Assembly: GCF_900188395.1 (NCBI RefSeq)
Contig: NZ_FZOB01000004.1
Location: 78,414 to 142,413, forward strand
Source of the DNA: Desulfurobacterium atlanticum
GTDB taxonomy: Bacteria > Aquificota > Aquificia > Desulfurobacteriales > Desulfurobacteriaceae
Length of the DNA stretch: 64,000 bases
Direction of reading: 5' to 3'
The notes below the pieces were generated by a model, which saw only the letters and a list, made by a program, of their open reading frames with translations, made no database searches and had not been told where the DNA came from. The position numbers were made by a program, and so were the translations under genes. Below, one piece after another: positions 1 through 64,000 of this stretch; positions within the stretch are counted from its first letter, which is position 1; every line of letters starts with the position of its first letter.

Positions 1-222
1 CATTATGATGTCACACACCTTCTCCACATCTTCATCCCTTACAACAATCATAATCAGAAGCTTTGGAAGTTCATCGTAAACCATACCTTCTGCCACAAGT
101 CCTTTCTGCTTTCCCCTTCCATGAACAGGAATCTTTGTTGCTGCTGCAAAACCTGCCGCCTCAAGGGCAAACATTACGTCATTCTCTTTCTCCCTTCTGA
201 TAATAGCCTTCACCATCTTCAT
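1..222 (-). CDS. PII-family nitrogen regulator, NifI1-like (partial, 3' end cut)
   Basis: This is the first 74 codons of a PII signalling protein; the C-terminus lies beyond the left edge. The reading frame begins MKMVKAIIRREK and contains GRGKQKG, the T-loop region typical of nif-associated PII proteins (NifI1 type). The ATG at 220-222 has a GGAGGT ribosome site seven bases upstream. NifI proteins in archaea and some anaerobic bacteria bind 2-oxoglutarate and switch nitrogenase off after ammonium addition. Lying last in the nif operon, this one could do the same. A general GlnB/GlnK cannot be excluded because the rest of the gene is missing. Confidence 0.8.
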   Translation of the reverse strand, partial: MKMVKAIIRREKENDVMFALEAAGFAAATKIPVHGRGKQKGLVAEGMVYDELPKLLIMIVVRDEDVEKVCDIIM

Positions 223-248
223 CCTCTTTACCTCCTCATCTTTATTTG

Positions 249-629
249 TCAAAGTGTGTTAAGCTCTTCTTCCTCAAGAATTTTCTTTATCATCGGCGGG
301 GGATTTGTCCTGAGATGTTCAATCAGTTCCTCAAGCATCTCCCCTATCTCCCTTTCATGCCTCATCCAGACGGTAAAAATACCTCTGTTTAAAAGCCTCG
401 CTTTTGAGGTTCTTGGAATGTGAGAACAGAAAACCATCTTGCAATCTGAAATCGCATCTATCCTTACATCTATCTCGTCAGAATCAAGCACAACTTTCAC
501 CTGTTCAGGCTCCCTAACCTCAACAAATTTCACTCCTTTAAGGGTTATATCGTAAATCATGAAATACTTTGATTTATTAAAATTTCCATCAACAAACTCC
601 ATCGTTTTGGTGCAAAGAGCTATCCTCAT
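249..629 (-). CDS. nifX: NifX-like FeMo-cofactor carrier/biosynthesis protein
   Basis: A 126-residue protein of the dinitrogenase iron-molybdenum cofactor family. NifX proteins bind FeMo-co or its precursors while they pass from NifB to NifEN to apo-nitrogenase. The features seen are an N-terminal beta strand (MRIALCTK), a central hydrophobic DAISDCKMVF strand, and a C-terminal NPPPMIKK stretch that matches the NPPPWLRK end common in NifX. Its start overlaps the nifN stop by four bases (ATGA), so the genes are translationally coupled. The family is short and several paralogues look alike, so the subfamily is less certain than the family. Confidence 0.8.
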   Translation of the reverse strand: MRIALCTKTMEFVDGNFNKSKYFMIYDITLKGVKFVEVREPEQVKVVLDSDEIDVRIDAISDCKMVFCSHIPRTSKARLLNRGIFTVWMRHEREIGEMLEELIEHLRTNPPPMIKKILEEEELNTL

Positions 630-1957
630 GGCCTCCCCCCTTTAACAACAAAAGGTTTTTCTATGTAGCGAGAAAGCATTTCGTTTGAAATTTCAAAAAG
701 AAAATCGGTAATACCCCGATAACAAACTTTTCTTTTTTGCGAATACCCAACTCTGTCGTAAACAGGAAAATCAACCCTTATAAGAGGAATTCCTGACTTC
801 TCCTCAACAAGATGAAGATGGCTGGAACCAAAAATTATGTGAGGATTTTCCTCCATACATAGATTTTCAAAATCTTCCATATCTCCAACAACGACCTTAT
901 CAGCCGGCACTTCTGAAAGCTCATCTCCATACTCTGAAGAAACTGCAGCTACAACTTTACCTCCCACAGAGTGTAAGAAATCGGAAATCTGATAAACAAC
1001 TTCTGGAATACCTGCAACGCCGAACCTTTTACAGTTAAGATAAAAATGGGTATCTGCAAGAGCATCCTGCATAATCTCCCTGTCCCGTTTTATAGTTTCA
1101 GGAATAAATCCTTTTATGAGATAAAGAAGCTCTGCAAGTCTATCCACCTCTCTGAAATTTGAAAGGGAGGGAAAATGCTCAAAAGGAATCCCACATTTTT
1201 CTTTTAAAAGTTTTGCTGAAGTGATTGTGGAAGTTCCAACAGCTATTGTAAGAAAAGCACTACCAGCCCTTTCAAGCTCTTTTAGAGAAACTCCACCGAT
1301 AGTATAGGGATAGTAAATGCCCTGATACATCTTTCCTATCAAGGAATCTGCTAAATCCGGTATCACAATAACATCAAAACCAAAAGATGAGATAAATCTC
1401 TTTATCTCATCAATATCTCCCGGTGTTAAGGAAGCACCACAAAGCAGTGTTATAAGATTTGGATCTTTCCTTTCAACGGGTTTAACAAAGTTATCTATTA
1501 TGGCGTAAAGAGCTTTCTCAAATCCAAACTGAAGGCCTCCTTCAAAATCTGGAGTTGAAATGAAAAAAACAGGGAAAGATGCAAACTCTGGATTTTCAAG
1601 TTTAAACTCTTTTAATGAAGCTTCTACATCATCGCCGCGGCACTCAACCATTCCGGAAGTTAAAACAGCAATTATTTCAGGAACGGGATTACTATTCAAA
1701 AGATTCTTGATAGAAGCTTTCACAGTATCTGTTCCAAACACAACTTCAGTTTCCTGAAGGGCTGTATTTGTTATGGGAACAGGCTCTTTAAAGTGCTCTA
1801 TCAGTATGGTTTTAGGATACGCAGAGCACCCTTGCGCTCCGTGAACAACAACCATAACGCCTTTAAGTCCGTAACAGCAGATAGCAGCACCTATGGAAGG
1901 GCTCTTTTTAAGAGAATTGACACTAACAGGTTTATCACTAAAAACCACCTCTGCCAT
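626..1957 (-). CDS. nifN: Nitrogenase FeMo-cofactor scaffold protein NifN
   Basis: About 443 residues, beta-type subunit of the NifEN scaffold on which the NifB cofactor is matured to FeMo-co. It has the oxidoreductase/nitrogenase component 1 fold signature: a Cys near the N-terminus (AAICCYGLKG), HGAQGCSAYP, and a third Cys region (GMVECRGDD). The ATG at 1955-1957 is preferred over one nine codons upstream because it follows a GGGGAGAG ribosome site and overlaps the preceding stop as TGATG. It lies between two NifX-like genes, the usual nifE-N-X neighbourhood. Confidence 0.92.
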   Translation of the reverse strand: MAEVVFSDKPVSVNSLKKSPSIGAAICCYGLKGVMVVVHGAQGCSAYPKTILIEHFKEPVPITNTALQETEVVFGTDTVKASIKNLLNSNPVPEIIAVLTSGMVECRGDDVEASLKEFKLENPEFASFPVFFISTPDFEGGLQFGFEKALYAIIDNFVKPVERKDPNLITLLCGASLTPGDIDEIKRFISSFGFDVIVIPDLADSLIGKMYQGIYYPYTIGGVSLKELERAGSAFLTIAVGTSTITSAKLLKEKCGIPFEHFPSLSNFREVDRLAELLYLIKGFIPETIKRDREIMQDALADTHFYLNCKRFGVAGIPEVVYQISDFLHSVGGKVVAAVSSEYGDELSEVPADKVVVGDMEDFENLCMEENPHIIFGSSHLHLVEEKSGIPLIRVDFPVYDRVGYSQKRKVCYRGITDFLFEISNEMLSRYIEKPFVVKGGRP

Positions 1958-2343
1958 CACTTCTCTCCCCAGACAGATATACACTCAGAAGTTCCGCAAT
2001 CGTGCGGTTCTGCCTCTTTCAGTTCTCCGTTCATAAACTTTTCAAGGGCTTCCCCTACTGTTTGAACTCCTTTAACCTCATAAGGAGTAATTCCAAGGGA
2101 CTTCATATAGTTAAATCCTGCAGTGGCAACATGATCAACAAGAACAGCATTAACCCCCTCTTTTGCAAGATGTTCTATCCTTTCCCTTCCTTTTACTTTT
2201 TCAACTTCACAGGGAGAGTAAAATATGACTGTAACTTTTCTTTTCTCCTGTGTATCAAAAATCAGATAACACGGTGCAAGCCCAAACTTATCAAAAAACT
2301 GCGACTTAAGGGTTTCCCATTTTGAAGGAACTGCCACCTTCAT
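1957..2343 (-). CDS. NifX/NafY-like dinitrogenase iron-molybdenum cofactor protein
   Basis: A 128-residue protein with the dinitrogenase iron-molybdenum cofactor binding fold: N-terminal MKVAVPSKWE strand, VNAVLVDHVATAGF central segment, and QTVGEALEKFMNGEL helix. The tail carries a His and two Cys (HDCGTSEC) that could bind metal, which ordinary NifX lacks. It sits between nifE and nifN, overlapping both by a few bases with a good GGAGGTG ribosome site. It probably chaperones cofactor between NifB and NifEN. Which named subfamily it belongs to (NifX, NafY, NifY) cannot be settled by eye. Confidence 0.75.
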   Translation of the reverse strand: MKVAVPSKWETLKSQFFDKFGLAPCYLIFDTQEKRKVTVIFYSPCEVEKVKGRERIEHLAKEGVNAVLVDHVATAGFNYMKSLGITPYEVKGVQTVGEALEKFMNGELKEAEPHDCGTSECISVWGEK

Positions 2344-3653
2344 CTTTCACCTCCGTTTAAATAGAAAGGTTTCTCTTTTAGATACCTCCACACAGGAGAC
2401 GTTATTGTTATCTCAAGCTGCCTTCCAAACTCTATAAGTCCATCATAACCGGCGTAAGCGTAAAACCGCTCCTGGTTTATATGGAGGTAGGGGATTTTTG
2501 ATTTAAGTGAGGGGTACATATTTCTACCGCCTGCTATAAGAACATCCGCTCCAAACTCAAAGCACAATTCATGCAGTTTTCTCGCACCTATCTGGCCAAC
2601 AAGTCTTTCCTTTCCTATAAGCTTTTTTATCTTTTCCCTCTCTTCTGCAGTGCTTTTTCTCCCGCTGCTTAAAACAACCTCAATACCAAAATCCCTTAAA
2701 AGCTCTATTCCTGACCAGCTTTTGTGTCCCCCTGTATAAAGAACAGCTCTTTTTCCTTTTAAAACAGTCTTTAATCTTTCAAACTCCGGTTTTATCCTTT
2801 CGTTTTCCTCTTCAATAACTTTTTCAACCTTTTCCGATAATTTTTCACTTTTAAAAGCTTTTGCTATTTTTCTTAGTGAGTTTTCTATAGGTGTTTTTCC
2901 GTAAAATGAAACCTGAACGAAGGGAATTCCGTATCTTTCTTCCATATATTCTGCAAGGTTAATCATCGCCTGAGAACAGAAAACAACATTCAATTTTGCC
3001 CTGTGAGCGGTTGCAATCTCATCCATTCTCCCATCACCTGTAATGGTTGAAAGCACCCTTATCCCGCACTTTTTAAACAGCGGAAGAATATTAAAAAGGT
3101 CACCGGCTACGTTAAATTCTCCTATCAGGTTAATATCAAAGGGAGTTGTATAGTCTGGCTCCTTCTTTCCTATCACATAATCAAAAAGAACTTTTGCTGC
3201 AATTCTTGTGCCTAAATTTTTTGCACCTATAAAGCCTGGAGAATCAACGGGAATAACCGGTATTCCAAGTTCTTTTGATTTTCTATTACATAAATCAAAA
3301 ATGTTCTCCCCTGTCATTGCGGGAATACAGGTGTTATAAACAAAAATACCTTTCGGTTTATAGTTTTTAAAAATGTATTCAATCCCCCTTTCAAGCTTTT
3401 CAAGGCTACCAAAAACTATCTCTTCATTTGTAAGATCAGTTGAAAAAGCATTTATATAAAGGTCACTGCCTGAACTTTTTGATTTTCTTCCCTCAAAACC
3501 GTTTACCGCACACCCTATAGCTCCATGGAAAAGGTGAGCCGCATCTGTTATTGGAACAAGCGTTATCTTCGCTCCGTCAAAAGCACACCCACCAGCGGCC
3601 TTTCCAGGAACAGGTTTTTTTGAAAGAACTTTCATTCCTACCTTTTCTCTCAT
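2340..3653 (-). CDS. nifE: Nitrogenase FeMo-cofactor scaffold protein NifE
   Basis: About 437 residues, alpha-type subunit of NifEN. The diagnostic GGCAFDGA motif and PITDAAHLFHGAIGC are present near the N-terminus, followed by YNTCIPAMTGENI with a third Cys. These Cys ligate the scaffold Fe-S cluster. An upstream GTG would add four residues, but the ATG at 3651-3653 has a better spaced GGGG ribosome site. It lies directly downstream of nifK after a short gap that contains a stem-loop. With NifN it builds the scaffold that accepts NifB-co, molybdenum and homocitrate. Confidence 0.94.
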   Translation of the reverse strand: MREKVGMKVLSKKPVPGKAAGGCAFDGAKITLVPITDAAHLFHGAIGCAVNGFEGRKSKSSGSDLYINAFSTDLTNEEIVFGSLEKLERGIEYIFKNYKPKGIFVYNTCIPAMTGENIFDLCNRKSKELGIPVIPVDSPGFIGAKNLGTRIAAKVLFDYVIGKKEPDYTTPFDINLIGEFNVAGDLFNILPLFKKCGIRVLSTITGDGRMDEIATAHRAKLNVVFCSQAMINLAEYMEERYGIPFVQVSFYGKTPIENSLRKIAKAFKSEKLSEKVEKVIEEENERIKPEFERLKTVLKGKRAVLYTGGHKSWSGIELLRDFGIEVVLSSGRKSTAEEREKIKKLIGKERLVGQIGARKLHELCFEFGADVLIAGGRNMYPSLKSKIPYLHINQERFYAYAGYDGLIEFGRQLEITITSPVWRYLKEKPFYLNGGER

Positions 3654-3683
3654 CTTTATCCCCACTTAAGCATTAAAGAGATA

Positions 3684-3699
3684 AGGGGCAAAAGCCCCC
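3684..3699 (-). other. Stem-loop between nifK and nifE
   Basis: GGGGC and GCCCC arms of five bases enclose an AAAA loop in the 36-base gap after nifK. No T-run follows, so it is more likely an mRNA-stabilising or processing element than a terminator, which fits nifE continuing in the same operon. Confidence 0.5.
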
Positions 3700-3702
3700 G
3701 AA

Positions 3703-5244
3703 TTATCTAAGTTTGTCAAAATTCACTTCAGGACAGATTCTGTCAAAATGGTCAAGAAGGGCATTGCCTATGAAAGTCACAAGATTGATGACCCCCTCAT
3801 ACCCCATTATCGGATAGCGGTGAAGATTGAATCTGTCCATTATAGGAAGCCCTATTCTTACAAGGGGAAGGTCAAACTCCCGTGCATAATACTTAAGATC
3901 ACACGGCCCTATGAGAATATCCGGCTTCTCCTCATACATGAGAGAACGAAGTTGCCACAAATCCATTCCTGCATAAGCCTTACATCCTTTTCCAAATTCG
4001 GAGGAATCAAGAAGCGCCTGCATCTCTTTCTGCCACTTTTTGGTTCCGTTTGTGGAAACCACATAGTAAGGTTTAGCACCCATCTCAAGCAAGAACTTTG
4101 AAACACCGTAAACTATATCAGGGTCTCCAACCACAGCAGCTTTAACTCCGTGAAATCTCTGATAAGCATCTGTCATAGCATCAAGAGCTATTCCTCTCAT
4201 CTCTTCTATTTCTGGCGGAATCTCCTTCCCTGTCATCTCAGAAACAGTCATAATAAACTTATCTGTAAACTCAACTCCTATAGGCATCTCCATAGCCTGT
4301 AAAGGTTGCTTCCACTTGTTCTTTATAAGCTTTGCGGTTTTCTTAAGGGAAAATTTCCCGATAATCACTGAACCCTTATTGTTAACAGCGTTTTTTACCT
4401 CTTCAAGAGGAGTTCCACCAGGATACATCTCAAACTTACCGAGGGGATAATCAAACGTCCTTGACCAGTCCGGAACAAACGTATAATCAACCCCCATTGT
4501 GTTAAGGAGCTTTTTAACTTCCTTTATATTGGCAGTGTAAGGGTCAAATCCTGGAATCACATTTATCTTTTCGGTTTTTTCCTCTTTCGGTTCGGCAAGC
4601 TGCTCAAGGATAGCCCTTACCATACTGTCGTAACCTTCAACATGGGAACCAACAAAAGATGGAGTGTTTGCATAAGTGATGGGAAAATCTTCAGGAATGG
4701 AACCTTTCTGTTTTGCTCTGTTTATAAAAGCCTTAAGATCATCTCCGATAACCTCCGCCATACAGCTTGTAAAAACGGCTATATGCTTTGGTTTATAAAG
4801 AGTGTAAGCGTTCTGCAATCCCTCAACTATGTTTGAAAGCCCGCCAAATACCGCCGCATCCTCGGTCATAGAGGAAGCAGCTTCCATAACAGGTTCTCTG
4901 AAATGCCTTGTAAACTCAAAACGGAAGTAGGAAGCGCACCCTTGCGAACCGTGACAGTAAGGAAGTGTTCCTTCTATACCAAGAGCAGCAAGAAGGGCAC
5001 CAAGAGGCTGGCACGCCATTTCAGGGTCTATTTTTATCGCTTCCCTTGAAAGGTTTTTCTCCTTATACTCTTTACTTTTTGTGTATTCCCACACCTCTTC
5101 AAGTGAACTAAATCTTTCAGGCAGTTCCCACCACGGCTTATCTCCAAGCTCTTCCATAGTAGTGTTATACGACCACATATCGTATATGGAAATCTCCTCA
5201 GGGACACTGTATGAATCAATACCATTTCTCTTTTTTTCAGCCAT
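3703..5244 (-). CDS. nifK: Nitrogenase molybdenum-iron protein beta subunit NifK
   Basis: A 513-residue beta subunit of dinitrogenase. P-cluster ligand regions are clear: MACQPLGALLAALG, YCHGSQGCASYFR and TSCMAEVIGDDL. The C-terminal half has DWSRTFDYPLGKF, which is typical of NifK. The start at 5242-5244 follows GGAGGT by six bases. An ATG nine codons upstream would place the start inside nifD and has no better site. NifK pairs with NifD in the heterotetramer and shares the P-cluster at the subunit interface. It follows nifD with a gap of two bases. Confidence 0.96.
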   Translation of the reverse strand: MAEKKRNGIDSYSVPEEISIYDMWSYNTTMEELGDKPWWELPERFSSLEEVWEYTKSKEYKEKNLSREAIKIDPEMACQPLGALLAALGIEGTLPYCHGSQGCASYFRFEFTRHFREPVMEAASSMTEDAAVFGGLSNIVEGLQNAYTLYKPKHIAVFTSCMAEVIGDDLKAFINRAKQKGSIPEDFPITYANTPSFVGSHVEGYDSMVRAILEQLAEPKEEKTEKINVIPGFDPYTANIKEVKKLLNTMGVDYTFVPDWSRTFDYPLGKFEMYPGGTPLEEVKNAVNNKGSVIIGKFSLKKTAKLIKNKWKQPLQAMEMPIGVEFTDKFIMTVSEMTGKEIPPEIEEMRGIALDAMTDAYQRFHGVKAAVVGDPDIVYGVSKFLLEMGAKPYYVVSTNGTKKWQKEMQALLDSSEFGKGCKAYAGMDLWQLRSLMYEEKPDILIGPCDLKYYAREFDLPLVRIGLPIMDRFNLHRYPIMGYEGVINLVTFIGNALLDHFDRICPEVNFDKLR

Positions 5245-5246
5245 CT

Positions 5247-6719
5247 CTACACCTCCATCTCTTTCTTCCATGGTGCTTTCACATACTTCCAGGGAGCACC
5301 GTTAACAGCCATATCCATATCCCTCGCAAGCCTTAAAAATCCAAGAATTCCGTGGTAAGGTCCCGAGTAATCCCAAGAGTGCATCTGACGGAACGGAATC
5401 CCCATCTTCTGGAACACATACTTTTCTTTTACACCAGAACCGATAAGGTCAGGTTTTAAAGCCTCAACAAATCTATCAAGCTCATATTGGGTCACATCAT
5501 CATAGATAAGAGCACCCTCTCCAAGTTTCGGATAGGTTTTCTCATAATCATCATCGTGAGCAAACTCATAACCTGTTCCGATAACAACCATACCAAGGTC
5601 TTTTTCAAGAGCTTCGGCAACGTGCCTTGGACGAAGCCCTCCCACATAAAGCATCACTTTTTTTCCTTCAAGACGCGGTCTATACTCTGCTTTAACCTTT
5701 TCAACAAACGGAGTCCATTTTTCTATAAACTTTTCAACATTCTCCTTAATTTTGTCATCAAAGAAATTTGCTATATCTCTTAAACTCTCAAAAGTATCTG
5801 TCGCTCCTATAAAGTTTGATTCGTAATAGGGTATTCCGTACTTCTTCTCCATACTTTTTGCAAAATACTGGGTTGACCTTGCACAGTGAACAATAGTCAA
5901 CTTGGCATACTTTGCCTTAGGCCAATCCCAAACATTTGGATCGGTAGGAAAACGGGCAACGACCCTGAGTCCTATAGCCTTAAATATCTTTAAAACCTCC
6001 CAGCCATCACCACCGATGTTGTAATCACCTATATAGACAACATCGTAAGGACCCGGCTCCCAGTCAGGGTCTAAATCTTTTGGTTCATATCTTTCAACTA
6101 TCCAGTCCCTCCACATATCGTTTGCTATATGGTGACCGAGAGACTGAGATACTCCTCTGAATCCTTCACAGTTATAAGGAACTATCCACTTCCCGGTCTC
6201 TTTCTCTTTTTTCCTTGCAACACTTCCTATATCATCACCGATAAGACCTACAGGACATTCTGAAAGAACACTTGCTCCCTGAGCAAGAGGAAACATCTCA
6301 AAAAGCTCATCAAGAGCTTTATCAAGTTTTTTATCCCCGCCGTAAACAACATCCCTCTCCTGATAGAATGTTGTGAAATGAAACGTTACAAAGTTATTAA
6401 GTCCTCTTTTCCCTGTAGCGTAGTTCCTTCTGGTTGACCAGGAGTAGTGACCGCATCCAACAGGTCCGTGAGAAATAGGTATCATCCCTTTAATCTGACC
6501 TACAAGAACACCCTTACAACCTGCGTAAGTACATCCTCTTGAAGAGATAACACCTGGACGGCACTTTACATTTGATATAACTTTATTCTTACCTGACGGG
6601 TCGTTAACAGCTAAGTGCTTTGCTCTTTCTTTTCGTGCTTTTTCTGGATATGCACTTAAAGTATCTTCAATAAGCTTTGCGGCAAAGGTAGGGTCAAGAA
6701 CCTGCCTCTTCTCCATCAT
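5247..6719 (-). CDS. nifD: Nitrogenase molybdenum-iron protein alpha subunit NifD
   Basis: A 490-residue alpha subunit holding the FeMo-cofactor. P-cluster Cys are at about residues 63 (RGCTYAGC), 89 (HGPVGCGHYSW) and 155 (SECPVGLIGDD). The cofactor ligands are Cys at about 279 (IVHCARSTQ) and His at about 447 (RQMHSWDYSG). The substrate-channel His is in GVSQSLGHHIAND. All catalytic positions needed for a Mo-type enzyme are present, and there is no VnfG/AnfG gene nearby, so this is a molybdenum nitrogenase. Tandem ATGs make the start ambiguous by one codon. The gene is separated from nifH by a strong stem-loop. Confidence 0.97.
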   Translation of the reverse strand: MMEKRQVLDPTFAAKLIEDTLSAYPEKARKERAKHLAVNDPSGKNKVISNVKCRPGVISSRGCTYAGCKGVLVGQIKGMIPISHGPVGCGHYSWSTRRNYATGKRGLNNFVTFHFTTFYQERDVVYGGDKKLDKALDELFEMFPLAQGASVLSECPVGLIGDDIGSVARKKEKETGKWIVPYNCEGFRGVSQSLGHHIANDMWRDWIVERYEPKDLDPDWEPGPYDVVYIGDYNIGGDGWEVLKIFKAIGLRVVARFPTDPNVWDWPKAKYAKLTIVHCARSTQYFAKSMEKKYGIPYYESNFIGATDTFESLRDIANFFDDKIKENVEKFIEKWTPFVEKVKAEYRPRLEGKKVMLYVGGLRPRHVAEALEKDLGMVVIGTGYEFAHDDDYEKTYPKLGEGALIYDDVTQYELDRFVEALKPDLIGSGVKEKYVFQKMGIPFRQMHSWDYSGPYHGILGFLRLARDMDMAVNGAPWKYVKAPWKKEMEV

Positions 6720-6741
6720 TTACCTCCTCATCTTTATCAAG

Positions 6742-6765
6742 GGGGGTAGCCCAAGGGCTACTCCC
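6742..6765 (-). other. Stem-loop in nifH-nifD intergenic region
   Basis: Seven-base arms GTAGCCC/GGGCTAC around a two-base loop are extended by three more G-C pairs after a mismatch. There is no U-run on the nif-coding side. Such hairpins after nifH are known to protect the nifH 3' end, raising NifH over NifDK from one operon. I infer the same role here. Confidence 0.6.
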
Positions 6766-6768
6766 TGC

Positions 6769-7674
<906 letters not shown>

Positions 7675-7702
7675 TCAAATTTGTTTTCCTGTTTTTCTAA
7701 GT

Positions 7703-7718
7703 AGCAAACAGGATGCCA
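7703..7718 (-). promoter_or_regulatory. Sigma-54 (-24/-12) promoter of nifH operon
   Basis: On the minus strand the sequence reads TGGCAT-N5-TTGCT, a near-consensus RpoN element with GG and GC exactly spaced. Transcription would start about 12 bases downstream, leaving a leader of roughly 30 bases that contains the nifH ribosome site. Confidence 0.9.
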
Positions 7719-7757
7719 AATCTGGAAGGATTGAAAATCAAAGGAAATTAAAAGTTT

Positions 7758-7826
7758 TGTCTAACAAAAGACAAAATTTTGTAACATTTCTTACAATTTG
7801 AAAGAAACTCTGTAATATCCGCAACA
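7758..7826. promoter_or_regulatory. Three NifA upstream activator sites
   Basis: Three TGT-N10-ACA motifs are present at 7758-7773, 7780-7795 and 7811-7826. Each is embedded in a longer palindrome (for example TTTTGTCT facing AGACAAAA). Centres are 22 and 31 bases apart, close to two and three helical turns, so bound activators would lie on about one face. They sit roughly 50-105 bases upstream of the -24 element, the normal NifA distance. The surrounding stretch 7663-8012 holds no gene. Confidence 0.88.
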
Positions 7827-8012
7827 GAAGACAAAGTTGACTTCACAATAAATTGAAAGTTCCCCATAGTTTAGAAAATCAGAACAAGCAGAGTCCAGAT
7901 AATTTCAAGTTTTTGGAAACAGTATCTAACTGTTAAAAAACTTTTATATCAGCAGGTTTTTTAAAGGTTTTCCAAAATGAGAAATTGACTTTAAAAACAT
8001 TTCAGGAAATTT

Positions 8013-9071
8013 TTATGCAAAACCGTTATTCCCTTGCGTGAAAAAAATTATCTCCTTAGTAATTACGCCAAACCTATACTTCCCTCCCACCTTGAAAGCA
8101 TTTCTCTCAAATGCCCTTCTTGAAAATGTAGCATTAAAAATAACCCCTCCAGGCGTTTCAATAAGACAATCAACACTTACCCCCTTAACAATCACTCTTT
8201 TTATAAAAGCCTCAAAAGTATTCCCTTCACACATTCTTCCAGGACAAAAAGCATAAGACGGTATGGCAATCTCAATCTCCTCGGTAAATATCGGTTTATC
8301 AAGACCAATTCTTATATCTTTTAACTCCAAAACTGCCTTGCCATCGGAACTTTTAATAATCTTTGCCTTAAAAATATTCTTGATTCCCAAAATAGAGGCT
8401 ACTTCCTTAGAAATCGGCAATTTCAGAACACTATGAACTGGTCCTTTTTGTAAAACTTTCCCATTTTGATAAACAATTATACGGTCGGAAAGTGCTAAAA
8501 CCTCATCAATATCATGGGAAACAAGAACAATGGGAATTGAAAAAATCTCTTTTACCTTTAAAATCTCCTCATAGAGAGCCTCTTTAAGATTTCTATCAAG
8601 GGCTGAAAAAGGCTCATCAAGAAGCAGAATTTCAGGTTCATAAACAAGCGCCCGCGCAAGAGCAACTCTCTGTTTCTGACCACCTGAAAGAGTATCCGGT
8701 TTCCTATCTTCAAGACCATCAAGGTGAAAAAGCTTTATAAGTTTCTCAACTTTTCTCCTGTCCCTGTTACGCAGCGGAAAAGCTACATTCTCATAAACAG
8801 TAAGATGGGGAAAGAGTGCATAATTCTGGAACAGATAACCTACCTTTCTTTTCTGGGGAGAGAGATTAATCCCTGTTTCAGAATCAAAAAACACTTTATC
8901 GTTTACGACAATCTGCCCTTCATCCGGAGTTAAAAGACCTGCAATAATGCTTAAAGTCAAACTTTTTCCAGAACCGGAAGGAGCAAAAATCGCTGTTATA
9001 CCATCAGAAAGCTCAAAAGAAACATCTAGTGAAAAATCTTCCAGCTCCTTTTTAACGGATATAAAATTCAC
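8013..9071 (-). CDS. modC: Molybdate ABC transporter ATPase ModC
   Basis: A 352-residue ABC ATPase. It has Walker A (APSGSGKS) near residue 31, Q-loop, LSGGQKQRVALARAL signature and ILLLDEPFSALD Walker B. About 120 C-terminal residues form the regulatory/TOBE region seen in ModC. It is the last gene of nifB-modA-modB-modC and overlaps modB by four bases. It powers molybdate import for FeMo-co synthesis. Co-transcription with nifB from a NifA/sigma-54 promoter suggests uptake is raised only when nitrogenase is made. Confidence 0.9.
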   Translation of the reverse strand: MNFISVKKELEDFSLDVSFELSDGITAIFAPSGSGKSLTLSIIAGLLTPDEGQIVVNDKVFFDSETGINLSPQKRKVGYLFQNYALFPHLTVYENVAFPLRNRDRRKVEKLIKLFHLDGLEDRKPDTLSGGQKQRVALARALVYEPEILLLDEPFSALDRNLKEALYEEILKVKEIFSIPIVLVSHDIDEVLALSDRIIVYQNGKVLQKGPVHSVLKLPISKEVASILGIKNIFKAKIIKSSDGKAVLELKDIRIGLDKPIFTEEIEIAIPSYAFCPGRMCEGNTFEAFIKRVIVKGVSVDCLIETPGGVIFNATFSRRAFERNAFKVGGKYRFGVITKEIIFFTQGNNGFA

Positions 9072-9742
9072 TTCCCCTTCTCCGAAATTCTGTTAACAAG
9101 GAAAATGACTGAAATTGAAATTACAGCTGTCACAACTGTTAAAAAATTGGCCTTTCTAAACTCAGCAGAAGAGACCGCCGTATATATCTCAAGAGGAATA
9201 GTATTTGTTTTAAAGGGAATATTACCTGCTATCATAAGAGTTGCACCAAACTCTCCCATAGCCCTTGCAAAAGCAAGAATTAAACCTGAAAAAATTCCTC
9301 TTTTTGAAAGAGGAAGAACAACCTTAAAAAACGTTTCAATTCGCCCCTTGCCAAAAATGTAGGAAGCTTTTATAAAAGTTCTATCAACAGCGTCAAAAGC
9401 TGCCTTCGCACTTTTAAAAAAAAGGGGGAAGGAGGCAACAAAAGAAGCAAGAACTGCACCTTTCCAGTTAAAAATAAATGAAAGATTAAAAACTTTCTCT
9501 AAAACACTACCTAAAAAAGCGTTTCTTCCGAAAATAAGAAGCAGAATATATCCTGTAACTGTAGGAGGAAAAACAACCGGAAGCATCACAACAGAGTCTA
9601 AAAATGTTTTACCTGCAAAATTTTTTAAGGAAAATAGATACGCCAGCGGTAAACCTAAAATAAAAACAAAAATTGTTGAAACGAAAGCCACCTGAAGAGA
9701 AAGCTTTATGGAAAAAAGGGCTTCTTGATCAAGAACCATCAC
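9068..9742 (-). CDS. modB: Molybdate ABC transporter permease ModB
   Basis: A 224-residue inner-membrane permease with about five hydrophobic segments. The cytoplasmic coupling-loop signature ARAMGEFGATLMIAGNIP, characteristic of ModB, is near residue 160. It overlaps modC and modA by four bases each, giving a tightly coupled modABC set. It forms the transmembrane channel for molybdate passed on by ModA. Confidence 0.93.
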   Translation of the reverse strand: MMVLDQEALFSIKLSLQVAFVSTIFVFILGLPLAYLFSLKNFAGKTFLDSVVMLPVVFPPTVTGYILLLIFGRNAFLGSVLEKVFNLSFIFNWKGAVLASFVASFPLFFKSAKAAFDAVDRTFIKASYIFGKGRIETFFKVVLPLSKRGIFSGLILAFARAMGEFGATLMIAGNIPFKTNTIPLEIYTAVSSAEFRKANFLTVVTAVISISVIFLVNRISEKGK

Positions 9743-10482
9743 TCCTCCACAGGTTTAAACCCATACTTGCGCAGAATACTTTTCTGTTTCAAGAAAAAAG
9801 AGAAAAACTTTTCAGCTTTAAAAGGATGCTCTGCACCTGAAACAACTGCAATAAAGTAAGCTATCGGTTTATGAGAGTTTTCGGGGAAAGTATAAATTTT
9901 TCTAACCTTATTTTTCGCTCTCATATAATCGGTGCGGTAAACAATCCCGGCATCAGCATTTCCCGTCATAACCCAAAAAATAACTTGATTTACATCTTTC
10001 CCGAGAATCAACTTATCTTTCAAATCCCTCCACAAACCAAGATTTTCAAGAGCCTCCTTTGCATACCTTCCGCAGGGGGCAAACCTGTAATCCGCTATAG
10101 CAATTGCTTTCGCTTTTTTCAAATTTTTAAAAGAAAAAAGAGAGCTATCAAGTGGTGTTATAACAACAAGCTCATTTGAAGCAAACACCTTAACATCTTT
10201 TAAAAGATTCTTACTGTTAAGAAACTTTATCCATTTAGAAGAAGCGGATATATAAACATCAACAGGAGCTCCGGCAGCTATCTGCTGTGCAAGTTTTCCA
10301 GAAGAAGTAAAGTTTTTCACTACTTTTACTCCGGTCTTTCGCTCAAACAGAAGGGATATCTCATTAACAAGCTGCTGTGTGCTTGCTGCGGCAGAAACAA
10401 CTATTTCAGAAGCGAAAGCCCCTTTAAGACAAAGTAGCACGATTAAAAAAGGGAAAAACATTCTAAAAACTATTTTAAACAT
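9739..10482 (-). CDS. modA: Molybdate-binding periplasmic protein ModA
   Basis: A 247-residue substrate-binding protein with an N-terminal signal peptide ending near FAS-E (residues 1-25). The mature part opens with VVSAAASTQQLVNEI and has YISASSKW and GNADAGIVYRTD, all ModA hallmarks. No lipobox is evident, so it is probably free in the periplasm. Its start overlaps nifB by eight bases. It captures molybdate (and likely tungstate) for ModBC. Confidence 0.92.
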   Translation of the reverse strand: MFKIVFRMFFPFLIVLLCLKGAFASEIVVSAAASTQQLVNEISLLFERKTGVKVVKNFTSSGKLAQQIAAGAPVDVYISASSKWIKFLNSKNLLKDVKVFASNELVVITPLDSSLFSFKNLKKAKAIAIADYRFAPCGRYAKEALENLGLWRDLKDKLILGKDVNQVIFWVMTGNADAGIVYRTDYMRAKNKVRKIYTFPENSHKPIAYFIAVVSGAEHPFKAEKFFSFFLKQKSILRKYGFKPVEE

Positions 10483-11668
10483 CTCTGCACACCTCCCAGG
10501 AAAATTTCAATCCTGTAAATCTGGAAAAGTAATTTCTCTTTAAAACCTCCTCCATAACAGCTTCTCTAACACTCCCTTCCGTTTGAACAACAGATATTCC
10601 ACATTCTTTTAAAAGAGTTTCTGGAAATTTCCCTACTCTTTTTGTTATAACCACCCCACAATTTTTAAAAACTCTGAAAACATCTGTTATAACACCGAAA
10701 TCATTTAGAAAAAGCTGATTATAAGTACCATTAACCTCCCTAACACCGCAAAACTTCCCGGTCAAACTATCAAAAAGAAAAACTTTTTTAAAAGAACCAA
10801 AATGGGAATCAACAGTTACCCCATCTGAAGAGGTTACAGCAATGAATCTTCCCTTAAACTCATGCTCCTTTCCAGGCACTCCAACAGCATCCGCCCTGCA
10901 ACTTTTACAGTGTGTCATAATCTTAAGACCTATCTCTTTAGCTCTTTCCCTTACCTTTAAAAGCTGCCTCTTTAACGGAGGTTTTCTTACTCCCCTTTCC
11001 CAGAAAACCGTTCCTTTAACCGGTATCAGAGGAATAATATTCACATAAGAAACACCCAGCTTTTTAAGCTCTTCCAGCATTTCACATATATGAAAATCAT
11101 TAATCCCGGGAATAAGAACGATATTCACTTTAACATTAAAACCATAAGTCAGCAGCGCTTTAAGACCATCCATCTGCGACTTAATAATAACTTTTGCCAT
11201 CTCTCCACCTTTATAAACCTTCCCATCCTTGACCACAAAAGAGTAAACTTTCTCAACTATATCTTCAGAAATACCATTTATGGTAACGGTCACAAAACCA
11301 ACACCAACAGATGAAAGCCACTTAACACTCTCTAAAAGATTTATCCCGTTTGTGCTGAGACACAGATTAACATCAGGATAAACCTGTTTTATAAGCGTAA
11401 AAGTGGCTCTTGTCTCTTTCTGATTTGCAAGTGGCTCTCCAGGACCGGCAATCCCCGCCACAGATATATTCCCCAAAATCTCTCTGTAAAAAGCAAACCT
11501 TAAAAGAGCCTCTTTAGGAGTAAGAAGTCTGCTTGTAACCCCGGGCCTTGACTCATTTAAGCAGTCATACTTTCTATTACAGAAATTACAACCAAGATTA
11601 CACTCCTTAGCAACGGGAAGATGGATACGCCCTGATTCGTGAGATTTACTAAAACATGGATGTTTCAT
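10475..11668 (-). CDS. nifB: Nitrogenase cofactor biosynthesis radical SAM protein NifB
   Basis: A 397-residue NifB that makes the carbide-containing 8Fe core (NifB-co). The radical SAM CX3CX2C motif is in KECNLGCNFCN near residue 22, followed by RPGVTSRLLTP. From about residue 275 there is a fused NifX-like domain (AVTSSDGVTVDSHFG), the two-domain NifB architecture. Other Cys/His needed for substrate clusters (HPCFS, HCKSCRADAVG) are present. It is the first gene of the nifB-modABC operon, with a GGAGG ribosome site, behind its own sigma-54 promoter. Confidence 0.96.
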   Translation of the reverse strand: MKHPCFSKSHESGRIHLPVAKECNLGCNFCNRKYDCLNESRPGVTSRLLTPKEALLRFAFYREILGNISVAGIAGPGEPLANQKETRATFTLIKQVYPDVNLCLSTNGINLLESVKWLSSVGVGFVTVTINGISEDIVEKVYSFVVKDGKVYKGGEMAKVIIKSQMDGLKALLTYGFNVKVNIVLIPGINDFHICEMLEELKKLGVSYVNIIPLIPVKGTVFWERGVRKPPLKRQLLKVRERAKEIGLKIMTHCKSCRADAVGVPGKEHEFKGRFIAVTSSDGVTVDSHFGSFKKVFLFDSLTGKFCGVREVNGTYNQLFLNDFGVITDVFRVFKNCGVVITKRVGKFPETLLKECGISVVQTEGSVREAVMEEVLKRNYFSRFTGLKFSWEVCRDV

Positions 11669-11710
11669 AACAGTCCTCCTTCTCTAAAATCACCAGTTAA
11701 ATCATGTGAG

Positions 11711-11726
11711 AGCAATAACCGTGCCA
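11711..11726 (-). promoter_or_regulatory. Sigma-54 promoter of nifB-modABC
   Basis: The minus strand reads TGGCAC-N5-TTGCT, an exact match to the RpoN consensus. The expected start of transcription is about 30 bases before the nifB ATG. Confidence 0.92.
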
Positions 11727-11768
11727 TTAGAAAAATCCAGGAATCCCCTTAAAAACAGACGCAGAATC

Positions 11769-11803
11769 TGTTGTTTTTATTACAAACTGTAATACAGATG
11801 ACA
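11769..11803. promoter_or_regulatory. Two NifA sites shared by divergent sigma-54 promoters
   Basis: TGT-N10-ACA occurs at 11769-11784 and 11788-11803, centres 19 bases apart. The pair lies about midway between the nifB promoter and the plus-strand promoter at 11854, some 50-70 bases from each -24 element, so both directions can be driven from the same bound NifA. Confidence 0.8.
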
Positions 11804-11853
11804 AATTGAAACAATTTAAACCTTGGTAAAACCGAAATATCCCCTTCTTCATC

Positions 11854-11869
11854 TGGCACACTTTTTGCT
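11854..11869 (+). promoter_or_regulatory. Sigma-54 promoter of TOBE-like gene-nifV-nifA
   Basis: The plus strand reads TGGCAC-N5-TTGCT, again an exact RpoN consensus. It lies about 40 bases before the first ATG of the operon. Because nifA is in this operon, NifA is predicted to activate its own synthesis. Confidence 0.9.
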
Positions 11870-11910
11870 TTTTTCTTCTATTAGAAAACTTTAAATGGAG
11901 GGCAAAAACG

Positions 11911-12189
11911 ATGAGTGTTCTGGTAAAAGATGTATCAAAATACGGCTGGGAACCTGAAACTTTTGAAAAAATTAAAAAACACCTTTTCCCGGGAATCGTT
12001 TTAGAGGTTGACAAAGGACATTTCAACTCCTCTATACTCGTAAAAATGAAAAAGCGAGGAAAGGAACTTCTCTTTTCTGGAATGGTATCAAACAAAGTAG
12101 TTGAAAGAATGGGACTTAAAAAAGGAGATAAGGTTTATATTCTGATAGAACCTAAAACAGAATCGTTCACAATCTTCAAGAAGGACTGA
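11911..12189 (+). CDS. Small TOBE/Mop-like protein of unknown role
   Basis: A 92-residue protein with no family I can name with certainty. The C-terminal half (SGMVSNKVVERMGLKKGDKVYILIEP) resembles the repeat unit of TOBE/Mop oxyanion-binding domains (a GLKxGDxVYxxI pattern). The N-terminal half is charged with no clear motif. The ATG has a GGAGGG ribosome site. It heads the operon with nifV and nifA and faces nifB-modABC, so molybdate storage or sensing is a reasonable inference, but not shown. Confidence 0.7.
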   Translation: MSVLVKDVSKYGWEPETFEKIKKHLFPGIVLEVDKGHFNSSILVKMKKRGKELLFSGMVSNKVVERMGLKKGDKVYILIEPKTESFTIFKKD

Positions 12190-12246
12190 CAATATGTATA
12201 AAAAACTACAGGTTGTAATTCTTTTTGTCATCTGTGGAGAGAAACC

Positions 12247-13449
12247 ATGACAGGAAAAATAAAAATTATTGACACCACTTTAAGGGACGGATTACAGGCT
12301 CCCGGAATATATCTCTCATTTAAACAACGTATTGAGATAGCAAAACTCCTTAAACTTGCAGGAACAACAGAGATAGAAGCTGGTATTCCGGCAGCCGGAA
12401 AAGAGGAAAGAGAATATCTTAAAGAGCTTGTTGAAACACTGCAGGACGAAAACTTCACTGTTTTAACGTGGAACAGAGGAAAAATAGAAGATATAAAACA
12501 TTCCATTGACTGTGGAACCACCGCGGTTAACATCTCTTTTCCTGTATCTGACATAATGATTGAAGGAAAACTTAATAAAAACAGAAAATGGATTGTTAAC
12601 AATCTTAAAAGATGTATCGGTTTTGCGAAAAAACACAATCTGTTTGTCTCAATCGGATGTGAAGATGCAACACGGGCGGATATTCTGTTTCTAACAGAGT
12701 TTATTAAAACAGCCCAATCAGAAGGAGCTGACAGAATAAGGATAGCAGACACAACAGGATGTTCCCATCCTTCCTCTTTTAAGCAACTTATAGAAAGGGT
12801 AAAGGTATATACCCTTTTGCCTGTTGAAGTTCATACACACAACGACTTTGGACTTGCAACAGCCAATGCAATAGCAGGTATTGAAGCGGGTGCTGAAGCG
12901 GTAAGTGTTACAATAAACGGAATAGGTGAGAGAGCGGGAAATGCTCCATTTGAAGAGGTTGTAGCCATCCTTCACTTACTCCTTAAAAAGAATACAGGGA
13001 TAAATCTCAAGATGCTAAAGAGACTTTCTTCAACCGTTTCTGTGTTTACAGGAAAATCCATTCCGGAAGATAAACCGATTGTTGGAAAAAATGTTTTTAC
13101 CCATAAATCGGGAATCCATATAGACGGTATTTTAAAAAAAAGCGGAAATTACGTATATATTAACCCTGAAGTTATTGGCAGAGAAAATAGATTTTATATA
13201 GGATATTACTCAGGAATAAAAACGCTGGAGAAACTTGTAAAAAAAACAGGCATAGATTTAACGGTAGATGAAATTGAGAAACTGCACGAACTTCTCTTTG
13301 AAACGGGAAAAAGCTTTACAATAGATGAATTAAAAAGCTTTATATTAAAACAAAAAAATCAGGGCAGGTTTAAAAATGAAAAAAGAGGAACGGCTAAATT
13401 TAATAATGAACCTTATCTACAACACTGCCAAAATGATAAATGGATATGA
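12247..13449 (+). CDS. nifV: Homocitrate synthase NifV
   Basis: A 400-residue enzyme that condenses acetyl-CoA and 2-oxoglutarate to homocitrate, the organic ligand of FeMo-co. DTTLRDGLQAPG near the N-terminus and HTHNDFGLATANAIAG near residue 197 are the metal-binding and catalytic motifs of the isopropylmalate/homocitrate synthase family. The length is close to NifV (about 380) and shorter than LeuA because the regulatory domain is absent. The last 25 codons overlap nifA in another frame and look unlike the family, so the functional C-terminus may be shorter. Homocitrate for lysine synthesis is an alternative role, but the nif operon argues for NifV. Confidence 0.9.
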   Translation: MTGKIKIIDTTLRDGLQAPGIYLSFKQRIEIAKLLKLAGTTEIEAGIPAAGKEEREYLKELVETLQDENFTVLTWNRGKIEDIKHSIDCGTTAVNISFPVSDIMIEGKLNKNRKWIVNNLKRCIGFAKKHNLFVSIGCEDATRADILFLTEFIKTAQSEGADRIRIADTTGCSHPSSFKQLIERVKVYTLLPVEVHTHNDFGLATANAIAGIEAGAEAVSVTINGIGERAGNAPFEEVVAILHLLLKKNTGINLKMLKRLSSTVSVFTGKSIPEDKPIVGKNVFTHKSGIHIDGILKKSGNYVYINPEVIGRENRFYIGYYSGIKTLEKLVKKTGIDLTVDEIEKLHELLFETGKSFTIDELKSFILKQKNQGRFKNEKRGTAKFNNEPYLQHCQNDKWI

Positions 13450-14971
13450 AAATACAGATAAAGCTTTAAAAACTATTACTTTCAGACTCGGAGCGGAAAT
13501 AAACTGTGAAAGAATTTACCTTCTAATAAAGGACCCTATAAGCAATGTCCTGACAGGCCGTTACGGATTCAACATATCAGATAAAGAGCTCTCCCGCCTC
13601 TCATACTCCATAGGTGAAGGAATAATAGGCAAAACGTTTAGAACAGGATTACCATCTTTCATTCCTGACATATCAACCGAGCCGGAATTTTTAAGAAAAT
13701 TAAGAGGCGGAATAAAAGAAGAGGACAAAGGATTATCTTTTATCTGTATCCCTGTTAAACACAGAAAAAAAATTGTTGGAATTATAGGTGTTGAATTTAA
13801 AAAAGAGAACATTCCACTCACAATAAACGAACTGACCACCCTGATGAAGATGGTTTCCGACATAATAGGAGCGGCGGTTAACAAATATGGAAAACTAAAA
13901 GCGGAAAATGAACTTCTTAAAACGGAAAACATAAGATTGAAAGCCGAACTTGAAACAAACTACCAGATAGACAATGTGGTGGCAGTAAATAAACAGATGC
14001 AGAAAATTTTAAAAGATGTAAAGAAAATTGCCCAGACCGACGTAACTGTCCTTTTAAGAGGGGAAAGCGGAACGGGGAAAGAGGTTCTTGCAAAAGCAAT
14101 CCACTTTAACAGCAGAAGGAAAAATAAACCTTTCATAGCAATAAACTGTGCCGCTCTTCCTGAATCTCTCATAGAAGCTGAACTTTTCGGATATGAAAAG
14201 GGAGCTTTCACAGGTGCATCATCTCTTAAAAAAGGAAAATTTGAACTTGCAAACGGAGGAACAATCTTCCTTGATGAGATAGGAGATATGCCTTTTGAAC
14301 TTCAGGCAAAACTTTTAAGGGTTCTTCAGGAAAAAGAAATCACCCGTCTTGGCGGCAATAAACCGATTAAAGTTGATGTCAGAATAATAGCTGCAACAAA
14401 CAGGAATCTTGAAAAAATGGTCTCTGAAGGAAAATTCAGAGAAGACTTATACTACAGACTTTCTGTAGTTTCCATATATATTCCGCCTCTGAGAGACAGG
14501 AAAGATGATATACCGGCACTTACAGAGTTTATACTTCAGAAACTTTCAGAAAGACATAAGAGGAAATTTTCCATTGCTCCTGAAACCTTCTCTCTCCTTA
14601 TGAAATGCGACTGGCCCGGAAATGTTAGACAGCTTGAAAACTGCCTTGAAAGAGCTGTAATATTTTCAGACTCAAACACACTTAAACCTGAAAACTTTCC
14701 ATGTTATGAAGGAAAACCCTGTCCTCTATCATCTATTATTCCATTTGGAAGCAGAAAAACAGAAACAGGAAGAGAAGTTGAATCCGCTGTTTTAATTCAG
14801 AAAAGAAAACCTTTTGAAAAACCGTCCCCGGAAGAGGAAAAACGTTTAATAGAAGATGCTCTCAGAAAAACCGGATTCTGCCAGGCAAAAGCTGCAAGAT
14901 TACTTGGTATGACTCCACGCCAGATAAACTACAGAATAAAAAAATACAATATCAAAATTCCAAAAATTTAA
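13376..14971 (+). CDS. nifA: NifA, sigma-54-dependent nif activator
   Basis: A 531-residue enhancer-binding protein. An N-terminal GAF domain spans about residues 15-165. A central AAA+ domain has Walker A GESGTGKE at 229-236, GAFTGA at 276-281 for sigma-54 contact, and Walker B near GTIFLDEIGD. A Fis-type helix-turn-helix lies at about 490-525. Cys411, Cys423, Cys443 and Cys449 form C-X11-C-X19-C-X5-C, very close to the C-X11-C-X19-C-X4-C motif of oxygen-sensitive NifA. The start overlaps nifV by 74 bases; ATGs at codons 11 and 20 are alternatives. The TGT-N10-ACA sites at 7758-7826 and 11769-11803 are its expected targets. Confidence 0.92.
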   Translation: MKKEERLNLIMNLIYNTAKMINGYENTDKALKTITFRLGAEINCERIYLLIKDPISNVLTGRYGFNISDKELSRLSYSIGEGIIGKTFRTGLPSFIPDISTEPEFLRKLRGGIKEEDKGLSFICIPVKHRKKIVGIIGVEFKKENIPLTINELTTLMKMVSDIIGAAVNKYGKLKAENELLKTENIRLKAELETNYQIDNVVAVNKQMQKILKDVKKIAQTDVTVLLRGESGTGKEVLAKAIHFNSRRKNKPFIAINCAALPESLIEAELFGYEKGAFTGASSLKKGKFELANGGTIFLDEIGDMPFELQAKLLRVLQEKEITRLGGNKPIKVDVRIIAATNRNLEKMVSEGKFREDLYYRLSVVSIYIPPLRDRKDDIPALTEFILQKLSERHKRKFSIAPETFSLLMKCDWPGNVRQLENCLERAVIFSDSNTLKPENFPCYEGKPCPLSSIIPFGSRKTETGREVESAVLIQKRKPFEKPSPEEEKRLIEDALRKTGFCQAKAARLLGMTPRQINYRIKKYNIKIPKI

Positions 14972-14973
14972 CC

Positions 14974-15273
14974 CTACCAGTAACCAAGTATTGAACCGTT
15001 AAGCAAAACCATAAGCAGTATTCCTGCAACAAGAAATCCGGCATCAACTTTCCTTACATATCCCAATTTTTCAACAATCCAACTTCTTATTCCGTAAAGT
15101 CCGTGATAAACCATTGAAGAAACAAAAATGCAGGCTGCTACAGGAGAAGAGGGATAAATCTCATAAACAAAAACAAACGGAGTATGCATTACAAAAAGAT
15201 GAGAAACAACAAAGAAAGGAATAAGAACTGCCGTTAAAATGTGAAGAATGTAGAAAAACTTTTCAGCCCTCAT
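14974..15273 (-). CDS. Small membrane protein resembling SdhC/SdhD anchors
   Basis: A 99-residue protein with three hydrophobic helices (about residues 8-28, 42-60 and 76-96). The pattern HILTAVL...VVSHLF in the first helix and VYHGLYGIRSWIVE between the second and third resembles the heme-b-binding and YHGLNGIR-like segments of succinate dehydrogenase/fumarate reductase membrane anchors. No flavoprotein or Fe-S subunit gene is adjacent, so a link to that complex is inference only. It is convergent with nifA, two bases after its stop. Confidence 0.6.
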   Translation of the reverse strand: MRAEKFFYILHILTAVLIPFFVVSHLFVMHTPFVFVYEIYPSSPVAACIFVSSMVYHGLYGIRSWIVEKLGYVRKVDAGFLVAGILLMVLLNGSILGYW

Positions 15274-15350
15274 AAGAGCCTCCAGTAGTTAAATATATTT
15301 TTGTTGAATTTATTTATTGTTTTATAAACTCGCAAGCTATCTGATATAAA

Positions 15351-15376
15351 AAAAGCCGGGACTTTTCCCGGCTTAC
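15351..15376 (-). terminator. Rho-independent terminator of pst operon
   Basis: A perfect nine-base stem (AAGCCGGGA with TCCCGGCTT) closes a CTTT loop. On the minus strand it is followed by a T-run, so it ends transcription leaving pstB. Confidence 0.88.
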
Positions 15377-15400
15377 ATAGTGTATATTCACATAAAAACT

Positions 15401-16192
15401 CTAACCAAACCTTCCTGTAATATACTCTTCAGTAAGCTTCTCATGAGGTTTAACAAACAGCTGGTCTGTTTTATTGAACTCTATAAGTTCACCAACATAC
15501 ATAAACGCAGTATAATCAGAAACCCTTGCCGCCTGCTGCATATTATGGGTAACTATAATTATCGTAAGCTTCCCTCTAAGATCTGCTATAAGCTCCTCTA
15601 TCTTCATGGTTGAAATTGGGTCAAGAGCTGACGTTGGTTCATCAAAAAGGAGCACTTCAGGTTCTACAGCTATGGCTCTTGCAATACAGAGTCTCTGTTG
15701 CTGTCCACCGGATAATCCAGAAGCCGGCTGATTTAACCTATCTTTTACTTCATCCCATAAAGCAGCATCTTTTAAAGCTTTTTCTACCCTATCAGCAAGT
15801 TCTGTCCTATTCTTTATTCCCTTAAGTCTCAATCCGTAAGCAACATTATCAAAAATACTCATAGGGAAAGCTGTTGGTTTCTGGAAAACCATACCTATAC
15901 GGCTTCTGAGCTTTATCAAATCAACATCCTTATCAAGAATATTTTTTCCCTCAAAAAGTATTTCTCCTTCATACCTATTACCTGGATAAAGATCATGCAT
16001 ACGATTGAAACACCTTAAAAGTGTGGTTTTCCCACATCCGGAAGGTCCTATAAGCGCGGTTACTTTGAGCTCTGGCACATCAAACGTAATATTTTTAAGA
16101 GCTTTATGATCTCCGTAGTAAAAATTAAGATTTTTAACCTGCAATTTCGCCGGTTCTGATATTTCAACAACGTAACTCAAGGTATCCTCCAC
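15401..16192 (-). CDS. pstB: Phosphate ABC transporter ATPase PstB
   Basis: A 263-residue ATPase of high-affinity phosphate import. It has Walker [10 protein letters not shown] near residue 43, [14 protein letters not shown] signature, [12 protein letters not shown] Walker B, and the PstB-specific [12 protein letters not shown] and YVGELIEF segments. It is last in pstC-pstA-pstB and is followed by a terminator. The regulator phoU, often next in line, is absent here. Confidence 0.95.
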
Positions 16193-16198
16193 ATTCTT

Positions 16199-17041
16199 TT
16201 ATTTCTTAAACTTCCACTTAGCAAAAGCCCTTCCAAGAAGATTTAAGGATAAAACTCCGGCTGTTAAAAGAATAGCAGCCGCCCAGGCAAGCTTCTGCCA
16301 GTAATCATAGGGACTCATTGCATAATCGTACATTGTAACTGTTAAAGAAGCCATCGGCTGTGTCATATCAAAAGTTAGAAAGTTATTATTAAAGGATGTG
16401 AAAAGAAGCGGAGCTGTTTCACCGCCAATCCTTGCAACTGCAAGAATCACTCCCGTAACGATTCCTGTCATTGCACTTTTAAAAACAACAGAGGTTATAA
16501 CTTTTGATTTTGTAGCACCAAGAGCATACGCAGCTTCTCTCAGCTCTTTCGGAACCATGTTGAGCATGTCATCTGTTGTTCTAACTATAATTGGCAACAT
16601 CATAATGGCAAGAGCAACAGAACCTGAAATTCCCATAAAATGTCCAAGAGGTTCAACCATGATAGCATAAACAAAAGTACCTATAACAATAGAAGGCACA
16701 CTCATAAGAATATCTGAAATATCCCTTGCCATATTTGCAAGCTTTGTCCCTTTACCGTATTCTGCAAGAAAGGTTCCAGCAAGAATTCCTATAGGAACTC
16801 CTATAACCACAGCAACGGAAACAATAAGAATTTGTCCGATAATTGCATGTCTTAAACCACCTGTATTATCGCTTGGTGAAGGAGGTGGTCCAACTATAGC
16901 TTCCCAGGAAAGAGAAGAAGCACCTTTATAAAGCAAGGTACCAAGTATCCATATAAGCCACAGGATACCAAAAAGAGCTGCCAGAGTAGAAAGAACCATT
17001 ATTATATTATTTACAAGCTTCCTTCTTTCAAAAGCGTCCAC
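16199..17041 (-). CDS. pstA: Phosphate ABC transporter permease PstA
   Basis: A 280-residue inner-membrane permease with about six hydrophobic segments and the coupling loop REAAYALGATKSKVITSVV near residue 165. It touches pstC (one-base overlap) and lies six bases before pstB. It forms the phosphate channel with PstC. Confidence 0.94.
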   Translation of the reverse strand: MDAFERRKLVNNIIMVLSTLAALFGILWLIWILGTLLYKGASSLSWEAIVGPPPSPSDNTGGLRHAIIGQILIVSVAVVIGVPIGILAGTFLAEYGKGTKLANMARDISDILMSVPSIVIGTFVYAIMVEPLGHFMGISGSVALAIMMLPIIVRTTDDMLNMVPKELREAAYALGATKSKVITSVVFKSAMTGIVTGVILAVARIGGETAPLLFTSFNNNFLTFDMTQPMASLTVTMYDYAMSPYDYWQKLAWAAAILLTAGVLSLNLLGRAFAKWKFKK

Positions 17042-17979
17042 TATCTACCCCTCTCAACTTTTTTAAGAAACACAAATTTCCCGATGGCAATAATAATAAA
17101 GCTCATTATGAAAAGAATAAGGGCAAGAAGAAATAAACTTGAAAGGTAAATTTTAGTATCTGCCTCGGCAAACTCATTTGCAAGAGTAACAGTAATTGAT
17201 GTTGCAGGTTCAAGAATTGAGCGGGGTATCACAGGATTATTACCCATCACAAACGTAACAGCCATCGTTTCTCCCATAGCTCTTCCGAGGGAAAGGATAA
17301 TTCCACCTATCACTCCAAGTTTTGCGTAAGGAATAACAACATCCTTCATAACATCCCACCTTGTTGCACCAAGGGCATAAGCAGACTCTTTAAGTATAGG
17401 CGGAACCATATTAAAAGAATCTCTTGAAATAGCAGCAGTGAAAGGAAGAATCATAACAGCAAGAACAAGGGATGCTGTAAAAAGGCCTATCCCCGGAGTA
17501 AATCCTGCAAACAGTTCCCCTATCACAGGGATCTTTGCAACTGTTGCATGGAGAAATGGCTGAACATAGTCTCTAACTATAGGAGCAAAATAGAAAAGAC
17601 CCCACATACCGTAAATAATACTTGGAATAGCTGCAAGAAGTTCTATCGCTGTTCCAATAGGAGTCCTCAAACTGTTTGGAGAAATCTCCGTAAGAAAAAT
17701 AGCAATTCCTATCGCAACAGGAACGGACAAAACAATGGAAATAATGGTACTTACAATAGTACCATATATCGCCGGCAATCCCCCGAACTCCTCAAGGGGA
17801 GGATTCCACTCTTTTGACATTATAAAATTAAAAAAGCCGAACTTATGAATAGCAGGTGCTGCTTCCTTATAAAGGGCAAATCCTATAGCAAAAAGAGAAA
17901 CAACAACGATTAAAGTTGAAGCAAGCGCCAGATATTTAAAGATGAGATCTCCCATGTAAATCCTATTCTTTCCTTCCAT
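17041..17979 (-). CDS. pstC: Phosphate ABC transporter permease PstC
   Basis: A 312-residue permease with about six transmembrane segments and the coupling loop KESAYALGATRWDVMKDVV near residue 205. It is the first pst gene here. The binding protein PstS, normally upstream, is missing: the next gene upstream is divergent dnaE. PstS must therefore be encoded elsewhere, or this system uses another binding protein. A minus-strand -10-like TATACT lies at 18034-18039. Confidence 0.93.
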   Translation of the reverse strand: MEGKNRIYMGDLIFKYLALASTLIVVVSLFAIGFALYKEAAPAIHKFGFFNFIMSKEWNPPLEEFGGLPAIYGTIVSTIISIVLSVPVAIGIAIFLTEISPNSLRTPIGTAIELLAAIPSIIYGMWGLFYFAPIVRDYVQPFLHATVAKIPVIGELFAGFTPGIGLFTASLVLAVMILPFTAAISRDSFNMVPPILKESAYALGATRWDVMKDVVIPYAKLGVIGGIILSLGRAMGETMAVTFVMGNNPVIPRSILEPATSITVTLANEFAEADTKIYLSSLFLLALILFIMSFIIIAIGKFVFLKKVERGR

Positions 17980-18090
17980 AACTCCTCTCTAAACTGCGAA
18001 TTTTCCGAATATCCTTAACAATTAACACTTTTTAGTATACCAACTTGTATTTCTAAATTCTATGGAAATTTTGTTAAGAAAACATACCGT

Positions 18091-18120
18091 TTCCTTCACA
18101 CAACCACAAGAAGCTATAAT
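18091..18120 (+). promoter_or_regulatory. Probable sigma-70 promoter of dnaE
   Basis: A perfect TATAAT at 18115-18120 lies about 36 bases before the dnaE ATG. The -35 is weak (TTCCTT at 18091-18096, spacer 18). The 17980-18156 gap between divergent pstC and dnaE shows nothing else. Confidence 0.4.
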
Positions 18121-18156
18121 TTTAATCACAAGCATAAGTTAGGGAGAGAAAACAGC

Positions 18157-21100
18157 ATGAAGATAGGTAAAGGAGATTTTGTTCACTTACATCTTCACTC
18201 ACAATACTCAATATTAGACGGTGCAATAAAAATAGAAGAGATGGCTAAAAAAACAAAAGAGCTGGGAATGCCAGCTGTTGCAGTCACAGACCACGGAAAT
18301 ATGTTCGGATCCCTTGAACTTTACAATACATGCAAAAAATATGAAATAAAACCTATCATAGGCCAAGAGTTTTATATAGCTAAAGGCTCCCGTTTTGACA
18401 GAAAGGAAGCAGGAGAAAAGGGAAGCTACCACCTCGTCCTTCTTGCAAAAAATGAAAAAGGCCTTAAAAACTTAATGAAATTAAGTTCAATAGCATTTAT
18501 TGACGGCTTCTACTACAAACCAAGAATAGACAAGGAGGTTCTTGAAAAGCACAGCGAAGGATTAATAGCTCTCTCAGCATGTATTCAGGGTGAAATCCCT
18601 CTCCTTTACCTGCAGGGAAAAAAAGAAGAAGCTGAAAAAGCTGCAAAGTGGTATAAGGAACTTTTTGGAGAAGACTTTTATCTTGAGATCCAAGACCACG
18701 GAATGAGAGAACAGAAAATAGCCAATAAAGGAGTTATAGAGATAGCAAGAAAACTTGATATAGACCTTGTAGCCACAAATGACGCTCACTATCTCAACAA
18801 AGAAGACTGGGAAGCCCATGACATTCTCCTCTGCATCCAGACAGGAAAAAAGCTAAAAGATGAAAAGCGAATGCGATTTCCCACAAAAGAGTTTTACTTT
18901 AAAAACGGCGAAGAGATGCTCAGAATTTTTAAAGAAGTCCCTGAAGCAATTTTAAACACTCTCAAAGTAGCAGAGAAAATTGACATAAACCTTGGAAACT
19001 CAGAATATCACCTTCCAGAATATCAGATTCCAGAAGGATATACCTACGAAACATACCTTAAAGAACTTGCCGAAAAGGGACTTGAAAAAAGATTTGAAGA
19101 ACTTGGCATAAAAGATGGCGAAACAAAAAGAAAATACAAAGAAAGGCTTTATCATGAGTTAAAAATTATAAACGATATGGGCTTTCCGGGATATTTCCTT
19201 ATTGTATGGGACTTTATCAACTGGGCAAAGAAAAACGGTATTCCTGTCGGACCCGGAAGGGGTTCAGCCGCCGGTTCTCTTGTAGCCTATGCAATAGGAA
19301 TAACAGATATTGACCCTATCAGATTTAATCTTCTCTTTGAACGATTTCTGAATCCTGAAAGGGTAACAATGCCGGACATCGATGTTGATATCTGTCAGGA
19401 TGGAAGAGACCGGGTCATCCAATATGTAAGAGAAAAGTATGGAAATGATAAAGTATGCCAGATAATAACGTTTGGAACATTGAAACCAAAAGGTGTAGTA
19501 AGAGATGTTGGAAGAGTTCTTGATATTCCTTACGGTGAAGTTGACAGGATAGCAAAACTGATACCAAACGACGCAAAAACGATAGAAGATGCGCTTGAAA
19601 AAGCCCCGGAACTTAAAGAGCTTGTTGAAAAAGAGGAACTCTACCAGAAAATGGTAAAAATAGCATCAAAACTTCAGGGACTTACAAGACAAACTGGTGT
19701 TCACGCAGCAGGTGTCGTTATCACCCCGGAAACACTAACAAACTTTATTCCCCTTGCAAGAAGTAAAGAAGGTGACATAACCACACAGTATGAGATGGGA
19801 CAGGTTGAAAGTCTCGGCCTTCTAAAAATGGACTTTTTAGGGTTAAAAACACTCACCATAATAGATAAAACAGTTAAGCTTGTAGAAAAAACAAGAGGGA
19901 TAAAAATAGATCTGAAAAAACTTCCCCTTAACGATGAGAAGACATATCAACTTCTTCAGGAAGGAAACACCGTAGGTGTGTTCCAGCTTGAATCTCCCGG
20001 AATGAGAAATTTAATGAAAAGATTAAAACCTGAATCCATAGAAGACATCGTTGCCCTTGTTGCTCTCTATAGACCTGGACCTTTAAACTCAGGTATGGCA
20101 GAAAGTTACATAAAAAGAAAACACGGAGAAGAGCCTGTTGACTACATATTCCCTGAACTTGAACCGTATCTTAAAGAAACCTACGGATTATTTATCTACC
20201 AGGAACAGATTATGCAGATAGCAAACGTCCTTGCCGGTTACTCCCTCGGGGAAGCGGACCTTTTACGCCGTGCCATGGGTAAAAAGAAAAAAGAGATAAT
20301 GGAACAACAGCGAGAAATCTTTGTTAAAAGAGCTGTTGAAAGAGGCTATCCAAAAGATAAAGTGGAAAAGCTTTTTGATGATATTGCAAAATTTGCAGAA
20401 TACGGTTTTAACAAATCCCACTCAGCAGCTTATGGTTACCTTGCATATATAACAGCTTATCTGAAAGCTCACTTCCCTCAAGAACTTCTTGCAACAATGA
20501 TGTCCATTGATTATGACAACGCAGATGAAATAGTTAAACTTACAAAAGACTGTAAAGAAAACGGTATAGAGATACTACCGCCTGACATAAACAAAAGCGC
20601 AGCAAAATTCACAATAGAAAATGGAAAAATAAGATTCGGGCTTGCAGGAATAAAAGGAGTGGGAGAAAAAGCAGCTGAAGCAATTGTTCAGGCAAGGGAA
20701 AAAGAAGGAGAATTTAAAGACCTCTACGACTTTTGCGAAAAAGTTGATATGAGACAGGTGAACAGAAAAGTGCTTGAAGCCCTTATAAAAGCCGGAGCAT
20801 TTGACTCAACAGGATACAACAGGGCCACACTTTTAAACACTCTTGATAGAGCTATGGCTGCAGCTCAGAGCATCCAGAAAACAAAAAGCAAAGGCTTAAT
20901 GAGTCTTTTCGGAGATGAAACCCCTGTTATTCAGAAAGAGTACAACGAAACAGAAGAGTGGCCAGAAAGGGTAAAACTTGAATATGAAAGGTCTGCCATA
21001 GGCTTTTACCTATCGGGACATCCACTTCTTGAATACCTGTCTATAGTCCCGTTTAAATTTGACACATCCTCTCATAAAGATGAGTGGAAAGATGAGCAGG

Positions 21101-21597
21101 AAGTAACGATAGCAGGTGCCATAACAGGAGTTAAAACAAGAAGAACCCAGCGGGGAGAGATGTGGGCAAACGTGGAAATTACAGACCTTGAAGGTGTGCT
21201 TAACGTATTAGTATTTCCAAATGTTTATAAAGAAATATCTGAAATCCTGACCGAAGGTAATGTGGTAATAATAAAGGGAACTGTTAGAAAGGAAGAGGGA
21301 ACTGTATCCATCATTGCAAAAGAGATAGGAAGATTTGAGAAAAAGATAGCAGAAGTCGTAAACAGGATTGTACTGAAAATAGACGGTGGGAAACTGGACG
21401 ATCAGTTGCTTGAAAGATTAAAGAGTTTTCTCCTTGAAAACAGCTCACCAGATGGAAAACCGGTAATTATAGAACTTAAAAACAACGGCTATATAATACA
21501 ACTTCAAACACACCCGGATTTTTCTGTTCCTATAGATGCAGCAACAATTAGAGGTTTAAAAAAGTTAATAGGAGAAAAACAGATAAAAATCGTTTAA
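18157..21597 (+). CDS. dnaE: DNA polymerase III alpha subunit DnaE
   Basis: The 1146-residue replicative polymerase. The N-terminal PHP domain starts FVHLHLHSQYSILDG. The polymerase core has GPGRGSAAGSLVAYA near residue 370 and PDIDVDICQDGR near residue 408, carrying the catalytic acids. LRRAMGKKKKE, the tandem HhH region and an OB-fold near residues 985-1060 follow. Length matches DnaE1-type proteins, with no PolC exonuclease insertion, so proofreading must come from another subunit. It is followed by accA after 12 bases, likely one transcript. Confidence 0.97.
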   Translation: MKIGKGDFVHLHLHSQYSILDGAIKIEEMAKKTKELGMPAVAVTDHGNMFGSLELYNTCKKYEIKPIIGQEFYIAKGSRFDRKEAGEKGSYHLVLLAKNEKGLKNLMKLSSIAFIDGFYYKPRIDKEVLEKHSEGLIALSACIQGEIPLLYLQGKKEEAEKAAKWYKELFGEDFYLEIQDHGMREQKIANKGVIEIARKLDIDLVATNDAHYLNKEDWEAHDILLCIQTGKKLKDEKRMRFPTKEFYFKNGEEMLRIFKEVPEAILNTLKVAEKIDINLGNSEYHLPEYQIPEGYTYETYLKELAEKGLEKRFEELGIKDGETKRKYKERLYHELKIINDMGFPGYFLIVWDFINWAKKNGIPVGPGRGSAAGSLVAYAIGITDIDPIRFNLLFERFLNPERVTMPDIDVDICQDGRDRVIQYVREKYGNDKVCQIITFGTLKPKGVVRDVGRVLDIPYGEVDRIAKLIPNDAKTIEDALEKAPELKELVEKEELYQKMVKIASKLQGLTRQTGVHAAGVVITPETLTNFIPLARSKEGDITTQYEMGQVESLGLLKMDFLGLKTLTIIDKTVKLVEKTRGIKIDLKKLPLNDEKTYQLLQEGNTVGVFQLESPGMRNLMKRLKPESIEDIVALVALYRPGPLNSGMAESYIKRKHGEEPVDYIFPELEPYLKETYGLFIYQEQIMQIANVLAGYSLGEADLLRRAMGKKKKEIMEQQREIFVKRAVERGYPKDKVEKLFDDIAKFAEYGFNKSHSAAYGYLAYITAYLKAHFPQELLATMMSIDYDNADEIVKLTKDCKENGIEILPPDINKSAAKFTIENGKIRFGLAGIKGVGEKAAEAIVQAREKEGEFKDLYDFCEKVDMRQVNRKVLEALIKAGAFDSTGYNRATLLNTLDRAMAAAQSIQKTKSKGLMSLFGDETPVIQKEYNETEEWPERVKLEYERSAIGFYLSGHPLLEYLSIVPFKFDTSSHKDEWKDEQEVTIAGAITGVKTRRTQRGEMWANVEITDLEGVLNVLVFPNVYKEISEILTEGNVVIIKGTVRKEEGTVSIIAKEIGRFEKKIAEVVNRIVLKIDGGKLDDQLLERLKSFLLENSSPDGKPVIIELKNNGYIIQLQTHPDFSVPIDAATIRGLKKLIGEKQIKIV

Positions 21598-21609
21598 AAG
21601 GAGCTTTAA

Positions 21610-22545
21610 ATGGCTGTTTTGTTAGAATTTGAAAAGAAAGTAGAAAGATTGAGAAGGAAAATAGAAGAATTGAAAGAGAAAGGAAAACACGACCCTGCTG
21701 TGATAAGAGAGATAGAGGAAAAGTTCAAAAGAAAAATAGAGGAGTTTTACTCCAACCTAACTCCGTGGGACAGAGTGCTCCTTGCAAGACATCCAGACCG
21801 CCCTCACGCAATAGACTTCATAAACAATGTTTTCAAAGACTTTATAGAACTTCACGGGGACAGACACTGCGGTGACGGAAAAGCTATAGTTGCAGGATTT
21901 GCACAGTTTAAAGGTATTCCTGTATGCGTAATAGGACAGGAAAAGGGCAGGGATACAAAAGATAAAATCAGACGGAATTTTGGAATGCCGACTCCTGAAG
22001 ATTACAGAAAAGCGTTAAGAGTTATGAAGCTTGCAGAGAAATTCCGAAAACCGATAATAACCCTTGTTGACACCCCCGGAGCTTTTCCCGGTATAGAAGC
22101 AGAAGAACACGGACAATCTGAAGCGATAGCAAGAAATCTTCTTGAAATGGCAAAGCTTACAGTCCCTGTTGTAAGCGTTGTTATAGGTGAAGGGGGAAGC
22201 GGAGGAGCCCTTGCAATAAGCGTTGCAAACAGACTTCTCATGTTTGAAAACGCCATCTATTCTGTAATCTCCCCTGAAGGGTGTGCAGCTATTCTCTGGC
22301 AGTCGCAAGACAAAGTAAAAGAAGCAGCAGAAGCCCTAAAATTAACGTCAACACAGCTTAAAGAACTTGGAATAGTAGATGATATTATTCCTGAACCCCT
22401 TGAAGGGGCACATAAAGACTACAAATTCACATTCCAGAAATTTGAAGAATATGTATCAAAACACCTAAATGACCTTTTAAAGATGTCACCACAAGAGCTT
22501 AAAGAGGACAGATATCAGAAATTCAGAAAAATAGGGGCATTCTAA
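21610..22545 (+). CDS. accA: Acetyl-CoA carboxylase carboxyltransferase alpha subunit AccA
   Basis: A 311-residue protein. Core motifs ELHGDRHCGDGKAIVAG, GREKGRDTKDK-like stretch, TPGAFPGIEAEEHGQSEAIA and GEGGSGGALAI match the alpha carboxyltransferase that, with AccD, moves carboxyl from biotin to acetyl-CoA in fatty acid synthesis. The N-terminal coiled coil (about residues 5-50) is normal. A short AGGAG site precedes the ATG. AccD is not in the window. Confidence 0.95.
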   Translation: MAVLLEFEKKVERLRRKIEELKEKGKHDPAVIREIEEKFKRKIEEFYSNLTPWDRVLLARHPDRPHAIDFINNVFKDFIELHGDRHCGDGKAIVAGFAQFKGIPVCVIGQEKGRDTKDKIRRNFGMPTPEDYRKALRVMKLAEKFRKPIITLVDTPGAFPGIEAEEHGQSEAIARNLLEMAKLTVPVVSVVIGEGGSGGALAISVANRLLMFENAIYSVISPEGCAAILWQSQDKVKEAAEALKLTSTQLKELGIVDDIIPEPLEGAHKDYKFTFQKFEEYVSKHLNDLLKMSPQELKEDRYQKFRKIGAF

Positions 22546-22553
22546 AATTTCTA

Positions 22554-22582
22554 TTGACGGCTATTCAGATTTCAAATATATT
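22554..22582 (+). promoter_or_regulatory. Sigma-70 promoter of rpsB operon
   Basis: TTGACG and TATATT are separated by 17 bases. Transcription would start near 22590, leaving a leader of about 100 bases before rpsB. Confidence 0.75.
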
Positions 22583-22607
22583 ACCAACGACAACTCACCT
22601 TCCCCGA

Positions 22608-22644
22608 TTCAGAGAGGGGTGCCCTTTAAAGGGTTCTCTCTGAA
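22608..22644 (+). promoter_or_regulatory. Structured leader upstream of rpsB (S2-leader candidate)
   Basis: A perfect nine-base stem, TTCAGAGAG pairing with CTCTCTGAA, encloses a CCCTTTAAAGGG palindrome. No U-run follows. It lies in the 5' leader of rpsB, where ribosomal protein S2 autoregulatory leaders occur in many bacteria. Autoregulation by S2 is an inference from position and fold. Confidence 0.55.
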
Positions 22645-22687
22645 GATGACGGGATGGGAGGCTAAACCACAAAAAGGAGGAAATTAG

Positions 22688-23560
22688 ATGTCTGAAGAGA
22701 TTAAAAACACACAGCAGACAGAAGAACAGAAAGAAACTGAAGTAAAAGAGGTTGAAACAGTAGAAGCTGAAAAGCAGGAAGAAACATTCAAACCAAGACC
22801 GAAAGGCTCAAGAATCACGATGAAGGAACTTCTTGAAGCAGGGGTTCATTTCGGCCACCAGAAAGAGAGATGGAACCCCAAAATGAAGAGATTTATCTTC
22901 ACAGAGAGAAACGGAATCCACATTATTGACCTTCAAAAAACACTCAAATACTTTGATGAAGCTTACGATTTTGTTGCCGACCTTATAGCAAACGGCGGAA
23001 CAATTCTTTTCGTGTGCACAAAGAAGCAGGGACAGGACATTGTTAAAGAAGAAGCTGAAAGATGTGGAATGTATTACATCAACAAGAGATGGCTTGGTGG
23101 AATAATTACAAACTTTGAAACAATAAAGAAAAGCATTTTCAAATTAAAAATGCTTAAGAAGATGGAAGAAGAGGGAATCTTTGAAAAGCTTCCAAAGAAA
23201 GAAGCTATGAAACTGAGAAGAAAAAAAGAGAAGCTTGAAAAGTATATCGGTGGAATTGAAAATATGAAGAAAATTCCAGACGCTCTCTTTATCGTTGATG
23301 TTGTGAGAGAAGAGAACGCGGTAACTGAAGCAAGAAAAGCTGGAGTTCCAATTGTTGCCCTTGTTGACACAAACGCTGATCCAGATCTTATAGATTACCC
23401 AATTCCTGCAAACGATGATGCTATCAGGGCAATAAGGTTATTAACATCAAGAATAGCCGATGCTGTTCTTGAAGGAAAAATGAGAAGAGACGCAATTAAA
23501 CTTGCTGAAGGCGAAGAGTTTGTTGAAGAAGAAGCTGAATTTGTTCCAGAGGAGGAATAA
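22688..23560 (+). CDS. rpsB: Small ribosomal subunit protein S2
   Basis: A 290-residue protein. The S2 core begins at about residue 44 ([14 protein letters not shown]) and includes [22 protein letters not shown]-type helices, [10 protein letters not shown] and [20 protein letters not shown]. About 40 acidic residues precede the core and an acidic tail follows, making it longer than typical S2. The GGAGG site is strong. It is the first gene of rpsB-tsf-pyrH-frr. Confidence 0.96.
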
Positions 23561-23562
23561 TA

Positions 23563-24159
23563 ATGGCCGAAATTACAACAGAAAAAATTAAAGAACTAAG
23601 AGCAAAAACAGGAGCCGGTATTGTTGACTGTAAAAAGGCTCTCCAGGAAGCTGACGGAGACATAGAAAAAGCTCTTGAAATTTTAAGAAAGAAAGGAGCA
23701 GCAAAGGCTGCCAAAAAAGCTGACAGAGCAACTGCTGAAGGAATCGTAGTATCCTACATCCACGCAGGTGGAAAAGTTGGTGCCCTTGTAGAAATCAACT
23801 GTGAAACAGACTTTGTTGCAAGAACAGATGACTTTAAAGCACTCGGCCATGAAATAGCAATGCAGGTTGCTGCAATGAATCCTAAATATGTAAGTAGAGA
23901 AGAAGTTCCTGCCGAAATTATTGAAAAAGAAAAAGAGATTCTCAAAGAGCAGGCTCTTGCTGAAGGAAAGCCTGAACACATAGTAGAAAAGATAGTTGAA
24001 GGAAGATTAAACAAGTTCTATTCTGAAAACTGCCTCCTTGAACAGCCGTGGATCAAAGATGACAGCAAAACAATTGGTGACCTTGTGAAGGAATACATTA
24101 CAAAGTTAGGTGAGAACATCAAAGTTAAAAGATTTTGCAGATTCGGAGTTGGGGAATAA
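23563..24159 (+). CDS. tsf: Elongation factor Ts
   Basis: A 198-residue nucleotide exchange factor for EF-Tu. The N-terminal UBA-like domain contains [16 protein letters not shown]. The core domain includes [27 protein letters not shown]. It is of the short type seen in thermophiles such as Thermus (about 200 residues) rather than the 280 of E. coli, with a single core subdomain. The start is two bases after the rpsB stop. A terminator overlaps its stop codon. Confidence 0.96.
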
Positions 24160-24175
24160 GCCCCAACTCTTTTTT
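24146..24175 (+). terminator. Rho-independent terminator/attenuator at end of tsf
   Basis: A perfect nine-base stem (GAGTTGGGG with CCCCAACTC) with a six-base loop is followed by six T. It overlaps the last codons and stop of tsf. Because pyrH starts only 25 bases later, it probably lowers, rather than abolishes, read-through. Confidence 0.85.
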
Positions 24176-24199
24176 GAACCAAAAATGAGGGAAAAGGGA

Positions 24200-24925
24200 A
24201 TGGAAAATCTTAAATATCGGAGAATCCTACTTAAACTCAGTGGAGAAGCTCTTCAGGGAGAGAAAAACTACGGAATAGACCCAGAGTTCTTGGGAAATCT
24301 TGCAGATGAGATTGAAAAAGTTGTAAAGCTTGGAGTAGAATTGGCCATAGTCATAGGCGGTGGTAACATTTTCCGCGGAATGAAAGGCGCCACACAGGGA
24401 ATGGACAGGGCAACTGCCGACTATATGGGAATGCTTGCGACGGTTATGAACGCTCTTGCCCTTCAAGATGCTTTGGAAAAAAGAGGTCTTAAAACAAGAG
24501 TTCTCTCGGCTATTGAAATGAGGGAAATCGCAGAACCTTACATAAGAAGAAGGGCTATAAGGCATCTTGAAAAGGGAAGGGTGGTTATATTCGCCGCAGG
24601 AACAGGAAATCCATTTTTCACAACAGATACTGCAGCCGCGCTGAGAGCTGCTGAAATAAACGCAGATATACTCCTTAAAGCAACAAAAGTTGATGGTGTT
24701 TATACAGCAGACCCTATGAAAGATAAAAATGCTGTAAAACTTGACAAAATATCGTATAAAGATGTTATAGTTAAAGGTATAAAGGTTATGGATTCTGCTG
24801 CCGTGTCCCTCTGTATGGAAAACGGAATACCTATAGTGGTGTTTGATGTAAGGAAGCCGGGTAATCTTGAAAAGGTTGTAAAAGGCGAAAATGTAGGTTC
24901 ACTTGTTGAAGGGGAGGCATTATGA
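24200..24925 (+). CDS. pyrH: Uridylate kinase PyrH
   Basis: A 241-residue UMP kinase of the amino-acid kinase fold, making UDP for RNA and sugar nucleotides. It has [18 protein letters not shown] near residue 52, [16 protein letters not shown] and [10 protein letters not shown]-type motif ([13 protein letters not shown]). The ATG at 24200 fits the family; earlier in-frame ATGs lie in the terminator region or give non-family extensions. It ends overlapping frr by four bases. Confidence 0.95.
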
Positions 24926-25476
24926 ACGACCTGCTTAAAGATGCAGATAAAAGAATGAAGAAAAGTGTAGATGTTTTGAAAACAGAATTTTCCGGGTTAA
25001 GGACTGGAAGAGCTTCTACAATTTTAGTGGAAGATATCAAGGTGGACTATTACGGAACAATGACGCCAATAAAACAGCTTGCGCAAATTTCAGTTCCTGA
25101 AGCCACCCAGATAGCAATCCAGCCGTGGGATATCTCTGTTGTTCCAAACATAGAAAAGGCCATCAGAAACTCAGACCTTGGAGTTCAGCCTCAAACAGAT
25201 GGAAATGTTATAAGGATAAACCTGCCACCACTTACAGAAGAGAGAAGAAGAGACCTTGTTAAAAAAGCGGGAAAAATGGCTGAACAGGCAAGAATAGCTA
25301 TAAGAAACATAAGACACGAAATTATGAAAGAACTTGATAAAATGAAAAAAGAAGGTGGTGTATCTGAAGACGAGATAAAAAGGCTTAAAGAAGAGCTTCA
25401 GAAAATTACAGATAAATATATAAAACAGATTGACGAACTCCTCAAGAAAAAAGAGGAGGAAATTCTCACAGTTTAA
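24922..25476 (+). CDS. frr: Ribosome recycling factor
   Basis: A 184-residue protein of normal length. It shows the family pattern: [72 protein letters not shown] and a charged C-terminal helix. It splits post-termination ribosomes with EF-G. The start overlaps pyrH by four bases, in the classic rpsB-tsf-pyrH-frr order. Confidence 0.96.
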
Positions 25477-25492
25477 GTAAGGAGGTAAGAAG

Positions 25493-25669
25493 ATGGCTCA
25501 TGTGATTGATTTGGAAGGATGCATCGGGTGCGGAGCATGTGCTTCTGTATGCCCAACAAACGCTATTCATCCTACAGATGACGGAAAGTACACAATTGTA
25601 GCTGAAGAGTGCATTGACTGTGGAGCATGCGTGGAAGTTTGCCCTACAGATTGTATCTCAGCCGAGTAA
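25493..25669 (+). CDS. 2[4Fe-4S] ferredoxin
   Basis: A 58-residue ferredoxin. Two CX2CX2CX3CP clusters are visible: CIGCGACASVCP near residues 10-21 and CIDCGACVEVCP near residues 40-51. This is the clostridial type with two low-potential [4Fe-4S] clusters. The ATG follows GGAGGT by six bases, 16 bases after frr. It could serve the reductive TCA cycle or nitrogenase as electron carrier, but nothing in the context fixes its partner. A strong terminator follows. Confidence 0.93.
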   Translation: MAHVIDLEGCIGCGACASVCPTNAIHPTDDGKYTIVAEECIDCGACVEVCPTDCISAE

Positions 25670-25681
25670 AAGGAAACTGGC

Positions 25682-25708
25682 AAAAGAGGGGAAGATTTCC
25701 CCTCTTTT
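25682..25708. terminator. Bidirectional terminator
   Basis: AAAAGAGGGGAA pairs perfectly with TTCCCCTCTTTT around a GAT loop. T-runs on both strands let it end the frr-ferredoxin transcript and the convergent hao operon. Confidence 0.93.
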
Positions 25709-26890
25709 TTATTTGTTTGAAGCTTTTTGAAGAACAAGTCGAAGAACATCTCTAATATCATCAAGAACTTCGTTCTTATAAACAGCCTTTATCATATCTT
25801 TTTTCTTTGAAAGTTCGGAAGGTTTAAAAATTAAAAGGTTTTTTGCCGCAGAAAGCCTTAAGTTATCATCATTATTCAAATCCGAAATAATTGACAGAAC
25901 ATAGTCAATACCATCTTCACAACCTATGTTCGCCATAGACCAGATAGCGGCTTTTTTCAAAGATTCATCCTTTTTAAACAAAAACTTCTTTAAAATAGGA
26001 CAATATTCTTTGTCTCCACTTCTTCCCATGTAAGTTAAAGCAGCAGAAACAACAACAGGATCATCACTTTGAAGAAAACTATCAATAATATCTTTTGAAA
26101 TTTCCTTATTTCTTATAAAAGGCAACCTCAAAGCAAACGCCTTCTTCACCTCCTCATTTGAAAGAACAGAAAGAACAATATCTTTCTCAAGAAGCACACC
26201 ATTTGTTATCAAAACCTCAAGAACAGCTGCTTTAATTGAAGGATCTGTTTCAATAAGTAATCTGCTTTCAAGATTCTTTAAAATCTTTTTTGATGGTCTG
26301 TGTGTAAGATAATATTTAACAGCGAGGTTTCTTATGTTTGAATCTCCACTTTGCAAATATTTTTCAACCTCTGGGAAATCTTCTTGTCTGAATGAAACTG
26401 TAAAAAGAGCACTTTTTAACAACTTTTTATCCCCAGATCTTAAAATTTTATCTATCTCTTTTTTACACTCTGTATATTTTGAAAGTCCCCTTAAAGCCTC
26501 TTTTTTAAGATTATCAGAAAACTTACCTTTTAAAACTTCACAGTAAAGCTTCCCTAAATCATCCTCATTAAAAGATTCCAGGGCAGAAAGAACAGCTTCC
26601 TTAACAGTATTGGATTTATCCTTTTCAAATGCCTTTAAAAGGCAGCTTTTAGCTCTAAAACTGAAAGGATAGTAACCAAGCGCCTCAGCAGCCGTTTTTC
26701 TTACCTTTTCGTTCTTATCTTTAATCAAAATCTCACAAAACTTATTTACATTGGAAGGATCTTTTATTCTTGAAAGATAAACTATAGCAAGAATCCTGTC
26801 CTGCGGATTTTTTGAGTTGATGTCAAAATTTGCTGCTAAAGAAACAGACGAAAACAAAAAACATAAAAAAGCCACTATTAACTTCCTCAT
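25709..26890 (-). CDS. Secreted HEAT-repeat protein
   Basis: A 393-residue protein with a signal peptide (residues 1-19, ending SLA-A). The rest is a series of about ten helical HEAT-like repeats of 30-35 residues, with units such as DKNEKVRKTAAEALGYY and LKKAAIWSMANIGCEDG. No catalytic motif is seen. HEAT repeats are protein-binding scaffolds. It is the last gene of the operon with the octaheme cytochrome, so a role in assembling or docking periplasmic cytochromes is plausible but unproven. Confidence 0.85.
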   Translation of the reverse strand: MRKLIVAFLCFLFSSVSLAANFDINSKNPQDRILAIVYLSRIKDPSNVNKFCEILIKDKNEKVRKTAAEALGYYPFSFRAKSCLLKAFEKDKSNTVKEAVLSALESFNEDDLGKLYCEVLKGKFSDNLKKEALRGLSKYTECKKEIDKILRSGDKKLLKSALFTVSFRQEDFPEVEKYLQSGDSNIRNLAVKYYLTHRPSKKILKNLESRLLIETDPSIKAAVLEVLITNGVLLEKDIVLSVLSNEEVKKAFALRLPFIRNKEISKDIIDSFLQSDDPVVVSAALTYMGRSGDKEYCPILKKFLFKKDESLKKAAIWSMANIGCEDGIDYVLSIISDLNNDDNLRLSAAKNLLIFKPSELSKKKDMIKAVYKNEVLDDIRDVLRLVLQKASNK

Positions 26891-27607
26891 CTACTCTCCT
26901 TTGTTAAGTTGCTTATCAAGCTTTCTTAAAAGTTGCTCATCTATTTTAACTTTATACTTCTCCCACAACCAATCAGCAAACTCTTGTGCTGCCCGTGTTT
27001 TTTTCTCTTCCCTTATAGCCTCAACAAGCTCTTTCTTTGATATAACCTTCATATCAGGATGTTTAGGGTCTTTCTTAAATCCATATTCTCCTTTATGAGC
27101 ATTCATAAAGTTCTGAATATCTTCAGTTGTTACCTTTAAATAATCTGAAAGCATCTTTTCAACATAAGCTTTTTTCAAAAAGGACAGATAAACTTTTCTT
27201 TTTAACTTTTTCCTTAATTTTTCTGCCTCTTTTTTCTCTATTTTCTTAGAAGAAACAAGCTTATCAACATATTTGTCTATCTCTTTATATTCATTTTCTA
27301 TATCTTTCTCATACTCTTTGAAAACAGGCTCTTTTTCTACACCGCTTTTTAAAGCTTCATGCGTCAAAATTTTCTCAAACGTTAAACTCCTTGTAGCATC
27401 AATCAGATCAGCAAGGGTAAAATACCAGTTTCCTTTACCAACTTCTGCAAGTTTTTCCATTTTATAGTTTCTGTAATAACTTTTAAGCTCTTTTATACTA
27501 ACACAGAGGTTATCAACTTCGGTAGTTGCAACACATGTTTTGGCATGGTTACTACTTCCATAAGCAAAAGAAGAAAAAGCAAAGAAGAACAGCAAAAATT
27601 TTTTCAC
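26891..27607 (-). CDS. Secreted SurA/PpiC-like chaperone domain protein
   Basis: About 238 residues. A signal peptide (KKFLLFFFAFSSFAYG-S) is followed by a mostly helical, very charged protein with a pattern like the N-terminal chaperone region of SurA/PpiD (LADLIDATRSLTFEKILTHEAL). No parvulin PPIase domain is visible. The GTG at 27607 is preferred because GGAGGT lies five bases upstream; an ATG five codons earlier overlaps that site. It is between haoA and the HEAT gene. A periplasmic folding role for the cytochromes is inferred from position. Confidence 0.7.
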   Translation of the reverse strand: MKKFLLFFFAFSSFAYGSSNHAKTCVATTEVDNLCVSIKELKSYYRNYKMEKLAEVGKGNWYFTLADLIDATRSLTFEKILTHEALKSGVEKEPVFKEYEKDIENEYKEIDKYVDKLVSSKKIEKKEAEKLRKKLKRKVYLSFLKKAYVEKMLSDYLKVTTEDIQNFMNAHKGEYGFKKDPKHPDMKVISKKELVEAIREEKKTRAAQEFADWLWEKYKVKIDEQLLRKLDKQLNKGE

Positions 27608-27628
27608 TCTATACCTCCACATAATAAG

Positions 27629-27647
27629 TTGGGGGCAAAGCCCCCAA
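27629..27647 (-). other. Stem-loop after haoA
   Basis: An eight-base perfect stem (TTGGGGGC with GCCCCCAA) closes an AAA loop. There is no T-run on the minus strand, so it may stabilise the upstream haoA message and reduce expression of the two downstream genes. Confidence 0.5.
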
Positions 27648-27654
27648 ATGAAAA

Positions 27655-29190
27655 TTATTCAATATGGTGAGTTTCTTTGTAAGCTTTTAGTTTCTCTTCA
27701 TAAGTTTTTATCCAAGGCACATACTTACTTACATAATCAGCACCAAGCCTTGGAGCAACACTACCCTCAAGCCATTCAACAAGCTCTGTCGCAGCTCTAA
27801 ACGCACCATCCCACCAGATATATCCAGGAGCATAGTGGAACATGGCAATCTCCGTAGGTCTAACAGCCATCGCTCCAATATTTCTTACAATCTTCCTATC
27901 AAGAGGTGTAGCAACTCCTTGTTTTTCAAGTTCTTTTTCAACATCAAACGCTATCCTTCTCAAGCTATCAAGAAATCCTATTGATAAATCACCACCTACA
28001 AAACAGTTTGCCGCCCACTGTTTACTGTGACACTGAGTACATACAGCAAATGCACGCTTTCTGTTCTCAAGACCATCTGTAGGATATTTAACAGACGGAA
28101 GGGCAGGATGAGGTTTGCCGGGCTTTCTTACAAAAACCAGTTTCCACATACCAAGTTTCCATTTACAGATAGATGCAGGATTATGGGTCGGTGCATATAT
28201 CATTTTATCACCTTTAAATACCGCTCCCATATGACAGCTATCACATGTTGGAGCAAAATAGTCAACTCCAGCTTTTAGGACAGGCTTATCAAGATTCCAT
28301 TCATTAAACTGTGAAAGGAACATAGCACCATGCATAGACTTTCCAAACATCTCATAGTTTGGATGGTCTTCAGACTCGTGACACCTTCCACAGGCTCCTA
28401 TTCCAGCCCTTACAATCTTAAGCCTGAAGCTGTGGAATGGATGACATGCCGCACAATTACCGATACTACCATCAGGATTTATTGCTCCTGCACCAACCAT
28501 AGGCCATGTTCTGAAATCAAAAACAACCCTGTCTTTTGTCTTCTTAACTATCTTTATTTTTGTTCCATGACATGAGTAACATCCCCAGTTAGCAAAAATT
28601 TTTACAACAGCTCCCGCAGGAGGTGCAGGAGATTGAAGCTCTTTTGGAACACCAGCATACTCCCATACAGGGTCATTTACAATATCTTTCCATGTTGATT
28701 CACCGTATGTATTTTTGTGAGGAATAGGTCTGTCTGCCTTCCAGCCAAGAGCTTTTAAAACAATAACAGCAAAGTTTCCACCTGACTTTGCTTCAGCCTT
28801 CTGTGCAATTAAACCTGAATGAGCGTGAATAGACTCTGTATATTCCTTCACAATTTTAGGATGACACTTTGAGCAACTTTTAGGTGTAACAATTGTAGAA
28901 ATTATAAAACCGTGATGTTCGTAAGCTGCAGGATTGCTTTTATCAGATTTATGACACTCATAACATCCAACTTTAAACTTGTAATGAGCTGAACGCTTCC
29001 AGTCATTTACAACAAACTGAGTCTTTTTAATATGACATTCTATACAGGCTTGGCTCTCTTTAGAGAAATTTTCTTTAGTTGAAGTGTAAAACATACCGTT
29101 TACATCTTCAGTTTTAGCAAAGGATGAACCAGAAATAATAAAAACCATTCCAGCACCGAAAAGGGTTGCTGTTTTAAGCAGCTTTCTCAT
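27655..29190 (-). CDS. Octaheme HAO-family cytochrome c (probable nitrite/hydroxylamine reductase)
   Basis: A 511-residue periplasmic protein with a signal peptide (about residues 1-25) and eight CXXCH heme sites: CIECH, CYECH, CSKCH, CYSCH, CAACH, CGRCH, CDSCH and CTQCH. Spacing and length fit the hydroxylamine oxidoreductase family. Paired with a tetraheme quinol dehydrogenase, as in Campylobacter-type (epsilon) Hao, it would run in the reducing direction, nitrite or hydroxylamine to ammonium. Whether the crosslinking Tyr of oxidative HAO is present cannot be judged without an alignment. No NrfA (CXXCK heme) is seen. A GGGGGAGG ribosome site precedes the ATG. Confidence 0.9.
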   Translation of the reverse strand: MRKLLKTATLFGAGMVFIISGSSFAKTEDVNGMFYTSTKENFSKESQACIECHIKKTQFVVNDWKRSAHYKFKVGCYECHKSDKSNPAAYEHHGFIISTIVTPKSCSKCHPKIVKEYTESIHAHSGLIAQKAEAKSGGNFAVIVLKALGWKADRPIPHKNTYGESTWKDIVNDPVWEYAGVPKELQSPAPPAGAVVKIFANWGCYSCHGTKIKIVKKTKDRVVFDFRTWPMVGAGAINPDGSIGNCAACHPFHSFRLKIVRAGIGACGRCHESEDHPNYEMFGKSMHGAMFLSQFNEWNLDKPVLKAGVDYFAPTCDSCHMGAVFKGDKMIYAPTHNPASICKWKLGMWKLVFVRKPGKPHPALPSVKYPTDGLENRKRAFAVCTQCHSKQWAANCFVGGDLSIGFLDSLRRIAFDVEKELEKQGVATPLDRKIVRNIGAMAVRPTEIAMFHYAPGYIWWDGAFRAATELVEWLEGSVAPRLGADYVSKYVPWIKTYEEKLKAYKETHHIE

Positions 29191-29209
29191 TTTAACCTCC
29201 CCCTAACAG

Positions 29210-29743
29210 TTACTTTTTAGCTACTTCCTTTTTGCCAAAAAGTCTTTCAACCGTTTCCCTGAAATAATAACCGTGTCCCACACCATGATGACAATCTATA
29301 CATGTTTCCTTTATTTCCCCTTTTTTATACTTCTCATGCATCACGTTGTCAGACAGAACCTTATGACAACCTTTACATGAAGACTCATAGGTGTAACGAT
29401 TCCTCTCTTCAAGATTACCAACCCAATCAAAATTTTCTGGACCGGTAAAATGTCCCACCACATCTTTAACAGCTGCCTTTGTTTTCACAAGAAGGTAGGT
29501 AACAACGTTTGCATCGTGTGGAAGGTGACAGTCAACACACGTAGCTTTACAAGCTCCCGCATCACTACTTAAAGGACCGTGAGCATTTTCCTCCCACGCA
29601 TCGTAGGCAAATTTCATCTCGTGGCAGGAAGCACAAAACTGCTCTGTAGATGAATACTTAACTCCCTGAGCTACCGCAAGGGAGATAATCAAACCTACCA
29701 CAAGACCCCCAAAACATAAATACGCTTTTTTTTGTTTCAACAT
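29210..29743 (-). CDS. Tetraheme NapC/NrfH-family quinol dehydrogenase
   Basis: A 177-residue membrane-anchored cytochrome. One N-terminal helix (residues 7-26) is followed by four CXXCH sites: CASCH, CVDCH, CKGCH and CIDCH. NapC/NrfH proteins take electrons from menaquinol and pass them to a periplasmic multiheme reductase. The gene lies 19 bases upstream of the octaheme cytochrome, as in hao clusters of nitrate-ammonifying Campylobacterota. It is the first gene of the four-gene operon. Confidence 0.9.
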   Translation of the reverse strand: MLKQKKAYLCFGGLVVGLIISLAVAQGVKYSSTEQFCASCHEMKFAYDAWEENAHGPLSSDAGACKATCVDCHLPHDANVVTYLLVKTKAAVKDVVGHFTGPENFDWVGNLEERNRYTYESSCKGCHKVLSDNVMHEKYKKGEIKETCIDCHHGVGHGYYFRETVERLFGKKEVAKK

Positions 29744-29860
29744 CTAACCCTCCCGTTTACAGGTTAAAAGATAGAAAAAAATTTTCTGAACTCATATAAA
29801 TCCAGAGCATAAACTCATCTATCACCTCCAAAGGTCATTGTTTATCCTATTCTAATTATT

Positions 29861-29889
29861 AATTTATCCAATTTTATAGATATTGTCAA
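29861..29889 (-). promoter_or_regulatory. Sigma-70 promoter of the cytochrome operon
   Basis: On the minus strand TTGACA is followed after 17 bases by TAAATT. The leader would be about 110 bases. In the 29744-30060 gap a TATAAT at 30017-30022 also suggests a plus-strand ileS promoter with a weak -35; nothing else is seen there. Confidence 0.6.
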
Positions 29890-30060
29890 CGTAAAAAAAC
29901 TAATTTGTTAATTTATACTTTTAGAATGTTTAAAATTAATAGCAACAGAAAATCTTTTTCTCTTAGCTACCATAAACTCTAAAAGCAAAACTTTAAAATT
30001 TTTCTAAACAAAGTAGTATAATTAAAGGCTATCAAAAGCACCCGGAACTGGAGGACAGAG

Positions 30061-32850
30061 ATGCCTGATGAAAAGAAAGATTACAAGGAAACTTTAAATC
30101 TTCCGAAAACATCGTTTCCTATGAGGGGAAATCTCCCTAAAAAAGAAACAGAAATTTTGAAATTTTGGAAAGATATAGGGATTTACGAGAAAGTGCTAAA
30201 AAAAAGAGAGGGCAACGAAAAGTATGTACTGCATGATGGTCCTCCATACGCAAACGGACACATCCACATCGGTCACGCCCTTAACAAAATTCTCAAAGAC
30301 CTCATTGTTAAATCAAGAGCAATGGCAGGTTACTACACACCTTACGTCCCCGGATGGGATTGTCACGGTCTTCCAATAGAAAGAGCTGTTTTCCAGAAAA
30401 TCAAAAAAAGAAAAGAGGAAGTTGACCCGGTAGAGATAAGAAAAAGGTGTAGAGAGTATGCTAAGCAGTGGATAAATACCCAGAGAGAGGAATTTATAAG
30501 GCTTGGAGTTTTAGGTGATTGGGAGAATCCTTACATAACAATGACACCACAGTATCAGGCGGACATATTAAGAGAACTTGCCAAATTTTATGGTAAAGAC
30601 CTTGTTTACAGGGCGAAAAAGCCGGTTTACTGGTGTCCAAACTGCACCACTGCCCTTGCAGAAGCTGAGATAGAGTATAAAGATAAAACTTCTACATCCA
30701 TCTATGTAAAGTTCAAAATAGAAGATGAAAAATTTCCTGAAAACAGTTACTTTGTAATATGGACAACAACACCATGGACTCTGCCTGCAAACGTTGCAGT
30801 TGTTCTTCATCCTGACCTTGAATACCAGCTTCTAACAGACGGCACTGAAAACTATTTAATAACAACGAACCTTGTAGATAGCTTCAAAGAAAAAATTGGA
30901 AAAGAATTAAAATCCATTAAAACTTTCAAAGGAAGTGAACTTGAAGGTATAAGATACAGCCATCCTTTCATAGACAGAGAGGGTGTAAGTATTCTGGCAG
31001 ACTTTGTTTCAGATGATACAGGAACCGGAATTGTTCACTCAGCTCCCGGACACGGTGAAGAGGACTACATAGTAAGCAGAAAATACAATCTCCCTGTTCT
31101 TGCCCCTGTGGACGATTACGGCAGATTTACAAATGAAGCTCCAGAGTGGCTTCAGGGAATAAAGATATGGCAGGCAAATGAAATTATAGTTAAAAGGTTG
31201 AAAGAAACCGGATACCTTCTTCACACAGAAGAGATAACTCATTCCTACCCACACTGCTGGAGATGTAAAAAACCGGTAATATTCAGGGCTACTCCCCAGT
31301 GGTTTATCGCACTTGACAAAGGAAATCCAACACTAAGAGAGATAGCTCTATCTGAAATCAAAAAGGTAAAATGGATCCCGGAATGGGGAGAGATAAGAAT
31401 CAGCAATATGGTGGAACAAAGGCCTGACTGGTGTATTTCAAGACAGCGTATCTGGGGCGTGCCTATTGTTGCTTTCTACTGCGAAAAATGTGGAAAGCTT
31501 ATAGCGTCTCAAGAGATCGCTGAACATGTGGCGGATATATTTGAAAAAGAAAGTGCAGATTCATGGTACGAAAAACCTGCAAATGAGCTTCTGCCAGATG
31601 GATTTAAGTGTCCCGAATGTGGTGGAACAGAATTTAAAAAAGAGATGGATATCCTTGACGTGTGGTTTGATTCTGGAAGCTCTCATGCCGCTGTTCTTGA
31701 AAGGAGAAAAGAACTAAAGTGGCCTGCTGACATGTATCTTGAAGGTTCAGATCAGCACAGAGGATGGTTCCAGGCAAGTCTTCTTGAATCATGCGGAACA
31801 AGAGGGAAAGCTCCGTATAGATCGGTCTTAACACACGGTTTCACCCTTGACCAGCAGGGAAGAAAAATGAGCAAGTCTCTCGGAAACGTTATCTCACCTC
31901 AGGATATAATAAAGCAGTTCGGCGCTGATATTTTAAGGCTGTGGGTATCAAGTGAAAACTTCTCAGAAGACGTAAGAATTTCAAAAGATATACTCAAGCA
32001 GATAGCTGACGTTTACAGAAAAATACGAAACACCATAAGGTTTATCCTTGGAAACCTTAACGACTTCAATCCTGAAACAGACACTGTTCCATTTAAAGAG
32101 ATGGAAGAGATAGACAGATGGGCTCTTACAAGACTCTCACAGATCAAAAAGGAAATTTTAAAATTCTATGAAGAGTTTAAATACAACAGAATTTATAGAG
32201 TTATTTACAACTACTGCGCCACAGAACTCAGTGCAACATACCTTGATATTTTGAAAGATACCCTATACTGCGAACTTCCAGATTCAAAGAAAAGAAGAAG
32301 TGCCCAGACAGCAATATATACGATATTAAGAGAGCTAACCAAACTCCTTGCCCCCATACTTTCCTTCACCATGGAGGAAGTTTACTCTCACATACCAGGA
32401 GATAAGGAGGAATCTGTATTCCTTGAAAACTTTGAGAGTGAAATACCAGAAGAAAAAGAACTCCTTCCTGTGTGGAAAAAACTTATAGATGTTAAAAAAG
32501 CTGTAAATAAAGCATGTGAAACTGCAAGAACAGAAAAACTTATAGGTCATTCCCTTGAAGCAGCAGTAAAAGTTTACGCAGACGGAGAAATTTTTGACCT
32601 GCTTAAAAAGTATGAAAGCCAGCTTCCATACATCTTTATAACTTCTAAAGCGGAAGTTTTAGCACTTAAAGAAGCTCCTGCTGAGGCTGTTTCAGATGAA
32701 GAGATAGAAAAACTTAAAGTTTTAGTTGAAAAAGCACCGGGTAAAAAGTGCGAAAGGTGCTGGATGTTCTCTGAAGACGTAGGTAAAGATTCAGAATACC
32801 CGGATGTATGTCCAAGATGTAAAGAGGTTCTGAAAAAACTGGGGGAGTAA
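30061..32850 (+). CDS. ileS: Isoleucyl-tRNA synthetase
   Basis: A 929-residue class I synthetase. The HIGH motif appears as HIHIGHALNK near residue 70, and KMSKS is in GRKMSKSLGN near residue 603. The CP1 editing domain contains WTTTPWTLPAN and the GTGIVHSAPGHGEEDY segment. A C-terminal zinc finger (CERCWMFSEDV...CPRC) is present. Length and order match bacterial IleS type 1. The ATG has a GGAGG site. Confidence 0.98.
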   Translation: MPDEKKDYKETLNLPKTSFPMRGNLPKKETEILKFWKDIGIYEKVLKKREGNEKYVLHDGPPYANGHIHIGHALNKILKDLIVKSRAMAGYYTPYVPGWDCHGLPIERAVFQKIKKRKEEVDPVEIRKRCREYAKQWINTQREEFIRLGVLGDWENPYITMTPQYQADILRELAKFYGKDLVYRAKKPVYWCPNCTTALAEAEIEYKDKTSTSIYVKFKIEDEKFPENSYFVIWTTTPWTLPANVAVVLHPDLEYQLLTDGTENYLITTNLVDSFKEKIGKELKSIKTFKGSELEGIRYSHPFIDREGVSILADFVSDDTGTGIVHSAPGHGEEDYIVSRKYNLPVLAPVDDYGRFTNEAPEWLQGIKIWQANEIIVKRLKETGYLLHTEEITHSYPHCWRCKKPVIFRATPQWFIALDKGNPTLREIALSEIKKVKWIPEWGEIRISNMVEQRPDWCISRQRIWGVPIVAFYCEKCGKLIASQEIAEHVADIFEKESADSWYEKPANELLPDGFKCPECGGTEFKKEMDILDVWFDSGSSHAAVLERRKELKWPADMYLEGSDQHRGWFQASLLESCGTRGKAPYRSVLTHGFTLDQQGRKMSKSLGNVISPQDIIKQFGADILRLWVSSENFSEDVRISKDILKQIADVYRKIRNTIRFILGNLNDFNPETDTVPFKEMEEIDRWALTRLSQIKKEILKFYEEFKYNRIYRVIYNYCATELSATYLDILKDTLYCELPDSKKRRSAQTAIYTILRELTKLLAPILSFTMEEVYSHIPGDKEESVFLENFESEIPEEKELLPVWKKLIDVKKAVNKACETARTEKLIGHSLEAAVKVYADGEIFDLLKKYESQLPYIFITSKAEVLALKEAPAEAVSDEEIEKLKVLVEKAPGKKCERCWMFSEDVGKDSEYPDVCPRCKEVLKKLGE

Positions 32851-32864
32851 CATTCCCCCCTTTT
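32841..32864 (+). terminator. Weak hairpin terminator at end of ileS
   Basis: GGGGGA pairs with TCCCCC across the ileS stop codon, followed by four T. The run is short, so read-through into radC, 20 bases on, is likely. Confidence 0.5.
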
Positions 32865-32884
32865 AACCCTATAACGGAGAAAGT

Positions 32885-33559
32885 GTGAGTTTTTACACGA
32901 TAAAGGAGCTACCTGAATCTGACAGACCAAGAGAGAAGCTTTTAAAGTTAGGTGCTGAAAACCTCACAGATACAGAACTTATAGCAATACTTCTTAGAAC
33001 CGGAACAAAAGGAAAGAATGTTTTAGACCTTGCAAGAGAACTGCTGAAACACTTTAGCGGTATAAACGGCCTTTCTGAAGCTTCCATAGCCGAACTTTCA
33101 AAGTTTAAAGGACTTGGAAAAACTAAAGCGATAACACTAAAAGCAGCCATTGAAACAGGAAAAAGAGCAGGGATAGTTGCCAGGAAACCAAAAATCTCAT
33201 CCCCTGAACAAGCTTACAACATTTTAAGAAACTTCTCTTTTAACAAAGTAGAAATCTTTGGCATAATAACATTAAACACAAAAGGAGAAGTTATAAATAT
33301 CCACCAGATTACAAAAGGGGGACTTAACTTTACTCACATCACACCCAAAGAAGTATTTCACCCGGCCGTGAAGGATTTATCAAACACGATAATTCTCTTT
33401 CACAACCACCCTTCAGGTTCTCCAGAACCTTCAAGTGAAGACATAAAAATCACCCATGAACTTATAAAAGCAGGTAATCTCCTTGATATAGAAATTGTTG
33501 ACCACATAATCCTTGGAAACAACATCTTTTTCAGCATGAAAAAAGAAGGTCTGATTTAG
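32885..33559 (+). CDS. radC: RadC-family JAB/MPN protein
   Basis: A 224-residue protein starting at GTG. An N-terminal helix-hairpin-helix (about residues 45-85, SKFKGLGKTKA) precedes the JAB metalloprotease-like domain with the metal motif HNHPSG-X-P-X4-D (FHNHPSGSPEPSSED) near residue 178. RadC was once linked to DNA repair, but its activity is unresolved; DNA-related roles in transformation and mobile elements are suggested. It ends overlapping arsC by four bases, tail to tail. Confidence 0.93.
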   Translation: MSFYTIKELPESDRPREKLLKLGAENLTDTELIAILLRTGTKGKNVLDLARELLKHFSGINGLSEASIAELSKFKGLGKTKAITLKAAIETGKRAGIVARKPKISSPEQAYNILRNFSFNKVEIFGIITLNTKGEVINIHQITKGGLNFTHITPKEVFHPAVKDLSNTIILFHNHPSGSPEPSSEDIKITHELIKAGNLLDIEIVDHIILGNNIFFSMKKEGLI

Positions 33560-33966
33560 TTAGAAAACTCTTCAACTATCCAGCTTTTTATCTCATCTCT
33601 AACTTTTCTAAAGGTTTCCAGAATCTCCTCCTCATCTCCTGTTGCAGACGAAGGATCTTTAAAACTTTTATGAACATACCTTTTCGCACCTGGAATATAG
33701 GGACAGGATTCCTTTGCAGAATCACAGACCGTAACGACAACATCAAACTCTATCCCTTTAAGCTCTTCCACCTTTTTGGAAGTGTGAGATGAGATATCTA
33801 TTCCTATCTCTCTCATAACCTTTACCGCATACTTGTTAACACCGGTAGACTTTGTCCCGGCACTATAAACATCATACCTATCCCCATAAACGGCTCTTAA
33901 AATTCCCTCAGCCATCTGAGAACGTGCCGAGTTATGAGTGCATACAAACAGAACTTTTTTCTTCAT
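33556..33966 (-). CDS. arsC: Thioredoxin-coupled arsenate reductase (low-MW phosphatase fold)
   Basis: A 136-residue protein with the P-loop VCTHNSARSQMAEG (catalytic Cys near residue 9) and the distal redox pair CDSAKESC near residues 81-88, plus the general acid Asp in FKDPSSATG. This Cys triad separates thioredoxin-dependent ArsC from plain tyrosine phosphatases, which lack the pair. No ArsB/Acr3 pump or ArsR is adjacent. It is last in a minus-strand operon. Confidence 0.88.
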   Translation of the reverse strand: MKKKVLFVCTHNSARSQMAEGILRAVYGDRYDVYSAGTKSTGVNKYAVKVMREIGIDISSHTSKKVEELKGIEFDVVVTVCDSAKESCPYIPGAKRYVHKSFKDPSSATGDEEEILETFRKVRDEIKSWIVEEFSN

Positions 33967-34640
33967 AACAACTCCTCTCTCCCAGCAACATCTATATTTT
34001 TATAACCATACCTTTTGAAAAGCTTTTTGACATACATGGTGGCAAATCTACCATCAAGCCCCGTACAGAAAACAAAAACCTTTCCACTCCCACACACTTC
34101 CGTAATAGAGTTAAGAAATATAAGTTTTCTTCCCTTCTTTGTCCTTTTATAAAGGGGATCTCTCCACTGACGTACCATATTGGCTTTACACTCATGCAGT
34201 TCAAGGCCATCAGGACCTGAAAAAGCAACATCTATCTCTTTAGGTGAAATCTCTTTTCTCCCCTTATAAAGTCTACATTGATTTATTCTTCGGTATCTTC
34301 CTTTAATTTTTAAAGGACCTCTCTTTGAAAGTAGAATTTCAAGAAAATCTCCCCTCCTTGTATCCGTGCTTCTTAAAAAGAATTTCTTCAAAATTTGCAA
34401 AAGTTCTTCAGCCTCCGAAAAAGAGATAACCCCTATATCATAACATTCTCTGACAGTATGAAAGATCCTCTCTGCTATAACTCTCTGCGGATCTGTAGGT
34501 CTGAACAGATTTATAAGTTCAAAAACATAACTTTTCAATTCCGGGCGGGAATCAAGAAAAGAAAAAAGCTCTTCCAGTTCACGACAGGTAATAGCACTTA
34601 AAGTTTTCCCTTTCCTGCAGGAACACTTACCATTCCTCAT
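33963..34640 (-). CDS. PD-(D/E)XK-like protein of unknown function
   Basis: A 225-residue protein I cannot assign to a named family. Residues about 135-155 carry EIDVAFSGPDGLELHECKAN, the D-(X)n-E-X-K layout of PD-(D/E)XK nucleases, in a strand-turn-strand setting. The N-terminal half is helical, with a Cys-rich start (CSCRK). A Cys/Val-rich strand near 185 may be core. It overlaps sir2 and arsC by four bases each, so all are co-translated. Nuclease activity is an inference from one motif. Confidence 0.6.
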   Translation of the reverse strand: MRNGKCSCRKGKTLSAITCRELEELFSFLDSRPELKSYVFELINLFRPTDPQRVIAERIFHTVRECYDIGVISFSEAEELLQILKKFFLRSTDTRRGDFLEILLSKRGPLKIKGRYRRINQCRLYKGRKEISPKEIDVAFSGPDGLELHECKANMVRQWRDPLYKRTKKGRKLIFLNSITEVCGSGKVFVFCTGLDGRFATMYVKKLFKRYGYKNIDVAGREELL

Positions 34641-35455
34641 CCTTTCTTAACCTCGTTTAAAATAAGAGAAAGCACTTTACCGGCGGAATCTCTAAAAACA
34701 GCATCACAAATACTACTCAAAGATGTCTCTTCCAGATTGATCTCAACAAGAAACGCCCCGCCTCGCTTTGCATAAATCGGCAGTAAAGCCGCCGGTTGAA
34801 CAACAGCAGATGTGCCGATTGAAAAGAAAAACTCACAAGCGCTGGAAATTTCAAACGCCTTTTCAACCGCCTCTTCCGGTAAAATTTCTCCAAACCATAC
34901 CACTCCAGGACCAACTATTTCACCACAAACTTTACACACAGGAAGGACATCTTTAGTAAAGTTTTTTAAAACAGTTTCATTAAACTCATCGTCAGACATT
35001 CCTTTTAACACTTCTCTCCCTGAAAAAGGAAAAATAGATGAAAACTCCTTTTCTGAATACTCTTTACCACAAAACCTGCATTTCCCTCTGAAAATGTTTC
35101 CATGAAGCTCTATAACCCTTTTTGATCCAGCTCTAAAATGAAGTCCATCAACATTTTGAGTAATAACCCACACATCCCTCAACAGTCTTTCAAACTCAGA
35201 AATAGCCAAATGTCCACTGTTTGGCTCTGCCTTAGCTATAAGCCTCATTCTAAAAAGATACCACTGCCACACCCTTACAGGATTTTCAATAAAGGCATCC
35301 AGTGTTGCAAGCTCTGTCGGAGAATACCTGTTCCACAATCCATCTTTTCCCCTGAAAGTTGGTATTCCACTTTCAGCACTTATCCCCGCCCCTGTAAAGA
35401 ATACAACTCTATTACTCTGAATTAACTTCTCCTTTAAAATCTTTAAATTCTCCAT
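34637..35455 (-). CDS. cobB: Sir2-family NAD-dependent protein deacylase
   Basis: About 272 residues. NAD-binding GAGISAESGIPTFRG is near residue 21, TQNVDGLH near 108 and the catalytic His in IELHGNIFRGKC. A four-Cys zinc site is formed by CRFC and CKVC. It removes acyl groups from lysines using NAD. The ATG at 35455 follows AGGG with good spacing, whereas an earlier in-frame ATG lies inside the upstream gene. It shares an operon with a membrane protein upstream and a nuclease-like protein downstream. Confidence 0.93.
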   Translation of the reverse strand: MENLKILKEKLIQSNRVVFFTGAGISAESGIPTFRGKDGLWNRYSPTELATLDAFIENPVRVWQWYLFRMRLIAKAEPNSGHLAISEFERLLRDVWVITQNVDGLHFRAGSKRVIELHGNIFRGKCRFCGKEYSEKEFSSIFPFSGREVLKGMSDDEFNETVLKNFTKDVLPVCKVCGEIVGPGVVWFGEILPEEAVEKAFEISSACEFFFSIGTSAVVQPAALLPIYAKRGGAFLVEINLEETSLSSICDAVFRDSAGKVLSLILNEVKKG

Positions 35456-35975
35456 TCTTAACCCTGCCAACAAATTTGCCGGTTTTCATTATTTTAAAAC
35501 TATCCCCTTTCCTCTTTAAAACCGCCTCAAACATAGAAGCATTATTTATCAGATATCTTACTACCACTTTATCATCATAAACTTTTTCTTCCACAACCCT
35601 AACGTTGTTAGAAAGAGTAGAAGCATCAAAGGTTACAAGAAAACGCCCCGCAATAAATGCAAAAACAAACCTTAAAATAAAAGCTGTAAAAAATACAAAA
35701 ACAGCAAAAATCAAAAGTGTTTTAAAACTACCTAAAACCTTTTCTAAAACAAATGTAGCAACTATTCCACGAAAAGAAAAACTAAAAGCAAGAACAATTA
35801 ACGCAGCAACAACTGCAATATTTGAAAAAGGTATCTTATCAAGTATAGTTCCCATATCCCAGCACCTTACAGCAGACCAGAATTCCCCTTTCCTGAGAAG
35901 CTCAATATAATATTTGAAAAACTCTGCCCCATCACCAGAGAACAAAAAGCTTTCAATTTCCAGAACCCCCACCAT
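35412..35975 (-). CDS. Membrane protein of unknown function
   Basis: A 187-residue protein without a family I recognise. Two hydrophobic helices lie at about residues 50-72 and 84-112. The C-terminal 70 residues are soluble, rich in beta strands and charged (VRVVEEKVYDDKVVVRYLINN). It is first in the operon and its last codons overlap the sir2 start. Confidence 0.65.
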   Translation of the reverse strand: MVGVLEIESFLFSGDGAEFFKYYIELLRKGEFWSAVRCWDMGTILDKIPFSNIAVVAALIVLAFSFSFRGIVATFVLEKVLGSFKTLLIFAVFVFFTAFILRFVFAFIAGRFLVTFDASTLSNNVRVVEEKVYDDKVVVRYLINNASMFEAVLKRKGDSFKIMKTGKFVGRVKNGEFKDFKGEVNSE

Positions 35976-36033
35976 TTCCCCTCTAAAAGTAGATTAACTT
36001 CCAAATTTTTAAATTATGACTTTCAAGAAATAT

Positions 36034-36088
36034 TGGTGCCCGGGGCGGGACTTGAACCCGCACGGTGTTGCCACCACAGGATCCTGAG
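36034..36088 (-). other. 3' fragment of tRNA-Leu(CAG): attachment-site remnant
   Basis: On the minus strand the segment holds an anticodon loop CTCAGGA, the 3' anticodon strand TCCTG, a long variable arm (GGTG-GCAA-CACC), the T arm (GCGGG-TTCAAGT-CCCGC), the acceptor strand CCCGGGC, A and CCA. The 5' half (acceptor, D arm and 5' anticodon strand CAGGA) is missing: upstream bases do not pair. A tRNA cut at the anticodon loop is the typical footprint left where a tyrosine-recombinase element integrated. Confidence 0.85.
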
Positions 36089-36124
36089 TTTTATGTAAAG
36101 TTTTGTTTTTCAAGTTCTTTATTG

Positions 36125-36376
36125 TTAACTGTTCGCAGAATGGTCGCATAGTTGTTTCTCCAGCCATTTTTCAAGATAATCTGCAGGAATATCAAAACCG
36201 TGTTTCCGTAAACTGCTTATTAGCTCTCTGAGATATGCTACATCGTTGCTATTTAGATTGTCTTTTTCAAGTAAAATTCTTCTGAACTTTCTTCCGTCTT
36301 CACCGGTGAAGAGGAATATTTTTTTTCTTCTCAGGTCAAATTCTTCAAAAACCTCAACAACTTCTTTGGCTTTCAT
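36125..36376 (-). CDS. Hypothetical protein
   Basis: An 83-residue charged, helical protein without recognised motifs. It overlaps the preceding gene by four bases and is the last gene before the tRNA fragment, where excision-related or regulatory genes often lie. No function can be given. Confidence 0.55.
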   Translation of the reverse strand: MKAKEVVEVFEEFDLRRKKIFLFTGEDGRKFRRILLEKDNLNSNDVAYLRELISSLRKHGFDIPADYLEKWLEKQLCDHSANS

Positions 36377-36894
36377 TTTTTGTTCCTCAACTCGTCGAGC
36401 GGATTTACATCTCCTTTCGTTCTTTCTATGTTAAGATTCATCCATTCAAGATATTTACCCATTATTTTTTCAGGAATTTCATAAGCTTTATTTCCTTTTT
36501 TTAGCTGCTCTTTACAGTATTTGTATATGGAATCAGCTATCAGGTAAACTTTTGGAGAACTTGAAAGAAAAGGATCTCTTTTAAATCTTATTACAGCTTC
36601 AGTTTCCACCGGAAGGACTTCATTAACGTTGAGTTTCTCTTTTTTTATTCTTTTATTTATATAATCTGCGAGTTCATAGAAGTCAAACGGGAAGGGGCCT
36701 TTCCTTTTAAGCATTTCTTCAATTTTCTCTGCAAGATGCGGTTTGTGTTCTTTATACCAGTCAAGGCCACCTGTCATCAAAAATTTATACTGGTCTCTTG
36801 AGAGCCAGCTTCCGGGTGCTTCTACCATTGCAAGAAGTTCTATGGATTTTGCTACTTTGGTAGTTATTCCGGGTGGATATTTTTTCCTGGTCAT
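36373..36894 (-). CDS. Hypothetical protein
   Basis: A 173-residue soluble, basic protein. Segments such as SRDQYKFLMTGGLDWYKEHKPHLAEKI suggest helices, but I recognise no domain. It is divergent from traH; the 99-base gap between them should hold promoters for both. Confidence 0.6.
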   Translation of the reverse strand: MTRKKYPPGITTKVAKSIELLAMVEAPGSWLSRDQYKFLMTGGLDWYKEHKPHLAEKIEEMLKRKGPFPFDFYELADYINKRIKKEKLNVNEVLPVETEAVIRFKRDPFLSSSPKVYLIADSIYKYCKEQLKKGNKAYEIPEKIMGKYLEWMNLNIERTKGDVNPLDELRNKK

Positions 36895-36993
36895 AAGTTT
36901 TCTCCCGATAGTTGTTCATAAAAGAATATAAAGCCTATTGAAAATATCACAAGGACACAATAGAATATAAGTAATACTTCTGGAGGAAGAAAA

Positions 36994-38433
36994 ATGAAAA
37001 GGTTAATTTCTGCTTCCTTGTCTATTCTGCTCTTTACGTGTTCTGCAAAAGCAGGCATTAAGGATTATCTTGACAAATTTGTTGTGGAAGTACCTGCAGA
37101 TACTGCCGGTGTTTATGAAAGTCAGCAAAGAAGGTATTACGTAGGTGGACGATTTACCTTGAAATCTCCGAAGATGGTTGTTAATCCCTTTTATGTCGAA
37201 CCTCCGTCTATAAATACTGGCTGTAACGGTATAGATATCGCTTTCGGGTCTTTTTCCTATCTTGCTGATGATAAATTCTGGGAAGAATTTGCGAAGTCTA
37301 TTTTCAATCCTTCAACAATAGCTGCAGTGGCTTATGACATTGCAATGGGAGCCCTTTGTGAAAAGTGTTCTTCAACACTGAAAAAATTAACAAGTCTTGC
37401 CAATCAGATTAACTCAATGAGTTTTGACAGTTGTAAAATAGCGACGGCGATAAGTGGTAATTTAAAAGAAAGGCTTGCAGGTACAAAGATAGCAAGTAAC
37501 TTGAATGGCAAAACATCTACCTGGCTTTCAGGTGCTGAAACCTTTCTTGATGATATGACAGATCTCATAAGTGATTTTAACACCAATGTTGATTGTGCCG
37601 GTTTCGCCTGTGAAGTGGCAAATAAAATAACAGATACAGACAGCTTCCTTGAAGACCTTTTAAAAGACACGGATATGTATGATCCTGATCTTGTTAATCT
37701 TTTAAGGGCTTACATAGGAGATTTCAAAATAGTTTCTAAAAAGAAAAGGCAGGTATTCCCTGTTGAAAATGCTACTGCTGAAAGAGATTCTGTTAATGGT
37801 GCAAAAGAACTTGTGGCAATACTTACAGGTTATGAAGACGGAGAGTGCAAAAGCAGTGTCACTGAGGAAGGGGTTGATAAAAACGGGAATACTGTAAATG
37901 TGGCAAATTATGTCCCTGCGTGTAAAGAGGCAGAGGATGCTATTACTGACATATTTAATGCAATAGATTACAGATACACTCCTTCAGCAACCACAACAAA
38001 CTTTATAAGAAAGTTTAACGTTCCGGTGTATTCTCTTTTAAATACTCTCTCTCTTGCTCCTGCAAGTGTCAGAGAAGCAATAAAATCAAAGCTTGTCAGG
38101 TATTTTGCATATGAATACGCCTATGAGATTCTTCAGCATACCTTTTCAGGTATCGGGCAAAAGTTGACTTTTGTGAAATATGCGATGGATCCTGACCTGA
38201 GGGAAACTAAATATGGAGGAGCTCTTGAAAGAAATATAGAAATGTTACGGAACAATATGGCAAAAATAATGAAAGAGATGAACAGGCAGTATGCAGAGGT
38301 TCAACAGGATTTTTACAGGACTGTTCAGCAGCAAAAAGTGTATGAGGATCTACAGAAACAGGTTATGGCTTCAATGAGCCATTCTCCGATTGCTGGGGCT
38401 TATCTTGCTTCTTTAGGGCTGAATAAACTTTAA
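36994..38433 (+). CDS. traH: F-type conjugative pilus assembly protein TraH
   Basis: A 479-residue protein with a signal peptide (residues 1-20, ending AKA-G). The region NTGCNGIDIAFGSFSYL near residue 75 matches the GCGGID-x-GSFSF block of F-plasmid TraH, and a later block with paired Cys (GALCEKCSSTLKKL) and INSMSFDSCKIA also agrees. C-terminal coiled coils lie near residues 400-450. TraH acts in the periplasm for pilus extension and mating-pair stabilisation with TraG. A GGAGG site precedes the ATG, and traG follows after 15 bases. Confidence 0.85.
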   Translation: MKRLISASLSILLFTCSAKAGIKDYLDKFVVEVPADTAGVYESQQRRYYVGGRFTLKSPKMVVNPFYVEPPSINTGCNGIDIAFGSFSYLADDKFWEEFAKSIFNPSTIAAVAYDIAMGALCEKCSSTLKKLTSLANQINSMSFDSCKIATAISGNLKERLAGTKIASNLNGKTSTWLSGAETFLDDMTDLISDFNTNVDCAGFACEVANKITDTDSFLEDLLKDTDMYDPDLVNLLRAYIGDFKIVSKKKRQVFPVENATAERDSVNGAKELVAILTGYEDGECKSSVTEEGVDKNGNTVNVANYVPACKEAEDAITDIFNAIDYRYTPSATTTNFIRKFNVPVYSLLNTLSLAPASVREAIKSKLVRYFAYEYAYEILQHTFSGIGQKLTFVKYAMDPDLRETKYGGALERNIEMLRNNMAKIMKEMNRQYAEVQQDFYRTVQQQKVYEDLQKQVMASMSHSPIAGAYLASLGLNKL

Positions 38434-38448
38434 TTTGGAGAGGGGATT

Positions 38449-41400
38449 TTGAAAAAGAAGATTTTTATTTTTCTTTGCATATTGCTTTTTCCTTCTGTTC
38501 TTTACGCAGCAACACCTGCTGACACCATATATACATGGGGATATGGCGATATTCTGGCAAAGGCTCTTCACGGTGTGGCCGATGTTGTAGGTTCCGGCAG
38601 CTTTGAAACCATATTTAAAATTTTTCTTGCCCTTTCTTTATTCTCTTCTGTTATCAGTCTAATATTTTCTATAGGTAGAAGAGTTGATTATTTTTCAGTT
38701 TTTAAAATGTGGATTTTCGGTTCAATGGTTTTTACCCTTCTTTTTACTGTAAAAATTCCTGTGGCTGTGGAAGACGTTTCAGGGTTCAGTCAGGTAGTAA
38801 ACAATGTGCCCTGGTTAATAGGGAAACCTCTTGCCTTTTTTTCACAGATTGAAAAAAGGATGGGAGAAGTTGTTGAACAGGCGTTTTTTCCTACAACTTC
38901 TTACATAGGATATAATCAACTTGGTCCAATTACACCCCTTTCGATGGTTGCCGGGGAAGTAGAAGCTACCACACCTGTTGATCCCTATCTATACAAGAGT
39001 ATCAATAACTATGTAAAAGATTGTGTGATTCCCGATATACTTGATGGTTCTAAAAGTCTTATTACCCTTCAATCTTCACATACTCTCTGGACGGACCTCG
39101 GAGATACAAATCCTGCACGGTTTACTGTTGTCTATGATTCTACAGATCCCGATGGTACGGTTTATGATTGTCCATCCGCTTACGGAGTGCTTGACGGTCG
39201 AGTGAGAATTTATGCAGCCGGTGATGGTCTTAATGTTCTGTCAAACAGTCTTGGCTTTGTTTCTTCTTCAATTATTGCAAGTTCTCTCGGGCTTGCTAAC
39301 GATTATTTTATGTCTTACTCAGCAAGTGCTCAAGATGCCATTTTGCAGGGTATAGCAATAAATCAGATGAAGTCGGGATATAGAGAGTGGGCGATAGCTG
39401 CCGGAGTAAATCCTGATGCTATTTCTTACTCTCTTTCTACGGCCACGCAGCAGCTGAAACAGACATCTCTTGCGAAGGCAATTACAGGAGCAAAATACCT
39501 GCCGATGGCAAAAGGGGTGGGAACTGCCTTTTTTGTGGCGATGCTTCCTTTTATGATTGTTATTTCTCTCTTTTCAGGTCCGAGGGCATTTAAGGTTGTT
39601 CTAACAGTATATGTGTGGTTTTTACTGTGGCATGTTGGGGAAGTGATTCTAAACGCCTTTCTGCTAAACTCTGCCCAGAGCCAGCTTTCGGCAATAGCTG
39701 CTGGCGGTCCCACTCTAATGAGTGCCGCAAATGTTGCTGCAGCTTCTCAGGATAAGATTATTGCCTTCTCATCTTTCTACTGGTTAATACCGACTATAAG
39801 TTTCGGGCTTGCTTCAGGTGCTGCTTATGCTTTTTCTTCTGTTGCTTCCGGAATTATGGGAGCCGCTTCAGGTGCTGCAGCTGCAGGAGCTGCAGAAGCT
39901 GCTAAAGGTTCTGCAAGTTTTGGAAACCTCGCTTATGGAAACGTTTCCTCAAACAATATTGACTGGTTACACAGAGAGAATATGGGAACCGAGACAAGAA
40001 TGGATCTGCTAAATTATTCCATGAACGGTAGAAGATCTATCAGTACCTCTTTCGCAAACAGAATGAACTCAGGAGGGGTATATAAAGAGCAAATAGCCAA
40101 TCAGTCCGTTTCTGCATTTGGCCTTCCTGGTGTTTCAGGTAAAGATAAGTTTATAGATGGAGAAGCTGTTTTTGGTGATAAAGGAGTGACCATACACGGG
40201 AAAACCGCAGGTGGATGGAATATTGATGGCCTTATTAACAAAAATGGCCAATTTACAGGAGTAATGAAAACAGGAAACAAAGAATTACAATATGACCATG
40301 GAGTTCCCATAAAAGAGAAGATTTTCGGGGAGGATGGTTCTGTAACCGAACGTATAGGTGATGCTGTTTCATGGAAGAAAGCCGGTGGTGGATTTGAAGG
40401 TGTCAATGGAACCATAACCGGAGTGTCTCTTTCATCAGCTGCCATTAAAAGTGCTTTAACGGCAAAAGAGCAGCTTTCAGAGCGTGCCTCGGATATGTGG
40501 AAAAAAGGCCAGCAACTTCTTAACAAATATACTGAAAAGTTCGGAATTGACAGAAGTTTTTCTGATATTACAAGGGCCGGTAAAACGGTGGAGAACGGAA
40601 GTGACTACTCCGAAGAAGTAAAGCAGATGGCAAAGAGAGAGGAATCTTCAGCCGTTGAACATGCTCTTGAGGATCTGGTGAAGTCAGGGGAGATTAAGAA
40701 AAATGAAGTTCAAGGAATGTTAAAAGCAGGGGCTAACTTAGTAGGTATCGGGGCTAATGGTGTTATTCTCCGCTCCAAAGATAACCGTTATGAAATTGCC
40801 CTGACAGGTAAAACAGCTCAGAAATTTAAGGAAGCTTTTGTTAAGAACTACATATCTTCTCAAAGCGGTAGAAAGGTTCTTAAAGAGGCCGAAAGAGGTT
40901 CTAAAGATGAAGAATTCAAAGAAAGATTATCAAGTGCTGTATCTTATGGGGAAGAAGCTTCAAAATATCTTGCTAAAGCTCATGAATATAAAGAAGAAGC
41001 TTCAAAAATGAATGAAAAATCTCTTTCTGCAGGCATTAACGTTCTTCCGGAGGCGATAAACGAATATCTTGATAGTAAAGGGATAACCGATAAAAATGCA
41101 AGATACAGAAAAACTGCAGAAATAGTAGATAAAATGAATAAACTGTTTGCCACCGACCCACAAAAAGGTGTTCAGTATTTGAATCGCATTTCTGGAGGGG
41201 ATTATAAAACCCTTGAAGATATTTCAAGGATGAAGGTTGATATTAAAAAGCCGGAAGATTTTAGTGTCAAGAAACAGATGGGAAAAGGTCAAAGCTTGAA
41301 GGATGAGGTTTTAGGTGGCATAAACAGCGGGGGAACCAGTGTTAATGGGAAATATTCAGGCAATCCGGGAAATAATGCTTCAACCGGAGTTTCGGTGCTC

Positions 41401-41850
41401 CATAATGCGGTTGACCCGCAGGTTTGGAAAGGGCATGTAACAGGTAAAGAAAATATAGAAATGGTTCAAAATCTGTTGAGAAATTCTTTTGCCAGAAGGG
41501 GACTTACCTACGATAAAGACAAGATATATGTAGAGGCCTGGAATAACGATGCAAGAAGAATTTTTCCGGCTGCAAGAAAAGCCATAGACAACAAGATGAT
41601 ACATACTGTCCTTGAGAAAATGCAGGAATCTCCGGATAAGAAAGTGCAAAATATTGATGAAAATTTCATGAAAAGCATGAAGTCCGGAGAGGTGGTTGAA
41701 ACCGAAGGTGGACTAAAGGTTGCGAAACTTACCCCCGGAACTTATTTAACATATAGTAAAGATACTGGTTATTCAGTACTTGAGTTTAATGATGAAAAAG
41801 CTGAATCTTTAAGAGTTAAAAATTTGAATCCCAACTGGAAGTTAGAGTGA
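38449..41850 (+). CDS. traG: F-type conjugation protein TraG (mating-pair stabilisation)
   Basis: A 1133-residue protein starting at TTG after GGAGAGGGG. A signal-like N-terminus and several membrane helices (about residues 45-110 and 350-480) form the TraG N-terminal domain, including the NNVPWLIGKPLAFFSQIEKRM stretch similar to the DNVPVGLAMPLSL region of F TraG. An Ala/Gly-rich hinge near 465-490 and a long hydrophilic periplasmic C-terminal domain follow. F TraG supports pilus assembly, mating-pair stability and entry exclusion. Only traH and traG of the transfer set are seen. Confidence 0.82.
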   Translation: MKKKIFIFLCILLFPSVLYAATPADTIYTWGYGDILAKALHGVADVVGSGSFETIFKIFLALSLFSSVISLIFSIGRRVDYFSVFKMWIFGSMVFTLLFTVKIPVAVEDVSGFSQVVNNVPWLIGKPLAFFSQIEKRMGEVVEQAFFPTTSYIGYNQLGPITPLSMVAGEVEATTPVDPYLYKSINNYVKDCVIPDILDGSKSLITLQSSHTLWTDLGDTNPARFTVVYDSTDPDGTVYDCPSAYGVLDGRVRIYAAGDGLNVLSNSLGFVSSSIIASSLGLANDYFMSYSASAQDAILQGIAINQMKSGYREWAIAAGVNPDAISYSLSTATQQLKQTSLAKAITGAKYLPMAKGVGTAFFVAMLPFMIVISLFSGPRAFKVVLTVYVWFLLWHVGEVILNAFLLNSAQSQLSAIAAGGPTLMSAANVAAASQDKIIAFSSFYWLIPTISFGLASGAAYAFSSVASGIMGAASGAAAAGAAEAAKGSASFGNLAYGNVSSNNIDWLHRENMGTETRMDLLNYSMNGRRSISTSFANRMNSGGVYKEQIANQSVSAFGLPGVSGKDKFIDGEAVFGDKGVTIHGKTAGGWNIDGLINKNGQFTGVMKTGNKELQYDHGVPIKEKIFGEDGSVTERIGDAVSWKKAGGGFEGVNGTITGVSLSSAAIKSALTAKEQLSERASDMWKKGQQLLNKYTEKFGIDRSFSDITRAGKTVENGSDYSEEVKQMAKREESSAVEHALEDLVKSGEIKKNEVQGMLKAGANLVGIGANGVILRSKDNRYEIALTGKTAQKFKEAFVKNYISSQSGRKVLKEAERGSKDEEFKERLSSAVSYGEEASKYLAKAHEYKEEASKMNEKSLSAGINVLPEAINEYLDSKGITDKNARYRKTAEIVDKMNKLFATDPQKGVQYLNRISGGDYKTLEDISRMKVDIKKPEDFSVKKQMGKGQSLKDEVLGGINSGGTSVNGKYSGNPGNNASTGVSVLHNAVDPQVWKGHVTGKENIEMVQNLLRNSFARRGLTYDKDKIYVEAWNNDARRIFPAARKAIDNKMIHTVLEKMQESPDKKVQNIDENFMKSMKSGEVVETEGGLKVAKLTPGTYLTYSKDTGYSVLEFNDEKAESLRVKNLNPNWKLE

Positions 41851-41876
41851 AAATTTATTGCTTACTTACGGATAGC

Positions 41877-42239
41877 TTACCTTAACGATTTGAATCTTGC
41901 TTTTGCACGGAGCCGAAATTTAAGAAGAAAGAAACTCTTTGGAAATTTAACAATGATACAAGGTTTAATCTTATATTTTATTTTCTGTTCCCCTCTGTTT
42001 TTATTTATCGCTTTTCCCATTTCCGAAAAGAATTCAGGGGGTAGTGTAAAACTTGAAGGCCAACCTCCAGCAGTACCGTCTATTAATACAAGTTTATCTT
42101 TATTTCTTGCGGGATATTTACTGAATTTTCTTTTTAAAAAGTTTTCCTCCTGCTTTTCCACAAGATGCTTAGGTAGTCCAGTAAACTTGCCTATTTCTTC
42201 TTTTTCGGATAGATTTTTGAAGAAATCACCTATTCCCAT
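41877..42239 (-). CDS. Hypothetical basic protein
   Basis: About 120 residues, rich in Lys, Phe and Arg, with no recognised domain. The ATG at 42237-42239 follows AGAGG by six bases. The gene overlaps its upstream partner by 14 bases. An ORF on the opposite strand over the same span is hydrophobic and lacks a ribosome site, so I prefer the minus strand. Confidence 0.5.
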   Translation of the reverse strand: MGIGDFFKNLSEKEEIGKFTGLPKHLVEKQEENFLKRKFSKYPARNKDKLVLIDGTAGGWPSSFTLPPEFFSEMGKAINKNRGEQKIKYKIKPCIIVKFPKSFFLLKFRLRAKARFKSLR

Positions 42240-42393
42240 TTTCATCCTCTGATAGGGTTTCAAAATAAGCTATAATTTCCAGCATCCATTCTATCATTTT
42301 TTCCTTTTCGGATTCTGAAAACTCTGTTGATGAAATTGAATCGCAAAGTCTTTCAAGTTGTTCGTGTAGCCAGTGCAATGGTTCTTTTTTCAT
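42226..42393 (-). CDS. Small acidic hypothetical protein
   Basis: A 55-residue helical, acidic protein (LHEQLERLCDSISS...EMIEWMLEI-like pattern). The ATG at 42391-42393 has GAGGAGG five bases upstream, better than an ATG eight codons earlier. It is divergent from the repressor gene and is expected to be controlled by the shared operator. It could be an early gene or antirepressor, but no motif proves that. Confidence 0.6.
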   Translation of the reverse strand: MKKEPLHWLHEQLERLCDSISSTEFSESEKEKMIEWMLEIIAYFETLSEDENGNR

Positions 42394-42451
42394 GCTTTCC
42401 TCCTCGTATGCTATCATTTCAGTTGAGTATTTTAACTTAAGGACTAATATT

Positions 42452-42496
42452 AATTTATATTCAAAATTGTGTAAGTCAAGCTAATTCATGCACAAT
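42452..42496. promoter_or_regulatory. Minus-strand promoter and ATTGTG inverted repeat (repressor operator candidate)
   Basis: TTGACT-N16-TAAATT runs on the minus strand (42452-42479) toward the small acidic gene. ATTGTG at 42466-42471 faces CACAAT at 42491-42496. One half-site is inside the promoter spacer, and the other is just before the repressor gene. The layout suits a CI-like repressor controlling both directions. Confidence 0.45.
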
Positions 42497-42516
42497 ATTG
42501 TAGGGAGATGTTTTTT

Positions 42517-43188
42517 ATGTGTAATAAGCAAAACGATTTTTCTTTTAGAATAAAGAGGCTAAGAGAAACTTTAAAGATGACTCAAAAAGAATTTGCAGAA
42601 AAAATTGGACGTTCACATCGTTCAGTTCAAGAATGGGAAAGTGGAAGAGTAATTCCTCCAGAAAATATTTTAAAATTTATAGAAACAGTCTTTTCCGTTA
42701 ACCCAGAATGGCTTCGTCACGGTAAGGGAAAGATGTTTTTGAAAAAGAAACCTGAATCCAATCTAAAGTTTCTTGGTAATGTTGAATCGGATTTTGTTCT
42801 TGTTCCTGTTCCAGTTATATCCGGAGTGAGAGCGGGAAGAGGACTTTACCCAGAGATAAATAATCCGGAAGAAGTGGAGATGTTTTATGTACCAACAAAA
42901 AGAGCAGAACATCGGATGTTTTTTTTCAAAGTTGAAGGAGATTCTATGAATCCAAGATTAAAAGATGGAGATTGGGTTCTGGCAGATCTTGACTCTTCTG
43001 TCTATTCGGGAGATCTTGCGGTTGTAGAACTAACTAACGGTGAATTGATGGTGAAAAAGTTCCGTGAAAAAGGAGATATTGTAATTCTTGAAAATTACAA
43101 CACAGATTATGAACCGATTGTTGTTAAAGAATCAGATATTAAGAATCTTGCAAAAGTTATTTCTATACTCCCGAAAGGAGAATCCTGA
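42517..43188 (+). CDS. CI/LexA-like repressor: HTH plus S24 autopeptidase
   Basis: About 223 residues. An N-terminal HTH (residues 12-60; MTQKEFAEKIGRSHRSVQEWESG) is joined to an S24 peptidase domain with the catalytic Ser in VEGDSMNPRLKDGDWV and the Lys in LMVKKF. Such proteins hold mobile elements silent and self-cleave when RecA is activated, linking excision or transfer to DNA damage. The cleavage site would be in the SGVRAGRG region. The ATG at 42517 has AGGGAG nine bases upstream; the earlier ATG abuts the site and is less likely. Confidence 0.88.
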   Translation: MCNKQNDFSFRIKRLRETLKMTQKEFAEKIGRSHRSVQEWESGRVIPPENILKFIETVFSVNPEWLRHGKGKMFLKKKPESNLKFLGNVESDFVLVPVPVISGVRAGRGLYPEINNPEEVEMFYVPTKRAEHRMFFFKVEGDSMNPRLKDGDWVLADLDSSVYSGDLAVVELTNGELMVKKFREKGDIVILENYNTDYEPIVVKESDIKNLAKVISILPKGES

Positions 43189-43190
43189 TT

Positions 43191-43793
43191 TCAAAACTTC
43201 CAAAGAAGCTTCGGGAATTTAATTCTTCCTGCACTATAAAAAGATATATAATCTTTATAGTAAAGCTCTTCAAGAGCCTTTCTTACTGTTTTTGAAGATA
43301 AATTCATGAATTCTGCGAGCTCTTTAGTTGTTTTAATTATGATTTCATCTCCTGCGGGTTTTAACCATACCAATGAACATAAAGTAATCTTTGCAAGAGG
43401 AGAAATGTAATAATCAAAAATATCTTTAGGAATCCATATAAATGCCAGCAGAGATGGAGAAAAATCTTTTATAAGGTAGCAGTTATATCGGTGGTGTTTT
43501 TTTATGGAAATAATTCCTTTTTGTTCAAGAATATCTATAGAAGCATGAACTGTTTTAAGGGTATATCCGGTAATTTTTGAAAGAGTCCTCATTGAAGGGA
43601 AAGCTTCTCCTTGATGATTCATATAACTATATAAACACATAAGTGTGTATCTTGCCGATACGGGTATTTTAGATTTGAATGGTTCAGGGAAACATGGAAA
43701 ATAGTTTTCCTTGAAGGTCTGAAAGAAGTCATAAAAGAGTTTTTTCTTGTCATCGTTATACGCCATTACCTTTCTACGCACATCTATCTCCAC
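43191..43793 (-). CDS. Helix-turn-helix protein, possibly replication or regulatory
   Basis: About 200 residues with two winged-helix-like segments: PSMRTLSKITGYTLKTVHASIDILEQKGIIS near residue 67 (HTH_36-like) and TKELAEFMNLSSKTVRKALEELYYKDYIS near 155. Several GTG/ATG starts are possible at the N-terminus; a GTG at 43781 has the best spaced GGAG site. Such double-HTH proteins occur as plasmid replication or transcription regulators. It converges with the repressor gene. Upstream lies the 530-base noncoding tract with iterons. Confidence 0.65.
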   Translation of the reverse strand: MEIDVRRKVMAYNDDKKKLFYDFFQTFKENYFPCFPEPFKSKIPVSARYTLMCLYSYMNHQGEAFPSMRTLSKITGYTLKTVHASIDILEQKGIISIKKHHRYNCYLIKDFSPSLLAFIWIPKDIFDYYISPLAKITLCSLVWLKPAGDEIIIKTTKELAEFMNLSSKTVRKALEELYYKDYISFYSAGRIKFPKLLWKF

Positions 43794-44047
43794 TGTCCAG
43801 GTTATTGCGTATAGTATATTCCATACTGGAAAAAACTACAACAATGGAAAGGGAATTTTTTGGATTCCCCTTATACTTAAGTACTACTTTTAGGCATTCT
43901 ATAAGTAATTACTTAAATATCCTTTTGAAGGAACTTTTTATAACTATTTAGGAAATAAATAAAACAAATTAAAATGGAAAAATTAAAACGTCAATTGAAA
44001 AAACTTTAACAATAAGAATGGAACTTTTTTTCCGCTCCTCCCCCGGG

Positions 44048-44147
44048 CACATTTCCGCCGCACTTCCAAACAAAACTTCAACATGTCTGCACAAAACTTC
44101 AGCAGTTTCCCTTCCTTTTCTCTATTTTTCCGAGCGGCGGAAATGTG
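44048..44147. repeat. Long-range perfect inverted repeat
   Basis: CACATTTCCGCCGC at 44048-44061 is repeated inverted as GCGGCGGAAATGTG at 44134-44147, with 72 bases between. The arms are GC-rich in an otherwise AT-rich tract (43794-44325) that has no convincing gene. It could form a cruciform or long hairpin RNA; no T-run follows. Confidence 0.7.
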
Positions 44148-44214
44148 CGGTAGAAACAAGAAAACTATATTTCCCGCTCCCCTCAATTTTCGTGCGTGAA
44201 AATGTATATACAAT

Positions 44215-44303
44215 CTATACAGTATTGCCAATCTATACTGTATATACAATACAAACATCTATATTGTATTGCCAGTATATATATCTATACAATATTGACG
44301 GTT
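44215..44303. repeat. Iteron array A
   Basis: Repeats of CTATAC/CTATAT-type units with TGTATTGCC or TATTGAC tails. The first 49 bases (44215-44263) are identical to 45701-45749 and 45953-46001. It sits just beyond the 3' end of the AAA ATPase gene. Confidence 0.85.
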
Positions 44304-44325
44304 AATGTGAAATTGTAGAAGAAGG

Positions 44326-45498
44326 TCACAAAAGGAACGACAAACTTTGATATTTTTCAAAACCATCAATTAACAATTTTTTATTTGCCGGAAATTCGTT
44401 AAACAGCTCAAGTTGTTTTTTATTTAAATCCACTTTATACTTAACCTCAATGAGCGTTTTATCTTCAGTAAAAAAGTCAATTTCTATACCGTCCCGTAAA
44501 ACATAACATGGCTTTCTATTTTTTATCTTTAAAAAAACCAGGTTTTCAAATACCGCTCCCAGATCCCTGAATCCTGTAATAACATTTCTTATACCAACAT
44601 CACCAGCATATATCTTTTTAGGAGATTTCAGCCTTTCATTGAGTTTTCCGCATCTTTCTATTGCATAAATAATATACGTATCCAGAAAATACTCAAAAAA
44701 TCTCTTCGCTGTATCGGGACTTATCCCTAATACTTTTGATATTTTATTCAAGCTCAGCTGCTTTCCAGCTCTTTCCATAAGCAGAAGAAAAAACTCTTTT
44801 ACAGCCGTTTTCTCTTTTATGTTGTGCATGGCTATTATGTCTTTATAAAGAATATCATCAATAAGATGTTTTATGTACTCCAGGTCTTCCGTTAAAACAT
44901 ATTCCGGAATTCCTCCGATTTTCATGTAATCTTCAAAATAACCTTCTAATAGATGTTTATCTGCTTTTTTAATTTTTATTCCTTTAAAGTTCAAAAACTC
45001 ATCAAAATCAAGGGGTAAAACTTCTGTAATCTTTTCTCTTCCAGTTAAAAAGGCTTTTTTATCTTTCAAAACCGAAGCTGAAGATGAAGAAACAAATAGT
45101 TTGGCATTGTAAAGGTCATATAAGTTTTTTAGTTGAAGTGCAAAATCCTTTTTATATGTAACTTCATCTAAAAACAGATAGATTTTTTCCGAAAAAGACA
45201 ACTTCTGTAATTTTAAGTATTCTTCCACAATATCAAGAATACTCAGATTTTCCAGCTTATAAAAATCCAGAGATATAAAAAATATACGATTCGGTTGAAT
45301 GTTTTTCTCGTGTATCAGTTTATCAATAATCAGTTTGATTATTGAAGTTTTACCAATACGGCGAAGTCCTGTAATAATCTCAATGGAGGGATTATCAATA
45401 GATGACACCAAAGGTACTGTATATTTAGGCCTATCAATAAAGTTTATTTTATACTCTTCTTCCCACCACGGATTGAATCTATAAAAAATCTCTTCCAT
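44326..45498 (-). CDS. AAA ATPase with DUF4143 domain
   Basis: A 390-residue protein. Walker A is GLRRIGKTS near residue 43 and Walker B is KIYLFLDEVTY near 104. The sensor region reads LFVSSSSASVL. A winged-helix segment near 245-280 and a C-terminal DUF4143-type nuclease-like domain (DGIEIDFFTEDKTLIEVKYK, a D-E-X-K layout) follow. The family is widespread in thermophiles and archaea, its function poorly known, sometimes toxin/antitoxin-like. It is flanked by iteron arrays A and B and has a palindromic operator in front. A relative lies at 62501-63787. Confidence 0.85.
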   Translation of the reverse strand: MEEIFYRFNPWWEEEYKINFIDRPKYTVPLVSSIDNPSIEIITGLRRIGKTSIIKLIIDKLIHEKNIQPNRIFFISLDFYKLENLSILDIVEEYLKLQKLSFSEKIYLFLDEVTYKKDFALQLKNLYDLYNAKLFVSSSSASVLKDKKAFLTGREKITEVLPLDFDEFLNFKGIKIKKADKHLLEGYFEDYMKIGGIPEYVLTEDLEYIKHLIDDILYKDIIAMHNIKEKTAVKEFFLLLMERAGKQLSLNKISKVLGISPDTAKRFFEYFLDTYIIYAIERCGKLNERLKSPKKIYAGDVGIRNVITGFRDLGAVFENLVFLKIKNRKPCYVLRDGIEIDFFTEDKTLIEVKYKVDLNKKQLELFNEFPANKKLLIDGFEKYQSLSFLL

Positions 45499-45530
45499 TT
45501 TCTCTACCTTTCACTGTAAGTTTGTAAATA

Positions 45531-45584
45531 AATATATGATATGGTCGTATAAAAATCAATAATTCTATACGATGGCATCGTATA
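45531..45584 (-). promoter_or_regulatory. Promoter and palindromic operator of AAA ATPase gene
   Basis: TTGATT-N17-TATATT on the minus strand (45531-45559) sits about 35 bases before the ATG. Just upstream, TATACGATG-G-CATCGTATA (45566-45584) is a perfect palindrome, and a further TCGTATA half-site (45545-45551) lies in the promoter spacer, so a repressor binding both could block transcription. Confidence 0.6.
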
Positions 45585-45596
45585 AACTTTCTACTC

Positions 45597-46001
45597 TTCT
45601 CTCTGTTTTCAGCCGCTCCCCCTCAATTTTTGTGTTTTTGCATGCAGGATATGTGTCTATACGGTATATACATCATATACAATCTATACAATACAGACAT
45701 CTATACAGTATTGCCAATCTATACTGTATATACAATACAAACATCTATACTGTATTGACAGTATTGACTGTATATCCAGTACAGAATATCAGCCGAGACT
45801 ATAAGCCGCTCCCTCTGGAAATATCTCTTTTTTCTCTCTGTTTTCAGCCGCTCCCCCTCAATTTTTGTGTTTTTGCATGCAGGATATGTGTCTATACGGT
45901 ATATACATCATATACAATCTATACAATACAGACATCTATACAATACAGACATCTATACAGTATTGCCAATCTATACTGTATATACAATACAAACATCTAT
46001 A
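45597..46001. repeat. 153-base direct duplication with embedded iterons
   Basis: 45597-45749 is repeated at 45832-46001. The copies agree throughout except that the second has one more 17-base unit (CTATACAATACAGACAT). Each copy starts in C/T-rich sequence with GCCGCTCCCCCTC and ends in the 49-base iteron block. Confidence 0.9.
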
Positions 46002-46080
46002 TTGTATTGACAGGATATACAATCTATATAATACAAATATCTATACAATATTGACAGTATTGACTATACAGATTATACTG
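45653..46080. repeat. Iteron arrays B and C (centromere-like)
   Basis: Dense CTATAC-containing units at 45653-45785 and 45890-46080 alternate with TGTATATACA and TATTGACAG segments. Array C runs right up to and through the promoter of the ParM-like gene, as parC does in type II plasmid partition systems. The 45499-46120 stretch has no credible gene; frames in it simply translate the repeats. Confidence 0.85.
46051..46079 (+). promoter_or_regulatory. Sigma-70 promoter of parM-like gene, inside iterons
   Basis: TTGACA-N17-TATACT is a near-perfect promoter. It lies within array C, about 42 bases before the start codon. A protein binding the iterons would cover it, giving autoregulation. Confidence 0.8.
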
Positions 46081-46120
46081 ATAGAAGACAAAATAGAATA
46101 TAAGCTGCGTAGGAGGTAAG

Positions 46121-47017
46121 ATGATAATCGGACTTGATGTAGGATTCGGAAGAACAAAAGTATGTACGGAAGAAAAATGCTTTTCATTTCCGTCCTGGGT
46201 AGCAAGACACACCCCATCAGCTGACGAAGAAGTGGAAACTGTTTCCCTTTTCGGTGAAGAATACGTAGTGGGAGAGGATGCAAAATATGAGAGCAGTCTT
46301 ATAGAGATATCGGATATAAAAGACTATCTGAAATATCTGCCGCTCTTTCTCAAGTATGTTTCACAGAATCTTTCAGAAACTCCGGAAATTATAATTACAG
46401 GCCTTCCACCGAAATATAGAAACTATGCGGAAAAAGTGGAGAAGATAATAGAAGATACGGAAGCGGCCGGCAAAGTCATACCACAAGGGATGGGAATATT
46501 CTTTGACGTGAAAGGACAGGTTTCACAAAGCGAAGATATACTGATAATAGATATAGGCTACAACACACTTGATTACATTATGCTTGTAAAAGACGAAAGA
46601 AAGCAAATAGGCTTCAGAAAAAGAAAATCAAACACAATAGACAACTTTGGAATAAACAGAGCGGTTCTTGAGTTCAGGAACAATCTGGAAGACAGCTATA
46701 TAAAAAATCTCTCACTTACAAGATTAAACGAAATTTTTATAAACGGTAAAGGAAGAATACTTAACGAGACGGTGGATTTTTCCAAACAGAGAGAAAGGGC
46801 TGTTAATGCGTATGCTGAAATGGTGATAGGAAGATTAAAGACAGAAGTTGGAGATTTTATAGCCAACGTTGAAACGATAGTTATAGCAGGAGGAGGAGCA
46901 AGATTTATAAAGGGAGAGATGATAGGAAGGCCTGATGCTTTCATTCCCGAAAAACCGGAATTTTCGCAGGCAAGGGGATATTTCGTATTTGGGAAAACTC
47001 TCGGGGAAGAAAAATGA
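46121..47017 (+). CDS. parM: ParM-like actin-family plasmid segregation protein
   Basis: A 298-residue actin-fold ATPase. Phosphate-1 motif IIGLDVGFGRTKVC is at the N-terminus, phosphate-2 ILIIDIGYNTLDYIML near residue 143, and the adenosine motif IVIAGGGARFIKGEM near 254. The length and the ALP-like GLDVGFGxTK start match plasmid/phage actin-like proteins (ParM, Alp) rather than MreB. ParM filaments push plasmid copies apart after capture by ParR on parC. A ParR-like RHH protein is encoded two genes on, and iterons lie upstream. AGGAGG precedes the ATG. Confidence 0.87.
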   Translation: MIIGLDVGFGRTKVCTEEKCFSFPSWVARHTPSADEEVETVSLFGEEYVVGEDAKYESSLIEISDIKDYLKYLPLFLKYVSQNLSETPEIIITGLPPKYRNYAEKVEKIIEDTEAAGKVIPQGMGIFFDVKGQVSQSEDILIIDIGYNTLDYIMLVKDERKQIGFRKRKSNTIDNFGINRAVLEFRNNLEDSYIKNLSLTRLNEIFINGKGRILNETVDFSKQRERAVNAYAEMVIGRLKTEVGDFIANVETIVIAGGGARFIKGEMIGRPDAFIPEKPEFSQARGYFVFGKTLGEEK

Positions 47018-47220
47018 TAGAAATTCATGTAGTGTGTGACAGGTGTGGGGAGCGTGAAGTTGTGAAAGTATCCGGGACAAAAGTCATAGCCGCTCACCCT
47101 TTTGACATACGGCCTGACAGCTGGAAACTCTTACATAAAAACGGAAAATTGCTTTTTTTGTGTGAAAACTGTTGTCTGGAGGATACAGGTGAAGAAAAAA
47201 CTGATGATAAGTCTGGATAA
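47014..47220 (+). CDS. Small zinc-ribbon-like protein
   Basis: A 68-residue protein with CDRCG near residue 8 and CENC near residue 50, a likely four-Cys zinc site. The start overlaps parM by four bases (ATGA), and its 3' end overlaps the parR-like gene. No family name is justified. Being between parM and the ParR-like gene suggests a role in partition or its regulation. Confidence 0.65.
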   Translation: MIEIHVVCDRCGEREVVKVSGTKVIAAHPFDIRPDSWKLLHKNGKLLFLCENCCLEDTGEEKTDDKSG

Positions 47221-47494
47221 AGAAATTCATCAAAAACTGATCTCTGCCGCTCCTCCTTATTTTCGTTCTCTTTTTATAGAAGTTGTTCTGGAGGAATTTT
47301 TTAACAGACACTCTCCAGAAGAGATAAAAGAGAAAGTTTTTAAGGATTTTGACAGAAAAGCTGTAAGAGAGCGGTTAATAAACTTGTTTAATTGCAATTT
47401 TAATGAAAATTTAAATAAAATTGATAGAAATTCCGGAGAAGAATTTAAAAAATCAGCTCCGGAAATTGAAAAAGAAATAGATGAAATGTGGTAG
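47189..47494 (+). CDS. ParR-like ribbon-helix-helix protein
   Basis: About 101 residues from a GTG at 47189 that follows GGAGG by six bases. The N-terminus KKKLMISLDKEIHQKLISAAPPYFRSLFIEVVLEEFF has a basic beta strand then two helices, the RHH layout of ParR/MetJ-type DNA-binding proteins. The C-terminal half is acidic and flexible, as in ParR, where it contacts ParM. By position it is the best candidate for binding the iteron arrays. The codons for SAAPPYFRS carry the repeated C/T motif described separately. Confidence 0.7.
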   Translation: MKKKLMISLDKEIHQKLISAAPPYFRSLFIEVVLEEFFNRHSPEEIKEKVFKDFDRKAVRERLINLFNCNFNENLNKIDRNSGEEFKKSAPEIEKEIDEMW

Positions 47495-47504
47495 GGAGGT
47501 GAAA

Positions 47505-48164
47505 ATGAGGAAATTGGTAGTCCTGACGGCTGTTTCAGCTGTAATGTTTTCATCATGTGTTGGAGCGGTTCAAGAAGCCGTTGCTCTGTATGACAGTGCA
47601 AGTGCTCTCAATAAGGGGTATCACTCCTACAAAATGGTTAAGTCTTTGAAAAATGCGCCACCTATCTTTAAAGACTATGATTGCGTAAAAGTGCAAACTC
47701 TCATAATTCCTGCGGAAGCCGGTAAAGCAAAAGAGTTAAGGGATGCTTTCATTGATAATTTTAAGTATATAGTTAGAGAGTATTTGAAAGCAGCTAAGCT
47801 TGACAACATCACTGTATGTGATACGGATAATTGCACATGTAAAGGGAAAACACTTGTTGTTCAGTTTTTAGAAAACGGTTATTCTCCCAATCTGTTTAAC
47901 AGAATAACAATAGGGGGTATGTTGAGAGGAAAGTTAAGATATATAGATTCTGAGAGCGGGAAAGTCTTAAGAGAAGAAAACATGGAAGTTGCAAAAGATT
48001 ATAAGACGCTTTTACAGGAAATAGCTATGTCAGTTAGTACAAAGGCTGCTCAGACAGCTTTGAAATTACATCCTGAGGAAAATCCAGAAAAGTTGATTGA
48101 TCGGCTTAACAAAGTAAAACCGATTAAACCCGAATACGAGAAGCTTTTTGAAAACAGTAATTGA
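47505..48164 (+). CDS. Lipoprotein of unknown function
   Basis: About 219 residues. A lipoprotein signal VVLTAVSAVMFSS-C places the lipidated Cys near residue 18. The mature part has CVKVQTLIIP and a Cys-rich CDTDNCTCKG segment, and resembles in outline small lipoproteins that generate periplasmic complexes, but I recognise no family. The ATG at 47505 has GGAGG. It precedes two further envelope proteins, so a cell-surface module follows the partition genes. Confidence 0.7.
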   Translation: MRKLVVLTAVSAVMFSSCVGAVQEAVALYDSASALNKGYHSYKMVKSLKNAPPIFKDYDCVKVQTLIIPAEAGKAKELRDAFIDNFKYIVREYLKAAKLDNITVCDTDNCTCKGKTLVVQFLENGYSPNLFNRITIGGMLRGKLRYIDSESGKVLREENMEVAKDYKTLLQEIAMSVSTKAAQTALKLHPEENPEKLIDRLNKVKPIKPEYEKLFENSN

Positions 48165-48175
48165 TGAGGGAAGGG

Positions 48176-49630
48176 ATGAAAAAGCTAATGTTGGCTACTC
48201 TTTTTGTAGCGGCAGGATTGACAGGCTGTGGCGGAGGAACATCAACAGAAGATATTTTATCAACATCAACATCCGTGAGCGGTATAGATTATGCAGACAG
48301 TATATTAACCGGAGGGGGATATACTGTCAGGGCACAGCTGGGTGATCTTGATGGTGCATCTGTAAATGTGAAAAATCTTACAACCAGGGAAACGTTGTGG
48401 GAAGGAGAAACAAAAAACGGGGTATTTAAAATTCCCGATACCGTTGCCCTTGAAGACAACGAAGTATATCTGATTACTGTATCAGGGGGAACAGATCTTG
48501 ATACAAATGACGACGGATTTTATGGAGATTCTGCACCTAACTACGGAACAATATATGCAATTGTGACAGGAACGGATATAAAAAATAATAACCTTGTGGT
48601 TTCACCGCTCACCACATACGCATATGAGACACTTTATAAGAGCGGCTACTTTTCGGATATTAATACTGTAAAAAAAGAGGCATACTGGAGATTAAGGAAC
48701 GCTTTTGGAAACATAGTGATTCCTCTTACCACATACACCTGGGGAATGACTGATAACATATATCAACTTATGAAAGATTATGTTGATGATATTAGAAACG
48801 GAGAAACCGATAAGGTAAAGATCGGCAGGGACATGAAAGAGATTAAAAATATTACCGGGAACGAAGCATACTGTATCGATTTTATCCTGGAAATTGCCCA
48901 GTTTATTGCCGTAACGGATGAAAACTGTAATCAGAAAAGATTAGAAGACTATGACTATTATGAAGGTGAAGTTAAAGTTCGGTCTCACGGTTCATGGGAA
49001 AATGCTACCGGTGTTACAGTCAGCTCTGCAAGTTTTCAGTTTCCGGATGGCAGGTGGGAAACTTTATTTGATGAGCGGCCGGGTAGTATTACCTGGGTGG
49101 GAGTAGCTGGAAAGGATATCTATACTCTGTTGATGAATGTTACAGGTACAGGAACCCTTTACCATTTTGTGAATACAGGTTCAGGGGTAGAAGAGAAAAA
49201 CAACACAACTATTTCTGGAATTCAGAAGTTTTACCTTGTAACAAACAGAAATAAGACAGAAACAGGTGTGTTTATCCAGGCTGATGACGGAGTTTACATT
49301 CTGGATTCAAACCTGAATTACGCTAATTATCTGCCCGGAGTAACTGTTGATATTCCCGGATACTATTTCATTAAGCTTTCAAACGGAAATGTTTATGATG
49401 CCAATCTTAATCTGACTACTGAGTTTGATAAATATATATATTCCGATGTTGTAAATCCTGATGGCTATGTATATGTAAACGGAAAAGAAGTAATTGCCAA
49501 TAATCTCACCAGTATTGAGGGCAACAGCAAGAAAACGTATTTTGGTAACTATCTCTTCTATCAGCCGGGTACTGCTTCCGGATATGATGTGGAAAATGTA
49601 ACCATGATTAACCTTGATTACGTGGAGTAA
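48176..49630 (+). CDS. Large lipoprotein of unknown function
   Basis: About 484 residues. Lipobox AAGLTG-CGGG near residue 17 gives a lipid anchor with a Gly/Ser/Thr linker. Residues about 55-110 look like a carboxypeptidase-regulatory/Ig-like beta domain (VRAQLGDLDGASVNVKNL). The C-terminal half is rich in YV, N and G strands with repeated short beta hairpins. The ATG at 48176 follows GAGGGAAGGG; an ATG five codons earlier overlaps the previous stop. Surface or mating-pair function is possible but not shown. Confidence 0.7.
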   Translation: MKKLMLATLFVAAGLTGCGGGTSTEDILSTSTSVSGIDYADSILTGGGYTVRAQLGDLDGASVNVKNLTTRETLWEGETKNGVFKIPDTVALEDNEVYLITVSGGTDLDTNDDGFYGDSAPNYGTIYAIVTGTDIKNNNLVVSPLTTYAYETLYKSGYFSDINTVKKEAYWRLRNAFGNIVIPLTTYTWGMTDNIYQLMKDYVDDIRNGETDKVKIGRDMKEIKNITGNEAYCIDFILEIAQFIAVTDENCNQKRLEDYDYYEGEVKVRSHGSWENATGVTVSSASFQFPDGRWETLFDERPGSITWVGVAGKDIYTLLMNVTGTGTLYHFVNTGSGVEEKNNTTISGIQKFYLVTNRNKTETGVFIQADDGVYILDSNLNYANYLPGVTVDIPGYYFIKLSNGNVYDANLNLTTEFDKYIYSDVVNPDGYVYVNGKEVIANNLTSIEGNSKKTYFGNYLFYQPGTASGYDVENVTMINLDYVE

Positions 49631-49632
49631 TT

Positions 49633-50286
49633 TTGAGAAAAGTTTTCTTGCCGCTCCTCCTTGTTTTCGTTCTCTGTTTTTCAGGGAGAGCGGTCGCTTT
49701 TTCTTTCAAGGAATACGGAGAATATTCCGGAATTATCGCTACCGGATTTTCTGGAATAACAAACTCAGGATACGGCCAGGGATGGAAGTTTGAAACGGGA
49801 TTTGTTAGACAGAAGAAAAAAGAAAACTATCTTCTATCTTATGGCCTCACTTTCAGATTTCTATCAGCTGAAAATAGTTATCCCATAGACTATCCTCTTC
49901 TCTACGATCTTCAGGGAAACGTTCTGTATTCAACAGAGGTGACGAAGCTTGAATCTTTGAATGTTGCTTCTTTCAATGTTCCTGTGTATGTGACAGTTTC
50001 TACGGGAGCGGGCAACATTTTTGCAGGTGGATATGTCAGCTGGATTTTTGATGCAACTGCAGAAGAAACTATAGAAGAAATCAGGGATACTTCAACATAT
50101 ACCGATACGAATTTCTCAAAATTTGATGCAGGTGTTAGAGCGGGTATAGAGTGGAACATAGGAACATTCTACAGGCCGCTCTTTGTGGGGTTTGAATTTG
50201 AAAAAGGCTTTTTTGATATTTTTCCCGATCTTCCAGGATCACAGACAATCTGGGGAATCACAGGATTTTTGAAAATTCAGTTATAG
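49633..50286 (+). CDS. Outer-membrane beta-barrel-like protein
   Basis: A 217-residue protein starting at TTG with GGAG upstream. The signal peptide is residues 1-22 (ending AVA-F). Alternating hydrophobic strands (YSGIIATGFSGI, KENYLLSYGLTFRF, IFAGGYVSWIFDA) and a final aromatic strand ending in a hydrophobic residue (WGITGFLKIQL) fit an eight-stranded outer-membrane barrel. No specific family is evident. It lies two bases after the large lipoprotein. Confidence 0.7.
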   Translation: MRKVFLPLLLVFVLCFSGRAVAFSFKEYGEYSGIIATGFSGITNSGYGQGWKFETGFVRQKKKENYLLSYGLTFRFLSAENSYPIDYPLLYDLQGNVLYSTEVTKLESLNVASFNVPVYVTVSTGAGNIFAGGYVSWIFDATAEETIEEIRDTSTYTDTNFSKFDAGVRAGIEWNIGTFYRPLFVGFEFEKGFFDIFPDLPGSQTIWGITGFLKIQL

Positions 50287-50301
50287 TTCGGGGAGGGAAG
50301 C

Positions 50302-51012
50302 ATGATATATTTTTTATTTGATATAGAAACCATTAAGGATTATGATTTGCTGGAAAAAGCAGGGAGTGAAAAAGATAAAGAAAAAGCAGATAACGGGGAG
50401 TTTGTTAATGCTGTTTTTCACATTCCGATTGCCTTTTCTTTTATGGCTTTTTCAGAAAGAAAACTCCTGGGATTCAAATCTTATGTAGGTGAAGAAAGAT
50501 ACATTGTTAAAATTTTCTGGGAAAAGGTTAATAAAGCTTTTACCTGTAAAGAGCCCGGACCGGTATTTGTAACTTTCAATGGCAAAAATTTTGATTTTCC
50601 CGTAATGCTTTTAAGGGGCATGAAGATTAAAGATGATGAGATAGTTAAAAAAGCATTGAAGTATTATCTTGAAGACTCCGATAAATGGGAAAAGGAGCGG
50701 CCGAACTATAATTCAAGATACACCAGATACCATATAGATCTTATGGAAGTTTTTAATGTTAGAACATCACTTAAGGTACTTTGTTCCCTTTTTGGTATCC
50801 CGGTTAAAACAGAAGCTCATGGAAGTGAAGTGGAAGAACTTTATAGAAACAAAAAATTTAAAAAGATAGCTCAATATTGTGCTGAAGATGTACTGGCAAC
50901 TGCAAGACTGTTCACTGTTTTCACAAGTATGAAAACAGGTCAAACTTTCAATTTTTTGAGGGAGAAGATTGATGTGAAAATAATAAATCAATGGTCGGAA
51001 GAAGATTCGTGA
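50302..51012 (+). CDS. DEDD-type 3'-5' exonuclease related to family B polymerase exonucleases
   Basis: A 236-residue protein. Exo I is FLFDIET at the N-terminus, Exo II FNGKNFDFPVMLL near residue 95 and Exo III YCAEDVLATARLF near 195, giving the acidic residues of a DEDDy nuclease. The DALIGN-free length matches stand-alone PolB-like exonucleases (about 230). It would process single-stranded DNA 3' ends during element replication. IS605 copy 1 is inserted 12 bases after its stop. Confidence 0.8.
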   Translation: MIYFLFDIETIKDYDLLEKAGSEKDKEKADNGEFVNAVFHIPIAFSFMAFSERKLLGFKSYVGEERYIVKIFWEKVNKAFTCKEPGPVFVTFNGKNFDFPVMLLRGMKIKDDEIVKKALKYYLEDSDKWEKERPNYNSRYTRYHIDLMEVFNVRTSLKVLCSLFGIPVKTEAHGSEVEELYRNKKFKKIAQYCAEDVLATARLFTVFTSMKTGQTFNFLREKIDVKIINQWSEEDS

Positions 51013-51125
51013 ATGTAATTTAACTAAAAATACGCTCTAAGTCCTCTTCCGTAAGGGAGGGGATACAGAGCGACGCCGTAAGGCGTTGTATTGACAAGCG
51101 TCAGTTCTGAACATAGAATAAGGGT

Positions 51126-51533
51126 ATGGAGTACAAGCTGGATAAAGGGTGTCATTCTGTATATTCCCTTCAGTTCCACCTTGTATTAGTGGTAAAGTAT
51201 AGGAAAAAGGTTCTGATAGGGAAGCTTGCAGAAAGACTAAAGGAGATAGTTGTGGAAGTAGCAGAGCACTTTGGTATTGAGATAATAGAGCAGGAAACGG
51301 ATAAAGACCACATTCACATCCTGTTTTCCTCACGACCTACGGTTATGCTTTCAAGGTTTGTGAATTCACTCAAGTCAGTAACATCAAGAAAACTGAGGAG
51401 AGAGTTCCCAGAAGTTATGAGAAAGGAGCTTTGGGGTGGAAAGTTCTGGTCTCCATCCTACTTCATAGCAACGACTGGACAGGTGAAACTGGAGGACATA
51501 AAAAGATATGTCCAGAGCCAAGGAAGAAAGTAA
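51126..51533 (+). CDS. tnpA: IS200/IS605-family HUH transposase TnpA, copy 1
   Basis: A 135-residue Y1 transposase. The HUH pair is His62/His64 in KDHIHILFS and the nucleophile Tyr128 in LEDIKRYVQSQ. It excises and inserts single-stranded circles at the 3' side of TTTAAC. It appears complete and is identical to the copy at 58604. It overlaps tnpB by 26 bases. Confidence 0.95.
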   Translation: MEYKLDKGCHSVYSLQFHLVLVVKYRKKVLIGKLAERLKEIVVEVAEHFGIEIIEQETDKDHIHILFSSRPTVMLSRFVNSLKSVTSRKLRREFPEVMRKELWGGKFWSPSYFIATTGQVKLEDIKRYVQSQGRK

Positions 51534-52908
51534 ATTTTTGCTTACCTATAAATTCAGAGCTTATCCTTCTGCTCTGCAGGAATACAAGTTGGAAAACTGG
51601 CTTTTTGCTCTATGCTGGCTCTACAACCATGCACTTGAAGAAAGGAAAAGAGTCTGGAAGGAAGAGAGGAGAACTGTAAAATATTCAGAACAACAAAACA
51701 ACCTACCTAAGCTCAAGAAGAAAGAACCGATACTAAAACTTGTTCACTCCCAAGTTCTCCAAGATACACTCAGGAGAGTAGATAAAGCATTCCAAAAGTT
51801 TTTCCAAGATTTAGAGAGGAAGAAGAAAGGAGAAAAGGTAAAGGTTGGTTACCCAAAAAAGAAACCGATAGCGAAATACAAGTCTCTTACTTTTTCGCAA
51901 GTCTGGATGAAACAGAAAGGGAAATTAGTTCCGATAATCAAACTGGAAAAGAAGAATAACCGATTTGCATACCTTCACCTACCCAAGATAGGTAAACTCA
52001 AGATAAGACTGCATAGAGAAATTGACTGGACAAGAGCAAAGACAGTAACAGTAAAGAGAGAACCAAGCGGAAACTGGTATGTATGCATAAGCGTAGAAGT
52101 TGACCTTGACCAGATACTCAAAGAGGCAGAAGAAAGGGTAGAAAGAAAGATAAAAACGGTAGGAATAGACTTAGGAGTGAAACATCTTGCAGTGACCAGT
52201 AAAAAAGACTACATAAAGCATCCGAAATTTATACAAAAACTTGAGAAAAGACTAAAGAGAGAACAGAAGAAACTATCAAGGAAAGAAAAAGGGAGCAGAA
52301 ACTTTGAAAAGCAAAAAAAGAAAGTAGCAAAGATACACGAAAAAATAAAAAACGCAAGAAGAGACTTTCTCCATAAACTATCAAGGAAGTTAGTAGGAAG
52401 ATACCATCTGATAAGCTTTGAAGACCTTGACATACCCGGTCTTGTAGAAAACAACCCATTAGCAAAACTAATACTTGATGCAGGATGGGGAACACTCATT
52501 ACCTTTACCACCTATAAAGCCGTAATGGCAGGGGTAAAGGTGGTAAAAGTAGATGCGGCATATACAACTCAAGAATGTTCTTACTGTGGACTAAAAGTTC
52601 CCAAAACATTAGCAGATAGGATGCACAAATGTCCGAGATGCGGAATAGAGCTTGATAGAGACTATAACGCAAGCATAGTAATAGACAAGAGAGGAATAGA
52701 GAAAGAAGGGCTCACCCACCTTACGGGTGGTAGGGTCGGAGCGACCCGAACTTACGCCTGTGGAGAGGGCACTGGCGGGGTCTCCTCAAAAGGGGAGATT
52801 AGCTATCCCTCGCTGAAGCAGGAATCCCCTTGCGGGTCTTCTGGGTGGAGCAACTCTCGGCAGAGGGTTGTTTTCCTACCAGAAGCTCCGTCCGTAAGGG
52901 CGGAGTAG
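51508..52908 (+). CDS. tnpB: RNA-guided nuclease TnpB, copy 1 (with extended tail)
   Basis: A 466-residue reading frame. RuvC acids are Asp221 (GIDLGVK), Glu305 (FEDLDI) and Asp385 (DRDYNAS). The zinc finger uses CSYC near 357 and CPRC near 375. TnpB normally ends at about 380-410 residues. Here no stop occurs until 52908, so the last 65 or so residues are read from the right-end RNA region and may be non-functional. It would use the overlapping right-end RNA as guide to cut targets with a TTTAAC-like flanking motif. Confidence 0.93.
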   Translation: MSRAKEESKFLLTYKFRAYPSALQEYKLENWLFALCWLYNHALEERKRVWKEERRTVKYSEQQNNLPKLKKKEPILKLVHSQVLQDTLRRVDKAFQKFFQDLERKKKGEKVKVGYPKKKPIAKYKSLTFSQVWMKQKGKLVPIIKLEKKNNRFAYLHLPKIGKLKIRLHREIDWTRAKTVTVKREPSGNWYVCISVEVDLDQILKEAEERVERKIKTVGIDLGVKHLAVTSKKDYIKHPKFIQKLEKRLKREQKKLSRKEKGSRNFEKQKKKVAKIHEKIKNARRDFLHKLSRKLVGRYHLISFEDLDIPGLVENNPLAKLILDAGWGTLITFTTYKAVMAGVKVVKVDAAYTTQECSYCGLKVPKTLADRMHKCPRCGIELDRDYNASIVIDKRGIEKEGLTHLTGGRVGATRTYACGEGTGGVSSKGEISYPSLKQESPCGSSGWSNSRQRVVFLPEAPSVRAE

Positions 52909-52913
52909 TTCAC
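52705..52913 (+). ncRNA. Predicted omega RNA/right-end RNA of IS605 copy 1
   Basis: The right-end stretch is GC-rich and hairpin-dense: CCACC-TTAC-GGGTGG, GGGTCGGAGCGACCC, CTCCTCAAAAGGGGAG and the terminal CTCCGTCC hairpin. In related elements this region is the TnpB guide scaffold, with the guide taken from bases just after the IS end (52914 onward). The 5' end is approximate. Confidence 0.65.
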
Positions 52914-52959
52914 GGAAGAAACTTGTAGAAGCGTGAAAATTATTACAGGAAATAGAAAT

Positions 52960-54273
52960 ATGGAAAAAATAAAACCTAAAATTGACCACAACATAAACGT
53001 TGCAGGACTTTTGGTTACCGATGCTGATACTGTATTAAACAAGCTGACAAGAGAGAAAAAGGGACAACTAAAAGGACTTTATGTTTTTCCAAAGAAAATA
53101 GGGAATGGAGTAGTTTACATCTGCAACGGTGCGGAATTTCCAAATGCCAAAGCTGTAGATTTTCTTCTTTATATCCTTCATGTCGCAGAAACGAATAATT
53201 GGCCAAAAAAAATTAAAATTACAAGCCTTAACGCTTTGGCTAAAGAAATTTTTGGTATTAAACAATCTGGGAAAATCTGGAACGAAAAGATTGAAAGATT
53301 TTTAGTTGTATGGGCTAACCACAAGTTTTATTTCAAAAATTGCTTTTTCTGGCAAGGAAAAATTATTGATACAGTTATGCTTGGAGTAATTCAAAACTTT
53401 AAAATAGAAAAGCGTGGAAGAGGAAAAACTGCCACTTTAATAATTACTTTTGATGATGATTTCATTGAAATCTGCAAAAATACAACTTGGTATCGCCGTC
53501 CATCGTGGATAGAAATCAAAAAATTGCGGAAAGAAACAGCTAAAAGCCTTTACCTGCTTGCTTTAGAGTATAAGCCTGATGAGAAAACTAAAAATTGGAA
53601 AATCTATATAGATAGCGACCTAAAATACTGGTATCGTAATGCTCTCAATTCCCTTGCTGACCCTAAACATTTAAGACCTTCAATAATCCTGAAAAGGATT
53701 AACCGGGCAATAGAGGAAATCAACGAAAAAACAAATCTTCAGATGGAACTTCAGGAAACAGAAGAAGGAAATTACTGCATATTTGTAAAAGAAGTTTGCC
53801 CAGCTGGAACACAGGCTCTTGAAATTCCATTTGACAAGCTACCCGATGAAGAAAAAGCAATGCTTGTTGCTTACATTGAAACAGTAAAAGAAAAGAAAAA
53901 AATCAATAACATTTGGGGATTTTTACGCTCTATGAGTTCAAGACAGCTTAAAATCTGGCTAAAAAAAGCAGAAAAATACTTCAATTCTGAAGTTAAGGCG
54001 GATAAAGAAACAGATTTTATTGAGAAACCAAGACTTATAGAGAAACTGAAGGAATGGGGAAAAAAGAAATTTTCAGAAAAACCTTTCCTGTATGACACAT
54101 ACTTTGAAAAAAGTGAAATCTTAACAGCACTTGAAAATAATAAAGAAATAATTTTTATATGCAAAGATAAGGACTACGCTGACTTTTTAAATACAGCTAT
54201 AAGCAAAAAATTCCAGAACGAATTAAAAGAGATATTTTTAAAAGAAATTTCCTTTAAAGGGAAAAACGAATAA
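52960..54273 (+). CDS. Rep-like replication initiator (plasmid type)
   Basis: About 437 residues, no exact family by eye. A winged-helix-like core (ITFDDDFIEIC...WIEIKKLRKETAKSLYLLALEYKPD) resembles plasmid initiators in which a RepA/RepB-like fold binds iterons. C-terminal coiled regions are rich in Lys and Glu. The ATG at 52960 follows AGGAAA; a GTG nine codons upstream is possible. It precedes a TOPRIM primase gene, and 22-bp iterons occur at 58353. IS copy 1 ends 46 bases upstream, so the native promoter may have been displaced. Confidence 0.6.
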   Translation: MEKIKPKIDHNINVAGLLVTDADTVLNKLTREKKGQLKGLYVFPKKIGNGVVYICNGAEFPNAKAVDFLLYILHVAETNNWPKKIKITSLNALAKEIFGIKQSGKIWNEKIERFLVVWANHKFYFKNCFFWQGKIIDTVMLGVIQNFKIEKRGRGKTATLIITFDDDFIEICKNTTWYRRPSWIEIKKLRKETAKSLYLLALEYKPDEKTKNWKIYIDSDLKYWYRNALNSLADPKHLRPSIILKRINRAIEEINEKTNLQMELQETEEGNYCIFVKEVCPAGTQALEIPFDKLPDEEKAMLVAYIETVKEKKKINNIWGFLRSMSSRQLKIWLKKAEKYFNSEVKADKETDFIEKPRLIEKLKEWGKKKFSEKPFLYDTYFEKSEILTALENNKEIIFICKDKDYADFLNTAISKKFQNELKEIFLKEISFKGKNE

Positions 54274-54286
54274 CTCCGTTTTAGAG

Positions 54287-54562
54287 GTGAGCTTGCGAAT
54301 TATTTACACCAGGCATTTTTGTGAACAGCTTGAAGAGAGAAAACGGAACTCTCCCGTTCCGTTAACAATAGAGCTTATTGAAGACACAATCAAGAATCCT
54401 GACCTTGTTATGCAAGACCCAAAGTATTCCAAAAGAGAATGGAGAATCAAGAAAGTTGCAGGACGTTGCTTTAAGGTTATAGTTGAAGATATGGGAAAGG
54501 AAATTGTTGCTATAACGCTAATGTTTGACAGAACTTTAAGGAGGAAAGGACTATGCAGATAA
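54287..54562 (+). CDS. DUF4258-like small protein (putative toxin-fold)
   Basis: About 90 residues with RHFCEQLEER, YSKREWRIKKVAGRCFKVIVEDMGKEIVAITLMFDR, the DUF4258 pattern. The family has a RelE/BrnT-like fold and is often paired with DUF2283. A GTG at 54287 overlaps the AGAGG site; a TTG at 54293 may be the true start. The 3' end overlaps the next gene by ten bases. Confidence 0.75.
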   Translation: MSLRIIYTRHFCEQLEERKRNSPVPLTIELIEDTIKNPDLVMQDPKYSKREWRIKKVAGRCFKVIVEDMGKEIVAITLMFDRTLRRKGLCR

Positions 54563-54762
54563 GATACTCTCCAGATGTTGATATTCTGGTCATTAAGTTA
54601 AGCGATAAACCAGTTTACGAGAGCGAACATTTGGCAGAACAGGGAATAGTTATTGATTACGATGAAAATGATGAAGTTGTTGGACTTGAGATTTTTGGCT
54701 GGAGTGAGAGAAAAAAAATTGAACTGCCTTTCGTAGGTAAACTATTGCCTGTTTCAGCGTAG
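54553..54762 (+). CDS. DUF2283 family protein (partner of DUF4258)
   Basis: A 69-residue protein with MQIRYSPDVDILVIKLSD, EGIVIDYDENDEVVGLEIF-like segments (QGIVIDYDENDEVVGLEIFGWSERK), the DUF2283 hallmark. It follows the DUF4258 gene with overlap. The pair is widely regarded as toxin-antitoxin-like, though activity is unproven. Confidence 0.85.
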   Translation: MQIRYSPDVDILVIKLSDKPVYESEHLAEQGIVIDYDENDEVVGLEIFGWSERKKIELPFVGKLLPVSA

Positions 54763-54764
54763 CT

Positions 54765-55649
54765 ATGAACAGACAGCAGGAACTACACCGTATAAAATCA
54801 ATTCCACCTGAAATAATCCTTGAAGATTTCAAAATTCCTTTCACTTTCAGGAACTCATACATAGAAGCGACAGCTGTATGGAGAAACGAAAAAACTCCTT
54901 CTGTCTCAATACAGAAAAACGAATTTGGCGAGTGGCTCTGGCACGACTTTGGAACTGGCAAAGGGGGAAGCTGGATTGACCTTGTGATGGTCTTATACAA
55001 CTGCGATTACATTACAGCTGTAAGACTTTTAAGAGAAAAATATTTAGAGAAAAATGATTTTCCTGACCTTAAACCTGACTTTACACCTAAATCCTGCCGG
55101 GTTTCTACGGTAAAAATCATTGAAGTAAAGAAAGTTTCAAGTCCTGCACTTTTGAAATACTTGAGAGAAAGAAAAATTACCAAAATTCCAAACTGGTTAA
55201 AAGAAATACACTGGGAAATAAATGGAAGGAAATACTTTGGAGCAGGAATAAAAACCGAGACCGGGAGTTATACGGTAAGAAACAAGTTTGGAAAGTGGAA
55301 CTTGAAAGAGAAAGCAGAGCAGAAGCACTCTTACAGCCTGATAGAAAAGGGAAGCAGATATATAGCAATATTTGAGGGATTGTTTGACGCCCTCAGCTGG
55401 GAACAGCTGAAGTTTAAGCAAACAGATATTTTGATTTTAAATTCCGTTGTCAATGTAGAGAAAGCCCTTGCTGTTATTGAAAAATACGACACCGTAATTC
55501 TCGGATTAGACAACGATAAAGCTGGACTTTCTGCCCGCAGAAAGTTTGAGAAAATAAACAGTAAAACCCTTTACCTCAAGTTTGAAAGCAAGGATTTAAA
55601 CGAAGCATTGAAAAAGCAAGATAGTATTTCTCTACTCCCACTCTTTTAA
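54765..55649 (+). CDS. TOPRIM-domain primase-like protein
   Basis: A 294-residue protein. The N-terminal part (WRNEKTPSVSIQKNEFGEWLWHDFGTGKGGSWIDLVM) is the CHC2/DnaG zinc-domain fold but lacks the Cys ligands, as in many plasmid primases. A TOPRIM domain from about 200 has the Glu in IAIFEGLFDALSW and the DXD in ILGLDNDKAG. It probably primes replication of the element with the Rep-like protein three genes upstream. No helicase domain is attached. Confidence 0.85.
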   Translation: MNRQQELHRIKSIPPEIILEDFKIPFTFRNSYIEATAVWRNEKTPSVSIQKNEFGEWLWHDFGTGKGGSWIDLVMVLYNCDYITAVRLLREKYLEKNDFPDLKPDFTPKSCRVSTVKIIEVKKVSSPALLKYLRERKITKIPNWLKEIHWEINGRKYFGAGIKTETGSYTVRNKFGKWNLKEKAEQKHSYSLIEKGSRYIAIFEGLFDALSWEQLKFKQTDILILNSVVNVEKALAVIEKYDTVILGLDNDKAGLSARRKFEKINSKTLYLKFESKDLNEALKKQDSISLLPLF

Positions 55650-56153
55650 AAGCCTATGAATATAGCTTTTAGAAACTTTTAACTTGTGGTGTTTCCTCAG
55701 AAACTCAGATATTGCTACACAGCCAGCTCCCTCTTTCCGTAAAGTCAGAATTTCAGCTTTTAATTTTTCAAGTTTTTCTCTCTTTTTCGGCTTTCTGCCA
55801 GCTCTACTCTTAACCTCGTTCAAAAAACCTCTTGCAAGCCTGAGAAACCTCTCATCTTTCAACTGTGCAAGCCTGGAGTCTCCGTCATATTCAGCTTTTT
55901 TAAGCTCTATTTCATAACGCCTTATAGCAACAAGAAAAGCAAAATACCAGATAACCAAAATCGCCTGTTGTAAAGAACAATTCAAAGTTTTTGACAGCTG
56001 TTTCGGAAAGTCTGGGATCTCCTGAATCTCAGGTAATAATTCCGCCGTCTTGCGTAGAACAAAACCTTTCTCGTAAGGAAGGTATTTATTAAAAGCAGAG
56101 AGTAGCTTCTGCTTGTTCTTCAAAGCAATGGAAATCTCTTCAGTAATATCCAT
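55632..56153 (-). CDS. Hypothetical protein with C-terminal helix-turn-helix
   Basis: A 173-residue protein. The last 50 residues (KLKAEILTLRKEGAGCVAISEFLRKHHKLKVSKSYIHRLLKEWE) form an HTH resembling resolvase/Hin-type DNA-binding domains. An arginine-lysine stretch precedes it. Its 3' end overlaps the primase gene by 18 bases, tail to tail. It lies three bases after the integrase stop on the same strand, so it could be a recombination directionality factor, or a regulator. Confidence 0.65.
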   Translation of the reverse strand: MDITEEISIALKNKQKLLSAFNKYLPYEKGFVLRKTAELLPEIQEIPDFPKQLSKTLNCSLQQAILVIWYFAFLVAIRRYEIELKKAEYDGDSRLAQLKDERFLRLARGFLNEVKSRAGRKPKKREKLEKLKAEILTLRKEGAGCVAISEFLRKHHKLKVSKSYIHRLLKEWE

Positions 56154-56156
56154 TTC

Positions 56157-57107
56157 TCACCGTCCCAAATAGTGCAATGTAATCTCTTCCCTGTGGTGTC
56201 CCATCTCTTCACTTACAGTCTTTAAAGCCTCGTGATGCCCAATTCCTTCAGAAATCAAAGAATCATACCTCTCTTGAGCAAAGTTATACCTCAAACCGTG
56301 AGAGCCCTGATACTGCTGAGAAGTCAAAGCTGAAGCCTCTTTCAAATCCTTGAGATAGTCCTCATACTTGAACTCTATTCTGCCATCAGAAGTGACAGCT
56401 TCCTTGACGGCTTCATACAGCTCTCTGGAAACTTCAACAGTCCTCTCATATCCGCCCTTCCCCTGAACTTCTATCCCGTAATGCTGAACGCCAGCTAAAT
56501 CAGTCCAGAACTTTAAACTGTCCTGCCTTATACCTGCTACCTCGTGAATGCGTAAACCTGCCTCGTGCTGAAGCTGTGCGACAAGCTGATGAGATTGTGA
56601 AGAAAGATTATCTATCAGCTCTTTCGGACTTTCGTATGCTCCCCTCTCGGGAGAATCCGCCCTGTCCTGTGCCAGAGTATTAGCAAGCCAGCGACCGCTA
56701 CCGTCTTCCCTGCTTCCAAAATTAACATCTATCCCAAGTTTCTGCTCAATAACATTTTCCAACTTTCCAATAGCTGACGATATGTTTTTCAAAGACTTTT
56801 CCGATAAATCCGCCTTCTGCTCAATGAAACTTTCTATGTGATGAGCCTGAATATCAGTAACCTTGTTAATCCCAAACTCTTCCCTCACATATTCCGCCAG
56901 CTGATACCAGACCCCAACATACTCTTTAGCAGTCTTAAAACTCCTGCAATACGGATTATCCTGCTTGGTATAGCCTTCAGCGTATATATGAGAAACCTTT
57001 ATCCCAAACTGACCGTTATTTGTAGCAAGATTCAAAAGCTCCTTAACTTGATGAATAATGCTTCCAGAAATGCGAATAGAACCGTCAGAACTGACGATTT
57101 TGGGCAT
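56157..57107 (-). CDS. Tyrosine recombinase/integrase
   Basis: About 316 residues. The catalytic core has Arg I (EAGLRIHEVAG), Lys (GKGGYERTVEV), HXXR (GSHGLRYNFAQER), and the terminal His and Tyr (EEMGHHREEITLHYLG), so all active-site residues are present. The N-terminal SAM-like domain spans about residues 55-145. The ATG at 57107 has GGGGGG upstream. This is the likely enzyme that inserted the element at tRNA-Leu; tandem repeats in front of it could be arm-binding sites. Confidence 0.9.
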   Translation of the reverse strand: MPKIVSSDGSIRISGSIIHQVKELLNLATNNGQFGIKVSHIYAEGYTKQDNPYCRSFKTAKEYVGVWYQLAEYVREEFGINKVTDIQAHHIESFIEQKADLSEKSLKNISSAIGKLENVIEQKLGIDVNFGSREDGSGRWLANTLAQDRADSPERGAYESPKELIDNLSSQSHQLVAQLQHEAGLRIHEVAGIRQDSLKFWTDLAGVQHYGIEVQGKGGYERTVEVSRELYEAVKEAVTSDGRIEFKYEDYLKDLKEASALTSQQYQGSHGLRYNFAQERYDSLISEGIGHHEALKTVSEEMGHHREEITLHYLGR

Positions 57108-57136
57108 ACTACCCCCCTTGCAGTTGTTCAAGCCTA

Positions 57137-57283
57137 CGCAACGGGTTTAACGACCTCACCCGCAACGGGTTTTAAATCCTCACAGTAGAAGTTTTCCTTC
57201 TCCTACCGTGTCATCTTCTTTCATCTCTCACCTACTTAAACTTGTTTAAAGTTAAAGGAAATTTTCACCTCCTTAAACTTGTT
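57137..57283. repeat. Short direct repeats upstream of integrase
   Basis: CGCAACGGGTTT occurs at 57137-57148 and 57161-57172, heading two imperfect 24-base tandem units. CTTAAACTTGTT occurs at 57235-57246 and 57272-57283. Position before an integrase gene suits arm-type binding sites of an attachment region. Confidence 0.6.
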
Positions 57284-57300
57284 ATTCTTAAAAAGATTTA

Positions 57301-57690
57301 TGAAGTCTCAAAACTTCCTCTGAGACTTCATAATACAGACCGAAGAGTTCGGTCTGTAAAGTCAAAATTTCCAGTTTGAGACTGGAAATTTTGAAATAGT
57401 TTTAAAGGGTCTAATCTCTAAAGACAGACCCTTATCCCCCCTTCTTTTCATTGACTTGGGTAGAACCTCTATCTACCCAAGTTACAAATTAAACGATTGT
57501 GTTTTTTTTAGTCAATTAGTTTTTTTTGCCCCCCGGGGGGCAGGGGGACAAAGAAAATAACTATGCTTTTAGTTTTTTTATAGACAGGACAGATGAAGTC
57601 TCCACTTCTGAAAACCTCACCTGTCCCGTCCGCTTCTGCTTCTGCTTCTTTTCTGCCCGCATTAGCAACCAGACTTACAGTCTGGTTGCT
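57301..57690. repeat. Array of distinct perfect hairpins
   Basis: Successive perfect inverted repeats, all different: 57301-57330 (10-bp arms), 57334-57358 (11-bp), 57362-57394 (14-bp), 57405-57433 (8-bp), 57454-57482 (11-bp), 57527-57542 (16-bp GC palindrome) and 57664-57690 (12-bp). Loops are 3-13 bases, and gaps between the first three are a few bases. GGACAG/CTGTCC arms also enclose a small GAAGT/ACTTC hairpin near 57587-57626. None has a clear T-run. The noncoding tract runs from 57108 to 58502. Short ORFs here carry no credible protein. Confidence 0.85.
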
Positions 57691-57806
57691 TGCGGGTTGC
57701 TTACACTTAAGAATTTTAAACGCAACGGTTGAAGTTGTCAACAGCCTTCATTTTTAGAATGTATTTGTGGAATTGTATTTTTTACACAATTTGTGGAAAC
57801 AGGATA

Positions 57807-57985
57807 GGGGACGAGAAGATTTTTTCGTCTCCGCATAGCCGAGTGGACTCACCAGCCAACCTCAAAGTAAAAAAATATGCCCTTGCTCACTTCGTCAAGG
57901 TCTCCGCCCAGCCTCGCTATGCTCGGCTGGTCCCCCCCTTGACTCCGTTCGCTTCGTGCATGATTGAATCTATGAGAGGTTGGCT
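57807..57985. repeat. Nested inverted repeats
   Basis: AGCCAACCTC (57854-57863) faces GAGGTTGGCT (57976-57985). Inside, TCAAGG...CCTTGA and CCAGCC...GGCTGG pairs are nested. Left of it, GACGA...TCGTC forms a hairpin near 57807-57833. The whole could fold as a cruciform or structured RNA. Confidence 0.65.
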
Positions 57986-58275
57986 GATAGGAAAGAAAAT
58001 TTCCTTTCAATTTTCAAAATACCGTCTTATTTGCCCAATTTTCGCATTTTTTCTCTTCTCAAGTTATTGACACCTTTTTAGGGAAAAAATCGCATAGAAG
58101 CGAAATCTCGCGGTCTGACGAGGTATTTTTTCGTGCAAGCTGAAACTTTTCCTGAAAAATCAAATTTTTAAGAGAAAGCGATTTTTTTCATTCAACTTTC
58201 ATTTCATTTTAAAAATACAATCCGCGTGAGCTGTTCTGGTTCTTTTCTCTCTCGTTGCCGTCCTGCTGGTATATA

Positions 58276-58418
58276 TATTTGGTGTGCGTATTTGGTGGTC
58301 TATTTGGTGGGGAACGGGAAGAAATTAGAAATCAAGAAGTTATGATAGGTGAGCGTGATTGGTGTATCTAAATTGCGTGATTGAAGTATCCAAGTTGCGT
58401 GATTGAAGTATCCAAGTT
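58276..58418. repeat. Iterons: TATTTGGTG x3 and 22-bp unit x3 (origin candidate)
   Basis: TATTTGGTG occurs at 58276, 58289 and 58301. Three adjacent 22-bp units lie at 58353-58374, 58375-58396 and 58397-58418; the second and third are identical (GCGTGATTGAAGTATCCAAG core) and the first has four changes. About 22-bp tandem iterons next to AT-rich DNA are typical of theta-plasmid origins. Confidence 0.8.
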
Positions 58419-58603
58419 TGACTTAGTAAGCAAATCTCGGTATATTTTATTTGTAAACCTTATTTTGGAGCTAATTTGACTTCTACTAACATTCACTTTA
58501 ACTAAAAATACGCTCTAAGTCCTCTTCCGTAAGGGAGGGGATACAGAGCGACGCCGTAAGGCGTTGTATTGACAAGCGTCAGTTCTGAACATAGAATAAG
58601 GGT

Positions 58604-59011
58604 ATGGAGTACAAGCTGGATAAAGGGTGTCATTCTGTATATTCCCTTCAGTTCCACCTTGTATTAGTGGTAAAGTATAGGAAAAAGGTTCTGATAGGGA
58701 AGCTTGCAGAAAGACTAAAGGAGATAGTTGTGGAAGTAGCAGAGCACTTTGGTATTGAGATAATAGAGCAGGAAACGGATAAAGACCACATTCACATCCT
58801 GTTTTCCTCACGACCTACGGTTATGCTTTCAAGGTTTGTGAATTCACTCAAGTCAGTAACATCAAGAAAACTGAGGAGAGAGTTCCCAGAAGTTATGAGA
58901 AAGGAGCTTTGGGGTGGAAAGTTCTGGTCTCCATCCTACTTCATAGCAACGACTGGACAGGTGAAACTGGAGGACATAAAAAGATATGTCCAGAGCCAAG
59001 GAAGAAAGTAA
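58604..59011 (+). CDS. tnpA: IS200/IS605-family HUH transposase TnpA, copy 2
   Basis: A 135-residue protein identical to copy 1: His62/His64 and Tyr128 are kept. It can in principle mobilise both IS copies and perhaps the segment between them. Confidence 0.95.
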   Translation: MEYKLDKGCHSVYSLQFHLVLVVKYRKKVLIGKLAERLKEIVVEVAEHFGIEIIEQETDKDHIHILFSSRPTVMLSRFVNSLKSVTSRKLRREFPEVMRKELWGGKFWSPSYFIATTGQVKLEDIKRYVQSQGRK

Positions 59012-60385
59012 ATTTTTGCTTACCTATAAATTCAGAGCTTATCCTTCTGCTCTGCAGGAATACAAGTTGGAAAACTGGCTTTTTGCTCTATGCTGGCTCT
59101 ACAACCATGCACTTGAAGAAAGGAAAAGAGTCTGGAAGGAAGAGAGGAGAACTGTAAAATATTCAGAACAACAAAACAACCTACCTAAGCTCAAGAAGAA
59201 AGAACCGATACTAAAACTTGTTCACTCCCAAGTTCTCCAAGATACACTCAGGAGAGTAGATAAAGCATTCCAAAAGTTTTTCCAAGATTTAGAGAGGAAG
59301 AAGAAAGGAGAAAAGGTAAAGGTTGGTTACCCAAAAAAGAAACCGATAGCGAAATACAAGTCTCTTACTTTTTCGCAAGTCTGGATGAAACAGAAAGGGA
59401 AATTAGTTCCGATAATCAAACTGGAAAAGAAGAATAACCGATTTGCATACCTTCACCTACCCAAGATAGGTAAACTCAAGATAAGACTGCATAGAGAAAT
59501 TGACTGGACAAGAGCAAAGACAGTAACAGTAAAGAGAGAACCAAGCGGAAACTGGTATGTATGCATAAGCGTAGAAGTTGACCTTGACCAGATACTCAAA
59601 GAGGCAGAAGAAAGGGTAGAAAGAAAGATAAAAACGGTAGGAATAGACTTAGGAGTGAAACATCTTGCAGTGACCAGTAAAAAAGACTACATAAAGCATC
59701 CGAAATTTATACAAAAACTTGAGAAAAGACTAAAGAGAGAACAGAAGAAACTATCAAGGAAAGAAAAAGGGAGCAGAAACTTTGAAAAGCAAAAAAAGAA
59801 AGTAGCAAAGATACACGAAAAAATAAAAAACGCAAGAAGAGACTTTCTCCATAAACTATCAAGGAAGTTAGTAGGAAGATACCATCTGATAAGCTTTGAA
59901 GACCTTGACATACCCGGTCTTGTAGAAAACAACCCATTAGCAAAACTAATACTTGATGCAGGATGGGGAACACTCATTACCTTTACCACCTATAAAGCCG
60001 TAATGGCAGGGGTAAAGGTGGTAAAAGTAGATGCGGCATATACAACTCAAGAATGTTCTTACTGTGGACTAAAAGTTCCCAAAACATTAGCAGATAGGAT
60101 GCACAAATGTCCGAGATCGGAATAGAGCTTGATAGAGACTATAACGCAAGCATAGTAATAGACAAGAGAGGAATAGAGAAAGAAGGGCTCACCCACCTTA
60201 CGGGTGGTAGGGTCGGAGCGACCCGAACTTACGCCTGTGGAGAGGGCACTGGCGGGGTCTCCTCAAAAGGGGAGATTAGCTATCCCTCGCTGAAGCAGGA
60301 ATCCCCTTGCGGGTCTTCTGGGTGGAGCAACTCTCGGCAGAGGGTTGTTTTCCTACCAGAAGCTCCGTCCGTAAGGGCGGAGTAG
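58986..60385 (+). pseudogene. tnpB: Frameshifted tnpB, copy 2
   Basis: The frame matches copy 1 up to residue 376, then the loss of one G in the CPRC codons shifts it to a stop at 60123-60125. The fourth zinc-finger Cys and the last RuvC Asp (DRDYNAS) are lost from the main frame; they continue in another frame from 60107 to 60385. It is therefore expected to be inactive as a nuclease, unless sequencing error caused the gap. Confidence 0.9.
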
Positions 60386-60386
60386 T

Positions 60387-60626
60387 TCACTCTATTGTGG
60401 ATGGATCAAAAAAAGGAATTTTTTCTTTTTCCTTGATTTCAAGTTCACAATCCAGCTGATTTAGTATTCTCACTAAACTTGCAATAGATGTTTTTCCTAT
60501 ATAACCGTTCTCTAAAGCTGAAAGTGTCTGTCTTGAAATCCCGGCTCTGCGAGCCACTTCTTCCTGAGTGAGTCCTTTTCTTTTTCTGATTTCTTTTATC
60601 TTTTTTCCTATTTTCCAGTATTCCAT
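60387..60626 (-). CDS. hipB: HipB-like antitoxin (Xre-type HTH)
   Basis: A 79-residue protein. Residues 5-60 form an Xre HTH (KIKEIRKRKGLTQEEVARRAGISRQTLSALENG). It represses its operon and neutralises HipA in known pairs. It overlaps hipA by 19 bases and is translated after it, the reverse of the E. coli hipBA order. The stop codon lies in the end of IS copy 2. Without the IS the frame would read two different residues and then stop, so the truncation is slight. Confidence 0.87.
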   Translation of the reverse strand: MEYWKIGKKIKEIRKRKGLTQEEVARRAGISRQTLSALENGYIGKTSIASLVRILNQLDCELEIKEKEKIPFFDPSTIE

Positions 60627-61828
60627 GTGAACACCTCTTTTGGAATTTCCTTGTATGTTTCTTTAAGATTTTTATCAAGAGAAAACTGTAAAACAGCTAC
60701 CATTTTAGAACCAATCTCTGCAAAGGAAGGAGCCTCTTGTATATATTCTTTTATCTTTTTGATGGTTTTTAAAATGGCATTTTCACACTCTTCAAAAAGT
60801 TCATTGGCCTCTCTGTTTGTTAAAAGACAGTATTCCTGCCCGAACCTTATAAGTTCTTTTTTTGAATACCATACCTTTCTTCCTTCTATGGAGAGAGCGG
60901 GCTTATCTTTTGGGAGATAGATAGCTGTATTTATAACGTCATAGGCAGGGGCAAGTGTTATGTTTCGGAAATCTTTATACAAGATTCCAAAATTTTTTAA
61001 ATGAGCATCACCGTTCTTAAGTAAAAAATTCATTACTATCATCTTGAAATAGATTTTTAAGTCTTCTTCTACCTTTGATGATATTTTGGCAATGGCTTTT
61101 GCTATCTTTTCATAAGAGCCGTCATATTTTGAGATTCTATGTTTCTTAAAAAGCACACAAAACTCTTCAAACCCTTTAAAATCTCCGGTAGCTTTATCAA
61201 AGTCAAACCTTTCGGTAATAAAAAATCTTCTGTTTTTGGAGAGCCAGAACTTTGGAGTTGGAATTCCTGCATATCTAACAGCTTTCATGCAGAAATACTC
61301 ATTTTCAGCAAGATCTGGAAACTCTGCTCCAAAAGTTTTAACTATGAAATCTTTTTCTGTAAAAGAAGTTTTATCGCGTAATGTTGCAAGAACTTTTGGT
61401 TGTACTCCGGAAATTGCGGATTTAAACAGGAAAGCATCTATAAGTTTCTTAAAAAGGTCCGGATTGTTGTCTTCTATTACCTCTTCAAGGGAAAACTCTA
61501 TATGTAGTCTTTCACGGATGTAGTTATCTTCGGATTCATAAGTTAACCAGCCTTCAAGGGAAGGAGATAGTGTTTTAAAAATGATAAAGTCATTTACCCG
61601 GCCGAACTCTTTTCTTAGTAAATTGGTTAGCATCTCAAAGAGGTATCCTTCCGGCATGTTCATATCAAAAATTGGATGAAGATAGAAAGTGGAAACATAA
61701 CTTTCATACGAAAAAGGCATTGTTATGGAAATAGGATTATTTTCAAGGTAGTTAAAAATATACCTGTACTGTTCTTCTGTAAAATGAAGTGTACCGCTTA
61801 ATTGTCTGTTAGCATAAACTTTTATCAT
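60608..61828 (-). CDS. hipA: HipA-family Ser/Thr kinase toxin
   Basis: A 406-residue kinase. The N-terminal subdomain has TMPFSYES (typical sequence SLSMP/TMPF), the glycine-rich GVQPKVLATL, FIVKTFG with the ATP Lys near residue 170, catalytic NFLLKNGDAHLKNF near 290, and LAPAYDVI (DFG-like) near 310. HipA phosphorylates an aminoacyl-tRNA synthetase (GltX in E. coli) and induces growth arrest. It probably serves as an addiction or persistence module for the element. Operator-like repeats lie upstream. Confidence 0.9.
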   Translation of the reverse strand: MIKVYANRQLSGTLHFTEEQYRYIFNYLENNPISITMPFSYESYVSTFYLHPIFDMNMPEGYLFEMLTNLLRKEFGRVNDFIIFKTLSPSLEGWLTYESEDNYIRERLHIEFSLEEVIEDNNPDLFKKLIDAFLFKSAISGVQPKVLATLRDKTSFTEKDFIVKTFGAEFPDLAENEYFCMKAVRYAGIPTPKFWLSKNRRFFITERFDFDKATGDFKGFEEFCVLFKKHRISKYDGSYEKIAKAIAKISSKVEEDLKIYFKMIVMNFLLKNGDAHLKNFGILYKDFRNITLAPAYDVINTAIYLPKDKPALSIEGRKVWYSKKELIRFGQEYCLLTNREANELFEECENAILKTIKKIKEYIQEAPSFAEIGSKMVAVLQFSLDKNLKETYKEIPKEVFTWNTGK

Positions 61829-61864
61829 TTCCTTCCTCTTTACTTCTATATCATGTTAATTATA

Positions 61865-61910
61865 CTTTACATTGTGAGGTAAAGCTTCTTATTTGTAAAG
61901 TATCTTTTAC
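61865..61910. promoter_or_regulatory. GTAAAG operator repeats upstream of hipAB
   Basis: CTTTAC at 61865-61870 faces GTAAAG at 61879-61884. A second GTAAAG at 61895-61900 faces CTTTTAC at 61904-61910. A minus-strand TATAAT-like box overlaps the first site. Paired palindromes match HipB autoregulation. From 61911 to 62320 I see only AT-rich sequence with homopolymer runs and a GCCGCTCC motif at 62096. Confidence 0.6.
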
Positions 61911-62320
61911 AAAAATATGTTTTGATCCGAATAGTGCAAGGTTTTACAGGCAACCGCTCTCAAAATTTCCCATTTTTGGCTTCTCTTTTCTTCTATATAA
62001 TCACTGAGTGGTGTGAATAGACACTAAATCACATGGCTGGGAAAAATCACCGCAGAGGCGATTTCAGGCGGAATTTCGGGCAAATTTTGCAGCTGGCCGC
62101 TCCCTTTCTTTTCCTTTTTTTCGTTTTTTTATTTTTTTCTTTAAGCCTACCTTTTAGAATTTCTTTATAAAAAATTTATTATTCTTTTGATTTTTCAGCC
62201 TTAATAAAAAAAAAGACGCCATATATATTACTTATTTTTTACAGACATATTTTTTATATATAAAGACATATTTTAAAGGGCTTTCTGGAGACTTTGCTAT
62301 TCAATTTCCTGAATCACTTC

Positions 62321-62417
62321 ACCTGTCCCTTTATTTCACCCCTTGATTTTAACCTGTCCCTTTATTTCACCCCACCTGTCCCTTTATTTCACCCTACTTG
62401 TCCCTTTATTTCACCCC
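62321..62417. repeat. Four 22-bp iterons (second origin candidate)
   Basis: The 22-base unit with core CCTGTCCCTTTATTTCACCC lies at 62321-62342, 62352-62373, 62374-62395 and 62396-62417. The last three are contiguous. AT-rich DNA with TATATATA tracts lies directly left (62200-62280). The unit is unrelated to the one at 58353. No gene is seen between 61829 and 62500. Confidence 0.85.
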
Positions 62418-62500
62418 TGAGTTGAAGGCAAAGGGAGACAGGGGATTAGTTAAAAACTGATTTGTGCCAGAGATTCAGAAGAAGTAACAGGAAATGGATT

Positions 62501-63787
62501 TCAATGGAAAATAAAAAACTTCCAGCACGGGATTATGTGAATTTTTACTTTCTCTTTTTCTATTTCCAGTTCATCATCAAATGTGAGAATAAAAGCTTCT
62601 TTTTTTCTGAAAAATTTACAGGCTTCCAGTATTGATTCCGTTTCTCTTTCAAAAGTTTTCGCATTCTTTACTGTATAACTAACCTGGTAAATATCCGGGG
62701 TTTCATCAGAAAATCCAATAAAGTCACACTCCTTTTTCATTTTAAAGTAAAAGATTTGCTTATATCTTAAAAGTAACTCTTTAAATGTAATGTTTTCCAG
62801 AAGTTTTCCCGTATCTTTAAAAAAAGAATTTGCTGTTATCAAACCGTTATCTATTATGTAAAGTTTTTTTAAACTCAAACTCCTTTTCAGAACAGAGCGG
62901 GAATATTTTTCAAGCAGTCTCACCAGATAAATATTTTCCGCAGCATCAAGTATGTTATACAGTGTGTCTTTAGATACTTTGTAACCTGCAGATTTTAGTT
63001 CGTTATAGATATTGTTTACTGAAAATGGAGAAGATACGTTTTCTATTGCTCTTTTTAGCAGATATTTTACTACCGGAATATTAGTGAAATTATACCTTTC
63101 AACTAAATCTCTATATAACATAACATCAAAGTATTCTTGAAGGACTTTAAGCTTTATTTCTTCATTTTCTATAAAAGATATTTCTGGAAATCCTCCCCAT
63201 TGCAGATATTCCTCAAACAGTTTTTTAACTTTGGCTTTCAAATTTGTATCGTAAATGTCAACGGGGGAAATTTTTAGCTTTCTAAACTTCAAAAACTCTT
63301 TAAAACTGAGGGGGTAAATTTCATAACTGATTGTTCTTCCTCTGAGAGCGGTAGCTATCTCTTTTGAAAGTAATTTTGAACTTGAACCTGTAATAAATAT
63401 ATTCTTTGTTTCTGTTTCGTAGAGTCTTTTGATAAACTTTTCCCAGCCTTCAACGTTCTGGATTTCATCAAAGAAAAAGTAAACGTCTGATAAGTTTTTA
63501 TCGGGATAGAGTTCTCTGTAACTTTCTACAATTATACCCAGATCTTTTCCTTTTATCTCCAGCCTTTCATCATCAAAATTGATGTAAACTATATTTTCCA
63601 TTTCTACCGTTTTTCTTAGTTCTTTTATGGTCTGATAGAGAAAGTAAGTTTTGCCGCTTCTTCTTACACCTATAAGAGTCACTATCTTTCCGGTATTAAT
63701 GGGAATCTGTAAATCCCTTTGAATAATATCGGGAAGCTCCTTTCTTTGAAAAGAAATTATTATCTCTTTGAGCAGTTCTTTCCTCAT
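62501..63787 (-). CDS. AAA ATPase with DUF4143 domain (second copy in element)
   Basis: A 428-residue ATPase. Walker A is GVRRSGKTYF near residue 42, Walker B is YFFFDEIQNVEGW near 105, and the sensor FITGSSSKLLS is near 131. The C-terminal domain ends with KMKKECDFIGFSDETPDIYQVSYT, a D-X-Q variant of the nuclease-like DUF4143 layout. It is related to the gene at 44326-45498 but only distantly alike. AAGGAAA repeats upstream may be its operator. Confidence 0.85.
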   Translation of the reverse strand: MRKELLKEIIISFQRKELPDIIQRDLQIPINTGKIVTLIGVRRSGKTYFLYQTIKELRKTVEMENIVYINFDDERLEIKGKDLGIIVESYRELYPDKNLSDVYFFFDEIQNVEGWEKFIKRLYETETKNIFITGSSSKLLSKEIATALRGRTISYEIYPLSFKEFLKFRKLKISPVDIYDTNLKAKVKKLFEEYLQWGGFPEISFIENEEIKLKVLQEYFDVMLYRDLVERYNFTNIPVVKYLLKRAIENVSSPFSVNNIYNELKSAGYKVSKDTLYNILDAAENIYLVRLLEKYSRSVLKRSLSLKKLYIIDNGLITANSFFKDTGKLLENITFKELLLRYKQIFYFKMKKECDFIGFSDETPDIYQVSYTVKNAKTFERETESILEACKFFRKKEAFILTFDDELEIEKEKVKIHIIPCWKFFIFH

Positions 63788-63790
63788 AGC

Positions 63791-63830
63791 AAGGAAAGTT
63801 TACTAAAAAAATTTCCTTCTGTAAAGGAAA
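63791..63830. promoter_or_regulatory. AAGGAAA repeats upstream of second AAA ATPase
   Basis: AAGGAAA occurs at 63791-63797 and 63824-63830, and inverted TTTCCTT at 63812-63818; the last two form a hairpin with a five-base loop. The location just before the start codon suggests a regulatory site. Confidence 0.4.
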
Positions 63831-63972
63831 GATTCATCAAGAACCTGCATAGGTATACACATACTCCCCACCCACACCAAAGGAAAAAGGCTGCCCACCT
63901 GGTAGTTAAAATATTAAGAGCACTAAACATTCAAATTTTCAGAAAACCAAAACCACTACCAGGAGGACAACC

Positions 63973-64000
63973 ATGCAGCTAAATATAAACCTATACCACG
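63973..64000 (+). CDS. Start of an unidentified gene (cut by window edge)
   Basis: An ATG at 63973 follows AGGAGG by six bases and opens MQLNINLYH before the window ends. Too little is present to name it; only the ribosome site supports it. Confidence 0.5.

Follow-up and report, generated by a model that had tools for sequence, protein, structure and literature searches.

Three recombinase-like relaxases, TcpM, MpsA and MobK, are known, all of which are reported to be without a classical core-binding domain (PMC8152469). In SGI1, the recombinase-family protein MpsA, with Tyr319 at its C-terminus, acts together with MpsB on oriT; this oriT, an inverted-repeat array, precedes mpsA, and the essential sgm-sRNA is encoded between the two (PMC6414798, PMC9299015). 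Three stem-loops of oriT are conserved in SGI1-like elements despite sequence change (PMC8409611). In the small Klebsiella plasmid pIGRK, MobK uses an oriT within a 456-bp noncoding repeat region upstream of mobK (PMC8152469).

The window (the whole stretch of 64 kb that was analysed, from a heat-loving bacterium) contains a tract of hairpins upstream of two adjoining genes:

55632-56153, minus strand: HTH partner protein, 173 aa (family alignment and profile)
56157-57131, minus strand: tyrosine-recombinase-family protein, 324 aa, proposed to be relaxase-like (Pfam PF00589, alignments, structure model)

The original prediction named the larger protein an integrase. It is a member of the tyrosine-recombinase family but not a typical integrase, and belongs to a group ending just past the catalytic tyrosine. 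R194, K225, H278, R281, H312 and Y321 are invariant across the family in the alignments, and only three residues remain beyond Tyr321. All complete relatives in two alignments likewise stop 1-5 residues past the catalytic tyrosine, and the Xer-type C-terminal segment is absent from every one of them. In Xer and Cre, the segment past the catalytic tyrosine packs the synaptic complex. In the structure model (mean pLDDT 83), an N-terminal domain of helices is followed by the catalytic domain of a recombinase, which ends with the tyrosine helix; Cre, XerH and IntI4 are the nearest solved folds. The matches to PF12834 and PF02899 (SAM-like) are weak and below the cut-off; they point to a core-binding domain. 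Because the protein appears to have such a domain, which is reported missing from the known recombinase-like relaxases, it was not filed as MOBM; it probably works like a MOBM member, with a putative relaxase activity. The HTH gene adjoins that of the recombinase here, and its relatives do so in other bacteria too.

As in SGI1, the catalytic tyrosine is placed at the very end of a recombinase-family protein, judging by the reported numbering of MpsA (PMC6414798, PMC8409611), inverted repeats lie upstream of the recombinase gene, and the RNA, which is predicted here, would be read towards that gene (PMC9299015). A second small protein and an island with traG and traH are further likenesses; SGI1 relies on a helper, and the presence of traG (plus traH) without a complete transfer system, a trait of SGI1-like elements, is also found in this island. 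According to published residue numbers, MpsA has the same H-x-x-R-H motif and terminal tyrosine, and its R-to-H distance is 85, compared with 86 as the commonest value in the family studied here, whereas its R-to-Y spacing is 69 instead of the usual 40. MpsB is core-binding-like, whereas the partner here is an HTH protein, and SGI1-like elements insert at trmE, dusA or yicC, compared with tRNA-Leu(CAG) here. pIGRK also combines a recombinase-like relaxase with a noncoding repeat oriT region just upstream, but MobK has Tyr179 followed by extra C-terminal helices, and neither an HTH partner nor an RNA has been reported for it. TcpM of pCW3 (MOBM) is comparable by its description as a relaxase of tyrosine-recombinase origin (PMC12857230). 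The recombinase-type catalytic residues and the nucleophilic tyrosine of MOBM are present in the protein from the window, which differs from this class by its weak core-binding match and helical N-terminal domain. Xer with dif/cer resembles the locus in protein fold and, in the relatives, in palindromic site geometry; it differs in that the proteins studied here stop just past the catalytic tyrosine and are accompanied by a long structured tract and an HTH partner. Because of the parallels with SGI1, SGI1-like elements and pIGRK, a mobilisation module is proposed. That the tract is the oriT/RNA region of such a TR-type module is given a probability of about 50%.

The hairpin tract and its predicted transcript

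The tract and its signals comprise the following features (those called unstranded were not assigned to a strand):

57713-57741, minus strand: promoter-like site (TTGACA-17-TAAAAT, 11/12 matches) that borders the tract on its 5' side
57288-57706, minus strand: predicted structured RNA of ~419 nt and candidate oriT region (fold z, G-T:A-C ratio)
57656-57696, minus strand: hairpin 1, 18 pairs with a 2-nt bulge, holding a perfect 12-bp stem (57664-57690)
57582-57631, minus strand: hairpin 2, 23 pairs including G-U, unbroken on the minus strand only
57527-57542, unstranded: perfect loop-free palindrome TGCCCCCC/GGGGGGCA, 8 bp
57454-57482, unstranded: perfect hairpin, 11-bp stem
57405-57433, unstranded: perfect hairpin, 8-bp stem and 13-base loop
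57362-57394, unstranded: perfect hairpin, 14-bp stem
57334-57358, unstranded: perfect hairpin, 11-bp stem
57298-57333: perfect hairpin, 13-bp stem, inside the terminator-like hairpin
57288-57333, minus strand: terminator-like hairpin, 16 pairs, followed by ATCTTTTTAA

The row of hairpins was confirmed and greatly exceeds chance expectation. Seven perfect, non-overlapping ones with stems of 8-14 bp are present within 390 bases (57298-57690), in agreement with the row of at least seven that had been predicted; 1,000 dinucleotide shuffles of the tract yielded 0.16 on average and three at most, and in windows of 411 bases taken from the whole 64 kb the mean was 0.33, with none above three outside the tract area. 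The tract is also the strongest fold of the 64-kb window (fold z of -12.8 for the plus-strand RNA, -16.0 for the minus-strand DNA and -15.5 for the minus-strand RNA 57706-57288).

The hairpins are unlike one another and have only short motifs in common, so that copies of one repeat and CRISPR were rejected, as the original prediction had it. Its statement that each hairpin has its own sequence holds for the hairpins as wholes but not for these motifs: ATGAAGTCTC is found in two hairpins, and GTCT/AGAC, a 4-mer picked after looking, occurs 12 times compared with 3.5 expected. A coding region was likewise dismissed, as anticipated, since the overlapping ORFs encode just 68-77 aa. The exclusion of terminators stands for the row as a whole, which was rejected as a row of terminators because only its last hairpin reaches the terminator score on the minus strand, the strand of the proposed transcript; for this hairpin the exclusion fails, and the claim that no T-run is present was wrong on that strand, where the hairpin is followed by ATCTTTTTAA. 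Integron attC sites were considered for the tract and rejected. The tract occurs once in the genome, and no homologue of its DNA was found in plasmids and 22 genomes of the same family. Rfam 15 gave no match at the gathering score in the window or in the tracts of 13 related loci, and below that score only matches at chance level.

The promoter-like site (57741-57713) ends ~16 bases ahead of the first stem and is the sole minus-strand site with at least 11/12 matches in 64 kb. Four sites reach 11/12 in the whole window: that of the tract, one ahead of each IS605-type copy and one ahead of the ParM-like gene (see below). The stem at 57582-57631 depends on G-U pairs and is hence unbroken only on the minus strand, and the ratio of G-T to A-C in the stems of the tract, read on the minus strand, is 11:2. 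Since promoter and terminator signals bracket the tract, and in view of this ratio, a discrete RNA of ~419 nt running towards the recombinase gene is likely in this element. The long structured RNA suggested originally has thus survived on account of the predicted promoter, the predicted terminator and the minus-strand G-U excess. Among the relatives, the sense strand is favoured in 13 of 30 loci, which does not single out one RNA strand; with no strand consistently preferred, it is unlikely that the tracts in general act purely as RNA. Between the tract and the recombinase gene, short direct repeats (CGCAACGGGTTTAA.. and TCACCT.CTTAAACTTGTT; 57137-57183 and 57228-57283) were observed that are perhaps operator sites.

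Relatives of the recombinase and their tracts

Relatives of the recombinase, mostly with ~25-40% identity, are present in Aquificota, in 48 loci across many bacterial phyla and on 139 plasmids, many of them small; the viral contigs scanned contained none. The pattern scan was built on an alignment of four members, the 19-member alignment being too diverse. Of the 139 plasmids, 128 are typed as non-mobilizable, that is, they are without a known relaxase. Among the 98 neighbour proteins from 17 related loci subjected to a Pfam scan, no relaxase was found in the 25 commonest families listed, and separate integrases and resolvases were few.

In 31 of 53 loci, the 120-nt window with the most structure fell inside the 1.8 kb that precede the recombinase gene, compared with 12.2 expected from the share of windows, and the upstream gap was more structured than other ORF-free gaps of the same loci in 34 of 44 cases (Wilcoxon p=4e-5). 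The profile of the HTH partner matched in 40 of 57 loci; in 20 of these 40, the HTH gene is divergent from that of the recombinase, and the tract lies between both genes. When plasmids were searched by tblastn with the HTH partner, no match was obtained, but the profile does find the partner. Related loci share ancestry, so these locus counts are not all independent events. The conserved association with a relaxase-like recombinase keeps the originally suggested origin of transfer in play. The nearest relative (L042, Persephonella) has a palindrome, and its upstream region is poorly structured. The strongest tract found is that of the Selenomonas plasmid pSRC8 (L038, 2408-2774), whose unusually long hairpins have stems of ~35 and ~27 bases and precede the recombinase gene. 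Selenomonas and Geomonas (L049) are among the relatives in which the palindrome is strong.

In 11 tracts, CGCTTTAGG-type arms face CCTAAAGCG in the form CGCTTTAGG-N-CCTAAAGCG, and in six gammaproteobacterial tracts CGCTATGTA faces TACATAGCG in the form CGCTATGTA-N-TACATAGCG. The CGCT/AGCG core is invariant over 16 tracts, and the flanking and inner positions vary on both sides. Double changes in the 16 palindromes numbered 76, whereas shuffles gave 35.5 and slid controls no more than 21. The 16 sequences had, however, been picked as palindromes with a CGCT/AGCG core, which favours double-change counts. Unaffected by this selection is that tracts belonging to this one gene family have the same core in different phyla. 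The conserved palindrome, of either type, is absent from the tract in the window, and so is its core. Conservation of pairing, which the original prediction had called for, is seen in the palindromes of the relatives with their compensatory changes, whereas the hairpins of the window are without close relatives.

The surrounding island

The landmarks of the island are:

36034-36089, minus strand: 3' fragment of tRNA-Leu(CAG), 56 nt, att junction of the island (evidence: synteny with a genome of the same genus; contig C16 has the intact tRNA)
36994-38433, plus strand: traH (PF06122, E 5e-45)
38449-41850, plus strand: traG, a TraG_N protein (PF07916, E 2e-57)
54765-55649: primase-like gene

The insertion site of the island is tRNA-Leu(CAG). 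The chromosome on the left is syntenic with same-genus genomes up to the tRNA fragment, and the end of contig C16 (L115) carries both the intact tRNA-Leu(CAG) and the opposite chromosomal flank; the window therefore ends inside the island. The distance from the tract is 21 kb to the att junction and at least 6 kb to the other end of the island. The integrase of the island itself is not within the window and may be encoded in an unassembled part adjoining C16. The only transfer genes of the island are traH and traG. The genome encodes no second TraG_N protein, and for coupling proteins only weak, partial matches were found in it.

Besides the primase-like gene, the island carries genes for an S24-type repressor and HipA and a ParM-like gene (46121-47017) with an upstream repeat array. 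The tandem repeats ahead of the latter have units of 18 nt (44203-44271) and 44 nt (45667-46057) and are possibly a partition site. Two unrelated arrays, each of three 22-bp direct repeats, are iteron-like (58353-58418 and 62352-62417). Two near-identical IS605-type elements (51037-52908 and 58515-60385) encode TnpA of 135 aa and TnpB, which is full length (466 aa) in the first copy and has its frame broken past residue 379 in the second. At 57853-57986, 11-bp inverted repeats (CAGCCAACCTC/GAGGTTGGCTG) surround a 112-bp insert, resembling a small insertion element. On the chromosomal side, the translations point to a nitrogenase cluster (626-7662; NifH-, NifD/K- and NifE/N-like).

Proposed mobilisation and the alternatives

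The sequence itself shows the hairpins, the promoter and terminator signals predicted from it, the recombinase family with its shared layout and the insertion in tRNA-Leu; mobilisation would further involve transcription, nicking, oriT activity, transfer and an RNA role. The sigma-70-type promoter (57741-57713) would drive the ~419-nt structured RNA, which would stop at the terminator-like hairpin (57333-57298). The DNA of the tract would hold palindromes at which the recombinase-family protein (56157-57131) nicks in the manner of a relaxase, assisted by the HTH protein (55632-56153) as an accessory, and the nicked single-stranded DNA would leave via the conjugation machinery of a helper element. 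For the predicted transcript of the tract, the role of a mobilisation RNA is proposed in this element. More tentatively, the locus may represent a widespread, undescribed module of three parts: a relaxase of the tyrosine-recombinase type whose chain closes with the catalytic tyrosine, its HTH partner, and a structured tract that bears the conserved palindrome (CGCTTTAGG or CGCTATGTA type), joined in this element by the ~0.42-kb RNA. Many plasmids and islands now classed as non-mobilizable, in groups ranging from Aquificota to Planctomycetes, Bacillota and Gammaproteobacteria, might then owe their transfer to it. If its recombinase is a recombinase-derived relaxase, mobilisation may be open to many of the small plasmids with this typing (128 of the 139), and the palindromes would be a sequence signature for locating their origins of transfer. 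A mobilisation RNA beside a relaxase gene would also suggest that the sgm-sRNA of SGI1 is not unique.

The main rival is a system for multimer resolution, in which the palindromes would serve an Xer-like resolvase as sites of recombination and as accessory sites, any RNA being incidental. The fold of the recombinase, nearest to Cre, XerH and IntI4, is in line with this, as are the palindromes of the relatives, whose 11-5-11 or 11-6-11 arms resemble core sites, and the presence of relatives on many small plasmids, where resolution helps. However, all relatives are without the segment past the tyrosine, a simple site needs no 400-900 bases of hairpins, promoter and terminator, and some plasmids with the recombinase carry a separate resolvase or integrase; resolution is therefore considered unlikely.

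Replication control is possible in view of the iteron-like repeats and the primase-like gene nearby; the tract would then be a structured RNA or a single-strand initiation region of a plasmid-like replicon. The 22-bp repeats at 58353-58418 and the ParM-like gene with its upstream repeats fit such a replicon, and the combination of promoter and structured RNA is found in replication-control RNAs as well. The tract of the relatives, however, stays with the genes for recombinase and HTH protein on replicons that are unrelated, the Rep genes are located elsewhere (e.g. in pBD146, pSRC8 and the pTRACA plasmids), and a ColE1-type plasmid with the tract has its RNAI at another place, which together make this reading improbable. 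Equally improbable is an independent RNA, regulatory or antitoxin, that would stand beside the recombinase by chance: its own predicted promoter and terminator would suit it, but structured tracts recur beside this recombinase family, and no Rfam match reached the gathering threshold. Very little, finally, speaks for the integration platform of the original prediction, with the tract as the att site of the island for the adjoining gene. This gene does look integrase-like, but the tract is present in a single copy, and an att site was rejected because the junction of the island, the fragment at 36034-36089, lies in tRNA-Leu(CAG), 21 kb from the tract, with the intact tRNA on C16.
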